Below, piece after piece: positions 1-64,000 of a stretch of 64,000 nucleotides of DNA (the stretch's first letter is position 1; every line of letters begins with the position of its first letter). A program made the translations under genes and the position numbers. Under the pieces are notes generated by a model, which was given only the letters and a program-made list of their open reading frames with translations, made no database searches and was not told the origin of the DNA. Origin of the DNA: Callipepla californica brunnescens (Eukaryota; Chordata; Aves; Galliformes; Odontophoridae). Location of the stretch: assembly GCA_023055505.1 (NCBI GenBank), contig JALIRH010000121.1, positions 763,501 to 827,500 of the forward strand, in the 5' to 3' direction.

Positions 1-1493
1 CCTATCCTAATTCTTACCCTAACCCTAACCCTTACCTAACCCTAACCCTAACTCTAACCTTAACCCTAACCCTAACCCTAACCTAACCCTAACCCTAATC
101 CTAACCCTAACCCTAACTCTAATTCCTAACCCTTACCTTAACTGTATCACAATCCCTATCCTAATTCTTACCTTAACCCTAACCCTTACCTAACCCTAAC
201 CCTAACCCTAACCCTAACTCTCACCTTAAGCCTAACCCTAACCCTAACCCCAACCCTAACCCCAACCCTAACCGTAACCCTAACCCTAACCCTAACCCTA
301 ACCCTAACCCTAACCTCAACCCTAACCCTAACTCTAACCTTAACCCTAAACCTAACAATAAATTTAACCCTAACCCTAACACTAACCCTAAACCTAATTT
401 TACCCTAACCCTAAGCATACCCTAACCCTAACCCTAACCCTAACCCTAACCCCAACCCTAACCCTAACCCTAACCCTAACCCTACCCTAACCCTAACCCT
501 AACCCTAACCCTAACCCTAACCCTAACCCTAACAATAAATTTAACCTTAACCCTAACCCTAACCCTAACCCTAACCCTACCCTAACCCTAACCCTTACCC
601 TAACCCTAACCCTAACCCTTACCCTAACCCTAGCCTAACCCAAACCCTAACCCTAACCCTACCCTAACCCTAACCCTAACCCTACCCCTAACCCTACTTT
701 ACCCTAACCCTAATCCTAACACTAACTCTAACTTTATTCCTTACCCTAACACTAATCCAATCCCGAACCCTAACCCTAATCCTAGCCCTAACTCTAACTT
801 TATTCGTAACCCTACCCCTAATCCAAACAATAACCCTTACCCTAATCAAACCCTATCCCTATTCCTAACCCTTACCCTAACTGTATCACAATCCCTATCC
901 TAACTCTTACCATAACCCAAACCCTAACCCTAACCCTAACCCTAACCCTAACCCTATCCCTAACCCTTACCCTAACTCTAACCCTACCCTAACCTTAACT
1001 CTACCCTAACCGTATCCCTACCCTAACCCTAACCCTAATCCTAGCCCTTACTCTAACTTTATTCCTAACCCTACCCCTGATCCAAACACTAACCCTAACC
1101 TTAATGTAACCCTAACCCTATTCCTAACCCTTACCCTAACTGTATCCCATTCCCTATCCTAACTCTTACCATAACCCTAACCCTGATGCTAATGCTAACC
1201 CTAACCCTGAATCTAACCCTTACCCTAACCCTATCCCTTACCCAGAAGCTAACACTTAGCGTTGTACAATACCTAACCGTACCCTAACCCTATCCCTAAA
1301 CCTAAAAGGAACCCAAACTCTAACCCTAAATCTGTCCCTGAGCCTAGCCTTCAACCTTACCCTAACCTTAACCCTAACCCTGTTCCATTCTCTAAACATA
1401 TCTGTAAGCATTACCTTCATCCTAACTCGAACTCTACCCTAACCCTATCCCTTTGACCCCAACACAAAACCCAGATTGAGCCTGACCCTAACC
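1..1493. repeat. Tail of macrosatellite unit 0 (C-strand telomere-like repeats)
   Basis: The stretch is CCCTAA-oriented throughout. It is close to canonical over about 1-700 and increasingly degenerate towards 1493. It matches the end of unit 2 (about 10534-12020) at an offset of 10,533 bases, falling to 10,527 by its end, so it is the tail of a B-type unit whose start lies outside the window. It is not a clean chromosome end: perfect hexamer runs are short and broken by CCCTTA, CCTATC, CCCAA and other variants. It holds no gene. Reading frames of Gly-Leu or Val-Arg type are repeat translations. Confidence 0.9.
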
Positions 1494-4400
1494 TAGGTAG
1501 CATAAAGTGTATGTAGGGTGAATTTGAGTTTTAGGGTCAAAGTTAAATTGTTAGTTTTAGGGTTAGGGTGAAGGATTGCTTTAGTTCTAGTATTAGGGTG
1601 TTTGGGGTTAGGGTTAGGGTAAGGATTTGGGGGTGGATTAGGTTTAGGGTCAGGTTTGGGGGAGTTTTGGGGTTAGGGTTAGATTTAGGATTAGGGTTAG
1701 CAAAAAAGTTGTTTTAGTTTTAGTTTAGGTTAGTGCTAGGATTAGGTTGAGTGTTCTTGTGAAGTTTAGGTTTAGGGTTAGGTTTAGGTTTAGATTGAGG
1801 TTTAGGGTAAGGAGTAGGGTTCATTTGACTTTTAGGGTCAGAGTAGAGTTAAGTCGTGTTAGGGTTAAGGTTAAGAACAGGATTCAGATTCCAATTAGGT
1901 TTTGGGTTCCTACTAGGGATAGGCCTCAAATTAGTGTTAAGGTTAGGGTTAGGGTTAGGTATAGGGAAAGGGTTAGTGTTAAGGCCAGGGCAAGTGTATG
2001 GTTTAGGGTAAAGATTGGATTTAGGGTTAGGTTTAGATGTAGGTTTGGTTTGATCGTTAGGGTGTGAGAAGGCACCGGCCTTGGATTTCATTTGGAGATT
2101 GGGTAAGGTTTAGGAATAGGAATAACATTGGTGTTTAAAAGATGATTAGTGTTAGTATTAGGGATAGGGTTACGGTTAGAGTTTAGTTAGGGTTGTTAGT
2201 TTTAGAGTGAGGGATAGGGGTATGGTTTGGTCTAGTACTTGGGTTAGGGTTTGGGATAGTCCTAGCATTAGTGTTAGGGTTAGGGTTCCGTTAGGGTTGT
2301 GGTAATCTGATGCTAGGTGTCGGGATTAGGGTTGTGCTTAAATGTGGGTTTGGTTTGAGGGTCAGAGTTAGGGTTAGGGTAGAGTTAGAATTAGGGTAAG
2401 AGTTAGGATTAGGTTTAGGATTAGGATAAAGATTAGGTTAGGATTAGTGTTGGCTTTAGGGTTGTGTCTGGGAGAAGGGTTAGTGTTAGGGATAGACTTA
2501 GGGTAAGAGTAAGTGTTAGGAATAGGCATAGGTTTTGGGAAAGTTTCAGAGTTTGGACTGGATTTATGATTAGGGTTAGGGACAAAGATTTTTTGAGATT
2601 TGTGATTAGATTTAGGGAGAAAAGTAGGCTGACTTGTGGTGTTAGCAGTAGGTTTAGGTTTAGGTTTAGGTTTAGGATTCCATTTGTATTTATTGATCGA
2701 GGTTGGGTTAGTTGGAGTGTAAAGGTCAGAGTAGGGTTAGGCCTTGGGATAGGGTTAAGGTTTGGAATAGGATTAGGATTCAAATGATGTTACGGGTTGG
2801 TGTTAGGGTTAGGGAAAGGTTAGGATCAGGGTTGAGGTCAGGGTTAGGTATAGGAAAAGGGTTAGTGTTAGGGCTAGGGCAATTGGAAGGGTTAGGCTTA
2901 GGCTTAGATATTAGGGTTAGGTTTAGGCGGAGGTTTGGTTCGAGTGTCAGGGTGAGAGAAGGGGTAGGCCTGGGGTTTGGTTTTGGGTTACATCATACAA
3001 ATCATCCCATACATTAGCTGGGGTGGGAGGTGCAAGGAACAGCCAGCAAAGTGCTGAGTTCATTCCAATCAGAGGACCTGAAGATCGGGTAGCTACTATC
3101 AAACCGTTTGTGTTGCCAATTCCGATGATATTTATGGGGCCCTGATGTTATGGTTCAGTGGGGAGTCACTATCAAGTCCAAACCCAATCCAAACCCCAAA
3201 CCTACTCCTATTCCTAAACCTTATCTTAACCCTAAACCAAACCCAAACCCAAGGCCCTCCCCTTCTCTCAGCCTAACACTCAAACTAACCTAAACCCGAA
3301 ACTAACCCTACATTTATCCTAATCTTATCCATATTCTAAGGCCTAACCCTACTCTGACCAGAAAGCTCATGTTGTCTAAAATCTACCCCTTACCTAAAAC
3401 CTAAATCGACAAAAAAACCTAACCCGAAACCTCAACCTAACTCTTCTCCTAACTAGAACACCAGCACTTCACCTTACCCTAACTGGAAACCTAGGACTAA
3501 ATCCTTACCTTGTCCAGAACCCTATTCCTAACCCAAACCAGAATTCTAACCTCTACCCTAACCAAAACCCTTCCCCTAAACCTAAACCTAATGCTACCCT
3601 CAACCAAACCCTAGCCCTAAATCCTACCCTAAAACCAACACCACGTTTAAGCTCAAACCTCAAGCCTCAAAGAAAGCATCAGATTACCGCAGATCTCACC
3701 TAACACTAACCCCAATCCAATCCCTACTACTAACCCCAAACCCAATCCAAACACCAAAACTATTCCTATTCCTAAACCTAACACTAAGCCAGAACCAAAC
3801 CCAAGGCCTACCCCTTCTCTCAGCCTGACACTCAAACTAACCTAGACCTGAACGCAACGCTAAATCAAATACTAAAACTCACCCTTAGCCAAGGCCCTTT
3901 TAGGACCCTTCCCTGGTCCTAAAACTAAAGAGAATCCTACCCCTTCCACTAAACCTTCATCTACATCCCTAACCCTTACCCTAAACCTAAATCTACACCA
4001 AAACCTAACCCTAACCCTAACATGTCTTCTAACTGTAAAACTAACGCTTCACCTAACCCGAACTGAAACCCCAGGACTAAACCTTACCTAACACCTAGCT
4101 ATATTCCTAACCCTATCCTGAAACCTAACATTAACCCTAACCCTAAAAACAACTTGGAACCAAACCCTAACCCTAACCTAACCCTTATCAGAACCCTAAA
4201 TCTAATCCTAACCGTTACCTCAATTTAACTCCAATTCTTCCTGAAATCTAAATGGGACCTTAAAACCAACCCCAGATTGAAGCCCAACCCTAAACCTAAC
4301 ACAAAGCATTAGATTACCACAGCCATCACCTAACTCTAACCCCAGCCTTAACGCTAATACTATCCCAAACACTATTCCAATTCCTAAACCCAACACAAAC

Positions 4401-6773
4401 CCAAAAACACAAAGCCTACAATTCTCACAGCCTAACACTGAAAGGAAACCTAAATCTTACCCTAACTCTAAAACTAATCCAAAGCATGACCACAATTTAA
4501 ACTCTAAATCTACCTTCAAACTAAAGCTGACCCTAACACCAACCTCAAGTAAAAGCCCAACCCTAAGCCTAACACAAAGCATTAGATTACCACAACGCTC
4601 ACCTAACTTCTAACCCCCACCCTAACACTAATACTAAAGCAATCAGATTCCAAATACTAACCCAATTCCTATTCTGAAACCCAAAACTATTCCAAAAACA
4701 AACCCAAGGCCTAACCTTTCTCTCACCCTAACAATCAAAGAAAACCTATTCCTAAACCTAATCCTAAATCTAGTCCTAACCCTAACCCTCACCCTTAATC
4801 TAACCCCAACCCCCACCCAGAAGCTAACACTTAGCAGTGTACAATACCTAAACGTACCCCTAATCCTTATCACTAAACCTAAAAGGAACCTGAAACATAG
4901 TGCTAAATCCGAACCCTAACCCTGAAGACTAACGCTAACAATGAACCAATTCCTATACCTTTTCCTTCCTCCAAATTGATTCCTAGCACTAACCCTAACC
5001 CTACGTTAACCCTATCCTAACCCTAACCCTAACCCTAGCCCTAAACTACATTAACCCTAACCCTAACCCTAACCCTAACCCTAGCCCTAACCTAACTCTA
5101 ACCCTAACCCTAACCCTAAACCTAATGCTAACCCTTACCCTACCCTAACCCTAACCCTACCATACCCTAACCCTAACCTACCCTAACCCTAACCCTAACC
5201 CTAACCCTAAACCTAAACCTAAACCTAACCCTAACCCTAATTCCTAACCCTTACCTTAACTGCATCACAATCCCTATCATAATTCTTACCCTAACCCTAA
5301 CCCTTACCTAACCCTAACCCTAACCCTAACCCTAACCCTAACTCTAACCTTAACCCTAACCCTAACCCTAACCTAACCCTAACCCTAATCCTAACCCTAA
5401 CCCTAACTCTAATTCCTAACCCTTACCTTAACTGTACCACAATCCCTATCCTAATTCTTACCCTAACCCTAAACCTTACCTAACCCTAACCCTAACCCTA
5501 ACCCTAACCCTAACCCTAACCCTAACTCTCACCTTAACCCTAACCCTAACCCTAACCTAACCCTAACCCTAACCCTAATTTTACCCTAACCCTAAGCATA
5601 CTCTAACCCTAACCCTAACCTAACCCTAACCCTAACCCTAACCCTAACCCTAACCCTAACCCTAACACTAACCCTAACCCTAAACCTAAACCTAAACCTA
5701 ACCCTAACCCTAACCCTAATTCCTAACCCTTACCTTAACTTTATCACAATCCCTATCCAAATTCTTACCCTAACCCTAACCCTTACCTAAACCTAACCTT
5801 AACCATAACCCTAACCCTAACCCTAACCCTACCCTAACCCTAACCCTAACCCTAACCCTACCCTAACCCTAACCCTAACCCTAACCCTAACCCTTACCCT
5901 AACCCTAGCCTAACCCAAACCCTAACCCTAACCCTACCCTAACCCTAACCCTAACCCTAACCCTACCCCTAACCCTACTTTACCCTAACCCTAATCCGAA
6001 CACTAACTCTAACTTTATTCCTTACCCTAACACTAATCCAATCCCGAACCCTAACCCTAATCCTAGCCCTAACTCTAACTTTATTCGTAACCCTACCCCT
6101 GATCCAAACAATAACCCTTACCCTAATCAAACCCTATCCCTATTCCTAACCCTTACCCTAACCGTATCACAATCCCTATCCTAACTCTTACCATAACCCA
6201 AACCCTAACCTAACCCTAACCCTAACCCTAACCCTATCCCTAACCCTTACCCTAACTCTAACCCTACCCTAACCTTAACTCTACCCTAACCGTATCCCTA
6301 CCCTAACCCTAACCCTAATCCTAGCCCTTACTCTAACTTTATTCCTAACCCTACCCCTGATCCAAACACTAACCCTAACCTTAATGTAACCCTAACCCTA
6401 TTCCTAACCCTTACCCTAACTGTATCCCATTCCCTATCCTAACTCTTACCATAACCCTAACCCTGATGCTAATGCTAACCCTAACCCTGAATCTAACCCT
6501 TACCCTAACCCTATCCCTTACCCAGAAGCTAACACTTAGCGTTGTACAATACCTAACCGTACCCTAACCCTATCCCTAAACCTAAAAGGAACCCAAACTC
6601 TAACCCTAAATCTGTCCCTGAGCCTAGCCTTCAACCTTACCCTAACCTTAACCCTAACCCTGTTCCATTCTCTAAACATATCTGTAAGCATTACCTTCAT
6701 CCTAACTCGAACTCTACCCTAACCCTATCCCTTTGACCCCAACACAAAACCCAGATTGAGCCTGACCCTAACC
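1494..6773. repeat. Macrosatellite unit 1 (A type, 5,280 bp)
   Basis: This is the reference unit. I place its start at the polarity switch where CCCTAA-like DNA becomes TTAGGG-like DNA (TAGGTAGCATAAAG at 1494). Internal order: G-strand degenerate telomeric DNA 1494-2989; retroviral protease fragment 2990-3178; C-strand degenerate DNA 3179 to about 4970, with three related subrepeats around AAAGCATYAGATTACC (near 3674, 4304 and 4577); near-canonical CCCTAA repeats from about 4990 to 5940; more diverged CCCTAA-like DNA to 6773. A box beginning CAGAAGCTAACACTTAGC occurs twice, at 4818 and 6533. Confidence 0.93.
2990..3178 (+). pseudogene. Retroviral protease fragment, unit 1
   Basis: This 189-bp stretch is the only part of the unit that is not telomere-like. 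In the frame starting at 2990 it reads through LAGVGG (3014-3031) and on to KPFVLPIP (about 3104-3127). It then shifts frame around GGGGCCC (3137-3142) and continues in another frame through DVMVQWG (3144-3164). The order matches the C-terminal half of a beta/alpha-type retroviral protease, ending just before RT. The catalytic Asp-Thr/Ser-Gly region is not present. The same bases in unit 7 run directly into RT, which confirms the origin. The fragment is broken by the frameshift and cut at 3178, so it cannot give an active enzyme. The 5' limit is approximate. Confidence 0.78.
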
Positions 6774-9700
6774 TAGGTAGCATAAAGTGTATGTAGGGTG
6801 AATTTGAGTTTTAGGGTCAAAGTTAAATTGTTAGTTTTAGGGTTAGGGTGAAGGATTGCTTTAGTTCTAGTATTAGGGTGTTTGGGGTTAGGGTTAGGGT
6901 AAGGATTTGGGGGTGGATTAGGTTTAGGGTCAGGTTTGGGGGAGTTTTGGGGTTAGGGTTAGATTTAGGATTAGGGTTAGCAAAAAAGTTGTTTTAGTTT
7001 TAGTTTAGGTTAGTGCTAGGATTAGGTTGAGTGTTCTTGTGAAGTTTAGGTTTAGGGTTAGGTTTAGGTTTAGATTGAGGTTTAGGGTAAGGAGTAGGGT
7101 TCATTTGACTTTTAGGGTCAGAGTAGAGTTAAGTCGTGTTAGGGTTAAGGTTAAGAACAGGATTCAGATTCCAATTAGGTTTTGGGTTCCTACTAGGGAT
7201 AGGCCTCAAATTAGTGTTAAGGTTAGGGTTAGGGTTAGGTATAGGGAAAGGGTTAGTGTTAAGGCCAGGGCAAGTGTATGGTTTAGGGTAAAGATTGGAT
7301 TTAGGGTTAGGTTTAGATGTAGGTTTGGTTTGATCGTTAGGGTGTGAGAAGGCACCGGCCTTGGATTTCATTTGGAGATTGGGTAAGGTTTAGGAATAGG
7401 AATAACATTGGTGTTTAAAAGATGATTAGTGTTAGTATTAGGGATAGGGTTACGGTTAGAGTTTAGTTAGGGTTGTTAGTTTTAGAGTGAGGGATAGGGG
7501 TATGGTTTGGTCTAGTACTTGGGTTAGGGTTTGGGATAGTCCTAGCATTAGTGTTAGGGTTAGGGTTCCGTTAGGGTTGTGGTAATCTGATGCTAGGTGT
7601 CGGGATTAGGGTTGTGCTTAAATGTGGGTTTGGTTTGAGGGTCAGAGTTAGGGTTAGGGTAGAGTTAGAATTAGGGTAAGAGTTAGGATTAGGTTTAGGA
7701 TTAGGATAAAGATTAGGTTAGGATTAGTGTTGGCTTTAGGGTTGTGTCTGGGAGAAGGGTTAGTGTTAGGGATAGACTTAGGGTAAGAGTAAGTGTTAGG
7801 AATAGGCATAGGTTTTGGGAAAGTTTCAGAGTTTGGACTGGATTTATGATTAGGGTTAGGGACAAAGATTTTTTGAGATTTGTGATTAGATTTAGGGAGA
7901 AAAGTAGGCTGACTTGTGGTGTTAGCAGTAGGTTTAGGTTTAGGTTTAGGTTTAGGATTCCATTTGTATTTATTGATCGAGGTTGGGTTAGTTGGAGTGT
8001 AAAGGTCAGAGTAGGGTTAGGCCTTGGGATAGGGTTAAGGTTTGGAATAGGATTAGGATTCAAATGATGTTACGGGTTGGTGTTAGGGTTAGGGAAAGGT
8101 TAGGATCAGGGTTGAGGTCAGGGTTAGGTATAGGAAAAGGGTTAGTGTTAGGGCTAGGGCAATTGGAAGGGTTAGGCTTAGGCTTAGATATTAGGGTTAG
8201 GTTTAGGCGGAGGTTTGGTTCGAGTGTCAGGGTGAGAGAAGGGGTAGGCCTGGGGTTTGGTTTTGGGTTACATCATACAAATCATCCCATACATTAGCTG
8301 GGGTGGGAGGTGCAAGGAACAGCCAGCAAAGTGCTGAGTTCATTCCAATCAGAGGACCTGAAGATCGGGTAGCTACTATCAAACCGTTTGTGTTGCCAAT
8401 TCCGATGATATTTATGGGGCCCTGATGTTATGGTTCAGTGGGGAGTCACTATCAAGTCCAAACCCAATCCAAACCCCAAACCTACTCCTATTCCTAAACC
8501 TTATCTTAACCCTAAACCAAACCCAAACCCAAGGCCCTCCCCTTCTCTCAGCCTAACACTCAAACTAACCTAAACCCGAAACTAACCCTACATTTATCCT
8601 AATCTTATCCATATTCTAAGGCCTAACCCTACTCTGACCAGAAAGCTCATGTTGTCTAAAATCTACCCCTTACCTAAAACCTAAATCGACAAAAAAACCT
8701 AACCCGAAACCTCAACCTAACTCTTCTCCTAACTAGAACACCAGCACTTCACCTTACCCTAACTGGAAACCTAGGACTAAATCCTTACCTTGTCCAGAAC
8801 CCTATTCCTAACCCAAACCAGAATTCTAACCTCTACCCTAACCAAAACCCTTCCCCTAAACCTAAACCTAATGCTACCCTCAACCAAACCCTAGCCCTAA
8901 ATCCTACCCTAAAACCAACACCACGTTTAAGCTCAAACCTCAAGCCTCAAAGAAAGCATCAGATTACCGCAGATCTCACCTAACACTAACCCCAATCCAA
9001 TCCCTACTACTAACCCCAAACCCAATCCAAACACCAAAACTATTCCTATTCCTAAACCTAACACTAAGCCAGAACCAAACCCAAGGCCTACCCCTTCTCT
9101 CAGCCTGACACTCAAACTAACCTAGACCTGAACGCAACGCTAAATCAAATACTAAAACTCACCCTTAGCCAAGGCCCTTTTAGGACCCTTCCCTGGTCCT
9201 AAAACTAAAGAGAACCCTTCATCTACATCCCTAACCCTTACCCTAAACCTAAATCTACACCAAAACCTAACCCTAACCCTAACATGTCTTCTAACTGTAA
9301 AACTAACGCTTCACCTAACCCGAACTGAAACCCCAGGACTAAACCTTACCTAACACCTAGCTATATTCCTAACCCTATCCTGAAACCTAACGTTAACCCT
9401 AACCCTAAAAACAACTTGGAACCAAACCCTAACCCTAACCTAACCCTTATCAGAACCCTAAATCTAATCCTAACCGTTACCTCAATTTAACTCCAATTCT
9501 TCCTGAAATCTAAATGGGACCTTAAAACCAACCCCAGATTGAAGCCCAACCCTAAACCTAACACAAAGCATTAGATTACCACAGCCATCACCTAACTCTA
9601 ACCCCAGCCTTAACGCTAATACTATCCAAACACTATTCCAATTCCTAAACCCAACACAAACCCAAAAACACAAAGCCTACAATTCTCACAGCCTAACACT

Positions 9701-12020
9701 GAAAGGAAACCTAAATCTTACCCTAACTCTAAAACTAATCCAAAGCATGACCACAATTTCAACTCTAAATCTACCTTCAAACTAAAGCTGACCCTAACAC
9801 CAACCTCAAGTAAAAGCCCAACCCTAAGCCTAACACAAAGCATTAGATTACCACAACGCTCACCTAACTTCTAACCCCCACCCTAACACTAATACTAAAG
9901 CAATCAGATTCCAAATACTAACCCAATTCCTATTCTGAAACCCAAAACTATTCCAAAAACAAACCCAAGGCCTAACCTTTCTCTCACCCTAACAATCAAA
10001 GAAAACCTATTCCTAAACCTAATCCTAAATCTAGTCCTAACCCTAACCCTCACCCTTAATCTAACCCCAACCCCCACCCAGAAGCTAACACTTAGCATTG
10101 TACAATACCTAAACGTACCCCTAATCCTTATCACTAAACCTAAAAGGAACCTGAAACATAGTGCTAAATCCGAACCCTAACCCTGAAGACTAACGCTAAC
10201 AATGAACCAATTCCTATACCTTTTCCTTCCTCCAAATTGATTCCTAGCACTAACCCTAACCCTACATTAACCCTATCCTAACCCTAACCCTAACCCTAGC
10301 CCTAAACTACATTAACCCTAACCCTAACCCTAAACCTAGCCCTAACCTAACTCTAACCCTAACCCTAACCCTAAACCTAATGCTAACCCTTACCCTACCC
10401 TAACCCTAACCCTACCATACCCTAACCCTAACCTACCCTAACACTAACCCTAACCCTAACACTAAACCTAAACCTAAACCTAACCCTAACCCTAACCTTA
10501 ATTCCTAACCCTTACCTTAACTGTATCACAATCCCTATCCTAATTCTTACCCTAACCCTAACCCTTACCTAACCCTAACCCTAACTCTAACCTTAACCCT
10601 AACCCTAACCCTAACCTAACCCTAACCCTAATCCTAACCCTAACCCTAACTCTAATTCCTAACCCTTACCTTAACTGTATCACAATCCCTATCCTAATTC
10701 TTACCTTAACCCTAACCCTTACCTAACCCTAACCCTAACCCTAACCCTAACTCTCACCTTAAGCCTAACCCTAACCCTAACCCCAACCCTAACCCCAACC
10801 CTAACCGTAACCCTAACCCTAACCCTAACCCTAACCCTAACCCTAACCCTAACCTCAACCCTAACCCTAACTCTAACCTTAACCCTAAACCTAACAATAA
10901 ATTTAACCCTAACCCTAACACTAACCCTAAACCTAATTTTACCCTAACCCTAAGCATACCCTAACCCTAACCCTAACCCTAACCCTAACCCCAACCCTAA
11001 CCCTAACCCTAACCCTAACCCTACCCTAACCCTAACCCTAACCCTAACCCTAACCCTAACCCTAACAATAAATTTAACCTTAACCCTAACCCTAACCCTA
11101 ACCCTAACCCTACCCTAACCCTAACCCTTACCCTAACCCTAACCCTAACCCTTACCCTAACCCTAGCCTAACCCAAACCCTAACCCTAACCCTACCCTAA
11201 CCCTAACCCTAACCCTACCCCTAACCCTACTTTACCCTAACCCTAATCCTAACACTAACTCTAACTTTATTCCTTACCCTAACACTAATCCAATCCCGAA
11301 CCCTAACCCTAATCCTAGCCCTAACTCTAACTTTATTCGTAACCCTACCCCTAATCCAAACAATAACCCTTACCCTAATCAAACCCTATCCCTATTCCTA
11401 ACCCTTACCCTAACTGTATCACAATCCCTATCCTAACTCTTACCATAACCCAAACCCTAACCCTAACCCTAACCCTAACCCTAACCCTAACCCTATCCCT
11501 AACCCTTACCCTACCCTAACCTTAACTCTACCCTAACCGTATCCCTACCCTAACCCTAACCCTAATCCTAGCCCTTACTCTAACTTTATTCCTAACCCTA
11601 CCCCTGATCCAAACACTAACCCTAACCTTAATGTAACCCTAACCCTATTCCTAACCCTTACCCTAACTGTATCCCATTCCCTATCCTAACTCTTACCATA
11701 ACCCTAACCCTGATGCTAATGCTAACCCTAACCCTGAATCTAACCCTTACCCTAACCCTATCCCTTACCCAGAAGCTAACACTTAGCGTTGTACAATACC
11801 TAAACGTACCCTAACCCTATCCCTAAACCTAAAAGGAACCCAAACTCTAACCCTAAATCTGTCCCTGAGCCTAACCTTCAACCTTACCCTAACCTTAACC
11901 CTAACCCTGTTCCATTCTCTAAACATATCTGTAAGCATTACCTTCATCCTAACTCGAACTCTACCCTAACCCTATCCCTTTGACCCCAACACAAAACCCA
12001 GATTGAGCCTGACCCTAACC
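6774..12020. repeat. Macrosatellite unit 2 (B type, 5,247 bp)
   Basis: The first 2.4 kb (6774-9213) appears identical to unit 1. The unit then lacks about 19 bp near 9213 (the CCTACCCCTTCCACT segment present in unit 1 near 3934). It has one C fewer near 9625 (ACTATCCAAAC), TTTC in place of TTTA near 9759, and a B-type telomeric tail containing the AGCCTAACCC start and AACAATAAATTT interruptions. The same markers recur in unit 4, so units 2 and 4 are sister copies. Confidence 0.92.
8270..8458 (+). pseudogene. Retroviral protease fragment, unit 2
   Basis: The copy is identical by eye to the unit 1 copy, with the same internal frameshift and the same 3' cut followed by C-strand telomeric DNA. 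Confidence 0.78.
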
Positions 12021-15000
12021 TAGGTAGCATAAAGTGTATGTAGGGTGAATTTGAGTTTTAGGGTCAAAGTTAAATTGTTAGTTTTAGGGTTAGGGTGAAG
12101 GATTGCTTTAGTTCTAGTATTAGGGTGTTTGGGGTTAGGGTTAGGGTAAGGATTTTGGAGTGGATTAGGTTTAGGGTCAGGTTTGGGGGAGTTTTGGGGT
12201 TAGGGTTAGATTTAGGATTAGGGTTAGCAAAAAAGTTGTTTTAGTTTTAGTTTAGGTTAGTGCTAGGATTAGGTTGAGTGTTCTTGTGAAGTTTAGGTTT
12301 AGGGTTAGGTTTAGGTTTAGATTGAGGTTTAGGGTAAGGAGTAGGGTTCATTTGACTTTTAGGGTCAGAGTAGAGTTAAGTCGTGTTAGGGTTAAGGTTA
12401 AGAACAGGATTCAGATTCCAATTAGGTTTTGGGTTCCTACTAGGGATAGGCCTCAAATTAGTGTTAAGGTTAGGGTTAGGGTTAGGTATAGGGAAAGGGT
12501 TAGTGTTAAGGCCAGGGCAAGTGTATGGTTTAGGGTAAAGATTGGATTTAGGGTTAGGTTTAGATGTAGGTTTGGTTTGATCGTTAGGGTGTGAGAAGGC
12601 ACCGGCCTTGGATTTCATTTGGAGATTGGGTAAGGTTTAGGAATAGGAATAACATTGGTGTTTAAAAGATGATTAGTGTTAGTATTAGGGATAGGGTTAC
12701 GGTTAGAGTTTAGTTAGGGTTGTTAGTTTTAGAGTGAGGGATAGGGGTATGGTTTGGTCTAGTACTTGGGTTAGGGTTTGGGATAGTCCTAGCATTAGTG
12801 TTAGGGTTAGGGTTCCGTTAGGGTTGTGGTAATCTGATGCTAGGTGTCGGGATTAGGGTTGTGCTTAAATGTGGGTTTGGTTTGAGGGTCAGAGTTAGGG
12901 TTAGGGTAGAGTTAGAATTAGGGTAAGAGTTAGGATTAGGTTTAGGATTAGGATAAAGATTAGGTTAGGATTAGTGTTGGCTTTAGGGTTGTGTCTGGGA
13001 GAAGGGTTAGTGTTAGGGATAGACTTAGGGTAAGAGTAAGTGTTAGGAATAGGCATAGGTTTTGGGAAAGTTTCAGAGTTTGGACTGGATTTATGATTAG
13101 GGTTAGGGACAAAGATTTTTTGAGATTTGTGATTAGATTTAGGGAGAAAAGTAGGCTGACTTGTGGTGTTAGCAGTAGGTTTAGGTTTAGGTTTAGGTTT
13201 AGGATTCCATTTGTATTTATTGATCGAGGTTGGGTTAGTTGGAGTGTAAAGGTCAGAGTAGGGTTAGGCCTTGGGATAGGGTTAAGGTTTGGAATAGGAT
13301 TAGGATTCAAATGATGTTACGGGTTGGTGTTAGGGTTAGGGAAAGGTTAGGATCAGGGTTGAGGTCAGGGTTAGGTATAGGAAAAGGGTTAGTGTTAGGG
13401 CTAGGGCAATTGGAAGGGTTAGGCTTAGGCTTAGATATTAGGGTTAGGTTTAGGCGGAGGTTTGGTTCGAGTGTCAGGGTGAGAGAAGGGGTAGGCCTGG
13501 GGTTTGGTTTTGGGTTACATCATACAAATCATCCCATACATTAGCTGGGGTGGGAGGTGCAAGGAACAGCCAGCAAAGTGCTGAGTTCATTCCAATCAGA
13601 GGACCTGAAGATCGGGTAGCTACTATCAAACCGTTTGTGTTGCCAATTCCGATGATATTTATGGGGCCCTGATGTTATGGTTCAGTGGGGAGTCACTATC
13701 AAGTCCAAACCCAATCCAAACCCCAAACCTACTCCTATTCCTAAACCTTATCTTAACCCTAAACCAAACCCAAACCCAAGGCCCTCCCCTTCTCTCAGCC
13801 TAACACTCAAACTAACCTAAACCCGAAACTAACCCTACATTTATCCTAATCTTATCCATATTCTAAGGCCTAACCCTACTCTGACCAGAAAGCTCATGTT
13901 GTCTAAAATCTACCCCTTACCTAAAACCTAAATCGACAAAAAAACCTAACCCGAAACCTCAACCTAACTCTTCTCCTAACTAGAACACCAGCACTTCACC
14001 TTACCCTAACTGGAAACCTAGGACTAAATCCTTACCTTGTCCAGAACCCTATTCCTAACCCAAACCAGAATTCTAACCTCTACCCTAACCAAAACCCTTC
14101 CCCTAAACCTAAACCTAATGCTACCCTCAACCAAACCCTAGCCCTAAATCCTACCCTAAAACCAACACCACGTTTAAGCTCAAACCTCAAGCCTCAAAGA
14201 AAGCATCAGATTACCGCAGATCTCACCTAACACTAACCCCAATCCAATCCCTACTACTAACCCCAAACCCAATCCAAACACCAAAACTATTCCTATTCCT
14301 AAACCTAACACTAAGCCAGAACCAAACCCAAGGCCTACCCCTTCTCTCAGCCTGACACTCAAACTAACCTAGACCTGAACGCAACGCTAAATCAAATACT
14401 AAAACTCACCCTTAGCCAAGGCCCTTTTAGGACCCTTCCCTGGTCCTAAAACTAAAGAGAATCCTACCCCTTCCACTAAACCTTCATCTACATCCCTAAC
14501 CCTTACCCTAAACCTAAATCTACACCAAAACCTAACCCTAACCCTAACATGTCTTCTAACTGTAAAACTAACGCTTCACCTAACCCGAACTGAAACCCCA
14601 GGACTAAACCTTACCTAACACCTAGCTATATTCCTAACCCTATCCTGAAACCTAACGTTAACCCTAACCCTAAAAACAACTTGGAACCAAACCCTAACCC
14701 TAACCTAACCCTTATCAGAACCCTAAATCTAATCCTAACCGTTACCTCAATTTAACTCCAATTCTTCCTGAAATCTAAATGGGACCTTAAAACCAACCCC
14801 AGATTGAAGCCCAACCCTAAACCTAACACAAAGCATTAGATTACCACAGCCATCACCTAACTCTAACCCCAGCCTTAACGCTAATACTATCCCAAACACT
14901 ATTCCAATTCCTAAACCCAACACAAACCCAAAAACACAAAGCCTACAATTCTCACAGCCTAACACTGAAAGGAAACCTAAATCTTACCCTAACTCTAAAA

Positions 15001-17306
15001 CTAATCCAAAGCATGACCACAATTTAAACTCTAAATCTACCTTCAAACTAAAGCTGACCCTAACACCAACCTCAAGTAAAAGCCCAACCCTAAGCCTAAC
15101 ACAAAGCATTAGATTACCACAACGCTCACCTAACTTCTAACCCCCACCCTAACACTAATACTAAAGCAATCAGATTCCAAATACTAACCCAATTCCTATT
15201 CTGAAACCCAAAACTATTCCAAAAACAAACCCAAGGCCTAACCTTTCTCTCACCCTAACAATCAAAGAAAACCTATTCCTAAACCTAATCCTAAATCTAG
15301 TCCTAACCCTAACCCTCACCCTTAATCTAACCCCAACCCCCACCCAGAAGCTAACACTTAGCAGTGTACAATACCTAAACGTACCCCTAATCCTTATCAC
15401 TAAACCTAAAAGGAACCTGAAACATAGTGCTAAATCCGAACCCTAACCCTGAAGACTAACGCTAACAATGAACCAATTCCTATACCTTTTCCTTCCTCCA
15501 AATTGATTCCTAGCACTAACCCTAACCCTACGTTAACCCTATCCTAACCCTAACCCTAACCCTAGCCCTAAACTACATTAACCCTAACCCTAACCCTAAC
15601 CCTAACCCTAGCCCTAACCTAACTCTAACCCTAACCCTAACCCTAAACCTAATGCTAACCCTTACCCTACCCTAACCCTAACCCTACCATACCCTAACCC
15701 TAACCTACCCTAACACTAACCCTAACCCTAACCCTAACCCTAAACCTAAACCTAAACCTAACCCTAACCCTAATTCCTAACCCTTACCTTAACTGCATCA
15801 CAATCCCTATCATAATTCTTACCCTAACCCTAACCCTTACCTAACCCTAACCCTAACCCTAACCCTAACCCTAACTCTAACCTTAACCCTAACCCTAACC
15901 CTAACCTAACCCTAACCCTAATCCTAACCCTAACCCTAACTCTAATTCCTAACCCTTACCTTAACTGTACCACAATCCCTATCCTAATTCTTACCCTAAC
16001 CCTAAACCTTACCTAACCCTAACCCTAACCCTAACCCTAACCCTAACCCTAACTCTCACCTTAACCCTAACCCTAACCCTAACCTAACCCTAACCCTAAC
16101 CCTAATTTTACCCTAACCCTAAGCATACTCTAACCCTAACCCTAACCTAACCCTAACCCTAACCCTAACCCTAACCCTAACCCTAACCCTAACCCTAACA
16201 CTAACCCTAACCCTAAACCTAAACCTAAACCTAACCCTAACCCTAACCCTAATTCCTAACCCTTACCTTAACTTTATCACAATCCCTATCCAAATTCTTA
16301 CCCTAACCCTAACCCTTACCTAAACCTAACCTTAACCCTAACCCTAACCCTAACCCTAACCCTACCCTAACCCTAACCCTAACCCTAACCCTACCCTAAC
16401 CCTAACCCTAACCCTAACCCTAACCCTTACCCTAACCCTAGCCTAACCCAAACCCTAACCCTAACCCTACCCTAACCCTAACCCTAACCCTAACCCTACC
16501 CCTAACCCTACTTTACCCTAACCCTAATCCGAACACTAACTCTAACTTTATTCCTTACCCTAACACTAATCCAATCCCGAACCCTAACCCTAATCCTAGC
16601 CCTAACTCTAACTTTATTCGTAACCCTACCCCTAATCCAAACAATAACCCTTACCCTAATCAAACCCTATCCCTATTCCTAACCCTTACCCTAACCGTAT
16701 CACAATCCCTATCCTAACTCTTACCATAACCCAAACCCTAACCTAACCCTAACCCTAACCCTAACCCTATCCCTAACCCTTACCCTAACTCTAACCCTAC
16801 CCTAACCTTAACTCTACCCTAACCGTATCCCTACCCTAACCCTAACCCTAATCCTAGCCCTTACTCTAACTTTATTCCTAACCCTACCCCTGATCCAAAC
16901 ACTAACCCTAACCTTAATGTAACCCTAACCCTATTCCTAACCCTTACCCTAACTGTATCCCATTCCCTATCCTAACTCTTACCATAACCCTAACCCTGAT
17001 GCTAATGCTAACCCTAACCCTGAATCTAACCCTTACCCTAACCCTATCCCTTACCCAGAAGCTAACACTTAGCGTTGTACAATACCTAACCGTACCCTAA
17101 CCCTATCCCTAAACCTAAAAGGAACCCAAACTCTAACCCTAAATCTGTCCCTGAGCCTAGCCTTCAACCTTACCCTAACCTTAACCCTAACCCTGTTCCA
17201 TTCTCTAAACATATCTGTAAGCATTACCTTCATCCTAACTCGAACTCTACCCTAACCCTATCCCTTTGACCCCAACACAAAACCCAGATTGAGCCTGACC
17301 CTAACC
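12021..17306. repeat. Macrosatellite unit 3 (A type, 5,286 bp)
   Basis: The unit follows unit 1 at an offset of 10,527 bases. It carries the 19-bp segment missing from units 2 and 4 and the A-type tail. Its G-strand half has GATTTTGGAGTGG near 12150 where units 1, 2, 4 and 5 have GATTTGGGGGTGG. That variant is shared with units 6 and 7, so the unit is mosaic. Confidence 0.92.
13517..13705 (+). pseudogene. Retroviral protease fragment, unit 3
   Basis: The copy is identical by eye to unit 1, including frameshift and 3' cut point. The identity indicates recent homogenisation rather than independent insertions. Confidence 0.78.
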
Positions 17307-20300
17307 TAGGTAGCATAAAGTGTATGTAGGGTGAATTTGAGTTTTAGGGTCAAAGTTAAATTGTTAGTTTTAGGGTTAGGGTGAAGGATTGCTTTAGTTC
17401 TAGTATTAGGGTGTTTGGGGTTAGGGTTAGGGTAAGGATTTGGGGGTGGATTAGGTTTAGGGTCAGGTTTGGGGGAGTTTTGGGGTTAGGGTTAGATTTA
17501 GGATTAGGGTTAGCAAAAAAGTTGTTTTAGTTTTAGTTTAGGTTAGTGCTAGGATTAGGTTGAGTGTTCTTGTGAAGTTTAGGTTTAGGGTTAGGTTTAG
17601 GTTTAGATTGAGGTTTAGGGTAAGGAGTAGGGTTCATTTGACTTTTAGGGTCAGAGTAGAGTTAAGTCGTGTTAGGGTTAAGGTTAAGAACAGGATTCAG
17701 ATTCCAATTAGGTTTTGGGTTCCTACTAGGGATAGGCCTCAAATTAGTGTTAAGGTTAGGGTTAGGGTTAGGTATAGGGAAAGGGTTAGTGTTAAGGCCA
17801 GGGCAAGTGTATGGTTTAGGGTAAAGATTGGATTTAGGGTTAGGTTTAGATGTAGGTTTGGTTTGATCGTTAGGGTGTGAGAAGGCACCGGCCTTGGATT
17901 TCATTTGGAGATTGGGTAAGGTTTAGGAATAGGAATAACATTGGTGTTTAAAAGATGATTAGTGTTAGTATTAGGGATAGGGTTACGGTTAGAGTTTAGT
18001 TAGGGTTGTTAGTTTTAGAGTGAGGGATAGGGGTATGGTTTGGTCTAGTACTTGGGTTAGGGTTTGGGATAGTCCTAGCATTAGTGTTAGGGTTAGGGTT
18101 CCGTTAGGGTTGTGGTAATCTGATGCTAGGTGTCGGGATTAGGGTTGTGCTTAAATGTGGGTTTGGTTTGAGGGTCAGAGTTAGGGTTAGGGTAGAGTTA
18201 GAATTAGGGTAAGAGTTAGGATTAGGTTTAGGATTAGGATAAAGATTAGGTTAGGATTAGTGTTGGCTTTAGGGTTGTGTCTGGGAGAAGGGTTAGTGTT
18301 AGGGATAGACTTAGGGTAAGAGTAAGTGTTAGGAATAGGCATAGGTTTTGGGAAAGTTTCAGAGTTTGGACTGGATTTATGATTAGGGTTAGGGACAAAG
18401 ATTTTTTGAGATTTGTGATTAGATTTAGGGAGAAAAGTAGGCTGACTTGTGGTGTTAGCAGTAGGTTTAGGTTTAGGTTTAGGTTTAGGATTCCATTTGT
18501 ATTTATTGATCGAGGTTGGGTTAGTTGGAGTGTAAAGGTCAGAGTAGGGTTAGGCCTTGGGATAGGGTTAAGGTTTGGAATAGGATTAGGATTCAAATGA
18601 TGTTACGGGTTGGTGTTAGGGTTAGGGAAAGGTTAGGATCAGGGTTGAGGTCAGGGTTAGGTATAGGAAAAGGGTTAGTGTTAGGGCTAGGGCAATTGGA
18701 AGGGTTAGGCTTAGGCTTAGATATTAGGGTTAGGTTTAGGCGGAGGTTTGGTTCGAGTGTCAGGGTGAGAGAAGGGGTAGGCCTGGGGTTTGGTTTTGGG
18801 TTACATCATACAAATCATCCCATACATTAGCTGGGGTGGGAGGTGCAAGGAACAGCCAGCAAAGTGCTGAGTTCATTCCAATCAGAGGACCTGAAGATCG
18901 GGTAGCTACTATCAAACCGTTTGTGTTGCCAATTCCGATGATATTTATGGGGCCCTGATGTTATGGTTCAGTGGGGAGTCACTATCAAGTCCAAACCCAA
19001 TCCAAACCCCAAACCTACTCCTATTCCTAAACCTTATCTTAACCCTAAACCAAACCCAAACCCAAGGCCCTCCCCTTCTCTCAGCCTAACACTCAAACTA
19101 ACCTAAACCCGAAACTAACCCTACATTTATCCTAATCTTATCCATATTCTAAGGCCTAACCCTACTCTGACCAGAAAGCTCATGTTGTCTAAAATCTACC
19201 CCTTACCTAAAACCTAAATCGACAAAAAAACCTAACCCGAAACCTCAACCTAACTCTTCTCCTAACTAGAACACCAGCACTTCACCTTACCCTAACTGGA
19301 AACCTAGGACTAAATCCTTACCTTGTCCAGAACCCTATTCCTAACCCAAACCAGAATTCTAACCTCTACCCTAACCAAAACCCTTCCCCTAAACCTAAAC
19401 CTAATGCTACCCTCAACCAAACCCTAGCCCTAAATCCTACCCTAAAACCAACACCACGTTTAAGCTCAAACCTCAAGCCTCAAAGAAAGCATCAGATTAC
19501 CGCAGATCTCACCTAACACTAACCCCAATCCAATCCCTACTACTAACCCCAAACCCAATCCAAACACCAAAACTATTCCTATTCCTAAACCTAACACTAA
19601 GCCAGAGCCAAACCCAAGGCCTACCCCTTCTCTCAGCCTGACACTCAAACTAACCTAGACCTGAACGCAACGCTAAATCAAATACTAAAACTCACCCTTA
19701 GCCAAGGCCCTTTTAGGACCCTTCCCTGGTCCTAAAACTAAAGAGAACCCTTCATCTACATCCCTAACCCTTACCCTAAACCTAAATCTACACCAAAACC
19801 TAACCCTAACCCTAACATGTCTTCTAACTGTAAAACTAACGCTTCACCTAACCCGAACTGAAACCCCAGGACTAAACCTTACCTAACACCTAGCTATATT
19901 CCTAACCCTATCCTGAAACCTAACGTTAACCCTAACCCTAAAAACAACTTGGAACCAAACCCTAACCCTAACCTAACCCTTATCAGAACCCTAAATCTAA
20001 TCCTAACCGTTACCTCAATTTAACTCCAATTCTTCCTGAAATCTAAATGGGACCTTAAAACCAACCCCAGATTGAAGCCCAACCCTAAACCTAACACAAA
20101 GCATTAGATTACCACAGCCATCACCTAACTCTAACCCCAGCCTTAACGCTAATACTATCCAAACACTATTCCAATTCCTAAACCCAACACAAACCCAAAA
20201 ACACAAAGCCTACAATTCTCACAGCCTAACACTGAAAGGAAACCTAAATCTTACCCTAACTCTAAAACTAATCCAAAGCATGACCACAATTTCAACTCTA

Positions 20301-22547
20301 AATCTACCTTCAAACTAAAGCTGACCCTAACACCAACCTCAAGTAAAAGCCCAACCCTAAGCCTAACACAAAGCATTAGATTACCACAACGCTCACCTAA
20401 CTTCTAACCCCCACCCTAACACTAATACTAAAGCAATCAGATTCCAAATACTAACCCAATTCCTATTCTGAAACCCAAAACTATTCCAAAAACAAACCCA
20501 AGGCCTAACCTTTCTCTCACCCTAACAATCAAAGAAAACCTATTCCTAAACCTAATCCTAAATCTAGTCCTAACCCTAACCCTCACCCTTAATCTAACCC
20601 CAACCCCCACCCAGAAGCTAACACTTAGCATTGTACAATACCTAAACGTACCCCTAATCCTTATCACTAAACCTAAAAGGAACCTGAAACATAGTGCTAA
20701 ATCCGAACCCTAACCCTGAAGACTAACGCTAACAATGAACCAATTCCTATACCTTTTCCTTCCTCCAAATTGATTCCTAGCACTAACCCTAACCCTACAT
20801 TAACCCTATCCTAACCCTAACCCTAACCCTAGCCCTAAACTACATTAACCCTAACCCTAACCCTAAACCTAGCCCTAACCTAACTCTAACCCTAACCCTA
20901 ACCCTAAACCTAATGCTAACCCTTACCCTACCCTAACCCTAACCCTACCATACCCTAACCCTAACCTACCCTAACACTAACCCTAACCCTAACACTAAAC
21001 CTAAACCTAAACCTAACCCTAACCCTAACCTTAATTCCTAACCCTTACCTTAACTGTATCACAATCCCTATCCTAATTCTTACCCTAACCCTAACCCTTA
21101 CCTAACCCTAACCCTAACTCTAACCTTAACCCTAACCCTAACCCTAACCTAACCCTAACCCTAATCCTAACCCTAACCCTAACTCTAATTCCTAACCCTT
21201 ACCTTAACTGTATCACAATCCCTATCCTAATTCTTACCTTAACCCTAACCCTTACCTAACCCTAACCCTAACCCTAACCCTAACTCTCACCTTAAGCCTA
21301 ACCCTAACCCTAACCCCAACCCTAACCCCAACCCTAACCGTAACCCTAACCCTAACCCTAACCCTAACCCTAACCCTAACCTCAACCCTAACCCTAACTC
21401 TAACCTTAACCCTAAACCTAACAATAAATTTAACCCTAACCCTAACACTAACCCTAAACCTAATTTTACCCTAACCCTAAGCATACCCTAACCCTAACCC
21501 TAACCCTAACCCTAACCCCAACCCTAACCCTAACCCTAACCCTAACCCTACCCTAACCCTAACCCTAACCCTAACCCTAACCCTAACCCTAACCCTAACA
21601 ATAAATTTAACCTTAACCCTAACCCTAACCCTAACCCTAACCCTACCCTAACCCTAACCCTTACCCTAACCCTAACCCTAACCCTTACCCTAACCCTAGC
21701 CTAACCCAAACCCTAACCCTAACCCTACCCTAACCCTAACCCTAACCCTACCCCTAACCCTACTTTACCCTAACCCTAATCCTAACACTAACTCTAACTT
21801 TATTCCTTACCCTAACACTAATCCAATCCCGAACCCTAACCCTAATCCTAGCCCTAACTCTAACTTTATTCGTAACCCTACCCCTAATCCAAACAATAAC
21901 CCTTACCCTAATCAAACCCTATCCCTATTCCTAACCCTTACCCTAACTGTATCACAATCCCTATCCTAACTCTTACCATAACCCAAACCCTAACCCTAAC
22001 CCTAACCCTAACCCTAACCCTATCCCTAACCCTTACCCTACCCTAACCTTAACTCTACCCTAACCGTATCCCTACCCTAACCCTAACCCTAATCCTAGCC
22101 CTTACTCTAACTTTATTCCTAACCCTACCCCTGATCCAAACACTAACCCTAACCTTAATGTAACCCTAACCCTATTCCTAACCCTTACCCTAACTGTATC
22201 CCATTCCCTATCCTAACTCTTACCATAACCCTAACCCTGATGCTAATGCTAACCCTAACCCTGAATCTAACCCTTACCCTAACCCTATCCCTTACCCAGA
22301 AGCTAACACTTAGCGTTGTACAATACCTAACCGTACCCTAACCCTATCCCTAAACCTAAAAGGAACCCAAACTCTAACCCTAAATCTGTCCCTGAGCCTA
22401 GCCTTCAACCTTACCCTAACCTTAACCCTAACCCTGTTCCATTCTCTAAACATATCTGTAAGCATTACCTTCATCCTAACTCGAACTCTACCCTAACCCT
22501 ATCCCTTTGACCCCAACACAAAACCCAGATTGAGCCTGACCCTAACC
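17307..22547. repeat. Macrosatellite unit 4 (B type, 5,241 bp)
   Basis: The unit is nearly identical to unit 2 at an offset of 10,533 bases. It has the same missing 19 bp (near 19746), the same ACTATCCAAAC indel (near 20154) and the same B-type tail. One private change is GCCAGAGCC near 19604 in place of GCCAGAACC. Confidence 0.92.
18803..18991 (+). pseudogene. Retroviral protease fragment, unit 4
   Basis: Same sequence, frameshift and 3' boundary as in unit 1. G-strand telomeric DNA lies to the left and C-strand DNA to the right. Confidence 0.78.
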
Positions 22548-25500
22548 TAGGTAGCATAAAGTGTATGTAGGGTGAATTTGAGTTTTAGGGTCAAAGTTAA
22601 ATTGTTAGTTTTAGGGTTAGGGTGAAGGATTGCTTTAGTTCTAGTATTAGGGTGTTTGGGGTTAGGGTTAGGGTAAGGATTTGGGGGTGGATTAGGTTTA
22701 GGGTCAGGTTTGGGGGAGTTTTGGGGTTAGGGTTAGATTTAGGATTAGGGTTAGCAAAAAAGTTGTTTTAGTTTTAGTTTAGGTTAGTGCTAGGATTAGG
22801 TTGAGTGTTCTTGTGAAGTTTAGGTTTAGGGTTAGGTTTAGGTTTAGATTGAGGTTTAGGGTAAGGAGTAGGGTTCATTTGACTTTTAGGGTCAGAGTAG
22901 AGTTAAGTCGTGTTAGGGTTAAGGTTAAGAACAGGATTCAGATTCCAATTAGGTTTTGGGTTCCTACTAGGGATAGGCCTCAAATTAGTGTTAAGGTTAG
23001 GGTTAGGGTTAGGTATAGGGAAAGGGTTAGTGTTAAGGCCAGGGCAAGTGTATGGTTTAGGGTAAAGATTGGATTTAGGGTTAGGTTTAGATGTAGGTTT
23101 GGTTTGATCGTTAGGGTGTGAGAAGGCACCGGCCTTGGATTTCATTTGGAGATTGGGTAAGGTTTAGGAATAGGAATAACATTGGTGTTTAAAAGATGAT
23201 TAGTGTTAGTATTAGGGATAGGGTTACGGTTAGAGTTTAGTTAGGGTTGTTAGTTTTAGAGTGAGGGATAGGGGTATGGTTTGGTCTAGTACTTGGGTTA
23301 GGGTTTGGGATAGTCCTAGCATTAGTGTTAGGGTTAGGGTTCCGTTAGGGTTGTGGTAATCTGATGCTAGGTGTCGGGATTAGGGTTGTGCTTAAATGTG
23401 GGTTTGGTTTGAGGGTCAGAGTTAGGGTTAGGGTAGAGTTAGAATTAGGGTAAGAGTTAGGATTAGGTTTAGGATTAGGATAAAGATTAGGTTAGGATTA
23501 GTGTTGGCTTTAGGGTTGTGTCTGGGAGAAGGGTTAGTGTTAGGGATAGACTTAGGGTAAGAGTAAGTGTTAGGAATAGGCATAGGTTTTGGGAAAGTTT
23601 CAGAGTTTGGACTGGATTTATGATTAGGGTTAGGGACAAAGATTTTTTGAGATTTGTGATTAGATTTAGGGAGAAAAGTAGGCTGACTTGTGGTGTTAGC
23701 AGTAGGTTTAGGTTTAGGTTTAGGTTTAGGATTCCATTTGTATTTATTGATCGAGGTTGGGTTAGTTGGAGTGTAAAGGTCAGAGTAGGGTTAGGCCTTG
23801 GGATAGGGTTAAGGTTTGGAATAGGATTAGGATTCAAATGATGTTACGGGTTGGTGTTAGGGTTAGGGAAAGGTTAGGATCAGGGTTGAGGTCAGGGTTA
23901 GGTATAGGAAAAGGGTTAGTGTTAGGGCTAGGGCAATTGGAAGGGTTAGGCTTAGGCTTAGATATTAGGGTTAGGTTTAGGCGGAGGTTTGGTTCGAGTG
24001 TCAGGGTGAGAGAAGGGGTAGGCCTGGGGTTTGGTTTTGGGTTACATCATACAAATCATCCCATACATTAGCTGGGGTGGGAGGTGCAAGGAACAGCCAG
24101 CAAAGTGCTGAGTTCATTCCAATCAGAGGACCTGAAGATCGGGTAGCTACTATCAAACCGTTTGTGTTGCCAATTCCGATGATATTTATGGGGCCCTGAT
24201 GTTATGGTTCAGTGGGGAGTCACTATCAAGTCCAAACCCAATCCAAACCCCAAACCTACTCCTATTCCTAAACCTTATCTTAACCCTAAACCAAACCCAA
24301 ACCCAAGGCCCTCCCCTTCTCTCAGCCTAACACTCAAACTAACCTAAACCCGAAACTAACCCTACATTTATCCTAATCTTATCCATATTCTAAGGCCTAA
24401 CCCTACTCTGACCAGAAAGCTCATGTTGTCTAAAATCTACCCCTTACCTAAAACCTAAATCGACAAAAAAACCTAACCCGAAACCTCAACCTAACTCTTC
24501 TCCTAACTAGAACACCAGCACTTCACCTTACCCTAACTGGAAACCTAGGACTAAATCCTTACCTTGTCCAGAACCCTATTCCTAACCCAAACCAGAATTC
24601 TAACCTCTACCCTAACCAAAACCCTTCCCCTAAACCTAAACCTAATGCTACCCTCAACCAAACCCTAGCCCTAAATCCTACCCTAAAACCAACACCACGT
24701 TTAAGCTCAAACCTCAAGCCTCAAAGAAAGCATCAGATTACCGCAGATCTCACCTAACACTAACCCCAATCCAATCCCTACTACTAACCCCAAACCCAAT
24801 CCAAACACCAAAACTATTCCTATTCCTAAACCTAACACTAAGCCAGAACCAAACCCAAGGCCTACCCCTTCTCTCAGCCTGACACTCAAACTAACCTAGA
24901 CCTGAACGCAACGCTAAATCAAATACTAAAACTCACCCTTAGCCAAGGCCCTTTTAGGACCCTTCCCTGGTCCTAAAACTAAAGAGAATCCTACCCCTTC
25001 CACTAAACCTTCATCTACATCCCTAACCCTTACCCTAAACCTAAATCTACACCAAAACCTAACCCTAACCCTAACATGTCTTCTAACTGTAAAACTAACG
25101 CTTCACCTAACCCGAACTGAAACCCCAGGACTAAACCTTACCTAACACCTAGCTATATTCCTAACCCTATCCTGAAACCTAACGTTAACCCTAACCCTAA
25201 AAACAACTTGGAACCAAACCCTAACCCTAACCTAACCCTTATCAGAACCCTAAATCTAATCCTAACCGTTACCTCAATTTAACTCCAATTCTTCCTGAAA
25301 TCTAAATGGGACCTTAAAACCAACCCCAGATTGAAGCCCAACCCTAAACCTAACACAAAGCATTAGATTACCACAGCCATCACCTAACTCTAACCCCAGC
25401 CTTAACGCTAATACTATCCCAAACACTATTCCAATTCCTAAACCCAACACAAACCCAAAAACACAAAGCCTACAATTCTCACAGCCTAACACTGAAAGGA

Positions 25501-27756
25501 AACCTAAATCTTACCCTAACTCTAAAACTAATCCAAAGCATGACCACAATTTAAACTCTAAATCTACCTTCAAACTAAAGCTGACCCTAACACCAACCTC
25601 AAGTAAAAGCCCAACCCTAAGCCTAACACAAAGCATTAGATTACCACAACGCTCACCTAACTTCTAACCCCCACCCTAACACTAATACTAAAGCAATCAG
25701 ATTCCAAATACTAACCCAATTCCTATTCTGAAACCCAAAACTATTCCAAAAACAAACCCAAGGCCTAACCTTTCTCTCACCCTAACAATCAAAGAAAACC
25801 TATTCCTAAACCTAATCCTAAATCTAGTCCTAACCCTAACCCTCACCCTTAATCTAACCCCAACCCCCACCCAGAAGCTAACACTTAGCAGTGTACAATA
25901 CCTAAACGTACCCCTAATCCTTATCACTAAACCTAAAAGGAACCTGAAACATAGTGCTAAATCCGAACCCTAACCCTGAAGACTAACGCTAACAATGAAC
26001 CAATTCCTATACCTTTTCCTTCCTCCAAATTGATTCCTAGCACTAACCCTAACCCTACGTTAACCCTATCCTAACCCTAACCCTAACCCTAGCCCTAAAC
26101 TACATTAACCCTAACCCTAACCCTAACCCTAACCCTAGCCCTAACCTAACTCTAACCCTAACCCTAACCCTAAACCTAATGCTAACCCTTACCCTACCCT
26201 AACCCTAACCCTACCATACCCTAACCCTAACCTACCCTAACACTAACCCTAACCCTAACCCTAACCCTAAACCTAAACCTAAACCTAACCCTAACCCTAA
26301 CCCTAATTCCTAACCCTTACCTTAACTGCATCACAATCCCTATCATAATTCTTACCCTAACCCTAACCCTTACCTAACCCTAACCCTAACCCTAACCCTA
26401 ACTCTAACCTTAACCCTAACCCTAACCCTAACCTAACCCTAACCCTAATCCTAACCCTAACCCTAACTCTAATTCCTAACCCTTACCTTAACTGTACCAC
26501 AATCCCTATCCTAATTCTTACCCTAACCCTAACCCTTACCTAACCCTAACCCTAACCCTAACCCTAACCCTAACCCTAACCCTAACCCTAACCCTAACCC
26601 TAACTCTCACCTTAACCCTAACCCTAACCCTAACCTAACCCTAACCCTAACCCTAATTTTACCCTAACCCTAAGCATACTCTAACCCTAACCCTAACCTA
26701 ACCCTAACCCTAACCCTAACCCTAACCCTAACCCTAACCCTAACCCTACCCTAACCCTAACCCTAACACTAACCCTAACCCTAACCCTAACCCTAACAAT
26801 AAATTTAACCTTAACCCTAACCCTAACCCTAACCCTAACCCTACCCTAACCCTAACCCTTACCCTAACCCTAACCCTAACCCTTACCCTAACCCTAGCCT
26901 AACCCAAACCCTAACCCTAACCCTACCCTAACCCTAACCCTAACCCTACCCCTAACCCTACTTTACCCTAACCCTAATCCGAACACTAACTCTAACTTTA
27001 TTCCTTACCCTAACACTAATCCAATCCCGAACCCTAACCCTAATCCTAGCCCTAACTCTAACTTTATTCGTAACCCTACCCCTAATCCAAACAATAACCC
27101 TTACCCTAATCAAACCCTATCCCTATTCCTAACCCTTACCCTAACCGTATCACAATCCCTATCCTAACTCTTACCATAACCCAAACCCTAACCTAACCCT
27201 AACCCTAACCCTAACCCTATCCCTAACCCTTACCCTAACTCTAACCCTACCCTAACCTTAACTCTACCCTAACCGTATCCCTACCCTAACCCTAACCCTA
27301 ATCCTAGCCCTTACTCTAACTTTATTCCTAACCCTACCCCTGATCCAAACACTAACCCTAACCTTAATGTAACCCTAACCCTATTCCTAACCCTTACCCT
27401 AACTGTATCCCATTCCCTATCCTAACTCTTACCATAACCCTAACCCTGATGCTAATGCTAACCCTAACCCTGAATCTAACCCTTACCCTAACCCTATCCC
27501 TTACCCAGAAGCTAACACTTAGCGTTGTACAATACCTAACCGTACCCTAACCCTATCCCTAAACCTAAAAGGAACCCAAACTCTAACCCTAAATCTGTCC
27601 CTGAGCCTAACCTTCAACCTTACCCTAACCTTAACCCTAACCCTGTTCCATTCTCTAAACATATCTGTAAGCATTACCTTCATCCTAACTCGAACTCTAC
27701 CCTAACCCTATCCCTTTGACCCCAACACAAAACCCAGATTGAGCCTGACCCTAACC
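22548..27756. repeat. Macrosatellite unit 5 (A type with mixed tail, 5,209 bp)
   Basis: The first 3.8 kb follows units 1 and 3, including the 19-bp segment near 24989 and AGCAGTGTAC near 25888. The near-canonical telomeric part mixes A-type landmarks (ACTGCATCACAATCCCTATCATAATTC near 26325, CCGAACACTAAC near 26980) with the AACAATAAATTT interruption (near 26797) otherwise seen in B tails. This is where the strict B-A alternation starts to break down. Confidence 0.9.
24044..24232 (+). pseudogene. Retroviral protease fragment, unit 5
   Basis: Same sequence, frameshift and 3' boundary as in unit 1. Confidence 0.78.
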
Positions 27757-30700
27757 TAGGTAGCATAAAGTGTATGTAGGGTGAATTTGAGTTTTAGGGT
27801 CAAAGTTAAATTGTTAGTTTTAGGGTTAGGGTGAAGGATTGCTTTAGTTCTAGTATTAGGGTGTTTGGGGTTAGGGTTAGGGTAAGGATTTTGGAGTGGA
27901 TTAGGTTTAGGGTCAGGTTTGGGGGAGTTTTGGGGTTAGGGTTAGATTTAGGATTAGGGTTAGCAAAAAAGGTGTTTTAGTTTTAGTTTAGGTTAGTGCT
28001 AGGATTAGGTTGAGTGTTCTTGTGAAGTTTAGGTTTAGGGTTAGGTTTAGGTTTAGATTGAGGTTTAGGGTAAGGAGTAGGGTTAATTTGACTTTTAGGG
28101 TCAGAGTAGAGTTAAGTCGTGTTAGGGTTAAGGTTAAGAACAGGATTCAGATTCCAATTAGGTTTTGGGTTCCTACTAGGGATAGGCCTCAAATTAGTGT
28201 TAAGGTTAGGGTTAGGGTTAGGTATAGGGAAAGGGTTAGTGTTAAGGCCAGGGCAAGTGTATGGTTTAGGGTAAAGATTGGATTTAGGGTTAGGTTTAGA
28301 TGTAGGTTTGGTTTGATCGTTAGGGTGTGAGAAGGCACCGGCCTTGGATTTCATTTGGAGATTGGGTAAGGTTTAGGAATAGGAATAACATTGGTGTTTA
28401 AAAGATGATTAGTGTTAGTATTAGGGATAGGGTTACGGTTAGAGTTTAGTTAGGGTTGTTAGTTTTAGAGTGAGGGATAGGGGTATGGTTTGGTCTAGTA
28501 CTTGGGTTAGGGTTTGGGATAGTCCTAGCATTAGTGTTAGGGTTAGGGTTCCGTTAGGGTTGTGGTAATCTGATGCTAGGTGTCGGGATTAGGGTTGTGC
28601 TTAAATGTGGGTTTGGTTTGAGGGTCAGAGTTAGGGTTAGGGTAGAGTTAGAATTAGGGTAAGAGTTAGGATTAGGTTTAGGATTAGGATAAAGATTAGG
28701 TTAGGATTAGTGTTGGCTTTAGGGTTGTGTCTGGGAGAAGGGTTAGTGTTAGGGATAGACTTAGGGTAAGAGTAAGTGTTAGGAATAGGCATAGGTTTTG
28801 GGAAAGTTTCAGAGTTTGGACTGGATTTATGATTAGGGTTAGGGACAAAGATTTTTTGAGATTTGTGATTAGATTTAGGGAGAAAAGTAGGCTGACTTGT
28901 GGTGTTAGCAGTAGGTTTAGGTTTAGGTTTAGGTTTAGGATTCCATTTGTATTTATTGATCGAGGTTGGGTTAGTTGGAGTGTAAAGGTCAGAGTAGGGT
29001 TAGGCCTTGGGATAGGGTTAAGGTTTGGAATAGGATTAGGATTCAAATGATGTTACGGGTTGGTGTTAGGGTTAGGGAAAGGTTAGGATCAGGGTTGAGG
29101 TCAGGGTTAGGTATAGGAAAAGGGTTAGTGTTAGGGCTAGGGCAATTGGAAGGGTTAGGCTTAGGCTTAGATATTAGGGTTAGGTTTAGGCGGAGGTTTG
29201 GTTCGAGTGTCAGGGTGAGAGAAGGGGTAGGCCTGGGGTTTGGTTTTGGGTTACATCATACAAATCATCCCATACATTAGCTGGGGTGGGAGGTGCAAGG
29301 AACAGCCAGCAAAGTGCTGAGTTCATTCCAATCAGAGGACCTGAAGATCGGGTAGCTACTATCAAACCGTTTGTGTTGCCAATTCCGATGATATTTATGG
29401 GGCCCTGATGTTATGGTTCAGTGGGGAGTCACTATCAAGTCCAAACCCAATCCAAACCCCAAACCTACTCCTATTCCTAAACCTTATCTTAACCCTAAAC
29501 CAAACCCAAACCCAAGGCCCTCCCCTTCTCTCAGCCTAACACTCAAACTAACCTAAACCCGAAACTAACCCTACATTTATCCTAATCTTATCCATATTCT
29601 AAGGCCTAACCCTACTCTGACCAGAAAGCTCATGTTGTCTAAAATCTACCCCTTACCTAAAACCTAAATCGACAAAAAAACCTAACCCGAAACCTCAACC
29701 TAACTCTTCTCCTAACTAGAACACCAGCACTTCACCTTACCCTAACTGGAAACCTAGGACTAAATCCTTACCTTGTCCAGAACCCTATTCCTAACCCAAA
29801 CCAGAATTCTAACCTCTACCCTAACCAAAACCCTTCCCCTAAACCTAAACCTAATGCTACCCTCAACCAAACCCTAGCCCTAAATCCTACCCTAAAACCA
29901 ACACCACGTTTAAGCTCAAACCTCAAGCCTCAAAGAAAGCATCAGATTACCGCAGATCTCACCTAACACTAACCCCAATCCAATCCCTACTACTAACCCC
30001 AAACCCAATCCAAACACCAAAACTATTCCTATTCCTAAACCTAACACTAAGCCAGAACCAAACCCAAGGCCTACCCCTTCTCTCAGCCTGACACTCAAAC
30101 TAACCTAGACCTGAACGCAACGCTAAATCAAATACTAAAACTCACCCTTAGCCAAGGCCCTTTTAGGACCCTTCCCTGGTCCTAAAACTAAAGAGAACCC
30201 TACCCCTTCCACTAAACCTTCATCTACATCCCTAACCCTTACCCTAAACCTAAATCTACACCAAAACCTAACCCTAACCCTAACATGTCTTCTAACTGTA
30301 AAACTAACGCTTCACCTAACCCGAACTGAAACCCCAGGACTAAACCTTACCTAACACCTAGCTATATTCCTAACCCTATCCTGAAACCTAACGTTAACCC
30401 TAACCCTAAAAACAACTTGGAACCAAACCCTAACCCTAACCTAACCCTTATCAGAACCCTAAATCTAATCCTAACCGTTACCTCAATTTAACTCCAATTC
30501 TTCCTGAAATCTAAATGGGACCTTAAAACCAACCCCAGATTGAAGCCCAACCCTAAACCTAACACAAAGCATTAGATTACCACAGCCATCACCTAACTCT
30601 AACCCCAGCCTTAACGCTAATACTATCCCAAACACTATTCCAATTCCTAAACCCAACACAAACCCAAAAACACAAAGCCTACAATTCTCACAGCCTAACA

Positions 30701-32960
30701 CTGAAAGGAAACCTAAATCTTACCCTAACTCTAAAACTAATCCAAAGCATGACCACAATTTAAACTCTAAATCTACCTTCAAACTAAAGCTGACCCTAAC
30801 ACCAACCTCAAGTAAAAGCCCAACCCTAAGCCTAACACAAAGCATTAGATTACCACAACGCTCACCTAACTTCTAACCCCCACCCTAACACTAATACTAA
30901 AGCAATCAGATTCCAAATACTAACCCAATTCCTATTCTGAAACCCAAAACTATTCCAAAAACAAACCCAAGGCCTAACCTTTCTCTCACCCTAACAATCA
31001 AAGAAAACCTATTCCTAAACCTAATCCTAAATCTAGTCCTAACCCTAACCCTCACCCTTAATCTAACCCCAACCCCCACCCAGAAGCTAACACTTAGCAT
31101 TGTACAATACCTAAACGTACCCCTAATCCTTATCACTAAACCTAAAAGGAACCTGAAACATAGTGCTAAATCCGAACCCTAACCCTGAAGACTAACGCTA
31201 ACAATGAACCAATTCCTATACCTTTTCCTTCCTCCAAATTGATTCCTAGCACTAACCCTAACCCTACGTTAACCCTATCCTAACCCTAACCCTAACCCTA
31301 GCCCTAAACTACATTAACCCTAACCCTAACCCTAACCCTAACCCTAGCCCTAACCTAACTCTAACCCTAACCCTAACCCTAAACCTAATGCTAACCCTTA
31401 CCCTACCCTAACCCTAACCCTACCATACCCTAACCCTAACCTACCCTAACACTAACCCTAACCCTAACCCTAACCCTAAACCTAAACCTAAACCTAACCC
31501 TAACCCTAACCCTAATTCCTAACCCTTACCTTAACTGCATCACAATCCCTATCATAATTCTTACCCTAACCCTAACCCTTACCTAACCCTAACCCTAACC
31601 CTAACCCTAACCCTAACTCTAACCTTAACCCTAACCCTAACCCTAACCTAACCCTAACCCTAATCCTAACCCTAACCCTAACTCTAATTCCTAACCCTTA
31701 CCTTAACTGTACCACAATCCCTATCCTAATTCTTACCCTAACCCTAACCCTTACCTAACCCTAACCCTAACCCTAACCCTAACCCTAACCCTAACCCTAA
31801 CCCTAACCCTAACTCTCACCTTAACCCTAACCCTAACCCTAACCTAACCCTAACCCTAACCCTAATTTTACCCTAACCCTAAGCATACTCTAACCCTAAC
31901 CCTAACCTAACCCTAACCCTAACCCTAACCCTAACCCTAACCCTAACCCTAACCCTACCCTAACCCTAACCCTAACACTAACCCTAACCCTAACCCTAAC
32001 CCTAACAATAAATTTAACCTTAACCCTAACCCTAACCCTAACCCTAACCCTACCCTAACCCTAACCCTTACCCTAACCCTAACCCTAACCCTTACCCTAA
32101 CCCTAGCCTAACCCAAACCCTAACCCTAACCCTACCCTAACCCTAACCCTAACCCTACCCCTAACCCTACTTTACCCTAACCCTAATCCTAACACTAACT
32201 CTAACTTTATTCCTTACCCTAACACTAATCCAATCCCGAACCCTAACCCTAATCCTAGCCCTAACTCTAACTTTATTCGTAACCCTACCCCTAATCCAAA
32301 CAATAACCCTTACCCTAATCAAACCCTATCCCTATTCCTAACCCTTACCCTAACTGTATCACAATCCCTATCCTAACTCTTACCATAACCCAAACCCTAA
32401 CCCTAACCCTAACCCTAACCCTAACCCTAACCCTATCCCTAACCCTTACCCTACCCTAACCTTAACTCTACCCTAACCGTATCCCTACCCTAACCCTAAC
32501 CCTAATCCTAGCCCTTACTCTAACTTTATTCCTAACCCTACCCCTGATCCAAACACTAACCCTAACCTTAATGTAACCCTAACCCTATTCCTAACCCTTA
32601 CCCTAACTGTATCCCATTCCCTATCCTAACTCTTACCATAACCCTAACCCTGATGCTAATGCTAACCCTAACCCTGAATCTAACCCTTACCCTAACCCTA
32701 TCCCTTACCCAGAAGCTAACACTTAGCGTTGTACAATACCTAACCGTACCCTAACCCTATCCCTAAACCTAAAAGGAACCCAAACTCTAACCCTAAATCT
32801 GTCCCTGAGCCTAGCCTTCAACCTTACCCTAACCTTAACCCTAACCCTGTTCCATTCTCTAAACATATCTGTAAGCATTACCTTCATCCTAACTCGAACT
32901 CTACCCTAACCCTATCCCTTTGACCCCAACACAAAACCCAGATTGAGCCTGACCCTAACC
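27757..32960. repeat. Macrosatellite unit 6 (mosaic, 5,204 bp)
   Basis: The unit shares private variants with unit 7: AAAAAAGGTG near 27966 instead of AAAAAAGTTG, and GGTTAATTTG near 28082 instead of GGTTCATTTG. It has GAGAACCCTACCCC near 30193 where units 1, 3 and 5 have GAGAATCCTACCCC. Its tail combines A-type and B-type landmarks and matches unit 5 up to about 32150, then turns B-like (CCTAATCCTAACAC near 32178). Confidence 0.9.
29253..29441 (+). pseudogene. Retroviral protease fragment, unit 6
   Basis: Same sequence, frameshift and 3' boundary as in unit 1. This is the last copy that ends in telomeric DNA. Confidence 0.78.
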
Positions 32961-34645
32961 TAGGTAGCATAAAGTGTATGTAGGGTGAATTTGAGTTTTA
33001 GGGTCAAAGTTAAATTGTTAGTTTTAGGGTTAGGGTGAAGGATTGCTTTAGTTCTAGTATTAGGGTGTTTGGGGTTAGGGTTAGGGTAAGGATTTTGGAG
33101 TGGATTAGGTTTAGGGTCAGGTTTGGGGGAGTTTTGGGGTTAGGGTTAGATTTAGGATTAGGGTTAGCAAAAAAGGTGTTTTAGTTTTAGTTTAGGTTAG
33201 TGCTAGGATTAGGTTGAGTGTTCTTGTGAAGTTTAGGTTTAGGGTTAGGTTTAGGTTTAGATTGAGGTTTAGGGTAAGGAGTAGGGTTAATTTGACTTTT
33301 AGGGTCAGAGTAGAGTTAAGTCGTGTTAGGGTTAAGGTTAAGAACAGGATTCAGATTCCAATTAGGTTTTGGGTTCCTACTAGGGATAGGCCTCAAATTA
33401 GTGTTAAGGTTAGGGTTAGGGTTAGGTATAGGGAAAGGGTTAGTGTTAAGGCCAGGGCAAGTGTATGGTTTAGGGTAAAGATTGGATTTAGGGTTAGGTT
33501 TAGATGTAGGTTTGGTTTGATCGTTAGGGTGTGAGAAGGCACCGGCCTTGGATTTCATTTGGAGATTGGGTAAGGTTTAGGAATAGGAATAACATTGGTG
33601 TTTAAAAGATGATTAGTGTTAGCATTAGGGAGAGGGTTACGGTTAGAGTTTAGTTAGGGTTGTTAGTTTTAGAGTGAGGGATAGGGGTATGGTTTGGTCT
33701 AGTACTTGGGTTAGGGTTTGGGATAGTCCTAGCATTAGTGTTAGGGTTAGGGTTCCGTTAGGGTTGTGGTAATCTGATGCTAGGTGTCGGGATTAGGGTT
33801 GTGCTTAAATGTGGGTTTGGTTTGAGGGTCAGAGTTAGGGTTAGGGTAGAGTTAGAATTAGGGTAAGAGTTAGGATTAGGTTTAGGATTAGGATAAAGAT
33901 TAGGTTAGGATTAGTGTTGGCTTTAGGGTTGTGTCTGGGAGAAGGGTTAGTGTTAGGGATAGACTTAGGGTAAGAGTAAGTGTTAGGAATAGGCATAGGT
34001 TTTGGGAAAGTTTCAGAGTTTGGACTGGATTTATGATTAGGGTTAGGGACAAAGATTTTTTGAGATTTGTGATTAGATTTAGGGAGAAAAGTAGGCTGAC
34101 TTGTGGTGTTAGCAGTAGGTTTAGGTTTAGGTTTAGGTTTAGGATTCCATTTGTATTTATTGATCGAGGTTGGGTTAGTTGGAGTGTAAAGGTCAGAGTA
34201 GGGTTAGGCCTTGGGATAGGGTTAAGGTTTGGAATAGGATTAGGATTCAAATGATGTTACGGGTTGGTGTTAGGGTTAGGGAAAGGTTAGGATCAGGGTT
34301 GAGGTCAGAGTTAGGTATAGGAAAAGGGTTAGTGTTAGGGCTAGGGCAATTGGAAGGGTTAGGCTTAGGCTTAGATATTAGGGTTAGGTTTAGGCGGAGG
34401 TTTGGTTCGAGTGTCAGGGTGAGAGAAGGGGTAGGCCTGGGGTTTGGTTTTGGGTTACATCATACAAATCATCCCATACATTAGCTGGGGTGGGTGGTGC
34501 AAGGAACAGCCAGCAAAGTGCTGAGTTCATTCCAATCAGAGGACCTGAAGATCGGGTAGCTACTATCAAACCGTTTGTGTTGCCAATTCCGATGATATTT
34601 ATGGGGCCCTGATGTTATGGTTCAGTGGGGAGTCACTATCAAGTC
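32961..34645. repeat. Macrosatellite unit 7, left part
   Basis: This is the G-strand half plus the protease fragment of the last unit. Unit homology ends after ATCAAGTC at 34645. From the next base the sequence continues as provirus, whereas units 1-6 continue with C-strand telomeric DNA. Private changes include AGCATTAGGGAGAGG near 33620, CAGAGTTAGG near 34307 and one silent A-to-T change at 34495 in the protease fragment. The rest of the unit resumes at 41612. Confidence 0.9.
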
Positions 34646-34690
34646 AGATTTTCGGGAGGGGCCATTGAGAGGTGCGACGCCCTTAAGCTA
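34457..34690 (+). pseudogene. pro: Protease C-terminal fragment joined to pol, unit 7
   Basis: This is the same fragment as in units 1-6, but here it continues past the 34645 cut point. The frame used after the internal frameshift stays open through the protease/RT linker to about 34685, where TAA would end it. The RT sequence then continues in a different frame. The one base that differs from the other units (34495, A to T) is silent in the protease frame. This copy shows what the amplified fragment is. Active-site residues lie upstream and are missing. Confidence 0.78.
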
Positions 34691-35451
34691 ATATGGAAAA
34701 CAGATACCCCTAGATGGGTGGATCAATGGCCCCTTCCACTAGAAAAACTTGGCGCCCTCCAAGACTTGGTAGCGGAACAATTAGCAAAAGGACATACTGT
34801 ACCTCCACTAATCCTTGGAACTCACCTGGATTTGTCATTAAGAAACAAACTGGTCAATGGCGCTTGTTCCATGACCTCAGAAAAATGAATGATGCTCTGG
34901 AAAATATGGGAGCCCTTCAACCAGGCCTCCTGTCACCCACTATGATTCCCCGAGACTGGCATTTGACTGGCACTGATCTTCAAGACTGCTTTTTTAATAG
35001 TCCATTACACCCTGAGGATGCCCCTCCATTTGCTTTTTCAGTTCCAAGCATCAACATGCAAGCCCCGTTGCAGAGATACCAGTGGGTTGTGCTGCCACAA
35101 GGAATGAAAAATAGCCCCACCATTTGTCAGTGGTATGTAGCTAAAGTGCTTAGCCCCATTCCAGACACAATGCCAAATGTTTTATCGTATCATTAGATGG
35201 ACGACATCTTAGTGGCCGCGCAACATCACGAGATCATGGAGGAAGCAGTAGCCCTCCTTACAACTGCTGTTAATTCGGCAGGTTTCTGTATTGCGCCTGA
35301 AAAAATGCAGAAAACATCACCATGGAAATATTTAGGCTGGTGCATCAGAGCCCAGACTATCATTCCCTAGCCCTTACAAAGACAAACTGATGTGAAAAAT
35401 TGACACGATGTACAAAAATGGTTGGGATCAATTAACTGGGTCTGAGCGCTC
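34646..35451 (+). pseudogene. pol: Reverse transcriptase fingers and palm, broken
   Basis: RT copies viral RNA into DNA. The RT start (RWVDQWPLPLEKL near 34712) is read in the frame of 34625-34888. After a frameshift near 34805 the frame of 34714-35196 takes over, with the WRLFHDLRK-type finger motif, the first catalytic Asp in TDLQDCFF (about 34966-34989) and a typical LPQGM...SPTICQ block (about 35092-35130). A TAG at 35194-35196 falls exactly where the Tyr of the YMDD motif belongs. Met-Asp-Asp follow immediately in the same frame. Further in-frame stops are TAG 35368-35370, TGA 35401-35403 and TGA 35443-35445. It is clearly a dead gene, and the frame can be followed across the stops. Confidence 0.88.
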
Positions 35452-36020
35452 TTGGGTATCTCTAATGCAGACTTGTATCCTCTTTTGGAACTACTGAAAG
35501 GGGATTCTGATTTACACTCTCCCTGCCGTCTTGGCTCTGAAGTGGCTAGTGCCTTGCAAAAAGTTGCTGCAGCTAGCACTAACAGACAAGCTCATCGGTG
35601 TGCCCCGGAGTTACCTTTTTTTCTAATGATCCTCAACCCTGCTCGACAACCTCATGCGCTAATTTTTCAGTGGGATTTTCAAAGGCCAGACCCACTATTC
35701 ATTATTGAATGGATTTTTTTGCCAAACCAGTTGACAAAGACAATCCTGACACAGCATGAGATGTTTGCTTCCCTGAGAATCAAAGCTAGGCAGCGCTTGC
35801 TGATGTTATCAGGGGTAGACTTTTCCTCTAGTTGTTTACCTGTGACAAATGTGTATTTACAATGGCTTGATCAGCAAGCAGATGCCTTTAGCATGGCATT
35901 GGCAAGCTATACAGGCAGCCTTACTTCCCACGCACCGTCACACAAGCTATTGAACCTCAATGTTCACTTCACATCCACACCAAAAAGAAGTGATCAGCTG
36001 CTGCAGGCCCTTACCAGATT
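35452..36020 (+). pseudogene. pol: RT thumb and connection region
   Basis: The same frame as the palm stays open from 35446 to 36126. It encodes the thumb and connection part of a beta/alpha-type RT, with a helical stretch around ADLYPLLELLKG and a segment PLFIIEWIFLP near 35692-35724. The region ends at about 36020, where RNase H homology moves to another frame. The remaining codons to 36126 in this frame are a shadow of RNase H. There is no catalytic motif here. The polyprotein could not be made intact because of upstream stops. Confidence 0.78.
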
Positions 36021-36360
36021 ACGGATGGGTCTGGAAGATCACACAAATCAGTTATTTGATGGTGGGATAATCAACAGAAGCAATGGGATTCGGATATTGA
36101 AATTGTTTCTGGTTCTCCACAAATAGTGGAACCAGCTGCTGTTGTCCGAGTTTTTTGGAAATGGTCCACACCTTTCAATCCTATTACCGACTCAGCTTCT
36201 GTTGCAGGAATTGTTCAGCGAGCAGAAGCATCCATATTACGCAATATTTCTCACTCTTCATTGTTTATTTTGTTCCAGGAACTTTTTTTTTTTAGACTCC
36301 CGCACTCATCCTTATTTTGTAATGCACATCCGCTCACACACATCTTTACCTGGTTTCACG
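36021..36360 (+). pseudogene. pol: RNase H domain, frameshifted
   Basis: RNase H removes viral RNA from RNA-DNA hybrids. The TDGSG motif with the first catalytic Asp begins at 36021, in a frame shifted from the connection domain. A TGA at 36057-36059 interrupts it, and the frame then continues through ITDSASV (about 36183-36203), which holds the Asp of the third catalytic position. The expected Glu motif is poorly preserved around 36126. A frameshift at the T10 run (36285-36294) moves the C-terminal part (HIRSHTSLPGF near 36325-36357) to another frame. The T-run is probably a slippage indel. Confidence 0.78.
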
Positions 36361-36379
36361 GCAGAAGGGAATCTCAAGC

Positions 36380-37250
36380 TGATATGTCCGTGTTTTACCA
36401 GACCGAATAGCGCAAGCTAAACTTAGCCACTCCTTCTTTCATCAGAATGCTGGAGGTCTTAAACGACAGTCTGGGCTTACCTCCCAACAAGCATCAAACA
36501 TTACAGCGGTATGTCCCGACTGCCAGAGGCATTCTTTCCCATCAATAGCAGGGGGGGTTAACCCCAGAGATCTGCAGAGCCTCCAGCTATGGCAAATGGA
36601 TGTCACACATTACCCATGGTTTGGTAAGCTGAAATATACACATTCCTCGATTGATACTTTTTCCGGAGCTTTATTTTCCTCTTGTCATACAGGAGAAAAG
36701 GCACGAGATATTCGCAAGCGTTTGCTGCGTGCTTTTGCTACATTAGGTATCCCTTCCCAATTAAAAACAGATCATGGTCCTGCATATACCTCCGCTGCGA
36801 CAAAAGCCTTCCTGGATTCTTGGGGCATTATGCACATCACCGCGATCCCTCATTCCCCTCCAGGTCAATTGAGCGGTCACACCAATCTTTAAAGCGTCTA
36901 TTAGCACAACAGAAAGGGGGAATGGGAGCTTCCCCTCCTGAGGAGCGACTACATAAAGCTCTTTATGTTTTCACTTTTTGAATTCTTCTCTGCTAGATAC
37001 CAATCCCCCGATAGTCCGACATTTTAGTTCGAATATCACATTGGAAAGAAGAATCAAGGCTCCGGTGTTGATTCGCCACCCAGAAACAGGTATGATAATG
37101 GGGCCATATCCTCTTGTCACATGGGGGAGAGGTTATGCTTGTGTCTCCACAGGAAAAGGCCCCAGGTGGATTCCTGCGAAGAACGTGAAACCATACCGCG
37201 AGGAACAGACTTGGTCGACAACAGATGAAAACACAACCAAGGAAGGATGA
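36380..37250 (+). pseudogene. pol: Integrase, all three domains, frameshifted
   Basis: Integrase joins viral DNA to the host chromosome. The zinc-binding domain is complete: two His near 36428 and 36440, and CPDC at about 36512-36523. The first catalytic Asp lies in WQMDVTHY (36590-36613) and the second in KTDHGPAY (about 36764-36787, with His where Asn is usual). The catalytic Glu is preserved in the ERSHQSLK block (about 36871-36894), but in another frame because of a frameshift near 36865. A second shift at TTTTT near 36975 leads to the frame of 36978-37250, which encodes the SH3-like DNA-binding C-terminus (WGRGYACVSTGKGPRWIPAK). The gene ends at TGA 37248-37250, overlapping the env ATG. 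Confidence 0.88.
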
Positions 37251-38414
37251 GACCAGCTACTGTATGGACTTGACTTCTTGAAATTTCAGGACTCTCTACT
37301 GGTTTTATTACCCTCCCAAAAACGAATGTGTGGCTTACACTTGCTAATATTACTCATCAGGAAACACTTTGCTTAGCCACTGCAACTGCACAAAATCCCT
37401 TCTCTACCCGCTTGGTGGGCTTTCCCATAGACGAGTGGCCAATCCCTGGTCCCTCACGAGCAATCTTTACTGGCACAAATTCGGTAGATAATTGGGATGG
37501 ATGGGTTCCATATCTTCCGTCTGCCAAATTAGAGCCACAAGAAATAGATTTCTTAGGATCTATAAAAATGGACTTCTGCCTGAGATTCCATTCTACTGGA
37601 AAAAATAAAACCAAACTATGGGATGTCAGTCCCGTAGACACAGCCATCAATAACCAAACTCTGTGGTGTAATTACACCTCACCCAGCCTTTCAAAATCAG
37701 TAAATGCTCCTTTACAGTTACCAGATGGAGTTTTCCGTAGTTGCGCTGACCGGGCATGGCCTGCCATTCCTTCTTACATTAGAGGTGGGCCATGTAGTCT
37801 CGGGCGTTTAACCATCCTTACCCGAAATGAGACAACTGTCTTGCAATGGAGAAAGAAATATTCTCATCACCGTTTTAGGAGAATGACCCACACCTTCAGA
37901 TCAGATTGTGATGATAACATGAAGTTTTGGAACAGGGAGACCATAGGAGCCGTTTCCTTTTTCACACCGCAGGTTGCTGTTGCTAAAGCTTTGGCAACAC
38001 TGAACAAACTGGGTTCTTGCTTAGCAAAACAAGGAAATGCCACTAGTTTAGCTTTAACAGGTCTTTTACTTGATGCGGACAGTGTCAGACATGCTGCGCC
38101 ACAAAATTGCGCTGCTACTGATTTCCTACTTCTGGCGCAAGGCCATGGCTGGGAGGATTTCGAAGGAATGTGCTGCATGAACCTGTCAGAACATTCCGTT
38201 TCAATTCAAGCAAGTATCAAGACCATACGGGATGGAGTGAAGAAACTGCAGGAACAGAGGGATTGGGACTGGTTGGACAAATGATTCTCGGGATGGGGGT
38301 CTCACCGGATGGCTCCACAGTATCTTAAAAATGATGTGCTACATTGCGATGATCGTTGTAACGCTTTTGCTGTTACTTCCTTGCATTTTACAATGTGCGC
38401 AAAAAGATGATTGA
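37247..38414 (+). pseudogene. env: Envelope glycoprotein, alpharetrovirus-like, broken
   Basis: Env mediates receptor binding (SU) and membrane fusion (TM). The ATG at 37247 overlaps the pol stop (ATGA). A TGA at 37271-37273 breaks the leader, after which the frame is open for 318 codons to TGA 38282-38284. Visible parts are seven N-glycosylation sequons, an RFRR furin-like site near 37870, a fusion-peptide-like segment near 37950-38000, and an immunosuppressive-domain-like helix near 38101-38150. In the CX6CC disulphide motif the first Cys is Trp (TGG 38150-38152), while the CC pair is intact. The membrane anchor (about 38331-38390) and tail lie in another frame, ending at TGA 38412-38414. 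At about 210 residues, SU is shorter than usual for alpharetroviruses, suggesting an internal deletion. Confidence 0.87.
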
Positions 38415-38441
38415 CAATGCTACAAAGAAAATATTCATAAC

Positions 38442-38456
38442 AGAAAGGGGGAGAAG
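38442..38456 (+). promoter_or_regulatory. Polypurine tract
   Basis: This 15-base purine run (AGAAAGGGGGAGAAG) directly precedes the TG that starts the 3' LTR. It is the expected primer site for plus-strand synthesis in a retrovirus. Confidence 0.85.
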
Positions 38457-38823
38457 TGGGTGATGGCAAAAGTGGGAGTCAGACGGAACTGTTAGCTAAG
38501 CAGGAATCAGGCCATAAACCTTGGACGTAGGCTGTGTAAAGATAAGCTGATAAGCTTGAGACAACCATGTCTAAGGAGTGAAAAGAAACAGAAGACAGTA
38601 ATGGATAGCAATAAGAAACTGTTTGTTTAGATGACTAGGAGTGTTTTATATTCTTGACCTGTTAACACTGAGGAGTGTAAATTCCCTCAATTAGATCCTT
38701 GTAGCTTCCCCCAGTTAGATCCTAACACACACTGCTTCTCTGTCTATCTAAGCTTTGAGTTGTTGCTTAATAAATGGAACATTAGCTAGCATCAAGCTGG
38801 GTTCCCGACCCTTCATTGTAACA
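38457..38823 (+). mobile_element. 3' LTR of the provirus (367 bp)
   Basis: The LTR begins TGGGTGATGG right after the polypurine tract and ends ATTGTAACA. A TTTATATT box at 38644-38651 may serve as TATA and AATAAA lies at 38769-38774, giving a short R-U5 of typical length. The next base starts a GGGTC minisatellite. No 5' LTR is present for comparison, so age cannot be estimated here. Confidence 0.82.
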
Positions 38824-38957
38824 GTCTGTGGGTCTCTATGGGTCCTGCTATGGGTCCCAATATGGTTTGCTGTGGGTCACTGTGGGTCCTGCTATGGGTC
38901 GCTGTGGGTCTCTATATGCCCCAGGAGATCCCTAAGGGGCTGCAGTTCCCCTCCACG

Positions 38958-38977
38958 CCACCAGGGGAGGGGGCGCT
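38958..38977 (+). promoter_or_regulatory. CTCF-like motif, interrupted copy
   Basis: CCACCAGGGG followed by AGGGGGCGCT: the CTCF core is present but appears split by a short insertion. It is followed by an E-box CACGTG near 38980. Confidence 0.4.
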
Positions 38978-39269
38978 CTCACGTGATGTCTCTGTGCCTT
39001 CCTATTGCTCTCTGAGGTTTTCTATGGGTCGCTGTGGGTCCCGGCATGGGTTGCTTTGGGTCAAGCTGTGGGTCACTGTGGGTCGCTGTGGGTCTCGCTA
39101 TGGGTCACTGTGGGTTGCTGTGGTTTGCTATGAGTCTCTATGGGTTGCTGTGGGTCGCTGTGGGTCACGCTATGGGTCCCAATAGGGTTCGCTGTGGGTC
39201 GGTGTGGGTCCTGCTATGGGTCTCTACGTGCCCCAGGAGATCCCTAAGGGGCTGCAGTTCCCCTTCACG

Positions 39270-39284
39270 CCACCAGAGGGAGCT
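39270..39284 (+). promoter_or_regulatory. CTCF-like motif, one mismatch
   Basis: CCACCAGAGGGAGCT fits the vertebrate CTCF core CCASYAGRKGGCRSY at every position except A for C at position 12. It lies in the same block of the minisatellite as the other two copies. Confidence 0.45.
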
Positions 39285-39516
39285 CTCACATGATGTCGCT
39301 GTGTCTCTACGGCTTCCTATTGCTCTCTGTGTTTTCCTATTGGGCGCTATGTGTCGCTATGGGTCCCAATATGCTTCGCTGTGGGTTACTGTGGGTCACT
39401 GTGGATCGCTATGGGTTGCTATGGATCGCTTTGGTTTGCTGTGGGTCCTGCTATGGGTCTCTGTGGGTCTCTAAGGTTCCCAATGGATCCCTAAGGGGCT
39501 GCAGTTCCCCTCCACG

Positions 39517-39531
39517 CCACCAGGGGGCGCT
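39517..39531 (+). promoter_or_regulatory. CTCF core motif, full match
   Basis: CCACCAGGGGGCGCT matches CCASYAGRKGGCRSY at all positions. Binding is inferred from the motif alone. Confidence 0.55.
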
Positions 39532-39830
39532 CTCACGTAATGTCGCTGGGTCTCTAGGGCTCCTTATTGCTATCAGTGGTTTCCTATTGGGCGCTATGGG
39601 TCGCTGTGGGTCACTATGCGTCGCTATCGATCTCTGTGGGCTGCTACGTTTTGCTGCGGGTCTCTATGGGACGCTATGGGTCACTGTGGGTCTTGCTATG
39701 TGTATCCATGGGTCGCTATGGGTCGATGTGGATCGCTATAAGTCTCTACATGTTGCTAAGGGTTGCAATGGGTCGCTGTGGGTCATGCTGTGGGTGTCTG
39801 TGGGTCCAGCTATGGGTCATTGCTCTGCCC

Positions 39831-40275
39831 CACACATCTGCCCCAAACCCCACACCTGGACCCACAGATCTGCCCCACATCCCACAGCTCTGCCCCACGG
39901 CTCAACCCCAATCTGCACATACCTGCCCCACATCCCACAGCTCTGCCCCACATACCTACCTGCCCCACAGATCAGCCCCACATTCCACAGCTCTGCCCCA
40001 TGGATCAGCCTCACATCCCGCAGCTCAGCCCCGCATCTGAGCCCCACATCTGCTCATACCTGCACCACACCTCCGCCCCCCAACCGCCACAGCTCTGCCC
40101 CACAGATCCACCCCACAGCTCAGCCCCGCATCCAACAGCCCTGCCCCAATCAGTGCACCTGGACCCACAACTCTGCCCCACAGCTCTGCCCCAAGCCTGG
40201 ACCCCACACCCACGACCCCAGCCCCAAATCCCTGCCCCATAACCCCATAACCTGACCCCGGCCCCATAACCGCCC
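39831..40275. repeat. C-rich degenerate repeat (CTGCCCCACAGCTC type)
   Basis: The region is made of imperfect 10-20-bp blocks such as CTGCCCCACA, CATCCCACAG and CCCCATAACC. Frames on both strands are open because stop codons are rare in this composition, and no protein family is recognisable. It probably expands the same kind of sequence seen at 63330-63540. Confidence 0.75.
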
Positions 40276-40620
40276 CTCCCGCCCTGCCACTGACCACGTG
40301 CTCTGCTTCCAGCTCCGCTTCCACCATGCGGCCGCTTCCGGCCCCACGGCACAGCTCGGCCAATCACAGCACAGATCGGCAGCGGAAAGGGCAGGGTGTG
40401 GGGTAGCGAGGCGGAACAGTGCCACTGGAACGAGGCACGATGACCGGAAATGACTGAAACTTCTGGGAGCGCGGATTTCCGGCAGCGAGCGGGACATTGT
40501 GGGTAAGGAGGCGGAAGCACGCCTGGAAGTGGGAAACCGGAAGCCAGTGGGAAGCGAGTGGGCATGGCCAACGTTAAGCCTCGCATTCGAGCCACGCCCC
40601 AACGTGCAATGACCCGAAGT
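40276..40620. promoter_or_regulatory. CpG-rich promoter-like block
   Basis: CpG density rises sharply compared with the flanks. The block contains a CCAAT box (GGCCAATCACAG near 40368) and several ETS-type GGAA sites (CTTCCGG near 40336, CCGGAAAT near 40443, TTTCCGGC near 40477, CCGGAAGC near 40537). This is typical of a housekeeping CpG-island promoter. No convincing first exon follows on either strand within the window. A short frame from ATGGCCAACG at 40564 runs into ACCCCAAA repeats and is not persuasive. The block may be a displaced promoter relative to the SGF29-like fragments on its right. Confidence 0.55.
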
Positions 40621-40773
40621 GACCCCGATGTGACGCAAAATGACCCCAAATATCCCAGATTACTTCCAACACTTCTTGGAAGCGCTGCGCCCCAAAGGGC
40701 CCCAAAATGACCCCAAAGTGACCCCAAAACCCTATAACGACCCCATAAGGACCATATCAAATCCCCTATGGGG
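40621..40773. repeat. GACCCCAAA-type degenerate repeat
   Basis: This is imperfect tandem sequence of the form GACCCCAAAATGACCCCAAAGTG. The same material resumes between the two SGF29-like copies (about 40817-40890). It holds no gene. Confidence 0.7.
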
Positions 40774-40816
40774 TCACTTCTTGGTGTCTCTGCAGGCCAC
40801 GACGCAGCACTGCACC
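40774..40816 (-). pseudogene. SGF29-like C-terminal end, partial second copy
   Basis: On the minus strand this short piece encodes VQCCVVACRDTKK followed by TGA at 40776-40774. It duplicates the last 13 or so codons of the better copy at 40915-41031 and keeps a stop where that copy reads on. Its upstream exon part is missing and replaced by ACCCCAAA repeat. It is a partial tandem duplicate. Confidence 0.6.
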
Positions 40817-40914
40817 CCAAAGTGCTCCAGAGTGACCCCAAAGTGACCGTAAATCGGCCCTAATGACCCCAAAAAACCTAAATCCTGGAACGGCCCCAGA
40901 ACGGCCACACGGGG

Positions 40915-41031
40915 TCGCTTCTTCTTGGTGTCCCTGCAGGCCACAACGTAGCACTGTGCGACGTTGAGTGGCGATGAATATCCGTCAGCGTACAACGTGT
41001 CCTCAAACAGCACCGAGGAATCATCCTGCGG
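40915..41031 (-). pseudogene. SGF29: Last coding exon of an SGF29-like gene
   Basis: SGF29 is the tandem-Tudor subunit of the SAGA/ATAC complexes that reads H3K4me3. The minus-strand exon starts after an AG acceptor (CTATAACAG) at 41031. It encodes PQDDSSVLFEDTLYADGYSS and then PLNVAQCYVVACRDTKKK, which I recognise as the C-terminus of the second Tudor region. Where the family ends after Lys-Lys-Lys, this copy has CGA (40917-40915). The second copy has TGA after Lys-Lys, so the frame reads on into repeat and stops at 40776-40774. Upstream exons should lie to the right, but telomeric unit sequence begins at 41612, so only a gene end is present. It is either a translocated fragment or the edge of a rearranged gene. 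Confidence 0.72.
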
Positions 41032-41242
41032 CTGTTATAGAGCAATTATGGGGTCAGGGGGAATTTATGGGGTCGGGAGGAAAGCAATGGGGTCAGGGGG
41101 AATTATGGGGTCAGGGGGAATTTAAAGGGTTGGGGGGGGAACAGGGGAACTAATAGGGTCAGAGGGGAAATTAATGGGGTCACGGGGGGAACAGGTGAAT
41201 TATGGGGACGGGGGGAAAGTAATGGGGTTGGGCTGATGTGAC
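41032..41242. repeat. Intronic GGGGTCAGGGGGAATTATG minisatellite, part 1
   Basis: G-rich imperfect tandem repeats of about 18-20 bp lie between two SGF29-like exon copies. This is the kind of intronic minisatellite seen in GC-rich avian microchromosome genes. Confidence 0.75.
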
Positions 41243-41272
41243 CTCAAACAGCACCGAGGAATCGTCCTGCGG
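41243..41272 (-). pseudogene. SGF29-like exon start, third copy (10 codons)
   Basis: After an AG acceptor (TAGAACAG) the minus strand encodes PQDDSSVLFE, the first ten codons of the exon at 41031. It then diverges at GAG followed by GT (41242-41241). The break coincides with a possible donor dinucleotide. The flanking acceptor region is also duplicated, so this is a tandem partial duplication of intron plus exon start. Confidence 0.6.
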
Positions 41273-41611
41273 CTGTTCTAGGGCAATTATAGGGTCGGGG
41301 GGAATAGGGGAAGTAACAGGGTCAGGAGGTGAAGTAATGGGGTCACAGGGGGGAATTGATGGGGTTGGGGGGGAAATTATAGGGTCATGGGGGGGAATTA
41401 TGGGGTCGGGGGAAAATTGTGGGGTCAGGGGGGAACTAATGGGATTTGGGGCTGACATTTGGGGGAAATAATCGGATTCTGGGGCTGATAATGGAGATTT
41501 TGGGGTGGAATTGCAGGATTTTGGCGCTGAGTTTTGGGGTCAGATATCGACATTATAGGGCTGGGTTATGGGGTCCATTCGTGCCCTTTTGGGGCCGGGT
41601 TCTGTGCTGTG
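41273..41611. repeat. Intronic G-rich minisatellite, part 2
   Basis: GGGGTCRGGGGGAA-type repeats continue and fade from about 41460 into AT-richer G-rich sequence (ATTTTGGGGCTGA). I find no further exon. The segment ends at GGTCCT (41612-41617), the breakpoint with macrosatellite DNA. Confidence 0.7.
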
Positions 41612-42231
41612 GGTCCTAAAACTAAAGAGAACCCTACCCCTTCCACTAAACCTTCATCTACATCCCTAACCCTTACCCTAAACCTAAATCTACACCAAAA
41701 CCTAACCCTAACCCTAACATGTCTTCTAACTGTAAAACTAATGCTTCACCTAACCCGAACTGAAACCCTAGGATTAAACCTTACCTAACACCTAGCTATA
41801 TTCCTAACCCTATCCTGAAACCTAACGTTAACCCTAACCCTAAAAACAACTTGGAACCAAACCCTAACCCTAACCTAACCCTTATCAGAACCCTAAATCT
41901 AATCCTAACCGTTACCTTAATTTAACTCCAATTCTACCTGAAATCTAAATGGGACCTTAAAACCAACCCCAAATTTAAGCCCAACCCTAAGCCTAACACA
42001 AAGCATTAGATTACCACAGCCATCACCTAACTTCTAACCCTGACCCTAACACTAATACTAAACCAAAACAGATTCCAAATACTAACCCAATTCCTATTCT
42101 GAAACCCAAAACTATTCCAAAAACAAACCCAAGGCCTAACCTTTCTCTCACTCTAACAATCAAAGAAAACCTATTCCTAAACCTAATCCTAAATCTAGTC
42201 CTAATCCTAACCCTCACCCTTAATCTAACCC
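41612..42231. repeat. Macrosatellite unit 7 resumes (C-strand half)
   Basis: From GGTCCTAAAACTAAAGAGAA the sequence again matches the unit (unit 1 from 3915). Compared with units 1-6 it passes directly from the second to the third AAAGCATTAGATTACCACA subrepeat (near 42000) and so lacks about 270 bp. More point differences are visible than among units 1-6 (for example CCCTAGGATTAAACC near 41766), fitting an edge copy that escaped homogenisation. It is interrupted by a solo LTR after AACCC at 42231. Confidence 0.88.
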
Positions 42232-42805
42232 TGTCAACGGTTTACCGGGCTGGATCGGCCCGGTTCCGTGACGATTGCTGCGGGGACCCACGGACCCACG
42301 CCCCAGGAAAGGGCAAGGAAAAAGGGAAAAGGGAAAAGGGAGATGGGCATAGAAACAAAACAGCGGCAACGATCTGAGGAGGAAAGCTAATTTACTAAAT
42401 AAGATATTAGAAAACAAAATAACACAATATAATACAATGTAATTGGAATTGAGGCTAATGAATCAAACAAAATGAGCAAGAGAGAGTGTCCGATAAACCG
42501 AAGGCCTTACGCTAACGCTGAAGGCGATACGGCAGCGAGCACCCACTGCTGAGTCGATCCCGAAGGAAAGAGAGTGTCCCGTGACCGCTGAGGGTTTTTA
42601 TCTGTTCCCTCTGAGCGGAAAACACGTAAAAATACAAAGCATCGCAAAGTCCTCTGGGGAATGTAGTGCTTCTTCTCTTCTCAGACAGGTATACCTGGAA
42701 TTATCAATGATCTATGGAGCTGGAGTATTAGCTCTTCAACTCCTAATGCAATACATGATGTTATGATGTGGAATACCAGTACCAAAAAATCATAAAACCA
42801 TGACA
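42232..42805 (-). mobile_element. Solo LTR (574 bp) with AACCC target-site duplication
   Basis: The element begins TGTCAACGG and ends CCATGACA, with terminal inverted TGTCA/TGACA. It is flanked by AACCC on both sides (42227-42231 and 42806-42810). Removing it with one duplication restores the TCTAACCCCAACCCCC seen in units 1-6 (near 4799), so insertion and empty site are both visible. Orientation is probably minus: that strand starts TGTCATGG, has an ATAAAA box (plus 42596-42601) and a possible AGTAAA signal (plus 42391-42396) towards its end. No internal coding region remains. The 5-bp duplication fits ERVL-like or some gamma-like elements. Confidence 0.82.
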
Positions 42806-43240
42806 AACCCCAACCCCCACCCAGAAGCTAACACTTAGCATTGTACAATACCTAAACGTACCCCTAATCCTTATCACTAAACCTAAAAGGAACCTGAAAC
42901 ATAGTGCTAAATCTGACCCGAACCCTAACCCTAAACTTCATCCTATTCCCAAACCTCGCCCTATTCAGAACCCTATTCCTAACCCGAACACTAACCCTTA
43001 CTCTATTACTAACTTGAAGACTAACCCTAACAATGAACCAATTCCTAAACCTTTTCCTTCCTCCAAATTGATTCCTAACACTAACCCTAACCCTAATCAA
43101 ACCCGAACCCTATTCTTAACCCTAAATCTAACCGTATCCCAATCCCTAACTCTTACCATAACCCTAACCCTAAGTCTTACTCTATCACTAACCCTAACCC
43201 TACATTAACCCTATCCTAACCCTAACCATAACCCTAACCT
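42806..43240. repeat. Macrosatellite unit 7, continuation to array edge
   Basis: The unit continues with the CAGAAGCTAACACTTAGC box (42820). It contains two segments absent from units 1-6: about 90 bp near 42917-43010 and about 100 bp near 43095-43200. The second is bounded by direct repeats of CACTAACCCTAACCCTA. Homology to the unit fades near 43240 into a different degenerate telomeric array. Confidence 0.78.
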
Positions 43241-46200
43241 AAACCTAATCCCAATCCTAACCCTAACCCTACCCTAACCCCTAACACTAATCCCCTAAAA
43301 CTTATCACAACCCTAACCCTGAACCCTAACACTACCCTAACCCTGAACCTAACCCTAATCCTACCCTAACACCAACCCTCACCCTAACCCTAACCCTAAC
43401 CCCTAACCCTAACACTAATCCCCTAACCCTAACCCCCTAACCCTAACCCTAACCTAACCCTTACCCCAACCCTAACCCCTAACCATACCCTAACCCTAAC
43501 CCTAAACCCTAACACTACCCTAACCCTGAACCTAACCCTAATCCTACCCTAACACCAACCCTCACCCTAACCCTTACCCAAACCCTAAACGTACCCTAAC
43601 CCTAACACTAACCCTACCCTAACTCTAACCCTACCCTAACCCTACCCTAACTCTTACCCTATCCCTAACCCTAACCCCTAACCCTAATACTGACCCTAAC
43701 CCCTAACCCTAACCCTTACCGTAAATTCTAATCCAACCCTAACCCTTACCCTAACCCCTAACCCTACCCTAACCCTACACTAACCCTCAAATCTAACCCT
43801 AATTCTACCCTAACCCTAACCCTACCCTTAACCCTGACCCTAACCATACCCTAACCCTTACCTAACCCTAACTCTACCCTAATCCTTAACCCTAAACCTA
43901 CCCTAACATTTACCCTAACCCCTAACCCTTACCCTAACCCCTACCTAACCATAACTCTAACATTAACCCTAACCCTACCCTAACACCTAACCCTACCCTA
44001 ACCCTGTGCTAACCCTAACCCTGACCCTGACCCTGACTCAAACCCTACCCTTAACCCTGACCCTGACCCTAACCCTACCCTAACCCTTACCTACCCCTAA
44101 GCCATAACCCTAACCCTAACACTAACCCTAACCCAACCCTAACCCTACCCTAACATTTACCCTAACCCCTAACCCTTACCTAACCATAACCCTAACACTA
44201 ACCCTAAACCTAACCTAACCCTACCCTAACCGTGACCCTAACCCCTATCCCCAACCCGTAAGCCCAAACCCTAACCCTGTCCCTAACCCCAACCCTACCC
44301 TAACCCTAACCCCAACACTACCCTAACCCTAACCCTGCCCCTAACCCTAACACTAACCCCTAACCCTACCCGAGCCCTAACCCCTAACCTTAACCCTAAC
44401 CCCTAACCCATACCCTACCCTAACACTACCCTACCCTTACCATAAACCTACCCTAACTCTACCCTTACCCTAACCCTACCCTAACCCTAACTCTAACCCT
44501 ACCCTAACTCTAACCCTATCCATAACCCTAACCCTACCATAACCCTATTGATGGACCCTAACCCTACCCTAACCCTAACCCCTTACCCTAACACCTAACC
44601 CTAACCCTAAACCCTAAACCTTGCCTAACCCTATTGATGGACCCTAACCATAACACTAACCCTACCCGTAATCCTACCCCTAACCCTTACCCAACCCTAA
44701 CCCTAACCCTAATCCAACCTAACCCTAACCCTAACCCTAACACTAACCCTACCCCTACACATACACCTAACCCTAACCCCTAACCCTAAACCCTAACCCT
44801 ATTGATGGACCCTAACCGTAACCGGAACCCTAACCCTAACTTTACCCTAACCCTACCCGTAACCCTACCCCTAACTCTTACCCTATTCTAACCCTAACCC
44901 TAACCCTAACCCTACCCTAACCCTAACTCCTAACACCTTAACCCTAATCCTAACCCCTAACCCTTACCCTACCCTAACCCTACCCCTACCCTACCCTAAC
45001 ACTAACCCCTAACCTTAACCCCTAACCCTAACCCTACCCTAACCCTAACCCTACACCCTAACCCTAACACAAACCCTACCCTAATCTAACCCTAACCCTA
45101 TTGATCGACCCAAAACCTAACCCTAACCCTACCCTAACCCTAAAACCCTAACCCTGACTCAAACCCTACCCGTAACCCTGACCCTAATACTTACCATAAC
45201 CATTATCTAACCCTAACCCTACCCCTTAAACCTAACCCTAACCCTACCCTAACCTTTACCCTAACCCTAACCCTTACTTAACCATAACCCTACCCTAACA
45301 CTAACCCTAACCCTACCGTAAACCCTAACCCTTACCCTACCCTAACCCTTACCCTTACCCTAACCCTACCCTAATCCTAACCCCTAACCCCAACCCCTAA
45401 GCCCTTATCCTGCCCCTAACCCTTACCCCACCCTAACCCTAAACCCAACCCTACCCTAGCCCTAAACCTACCCCAGCCCTAACCCCTAACCTTAACCCTA
45501 ACCACTAACCCAAACCCTACCCTAACCCTACCCTAACTCTAACCCTAACGCTTACCATAACCCTAACCCTAAACCTTACCCTAACACTAACCCTACCCTA
45601 ACCCTAACCCTGACACTGACCCTAACCCCTAACCCTAACCCTTACCGTAACCTCTAATCCAAACCTAACCCTAACCCTACCCTTACCTTAACCCTACCCA
45701 TACCCCTACCCTTACCCCTACCCCTACCCTAACCCTACCCTAACCCCTAACCCTTACCCTAACCATACTATAAGCCTAACCCTGACCCTAACACTGACCC
45801 TAACCCTAACCCTTACCCTAACCCTTACCTTTCCCTAACTCTTACCCTAACCCTACCCTAACCCTTACCATAAACCTAATCCTAACCCCTACCCTAACAT
45901 TAACCCTACACTAACCCTGACCCAAACACCTAACCCAAACCTAACACTAGCCCTACCCTAACCCTAACCCCAACCCTATCCTTAACCCTAACCCTAACCC
46001 TAACTCCTAACCCTACTCTAACCCTAAACCTTAACCTAACCGTAACCCCTGACCATACCCTAACCCCTAACCCTAACCCTACCCATACCCCTACCCCTAC
46101 ACTAACCCAACCCCTAACCCCTAACCCTAGCCCTACCCTAACCCCTAAACCTAACCCTAACCCTAAACCTTAACCCTACCCTAACCCTACCCTAAACCTA

Positions 46201-49200
46201 ACCCTAACCTTAAACCCTAACCCTAACCCACCAGATCCCTAACCCTAACTCTAACCCTAACCCTACTGATTCCTTACCCTAACCCTACCCTAACTCTAAC
46301 CTAACCCTAACCCTATTCCTAACCCCAACTTTAACCCTACCCTAACCCTAACCCTTAACCCTACCCTAACCCTTATCCTAACCGTAACCCCTGACTCTAC
46401 CCTAAACCCTAACCCTAACCCTACCCTAATCCCAACCCAACCCTAACACTAACCCTACCCTAACCCTTACCCTAACATTGACCCTAACCCTGACCCTTAC
46501 CTATCCCTAACCCTTACCCTAACACTAACCCTAACCCTGCCCTAACCCTTACCATAACCCTAACCCTAACCCTAGCCCTACCCTAACCCCAACCCTATCC
46601 CTAACCCTACCCTTACCCTAACCTTAACCCTAACTCTGCCCTAACCCTTACCATAACCCTAACCCTAACCCTAGCCCTACCCTAACCCTACCCTAACCCT
46701 AACCCCAACCCTATCCCTAACCCTACCCTTACCCTAACCTTAACCCTAACCCCTAACCCTTATCCTAACCTTAACCCCTGACGCTACCCTAACCCCTAAC
46801 CCTAACCCTACCCTAACCCTAACCCAACCCTAACCCTACCCTAACCCTTACCCTAAACCAAACCCTACCCTAACTCTAACCCTAACCCTTACCCTGACCC
46901 TAACCCCTAACCCTAACCCTTACAGTAACCCCTAACCCTACCCTAACCCTAACCCCTAACCTTAACCCCTAACCCTAAACCCTAACCCTAACCCTACACT
47001 AACCCTAATCTAAACTAACCCTAACCCTATTGATGGACCCAAAACCTAACCCTAACCCTACACTAACCATAACACTTAACCTAACCGTACCCTAACCCTA
47101 ACCCTGAGCCTAACCCTGACTCAAACCCTACCCTTAACCCTGACCCTAACCCTACCCTAACCCTTACCTAACCCTAACCCTACCCTAACCCTAACACTAC
47201 CCTAACATTTACCCTAACCCCTAACCCTTACCTAACCATAACCCTAACACTAAAACTAACCCTACTCTAACCCCTAACCCTACCCTAACCCTTACCCTAA
47301 CACTAACCCTAAACCTACCCTAACCGTGACCCTAACCCCTAACCCCAACCCCAAAGCCCTAACCCTAACCCTGCCCCTAACCCCAACCCAACCCTAACCC
47401 TAACCCCAACCCTACCCTAACCCTAACACTAACCCCTAACCCTACCCTAGCCCTAACTCCTAACCCCTAATTTTAACCCTAACACTAACCCTAGCCCTAC
47501 CCTAACCCTAACCCTACCCCTTACACTAACCATACCCTAACCCTAAAACTGACCCTACACCATCCCTGACCCTAACCCTAACCCTTACCCTAACCCTTAC
47601 CTATCCCTAACCCTACTCTAACCCTTAACCCTAACCCTACCCTAACCCTTACCCATACCCCTACCCCTAACCCCTACATCTAGCCCTACCCTAAGCCTAA
47701 CCCTACCCTATCCCTAACCCTTACCCTAACCCTTACCTATCCCTAACCCTACCCTAACCCTAACCATACCCCTACCCCTAACCCCTACATCTAGCCCTAC
47801 CCTAACCCTAACCCTACCCTATCCCTAACCCTAACCCTTACCCTAACCCTTACCTATCCCTAACCCTACCCTAACCCTACCCCTAACCCTACCCTAACCC
47901 TGACTCAAACCCTACCCTTAACCGTGACCCTGACCCTAACCCTACCCTAACCCTTACCTACCCCTAACCCATAACCCTAACCCTAACCCTACCCTAACAT
48001 TTACCCTAACCCTTACCTAACCATAACACTAACACTAACCCTAAACCTAACCTAACCCTACCCTAACCGTGACCCTAACCCCTATCCCCAACCCGTAAGC
48101 CCAAACCCTAACCCTGTCCCTAACCTCAACCCTACCCTAACCCTAACCACAACCCTACCCTAACCCTAAACCTAACACTAACCCCTAACCCTACCCTAGC
48201 CCTAATCCCTAACCCATACCCTACCCTAACACTACCCTACCCTTACCCTAAACCTACTCTATCTCTACCCTTACCCTAACCCTACCCTAAACCTAACTAT
48301 AACCCTACCCTAACTCTAACCCTAACCCTAACTCTTACCCTATCCCTAACCCTAACCCCTAACCCTGACACTGACCCTAACCACTAAACCTAACCCTTAC
48401 CGTAAATTCTAATCCAACCCTAACCCTAACCCTACCCTAACCCTACCCATACCCCTACCCCTAACCCTAACCTAACCCTAACACTACCCTAACCCTAACC
48501 CCTAACCCTAACCCCTAACCGTAGCCCTACCCTAACCCTACCCCTCACCCTAACCCTAACACTACCCTAACCCTAACCCCTAACCCTAACCGTAGCCCTA
48601 CCCTAACCCTACCCCTCACCCTAACCCTTACCTATCCCTAACCCTAACCCTAAACCTTAACCCTACCCTAACCCTACCCTAAACCTAACCCTAACCTTAA
48701 ACCCTAACCCCAACCCACCAGATCCCTAAAACTAACTCTAACCCTAACCCTACTGATTCCTTACCATAACCCTACCCTAACCCTAACCCTACCCTAAACT
48801 TAACCCCTAACCCTAACCCTTACCCTAACCCTAACATTGACCCTATCCCTGACCCTAACCCCTAACCCTAACCCTTACCGTAACCCCTAACCCTAAACCC
48901 TAACCCTAACACTAACCCTACACTAACCCTAACCTAAACTAACCCTAACCCTAAACTAACCCTAATCTAAACTAACCCTAACCCTATTGATGGACCCAAA
49001 ACCTAACCCTAACACTACCCTAACCCTAACACTTACCCTAACCGTACCCTAACCCTAACCCTGACCCTAACCCTGAATCAAAACCAACCCTTAACCCTGA
49101 CCCTAACCCTACCCTAACCCTCACTCAAACCCTACCCTTAACCCTGACCCTGACCCTAACCCTACCCTAACCCTTACCTATCTCTAACCCTACCCTAACC

Positions 49201-52200
49201 CTAACCCTAACCCTACCCTAACCCTCCAATCTAACCCTAATTCTACTCTAACCCTTACCCCTAACCCTAACCCTACCCTAACCCTAAACCCTAATCCTAC
49301 CATAACCCTATTGATGGACCCTAATTCTACCTTAACCCTAACCCCTAACCCTAACACTAACCCTAATCTAAACTAACCCTAACCCTATTGATGGACCCAA
49401 AACCTAACCCTAACCCTACCCTAACCATAACACTTAACCTAACCGTACCCTAACCCTAACCCTGACCCTAACCCTGACTCAAACCCTACCCTTAACCCTG
49501 ACCCTAACCCTACCCTAACCCTTACCTAACCCTAACCCTACCCTAACCCTAACATTTACCCTAACCCCTAACCCTTACCCTAACCCTTACCTAACCATAA
49601 CCCTAACACTAAAACTAACCCTACTCTAACCCCTAACCCTACCCTAACCCTTACCCTAACACTAACCCTAACCCTACCCTAACCGTGACCCTAACCCCTA
49701 ACCCCAACCCCTAAGCCCTAACCCTAACCCTGCCTTAACCCTAACCCCAACCCTACCCTAACCCTAACCCTGCCCATAACCCTAATACTAACCCCTAACC
49801 CTACCCTAGCCCTAACTTCTAACCCCTAATTTTAACCCTAACACTAACCCTAGCCCTACCCTAACCCTACCCCTTACACTAACCATACCCTAACCCTAAC
49901 ACTGACCCTACCCCCATCCCTGACCCTAACCCTAACCCTTACCCTAACCCTTACCTATCCCTAACCCTACCCTAACCCTTACCCATACCCCTACCCCTAA
50001 CCCCTAAATCTAGCCCTACCCTAAGCCTAACCCTACCCTATCCCTGACCCTAACCCTAACCCTTACCTATCCCTAACCCTACCCTAACACTAAACCTAAC
50101 CCTGCCCTAACCCTTACCGTAACCCTAACCCTAACCCTAGCCCTACCCTAACCCTACCCTTACCCTAACCTTAACCCTAACCCTGCCCTAACCCTTACCA
50201 TAACCCTAACCCTAACCCTAGCCCTACCCTAACCCTACCCTAACCCCAACCCTATCCCTAACCCTAACCCCTAACCCTACCCTAACCCTTATCCTAACAT
50301 TAACCCCTGACGCTACCCTAAACCGTTACCCTAACCCTACCCTAACCCTAACCCAACCCTAACCCTACCCTAACCCTTACCCTAAACCAAACCCTACCCT
50401 AACTCTAACCCTAACACTAACCCTGACCCTAACCCCTAACCCTAACCCTTAACGTAACCCCTAACCCTACCCTAACCCTAACCCCTAATCTTAACCCCTA
50501 ACCCTAAACCCTAACCCTAACACTAACCCTAACCCTATTGATGGACCCAAAACCTACCCCTAACCCTACCCTAACCATAACACTTACCCTAACCGTACCC
50601 TAACCCTAACCCTACCCTAACCCTCACCCTAACACTACCCTAAAATTTACCCTAACCCCTAACCCTTACCCTAACCCTTACCTGACCATAACCCTAACAC
50701 TAAACCTAACCCTAACCCTAACCCTTAACCCCAACCCCTAAGCCCTAACCCCACCCTAACCCTAACCCTGCCCCTAACACCTAACCCTACCCTAGCCCTA
50801 ACCCCTAATTTTAACCCTAACCCCTAACCCTAACCCTACCCTAACCCTAACCCTGCCCCTTACCCTAACCATACCCTAACCCTAACACTGACCCTACCCC
50901 TATCCCTGACCCTAACCCTTACTCTAACCCTTACCTATCCCTAACCCTACCCTAACCCTTAACCCGAACCCTACCCTAACCCTTACCCTAACCCCTAACC
51001 CTAACCCGACACTAACCCTCAAATCTAACCATAATTCTACCCTAACCCTAACCCCTAACCCTACCCTAACCCTAACCCTGACTCAAACCCTACCCTTAAC
51101 CCCGACCCTAACCCTACCCTAACCCTTACCCTAACACTACCCTAACATTTACCCTAACCTTTAAACCTTACCTAACCATAACACTAATACTAAAACTAAC
51201 CCTACCCTAACCCCTAACCCTACCCTAACCCTTTCCCTAACACTAACCCTAACCCTGCACTAACCGTGACCCTAACCCCCAACCCCAACCCCTAAGCCCT
51301 AACCCTAACCCTGCCCCTAACCCCAACCCTACCCTAACCCTAACCCTGCCCCTAACCCTAACACTAACCCCTAACCCTACCCTAGCCCTAACCCCTAACC
51401 CCTAATTTTAACCCTAACCATTAACCCTAGCCCTACCCTAACCCTGCCCTAACCCTAACCATACCCTAACCCTAACACTGACCCTAACCCTATCCCTGAC
51501 CCTAACCCTTACCTATCCCTAACCCTACCCTAACCCTTAACCCTAACCCTACTCTAACACTTACCCTAACCCCTAACCCTAACCCTATCCCTTACCTAAC
51601 CCTATCCCTACACTAACCCTCAAATCTAACCCTAATTCTACCCTAACCCTAACCCCACCCTAAACCTAACCCTGACTCAAACCCTACCCTTAACCCTGAC
51701 CCTAACCCTACCCTAACCCTTACCTAACCCTAACCCTACCCTAACCCTAACACTACCCTAACATTTACCCTAACCCCTAACCCTTACCTAACCATAACAC
51801 TAACACTAAAACTAACCCTACCCTAACCCCTAACCCTACCCTAACCCTTACCCTAACACTAACCCTAACCCTGCACTAACCGTGACCCTAACCCCTAACC
51901 CCAACCCCTAAGCCCTAACCCTAACCCTGCCCCTAACCCCAACCCTACCCTAACCCTAACCCTGCCCCTAACCCTCACACTAACCCCTAACCCTACCCTA
52001 GCCCTAACCCCTAACCCCTAATTTTAACCCTAACCCTTAACCCTAGCCCTACCCTAACCCTGCCCTAACCCTAACCATACCCTAACCCTAACACTGACCC
52101 TAACACTATCCCTGACCCTAACCCTTACCTATCCCTAACCCTACCCTAACACCTAACCCTAACCCTACACTACCCCTCAAATCTAACCCTAATTCTACCC

Positions 52201-53475
52201 TAACACTAACCCCTAACCCTACCCTAACCCTAACCCTACCCTACCCCTGACTCAAACCCTACCCTTAACCCTCCTTAACCCTACCCTAACCCTTACCTAA
52301 CCCTAACCCTACCCTAACCCTTAACCCTAACCCTACCCTAACATTTACCCTAACCCCTAACCATAACCCTAACACTAACCCTAACCCTAACCTTACCCTA
52401 CCCTAACCGTGACCCTAACCCCTAACCCCAACCCATAAGCCCTAACCCCAAACCCTTACCTAACCCAAACCCTACCCTAATCCTAACCCTAACCCTGCCC
52501 CTAACCCTAACACAAACCCCTAACCCTACCCTAGCCCTACCCTAGACCTAACCCTACACTAGCCCTAACCCCTAACCCCTAACCCAAACCCTAACCTTAC
52601 CCTAAACCTACCCTAACCCTACCCTTACCCTAACTCTAACCCTAACACTAACCCTACCCTAACTCTTACCCTATCCCTAACGCTAAGCCCTAACCCTGAC
52701 ACTGACCCTAACTCCTAACCCTAACCCTTACCGAAAATTCTAATCCAACCCTAACCCTAACCCTACCCTAACCCTACCCATACCCCTACCCCTAACCCTA
52801 CACTAACCCTTACCTATCCCTAACCCTAGCCCTACCCTAACCCTAACCCTTACCCTAACCCTTACCTATCTCTAACCCTACCCTAACCCTTAACCCTAAC
52901 CCTTAACCCTAACCCTACCCTAACCCTCCAATCTAACCCTAATTCTACTCTAACCCTAACCCTACTCTAACCCTAAACCCTAACCCTACCATAACCCTAT
53001 TGATGGACCCTAGTTCTACCCTAACCCTAACCCCTAACCCTAACACCTAACCCTAACACCTAACCCTTTGCTAACCCTATTGATGGACCCTAACTGTAAC
53101 ACTAACCCTACCCGTAATCCTACCCCTAACCCTTACCCAACCCTAACCCTAACCCTTACCCTACCCTAACCCTTACCCTAAACCTAACCCTACCCTAATT
53201 CTAACCCTAACCCTGACCCTATCCCTAAACCTAACCCCTGACCCTAACCCCTAACCTTAACCCCTAACCCTAACCCTACCCTTACCCTAACCCTACACCC
53301 TAACCCTAAACCCTACCCTAACCTAACCCTAACCCTACCCTAACCCTAAAACCCTAACCCTACCTCACACCCTACCCTTAACCCTGACCCTAATACTTAC
53401 CCTAACCATTATCTAACCCTAACCCTACCCCATCCCTACCCTACCCCTTAAACCTAACCCTAACCCTACCCTAAC
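43241..53475. repeat. Degenerate C-strand telomeric array (about 10.2 kb)
   Basis: The array is CCCTAA-derived with abundant variants (CCCTACCCTAA, CCCCTAACCC, CCCTGACCC, CCCTTACC). It contains no long frames on either strand and no macrosatellite unit. Large local duplications are visible: the block from CCTGACTCAAACCCTACCC near 44034 recurs near 47888, and CCACCAGATCCCTAA recurs at 46231 and 48717. It ends abruptly at CCCTAAC 53475 against an octamer satellite. Confidence 0.9.
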
Positions 53476-54458
53476 GGTGTCAGAATGTGACAGTCACAAT
53501 ATCAAAGTATCACAATGTTAGAATGTCAGTGTCACAAGGTTAGAATTTCACAATGCCAAAATATCACAATGTGAGAATCTAAAAATGTCACAGTGTCAGA
53601 ATGTCACAATGCAAAAATGAAAGACTGTCACAATACCAGAATGTAAAAATTTCACAGTCAGAATATTACAGTGTCACAATGTCAGAAGGTCGCATTTTCA
53701 GAATGTCAGTACGTGAGGATGTCAGAACGTCACAATGTCACAAAGTGAGAATATGAGAATGTCAGAATAACAGAATGTCAGAATGTGAGAACGAAATGAT
53801 GTCAGAATGTGATTATGTGAGAATGTCAGAATTTCAGAATGTCAGAATGTCACAACGTCAGAATGCAAGAATATCAGAATGTCCCAAGTTGAGAATGTCA
53901 CAATGTATCTGAATAGAAGAATGTAACATTGGCACAATCTCAGAATGTAACAAAGACATCACATCATAATGTCAGAATGTCAGAATTTCACAACTTCACA
54001 ATGTCACAATGAGAGAATTTCAGAACGCAGCAATGTAACAATCTGAGAATGTCACAATATCAGATTGTCAGAATGTCAGAATGACAAAATGTGAGAATAT
54101 CACAATATCACTATGCCAGATTCCCAAAATGCCACGATGTCACAATCTCAGAATGTCAGAATCACAGAATTTGACACTGCGAGAATATCACAAAGTCACA
54201 AAGCCACAATGTCATAATATCACAATATCACAATGTCAGAATGTCACTATGGCAGATTGTCAGAATGCCAGAACATCAGAAGGTGAGAATATAAGAATGT
54301 CAGAATGTCACAATGTCACAATGAGAGAATATTAGAATGTCACAATGTCAACATGTCAGAATGTGAGAAAGGGAGAATGTCATGATGTCAGAATGTCTTA
54401 ATGTCAGAATGTCAAATCGTCACAACCTCCCAATTAAAATTCAGGGAATATGACTGTG
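53476..54458. repeat. Octamer satellite AATGTCAG/AATGTCAC, block 1
   Basis: Period-8 tandem DNA with the dominant words AATGTCAG and AATGTCAC and many single-base variants (AATGTGAG, AATATCAC, AACGTCAC). Because 3 x 8 is 24, the frames repeat every eight residues (QNVRMSQC type). These are not genes. The last bases CTGTG (54454-54458) are the left target duplication of the next element. Confidence 0.9.
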
Positions 54459-55381
54459 TGTGAAAGACAGCAACTGTTTTTGACTTTTGTTGTCTCAAAG
54501 CTTGCTTCATGAGGTCTTTCTGGCTAGAAGACTCTAATTGACAACTGCTTGGAGAAGCTGATCATCACAAAGGACAATAATACTTGTATGGCACCGAAAG
54601 TACTACTCCTGTTGATTTATCTGTTGGGCCAGATGTGTTGGGTGGGCACAAATCAAACTAATGCCAGAACACGGAGGCAGCTAAAGAAAGCAGGATAGAC
54701 ACCCTGTTGTCCCTACAAGACAAGCCTCTCTTAAAACAAAACACCCACATGAATGGTGAGGAGCTTTCCTCCTTCAAGGTTTGAAAATTTAAAGCAAAAC
54801 TGACCTTTAGGTTTAATCCCCTCGATAACCAGAGTCTGGAATGTGATGAATATGCATGTGCTATACCTTTAAATAGCTATTCATTTCTCTCTTACGTGCG
54901 CATGTTTGGTGAAGCAATCCCCCATGTACCCAGCGCGCCGCTTGACAGAACTCATTGGTGTGTCGAGTTGCTCAGTTGGTTTTCTCGACACCACTAAACC
55001 AAAGACTTTGAAGAAGAGACTTTCCTGAGGGAAAAACCTCTTTGGAAGAACCCCCCTGCACAGCGCCTGCTTGCTGCAAAACTTCCCGGCTTTCTCCCAT
55101 CCCCCGCGGAGACCAGACGAATTCCTGAGACCAACGGACTACGGACCTCGACAGATCCACGGTGCTGATGCTCTCTCTTTCTCTTTCTTGCTTTCTGCCA
55201 AGTCTCTTCGCTTTTCATCTCTTTTCTATCACCCATCTTCCCTTCCCCATATCCCTAAAAAACTACTTATTGTAATAAACTGGTTGGGCTAAAATTTGAA
55301 CCATTGCCTTTTAATCTCACCATCGGGTATACACATACATATAAAGAACCTCATCTCCCTCCTTTATTTTGGAGCGTGACA
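54459..55381 (+). mobile_element. Solo LTR (923 bp) with CTGTG target-site duplication
   Basis: The element starts TGTGAAAGACAG and ends GAGCGTGACA, flanked by CTGTG (54454-54458 and 55382-55386). The intact target is visible elsewhere in the satellite (GAATATGACTGTGTCA near 56306 and 57140). A TTTAAATA box lies near 54870 and AATAAA at 55274-55279, indicating plus orientation. The pyrimidine-rich stretch 55165-55260 lies in the presumed R region. No coding region is present. Small frames inside it have no recognisable domain. Confidence 0.82.
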
Positions 55382-56538
55382 CTGTGTCAAAACGTCACAA
55401 TGAGAGAATATGAAAAAGTGAGAACATCACAATGACCGAATGTCAGAATGTCGCAATTAGAAAATCGGGGAATATCAAAATGTCACAACGTCACAATGAG
55501 AGATAATAACACCAAGTGAATGACAATGTCACAGTGTCACAATGAGAGGATCTCAGAATGTCAGAACTTCAAAATGTCAAAATGTCACAAAGTCCAAATA
55601 TCACAATGACAGAATGTCAGAATGACAGATTCCCACAGTTTCAGAATGTCAGAATGTGGTAATGAGAGAAAGTCAAAATATCGGAATGTCAGAATGTCAC
55701 AAGGAGAGAATGTCAGAGTGTCACAATGCTATAATGTCAAAATGTCAGAACATCAGAAGGTCAGAATATCACAATGTCACAACGAGAGAACCTCAAAATG
55801 TCACCAAGAGAGACTGTCAAACTATCAGAATGTGAGAATGAGTGAATGTCACAATGAGAGATGGCCACAATTTTAGAATGCCAGATTGTGAGAATGTCAG
55901 AATGTGAAAACGCCAGAATGGGAGTGAGTGAATGTCACAACATCAAAATGTCATAACGTCAGAATGTCAGAATGAACCAATGTGAGAGTGCCTGAATGTC
56001 ACAGTATGAGAACGTCACAATATCACAAATCTCAGAATTTCAGTGTCAGAATGAGAGAATGTCGCAATTACAGATTATTGATAGATCAGAATGTCAGAAT
56101 ACGAGAAAGTGAGAATGTCCCAATGTCAGAATATCAGAATGAGGGAAAGAGAGAATGTCATGATGCCAGAATGTCAAATTGTCACAAAGTCACAATACCA
56201 CAATGAGAGAATATCAGAAAGTGAGAATATGCCAGTGAATGAATGACACATTGTGAGAATGTCAGAATGTCAGAACGTCAGAATATCAGAATTACAAAAT
56301 CAGGGAATATGACTGTGTCACAATGTCACAAAGAGAGAATATGAAAAAGTGAGAATATCACAACGACCGAATGTCAGAATGTGACAATGTCACAATGTCA
56401 GAATGAGGGAAAGAGAGAATGTCATGAAGTCAGAATGTCAACTTGTCACAATGCCACAATAGCACAGTAAGAGAATATCAGAAAGTGAGAATTATGACAG
56501 TGACTGAATGTCACGATGTGAGAAAGTCAGAATATTAG
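55382..56538. repeat. Octamer satellite, block 2
   Basis: This continues the AATGTCAG satellite. A longer internal repeat is visible: the landmark GGGAATATGACTGTGTCA and the AGGGAAAGAGAGAATGTCATGA block recur within this block and the next. It ends with ATTAG (56534-56538), the target duplication of the following insertion. Confidence 0.88.
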
Positions 56539-56871
56539 TATAGGGCAAATAACCCCCAAAAAAGCACTCCATGGAAATTGTGCGAAAGGCGGTATATTTT
56601 AGGTAGGCTTAAGAAAATGGTATACAAACAAGAAGAAAAGAGAGGAGCTCACCTTGATGATGGTCGAGGCTCGCTAATAACTCCAAAAGGGAGGGATCTC
56701 TAACAAGAGAACCTTCCCTGCTGGAGGTCAGCCCTTAAATGGGGTCTTGGCAGAGGTGGAGTCAAACTCCACCCCTTCCAATCACACTCACTTGTGCCCC
56801 TGCAGCTGACTCAGGGCTTGCCTCAGGTGATCAATCAGTGGTTCAGGCCATGATTCAACAGTTCCCATACA
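56539..56871 (-). mobile_element. Short LTR-like insertion (333 bp) with ATTAG duplication
   Basis: This is non-satellite DNA from TATAGGGCAAATAACC to CCCATACA, flanked by ATTAG on both sides (56534-56538 and 56872-56876). On the minus strand it starts TGTATGGGAACTG and has CCATTTAAGG as a possible TATA region. The 3' terminus reads TA rather than CA, a likely point mutation. Length and 5-bp duplication fit a small solo LTR. No polyadenylation signal is obvious, so the LTR call is less certain than for the other two. Confidence 0.62.
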
Positions 56872-59190
56872 ATTAGAATGTCAGAATGTCACCATGAGAG
56901 TATCTCAGAATGTCACAATGTCAGAATGTCACAACGATAGAATGTCAAAATGGCAGCATGTGTCTGTGAGAGAATGCCACAATGACAGAATAGAAATATG
57001 TCAGAATATAGCAATGAGAGAATGTTAGAATGCAACAATGTCAACATGTCAGAATGGGAGAAAGTGAGAATGTCATGATGTCAGAGTGTCTTAATGTCAG
57101 AATGTCAAATCTTCACTGTGTCACAACTACAAGATTAGGGAATATGACTGTGTCAGAAAGTCACAATAAGAGGAGATGAAAAAGAGAGAATATCACAATG
57201 ACCGAGTGTCACAATGTAAGAAAGTGAGAATGTGAGAATGTCAAAATGTCAGAATGACAGAATATCACTATGTCACAATGTCGCAATGTCTCAAGGTCAG
57301 AATATCAATATGTAACAGTGTAAGAACGTCACAAATACCACAATGGGAGAATGACAGATTGTCACGATTACAGAATTTCAGAATGTGAAAATATCAGAAT
57401 GTCACAATGTCAGATTCTGAGAATGTCACAATGACAGAATGTCAGAATGAAAGATTTTCCAAATTCCAGAATGTCACTATGTCACAACGTCAGAATGACG
57501 CATTGTCAAAATGCTAGAATGTCACAATGTCACAAGGTGAGAACATCACAATGGCAGATTGTCATAATGCCAGAACATCAGAAGGTGAGAATATTAGAAT
57601 GCCACAATGTCACAATGTCACCATGAGAGTATCTCAGAATGTCACAATGTCAAAATGTCAGAATGAGGGAAAGAGAGAATGTCATGATGTCAGAATGTCT
57701 TAACGTCAGAATGTCAAATTGTCACAACGTCACAATATCACAATGAGAGAATATCAGAAAGTGAGAATATGACAATGACCGAATGACACATTGTGAGAAT
57801 GTCAGAATGCCAGAATGTCAGAATGTCAGAATGTCAAAATGTGTGAATGTCTGAATGTCACCATGAGAGAGAGTCAGAGTTTTACAATGTCACAATGTGA
57901 GAATGTCTGAACGTCAGAATGAGGGAGAGTTAGAATTTCAGAATGTCACAGTGTCACAATGTCATCATGTCACAATATCAGAATGTTGCATTGTCACAAT
58001 GTGAGAATGACAGGTTGTCACAATTCCAGAATTTCAGAATGTCAACATGTCTGAATGTCACAATGTCACAATTTCACTATGTCACAACGCTAGAATGTCA
58101 TAATATCAGAAAGTGAGAATATCACAATGGCAGATCGTCATAATGCCAGAACTTCAGAAGGTGAGAATATTAGAATGTCACAATGTCACAATGTTACAAT
58201 GTGAGTATCTCAGAATGTCACAATGCCAGAATATCAGAATGGCAGAATATGAGAAAGTGAGAATGTCACAATGTCAAAATGTCAGAATGAGAGAAAGAGA
58301 GAATCTCATGATGTCGGAATGTCTTAATGTCAGAATGTCAAATTGTCACAACGTCACGATATCACAATGAGAGAATATCAGAAAGTGAGAATATGACAAT
58401 GACCGAATGACACAATGTGAGAACGTTAGAATGTGAGAATGTCAGAATTGGAGAATGTCACAGAGTCACAATGACAGATTGCCACAATTTCAGAATGTCA
58501 GTGTATCACAATGCCACAAAGTCACAATATCAGTATGTCATGAAGATAGAATGTCACAATGACAACATATGACTGTGACAGAACGTCACAATGTCAGATG
58601 ATAAATATGGCCGAAAATCACAATGAGAGAATGTTAGAATGTCACAATGTTAACATGTCAGAATGTGAGAAAGTGAGAATGCCACAATGCCACGATGTGA
58701 GAATCTCACAATGTCACAATGAGAGAGAGTCAGAATTTCACAGTATCAGAATTTTGCATTGTCACAATGTGAGAATGACAGATTGTCACATTTCCAGAAT
58801 TTCAGAATGTCACAATTCCAGAATTTCAGAATGTCCAAATATCTGAATGTCACAATAGCAGAATGTGAGAGTATCACAATGACAGAATGTCAGAATGACA
58901 GGTTGTCACAATTCCAGAATGTCACTATGTCACAATGCTAGAATGTCAGAATGTCAGAATGTGAAAATAGCACAAGGGCAGGTTGTCATAATGCCAGAAC
59001 TTCAGAATGTGAGAATATTAGAATGTCATAATGTCAGAATGGGAGAATGTCACAACGGCAGGTTGTCATAATTCCAGAAGTTCAGAATGGGAGAATATTA
59101 GAATGTAACAATGTTGCAATGTGACAATGAGAGTATCTCAGAATGTCAGAATGTCAGAATGTCAGAATGCCAGAATAAGAGAAAAGAAAG
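56872..59190. repeat. Octamer satellite, block 3
   Basis: The AATGTCAC/AATGTCAG repeat continues. Larger duplicated segments are present (for example the TGAGGGAAAGAGAGAATGTCATGATG block near 57662 and its relative near 58285). It ends at AGAATAAGAGAAAAGAAAGG (59172-59191), where it switches sharply to the dodecamer satellite. Confidence 0.9.
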
Positions 59191-62100
59191 GTATGAGGAG
59201 GCTATGGGGAAGCTATGGGGCAGCTATTGGGCAGCAGTGGGGCAGCTATGGGGCAGTAGTAGGGCAGCTATAAGGCAGCTATGGGGCAGCAGTGGGGCAG
59301 CTATGGGGCGGCTATGAGGAAGCCATTGGGCAGCTATGGGGCAGAAGTGAGGCAGCAATCAGGCAGCAGTGAGGCAGCTATGAGGAGGCTATGGGGCAGC
59401 TATGGGTCAGCTATCGAGAGGCTATGGGGCAGCTATGGGGCGGCGATGAGGCAGACATGGGGCAGCTATGGGGGAGCAGTGAGGCAGCTATGGGGAGGCT
59501 ATGGGGCAGTAGTTGGGCAGCTATAGGGCGGCTATGGGGAAGCCATTGGGCAGCTATGGGGCAGTAGTGAAGCAGCTATGGGTCAGTAGTTTGGCAGCTA
59601 TGACGAGGCTATGGGAAGGCCATGGGGAAGCGATGGGGCAGCTCTGAGGCAGACAAAATGTAGCTATGGGGGAGCAGTGAGGCAGCTATGGGGTGGCTAT
59701 GGGGCAGTAGTGGGGCAGCTATGGGGCAGCTATGAGGTAGCCATGGGGCAGCTATGGGGAAGCAGCAAGGGAGCTATGGGGTAGCAGTGAGGCAGCTATG
59801 ATGAGGCTATGGGGAGGCTATGGGGCAGCCACGGTGCAGCTATGGGGCAGCAGTGGGGCAGCTATGGGCAGCAGTAAGGAAGCTATTGAGAAGGCTATGG
59901 GGGCAGCTATGGGGTGGCTATGGGGCAGCTATAGAGCGGCAATGTGGCAGTAGTGGGGCACCTATAAGGCAGCTATGGGGCAGCAGTGGGACAGCTATGG
60001 GGCGGCTATTAGGCAGCCATGGGGTGGCAATGGGGCAGCAGTGAGGCAGCTATGGGGCGGCTATGGGGCTGAAGTGGGGCAGCTATGAGGAGTCTCTTGA
60101 GAGGCTATGGAGCAGCTATGGGGCAGCAGTGGGGTAGCAGGAGGAGACTATGGGGAGGCTATGAAGCAGGTATGGGGCAGCAGTGGGGCAGCTATGGGGC
60201 GACTATGGGGCAGCAGTTGAGCAGCTATGGGGCAGCCATGGGGCAGCTATGTGGCAGTAGTGAAACAGCTATGGTGTAGCTATAAGCGAGCCTTGGGGCA
60301 GCAAGGGGCAGTAGTAAGGCAGCTATGGGGCAGCAGTGGGGCAGCTATGATGAGACTATGGGAAGGCCATGAGGAAGCTATGGGGCATCTTTGAGGCAGA
60401 CAAAAAGTAGCTGTGGGGCTGCAGTGAGGCAGCTATGGGGCAGCTGTGGGGCAGCTATTGTGTAGCAGTGAGGCATCTATGAGGAGGCTATGGGGAGGAT
60501 ATGAGGCAGTTATGGGGCAGAAGTGAGGCAGCTATGGGGTGGCTATAGGGCAGCAGTGGGGCAGGTATGGGGCAACAAAGAGGCAGCCATGGGGCAGCAG
60601 TGGGGCAGCTTTGAGGCTACGGGGCGGCTATGGGGCAGTAGTGGGGTAGCTATGGGGCAGCAGTGAGGAAGCTAAGGGGAAGCAATGGGGCAGCTTTGAG
60701 GATGTTATTGGGAAGCCATGGGGCAGCAATGGGGCGGCTATGAGGCAGCGACGGGGAAGCTATGGGGCAGCAGTGAGGCAGGTATGGGGCAGTAGTAAGG
60801 CAGCTACGGGGCAGCAGTGGGGCAAATATGAGGAGGCTCTGAGGAAACTATGGGGCAGCTATGGGGCAGCAGTGAGGCAGTTATACAACAGGTATGAGGC
60901 ACTTATCAAGCAGCTATGGGTCAGCTATGAGGAGGCTATGGGGCAGATGTGGTGCAGCAGTGGGGCAGCTAAGGCAGCTATGGGGAGGCTATGGGGCAGC
61001 AGTGTGGGCAACTATGAGGAGACTATGGGGAGGCTATGAGGCAGCTATGGGGCAGTAGTCGGGCAGCTATTGGACGGCTATGAGGCAGCCATGGGGCAGC
61101 TATGGGGCAGCAGTGAGACAGCTATGGGGCAAGTATGGGGAGGCTATGGGGCAGCGACGGGGTGGCTATGGGGCAGTAGTGGGGCAGCTATGGTGAGGTT
61201 ATGAGGCAGCCATGGGGTAGGTATGAGAAACCAGTGAGGCAGCTATGGGGCAGTAGTGGAGCAGCTATGAGGCAGCGGTGGGTCAGCTATGGGGTGGCTA
61301 TGAGGCAGCAGTGGGTCAGCTATGGGGTGGCTATGAGGCAGCCATGGGGCAGCTATGGGACAGCAGTGGGGCAGCTATGAGGTAGCCATGGGGCACCTAT
61401 GGGGAAGCAGCGAGGGAGCTATGGGGTAGCAGTGAGGCAGCTATGAGGAAGCTATGGGGAGGCTATGGGGAGGCTATGGGGCAGATATGTAACGGCTATG
61501 AGGCAGCCACGGTGCAGTTATGGGGCAGCCACGGTGCAGCTATGGGGCAGCAGTAAGGAAGCTACGAGAAGGCTATGGAGGCAGCTATCGGGTGGCTATG
61601 AGACAGCTATGGGGCAACTATGAGGCAGCCGTAGGGCAGCTATGGTGCAGCAGTGAGGCAGCAATTAGGCAGAAGTTGGGCAGATATGGGGCAGCAGTGA
61701 GGCAGCTATGAGGAGGCTATGGGGCAGCTATGGGGCAGCAGAGAGGCAGCTATGGGGCACGAGTGAGGCAGCTATGGGTTAGCTATGAGGAGGCCTTGAG
61801 GAGGCTATGGGGCAGATATGGGGCAGCAGTGGGGCAGCTAAGGCAGCTATGGGAAGGCTATGGGGCAGCAGTGTGGGCAACTATGAGGAGACTATGGGGA
61901 GGCTATGAGGCAGCTATGGGGCAGCAGTCGGGCAGATATAAGGCAGCTATTGGGAAGCAGTGGGGCAGCTATGGGGCGGCTATTAGGCAGCCTTTGGGCA
62001 CCTATTGGGCAGCAGTGAGGCAGGTATGGGGCAGCTATGGGGCAGCTATGAGGACGTTATGGGGCAGCTATGGGGCAGCAGTGGGGCAGCAATAACGCAG

Positions 62101-63244
62101 TAGTGGGGCAGCTATGGGGCAGTAGTGGGGCAGCAATGAGGACGCTATAGGGAGACTATGGGGCATGTATGGAGCGGCTAGGAGGCATCTATGGGGCAGG
62201 TATGAGGCAGCCATGGGGTGGCTGTGGGGCAGCAGTGAGGCAGCTATGAAGAGGCTATGGAAATGCTATAGGGCAGCAGTGGGGCAGCTACGGAGCGGCT
62301 ATGAGGCAGCCATTTTGCATCTATGGGGCAGCAGTGGGGCAGCTACGAGGAAGCTATAGGGCAGCTATGGGACAGCAGTGGGGCAGATATGGTGCGGCTA
62401 TGAGGCAGCCATGAGGCAGACACGGGGCAGCAGTGGGGCAGCTATGGTGCGGCTATGAGGCAGCCATGAGGCAGATATGGGGCAGCAGTGGGGCAGCTAT
62501 GAGCAGGCTTTGGGGCGGCTGTGGAGCAGCAGTGGGGAAGCTATGGGGCAGTAGTGGGGCAACTATAAGTTAGCAGTGGGGCAGCTATGGGGCGGCTATG
62601 GGGCAGCAGTGGGGCAGCTATGAGGAGGTTATGGGGCAGCCATTGGCAGCTATGGGGCTGCAGTGAGGCAGCAATGGGGCAGCAGTGGGGCAGCTATGGG
62701 GCGGCTCTAAGGCAGCAGTGATGCAGATATCGGGCAGCTCTGAGGAGGCTATGAGGCCGCTATGAGGCAGTAGTGGGGCAGCTATGGGGCAGCAGTGGGG
62801 TGGCTATGTGGCAGCAATGGGGCAGCCATGGGGCAGGTATGGGGCTGCAGTGGGACAGCTATGAGGAGGCTATTGGGCAGGTATAGAGCGGCTATGTGGC
62901 AGTAGTCGGGCAGCTATTGGGCAGCTATTGGGAAGCCGTGGGGCAGCTATCGGGCGGCTATTATACAGCCATGGAGCAGCTATGGTGCAGCAGTGTTGCA
63001 GCTATGAGGAGGCTATGGGGAGGCTATGGAGCAGCTATGGGGCGGCTATCTGGTGGCTATGAGGCAGCTATCGGGCAGCTCTGAGGAGGCTATGGGGCCA
63101 CTATGAGGCAGTAGTGGGGCAGCTATGGGGCAGCAGTGGGGTGGCTATGGGGGTGGCAGCGGGGCAGCAGTGAGGCAGCCATGGGGCAGCTATGGGGCTG
63201 CAGTGGGGCAGCTATGAGGAGGCTATGGGGCAGCAGTGGGGCTG
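59191..63244 (+). repeat. Dodecamer satellite GGGGCAGCTATG (about 4 kb)
   Basis: This is period-12 tandem DNA. The commonest words are GGGGCAGCTATG and GGGGCAGCAGTG, with variants GAGGAGGCTATG and GGGGCGGCTATG. Since 12 is divisible by 3, the plus strand stays open for long stretches encoding MGQLWGSYGAA-type peptides. Such frames are expected from the repeat alone, and indels end them repeatedly. Regularly spaced G4 runs give G-quadruplex potential with 8-base spacers. No gene is supported. Confidence 0.92.
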
Positions 63245-63559
63245 CTGGTTTCCCCCCGCTTCTTTTGTTGGAGTCCTCGCCCCTTCCATGGTTGCCCACC
63301 AATGAGGACTGGCTGATCCCTCCCCCACATCGACGGCCCCGGACCCACAACCCCGACCCCACATCTGCAGCCCCAGCCCCATAACAGAGCCTTCAGACCC
63401 CTAACTGAGCACCCGGACTTAGAACCGAGCATCGAGCCCCATTAGCCCCAACCCCAGCCCCACATCCCCGTCCCTCACCCAACTCCGCCCCACCCCACCC
63501 ACACCCTATTCCCCCCTTCTCCCTCCGCCACCCCACTCCTCCCCCCCCTCCCCTTTCCC
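63245..63559. other. C-rich linker between satellite and CpG island
   Basis: Unique to low-complexity C-rich DNA (CCCCAACCCCAGCCCCAC, CCCCACCCCACCC). Open frames on both strands lack recognisable domains. The composition resembles 39831-40275. If the minus-strand exon at 63562-63637 is real, this would be its first intron. Confidence 0.6.
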
Positions 63560-63561
63560 AC

Positions 63562-63637
63562 CTGCGTGTGCGCGAGCAGCCGCTGTAGCTCCCCCAGGAG
63601 CTCCACGTTGCGCGACCTCCCCCCCCGCCAACGCCAT
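63562..63637 (-). CDS. Possible first coding exon, unidentified gene
   Basis: On the minus strand an ATG at 63637-63635 is followed within the CpG island by sequence that, in one frame, encodes RSRNVELLGELQRLLAHTQ, an amphipathic helix-like stretch. It ends exactly at a CAG/GTGGGA splice donor (exon end 63562). The ATG frame and the helix frame differ by one position across a run of eight C on the plus strand (63619-63626). So either the homopolymer length is wrong in the assembly, or the true start is elsewhere, or the exon is decayed. I do not recognise the protein. ETS-type promoter sites lie just upstream. Confidence 0.35.
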
Positions 63638-63690
63638 GGCCGAACAGCCCCACCCCCACTGCGCGCGGCTCTGGGAATAGCACTACGCGT

Positions 63691-63722
63691 GCGCCGGTCC
63701 CGGAAGCCGGAAACGGAAGTCC
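63691..63722. promoter_or_regulatory. ETS-site cluster in a CpG island, possible divergent promoter
   Basis: Three closely spaced GGAA sites (CCCGGAAG, CCGGAAAC, CGGAAGT) lie about 60 bp from a minus-strand ATG (63637) and about 20 bp from a plus-strand ATG (63738). This is the usual layout of a bidirectional CpG-island promoter. CpG-rich sequence extends from about 63560 to the end of the window. Confidence 0.45.
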
Positions 63723-63737
63723 CCCCCCCCCCCGCAG

Positions 63738-64000
63738 ATGAACGGAGCGGTGGAGTACTATGGCGGCGGCGGTGGCGGCGCCGCGGAAACCGCGGAAACC
63801 GCGCGTTGGAGCGGCGGCGGCGGCGGCGGCTCCGTTGCCGTGGGAACCGCGGAAACTGCGGAAACTGCGGAAACCGCGCGTTGGAGCGGCGGCGGCGGCG
63901 GCGGCTCCGTTGCCGCGGAAACCGCACGTTGGAGCGGCGGCGGCGGCTGTACGGGAGGCACTGTGAGCTTTGGGGGTGGGGCTGGGCAGGGGCAGCGGCA
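63738..64000 (+). CDS. Open CGG-rich reading frame running off the window
   Basis: From ATG at 63738 the plus strand is open for 87 complete codons to the window edge. It encodes MNGAVEYYGGGGGGAAETAE and then Gly-rich blocks separated by ETARWS repeats, ending in a Gly/Gln-rich stretch. The opening residues before the Gly run look like unique protein rather than repeat, which favours this frame over the other open frames here (for example an ATG at 63760). The lack of stops is also expected from the composition. I do not recognise a family, and the start context (C at -3) is weak. It could be a gene start or non-coding CGG repeat. Confidence 0.3.
   Translation, partial: MNGAVEYYGGGGGGAAETAETARWSGGGGGGSVAVGTAETAETAETARWSGGGGGGSVAAETARWSGGGGCTGGTVSFGGGAGQGQR
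63775..63950. repeat. CGG-rich minisatellite in the CpG island
   Basis: Two and a half copies of an imperfect block of about 60-75 bp: GCGGAAACCGCG, then CGTTGGAGCGGCGG with a (GGC) run, then TCCGTTGCCG. Block starts fall near 63784, 63848 and 63914. The short word GCGGAAACYGCGGAAAC is itself tandemly repeated, which changes block length in multiples of nine bases. Confidence 0.75.

What the first reader, a model, noticed from the sequence alone, without database searches (positions are those of the whole stretch)
2990..3178. Each telomeric unit carries the same truncated retroviral protease fragment, and the edge unit still connects to the provirus
All seven copies share the fragment and its internal frameshift, with only one silent base difference noticed. 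In units 1-6 it stops at the same base (3178 and equivalents). In unit 7 it runs on at 34645 into RT, integrase, env and LTR. The amplified units therefore descend from a provirus-containing locus, and unit 7 preserves the parent junction or lies closest to it.
Basis: partly seen in the sequence, partly recalled or inferred. Interest (0 to 1): 0.87.

Follow-up and report, generated by a model that had tools for sequence, protein, structure and literature searches.

The report
Telomere-like satellite carrying a virus scar
In this genome assembly, likely a bird's, a 5-kb telomere-like repeat ends in the same 189-base piece of a broken retrovirus at 2,220 places, likely because one tandem duplication broke inside that provirus and the product then spread as a giant satellite.

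Summary
Observation confirmed: 2990-3178 is identical in units 1-6 and differs by one base in unit 7, where it runs on into pol, env and an LTR-like end. The assembly holds 2,809 telomeric-arm|protease joins; 2,220 fragments end at one fragment|B junction and 586 run on into pol, so unit 7 is one of about 586 such edges. On two contigs, 20 of 20 arrays carry one provirus-linked copy, at the 3' end. In the gap-free locus on C20 the order is B-A-C-T-protease->pol: B lies upstream. Native left CTAACCC|CAAACCC, native right CAAGTC|AGATTT and unit CAAGTC|CAAACCC are what one tandem duplication would leave; no deletion in the provirus is needed. An edge copy is therefore expected. Unit 7's arm shares derived bases with its neighbour, so it is no pristine parent. 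All this lies in megarepeats of roughly 75 kb (about 40 Mb in all, a rough estimate). No outgroup was searchable; the species is unidentified.

The parts
1500..2989 (+). T arm of the first copy: degenerate TTAGGG-strand block directly before the fragment
   Evidence: arm precedes the fragment in 16 of 16 fetched loci
2990..3178 (+). 189-bp protease piece, copy 1 (others at 8270, 13517, 18803, 24044, 29253)
3179..8458 (+). one complete unit B-A-C-T-fragment (the next end at 13705, 18991, 24232, 29441 and 34645)
   Evidence: junction fragment|B
3179..3914 (+). segment B, absent after the seventh copy; upstream of the arms in loci C20 and C6
3915..4990 (+). segment A of the unit; empty site for the solo LTR
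   Evidence: empty in 11 of 11 units
34457..34645 (+). seventh (edge) fragment copy, one mismatch, continuous with pol
34646..37250 (+). broken pol pieces: RT, thumb, integrase
37274..38414 (+). broken env, Avian_gp85 match
38461..38822 (+). 3' LTR-like end (TG...CA), identical in both megarepeats
38823..41611 (+). CTATGGGTC-type minisatellite and GC-rich DNA after the provirus
41612..43080 (+). A', a second diverged copy of A, split by a solo LTR at 42233-42810
43074..53475 (+). 10.4-kb CCCTAA array of the megarepeat
53478..63246 (+). TGTCAGAA and GCTATGGGGCA tandem repeats of the megarepeat
   Evidence: also in megarepeat M1

Best explanation
The 189-bp protease piece is the right-hand end of a roughly 5-kb unit that one tandem duplication likely made when its right breakpoint fell inside a 5'-truncated provirus; 2,220 places in the assembly carry that same junction and 586 carry uninterrupted protease-to-pol sequence. 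Shown: the order B-A-C-T-protease->pol in the gap-free locus C20; the same arm|protease join in 16 of 16 fetched loci; a unit junction made of the native right-hand side and the native left-hand side with one shared base. If the duplicated segment ends inside the provirus, the rightmost copy of every array must run on into pol, as seen in 20 of 20 arrays on two contigs. Inferred: the junction formed once; unequal exchange then changed the unit number per array and homogenised neighbouring units and edges; and the whole megarepeat spread over many contigs.
For: Counts close: 2,782 fragment cores, 2,809 arm|fragment, 2,220 fragment|B, 586 fragment->pol, 587 RT pattern, controls 0. Breakpoints: native left in C20 and C6, native right and unit junction; 4,791 bp from B1 to fragment base 189 in C20. 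Array polarity 20 of 20 on C47 and C49. Sixteen of 16 loci have the arm, 9 run into pol, 7 into B. The solo LTR of A' is absent from 11 of 11 units, so unit A did not come from the provirus-side A'. C6, C20 and C28 lie outside the array copies in the tree.
Against: The tree of 29 arm-plus-fragment copies does not group the B-linked copies (7 label changes; 106 of 500 shuffles as low; internal support low), so the single origin rests on the shared junction, not on the tree. Neighbouring megarepeat M1 has no B upstream; its left end starts in unit-type A-tail beside a 590-bp satellite, so M1 is not the native order. C6 has an N gap between B and the T arm, and the C28 stretch starts inside A, so only C20 shows the whole native order without a gap. 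The array listing used exact matches only.
Confidence: 0.83

Rival explanations
1. The fragment|B junction arose by a large deletion or non-allelic exchange between two already tandem megarepeats, from inside one protease to the B of the next copy, rather than by a local duplication.
For: It gives the same end product, and megarepeats are tandem on C121.
Against: It needs tandem megarepeats before any unit existed; the singly listed loci C6, C20 and C28 have the native arrangement outside such arrays as far as they were read.
Confidence: 0.1
2. The fragment sat between the telomeric arms first, and a provirus joined the edge copies later by recombination through the 189 bp.
For: Edges and units exchange sequence locally.
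Against: The diverged loci C6, C20 and C28 are provirus-linked; the RT pattern (587) is as frequent as fragment->pol (586), so no separate donor provirus was seen at this identity; B precedes the arms in C20 and C6.
Confidence: 0.03
3. The near-identical units and edges are largely an assembly artefact.
For: Units u1-u11 differ by only 0-6 bases in about 1,680 bp of arm plus fragment, which is hard to assemble.
Against: Units have their own indels, two alternating types in the C part and spacings of 5,204-5,286 bp; the same junctions recur on many contigs with different unit numbers.
Confidence: 0.04

Closest known systems
Chicken mega-telomere arrays (cytogenetics; passages in PMC3063227 and PMC11667572)
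   Same: Very large telomere-sequence blocks, hundreds of kb to Mb, variable in size between individuals.
   Different: Known by hybridisation signal, not by this sequence; here telomere-like DNA is degenerate, on both strands, and alternates with satellites and a provirus.
TTAGGG and ERV sequence at chicken centromere cores, and the 5,648-bp HINT1W tandem repeat (passages in PMC9974502)
   Same: Telomeric sequence, an endogenous retrovirus and a unit of about 5 kb in avian tandem arrays.
   Different: There (TTAGGG)n lies inside CNM arrays, the ERV copies are full length, and the 5.6-kb unit holds a gene; no provirus breakpoint is described in the passages seen.
Satellites derived from LTR retrotransposons in Lathyrus (abstract and outline of PMC7004042)
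   Same: Tandem repeats that carry LTR-element sequence and expand in certain chromosome regions.
   Different: There short arrays inside the elements expanded; here the element gives 189 bp and a breakpoint to a telomere-like unit.
Betaretrovirus-like endogenous retroviruses
   Same: Integrase, RT and protease pieces score best against solved chains 5cz2, 7sr6 and 1nso (that these are MMTV, HERV-K and MPMV is recalled).
   Different: The env piece matches Avian_gp85; the 5' half is missing and all frames are broken.

Membership tests
Macrosatellite / nested tandem repeat | Head-to-tail copies of a kb-scale unit | tested here: met
   11 fragment|B units and one edge copy on C121, spacing 5,204-5,286 bp; 2,220 junctions in the assembly
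Macrosatellite / nested tandem repeat | Higher level of repetition around the units | tested here: met
   M1 and M2; 20 of 20 samples of C121 match the stretch 683501-857500, one of them only in part at 80%
Interstitial telomeric sequence | Telomere hexamers away from a chromosome end | tested here: met
   38% of a unit covered by exact hexamer rotations, 2% after shuffling; embedded in satellite DNA. Chromosome position itself not known
Mega-telomere | Location of the array on the chromosomes where mega-telomeres were mapped | not testable with these tools
   contigs carry numbers only; the mapping papers were not held
Betaretrovirus-like provirus | pol related to betaretroviruses | tested here: met
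   (family names of the best chains recalled)
Betaretrovirus-like provirus | 5' LTR, gag and paired target-site duplication | tested here: not met
   T arm replaces the sequence before the protease in 16 of 16 loci; so it is a 5'-truncated remnant
Tandem duplication product | Junction joins native right end to native left end | tested here: met

The most novel reading that the evidence does not exclude
This repeat is the sequence identity of bird mega-telomere blocks: tens of Mb of roughly 75-kb megarepeats, each with a 5-kb telomere-like sub-array started by one break inside a provirus, so that mega-telomeres are macrosatellites rather than long true telomeres.
Probability: 0.27. Interest if true: 0.82.

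Novelty: new variant of a known kind. Interest (0 to 1): 0.62.

Why it matters
The birth of a satellite is rarely caught with its parts still visible. Here the native order, the breakpoint and thousands of products lie in one assembly, and the virus piece is a clean tag that separates unit expansion (fragment|B) from megarepeat spread (fragment->pol). If the arrays prove to be mega-telomeres, an open cytogenetic question becomes testable by sequence.

Tried and rejected
Fragment truncated by a deletion in the provirus: rejected, since B lies upstream of the arms in C20 and C6. Unit 7 as the unique parent: rejected. M1 as a never-amplified ancestor: undecided; its left A-tail is unit type, which fits a collapsed array but does not prove it. 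The DNA mode of the genome search gave 0 candidates for a sequence with about 2,800 copies, so that silence meant nothing and patterns were used. Rfam gave no match in the window. Species identification through lysozyme did not complete. The first tree had wrong labels through an offset error and was redone; one search prints junctions 10 bases off, its BLAST rows are right. Searches failed as scripts. Nine paper searches listed no paper whose title or shown abstract describes this repeat; most subscription journals are not held.

Full report
WHAT IS IN THE WINDOW. The 189-bp piece at 2990-3178 recurs at 8270, 13517, 18803, 24044 and 29253 without a difference and at 34457 with one. Before it lies a 1.5-kb degenerate TTAGGG-strand arm (T); after it, in units 1-6, come degenerate CCCTAA-strand blocks (B, then A), a simpler CCCTAA array (C) and the next T. 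Exact telomere hexamer rotations cover 38% of a unit and 2% of its shuffle. In the seventh copy the sequence runs on from 34645 into pieces of RT, thumb, integrase and Avian_gp85 env in broken frames, and an LTR-like end (my reading). The protease identity is weak alone (14.8 bits, under the Pfam cut-off) but is backed by solved proteases at E about 0.003 and by its place before RT.

WIDER CONTIG. The window is C121:763501-827500 of an unnamed 1.085-Gb assembly; C121 has 946,835 bp. Its array starts near 736,242 and has 12 fragment copies, 11 followed by B and the last by pol. A second megarepeat copy, M1, lies directly to the left and has one fragment copy, at 700,589, which runs on into pol. 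Homology of M1 and M2 ends at 736,241 and 828,834. They differ by 4 in 955, 0 in 1,002 plus 2 gaps, 3 in 671 and 7 in 1,191 bases of pol and env pieces, 0 in 362 of the LTR, 16 in 1,782 of the GC-rich part and 0 in 578 of the solo LTR. Twenty of 20 samples of 1.5 kb along C121 match the stretch 683501-857500, all in the same orientation; 19 at 90% or more, one at 80% and only in part.

GENOME-WIDE COUNTS. A 53-base core (window 3037-3089, up to 3 mismatches) occurs 2,782 times, the arm|fragment join 2,809 times (up to 3), the fragment|B junction 2,220 times (up to 2), fragment->pol 586 times (up to 2) and an RT pattern 587 times (up to 3; same). Reversed controls were 0. The counts of the two endings, 2,806, equal the arm|fragment count within 0.2%; mismatch limits differ, so this is agreement of totals, not a copy-by-copy check. 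On C47 and C49, 20 of 20 arrays have exactly one provirus-linked copy, at the 3' end in the array's own direction; 6 of 20 have no B unit and the largest has 15. That listing holds exact matches only, so copies with mismatches are missing. Edge spacing there and on C76 and C81 has medians of 73 to 92 kb, likely too high for the same reason (one search lists further RT copies on C81). About 586 times 75 kb gives roughly 40 Mb: an estimate.

HOW THE UNIT AROSE. Sixteen loci, the first listed, were cut out: 16 of 16 have the T arm before the fragment, 9 run into pol and 7 into B. Those on C6, C20 and C28 are each listed once, are provirus-linked and are the most diverged (fragment 98.4, 95.8, 98.9%); the listing is capped, so further diverged copies on these contigs are not excluded. 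In C20 the order is B-A-C-T-protease->pol without a gap. In C6 B is also upstream, but an N gap precedes the T arm; the C28 stretch starts inside A. Native left of B reads CTAACCC|CAAACCCAATCC in C20 and C6, native right CAAGTC|AGATTTT, the unit junction CAAGTC|CAAACCCAATCC. This is what a tandem duplication from B1 to fragment base 189 (4,791 bp in C20) leaves, with one shared base, and it explains without further events why the rightmost copy runs on into pol. A second check: the solo LTR of A' is absent from 11 of 11 units and present on the provirus side of both megarepeats; A' matches unit A at only 88-89% with a sub-repeat difference. Unit A therefore likely comes from the left-hand A.

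IS UNIT 7 THE PARENT? Its protease->RT continuity is native, but so is that of about 585 others. Its sequence is not primitive: it shares two arm variants only with u11 among 13 copies on C121, and has C at fragment position 18 where C6, C20, C28 and M1 have A. In a tree of 29 copies C6, C20 and C28 lie outside, unit 7 goes with u11 (81/82) and one C47 edge with C47 units (81/95); most inner support is low, and the B label is not clustered (7 changes, 106 of 500 shuffles as low). Position 39 T is in 3 of 8 array edges and 0 of 18 B units, so edges may also keep a lineage of their own across contigs.

WHAT REMAINS OPEN. When the T arm replaced the 5' half of the provirus; whether units or megarepeats came first; the species. 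Avian_gp85 and genome size suggest a bird; no call named it. That these arrays are chicken-type mega-telomeres is a proposal. PMC3063227 and PMC11667572 (passages) describe mega-telomeres; PMC9974502 (passages) reports TTAGGG and an ERV at chicken centromere cores; PMC4992247 (passages) says megatelomeres were missing from an older assembly; PMC7004042 was seen as abstract and outline, PMC12954441 as passages.

Noticed in passing
42233-42810: Solo LTR (TG...CA) in A' with a 5-bp repeat AACCC on both sides; identical, 578 of 578, in megarepeat M1; empty site in 11 of 11 units.
   Followed up: yes
1-34456, C parts of the units: Two alternating unit types: in the C part u2, u4, u6, u8, u10 agree closely, and u3, u5, u7, u9 agree closely, a dimer-like higher-order pattern.
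   Followed up: partly
39830-43080: Mosaic divergence between megarepeats: A' and solo LTR show no difference, the adjoining GC-rich part 16 in 1,782; suggests conversion.
   Followed up: partly
L018 1304-10000 and L017 1-3617: A 590-bp satellite (with a 1,771-bp higher period) left of M1, also upstream of B in loci C20 and C6.
   Followed up: partly
1500 and 2990 in each unit: Strand switches: CCCTAA-strand to TTAGGG-strand at about 1500 and back across the fragment; T and C parts match each other inverted at 64-87% in BLAST.
   Followed up: partly
43074-53475: 10.4-kb CCCTAA array, 76% covered by exact telomere hexamer rotations.
   Followed up: no
fragment position 39: T only in edge copies, on both C121 and C47 (3 of 8 array edges, 0 of 18 B units), as if edges keep a lineage of their own.
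   Followed up: partly
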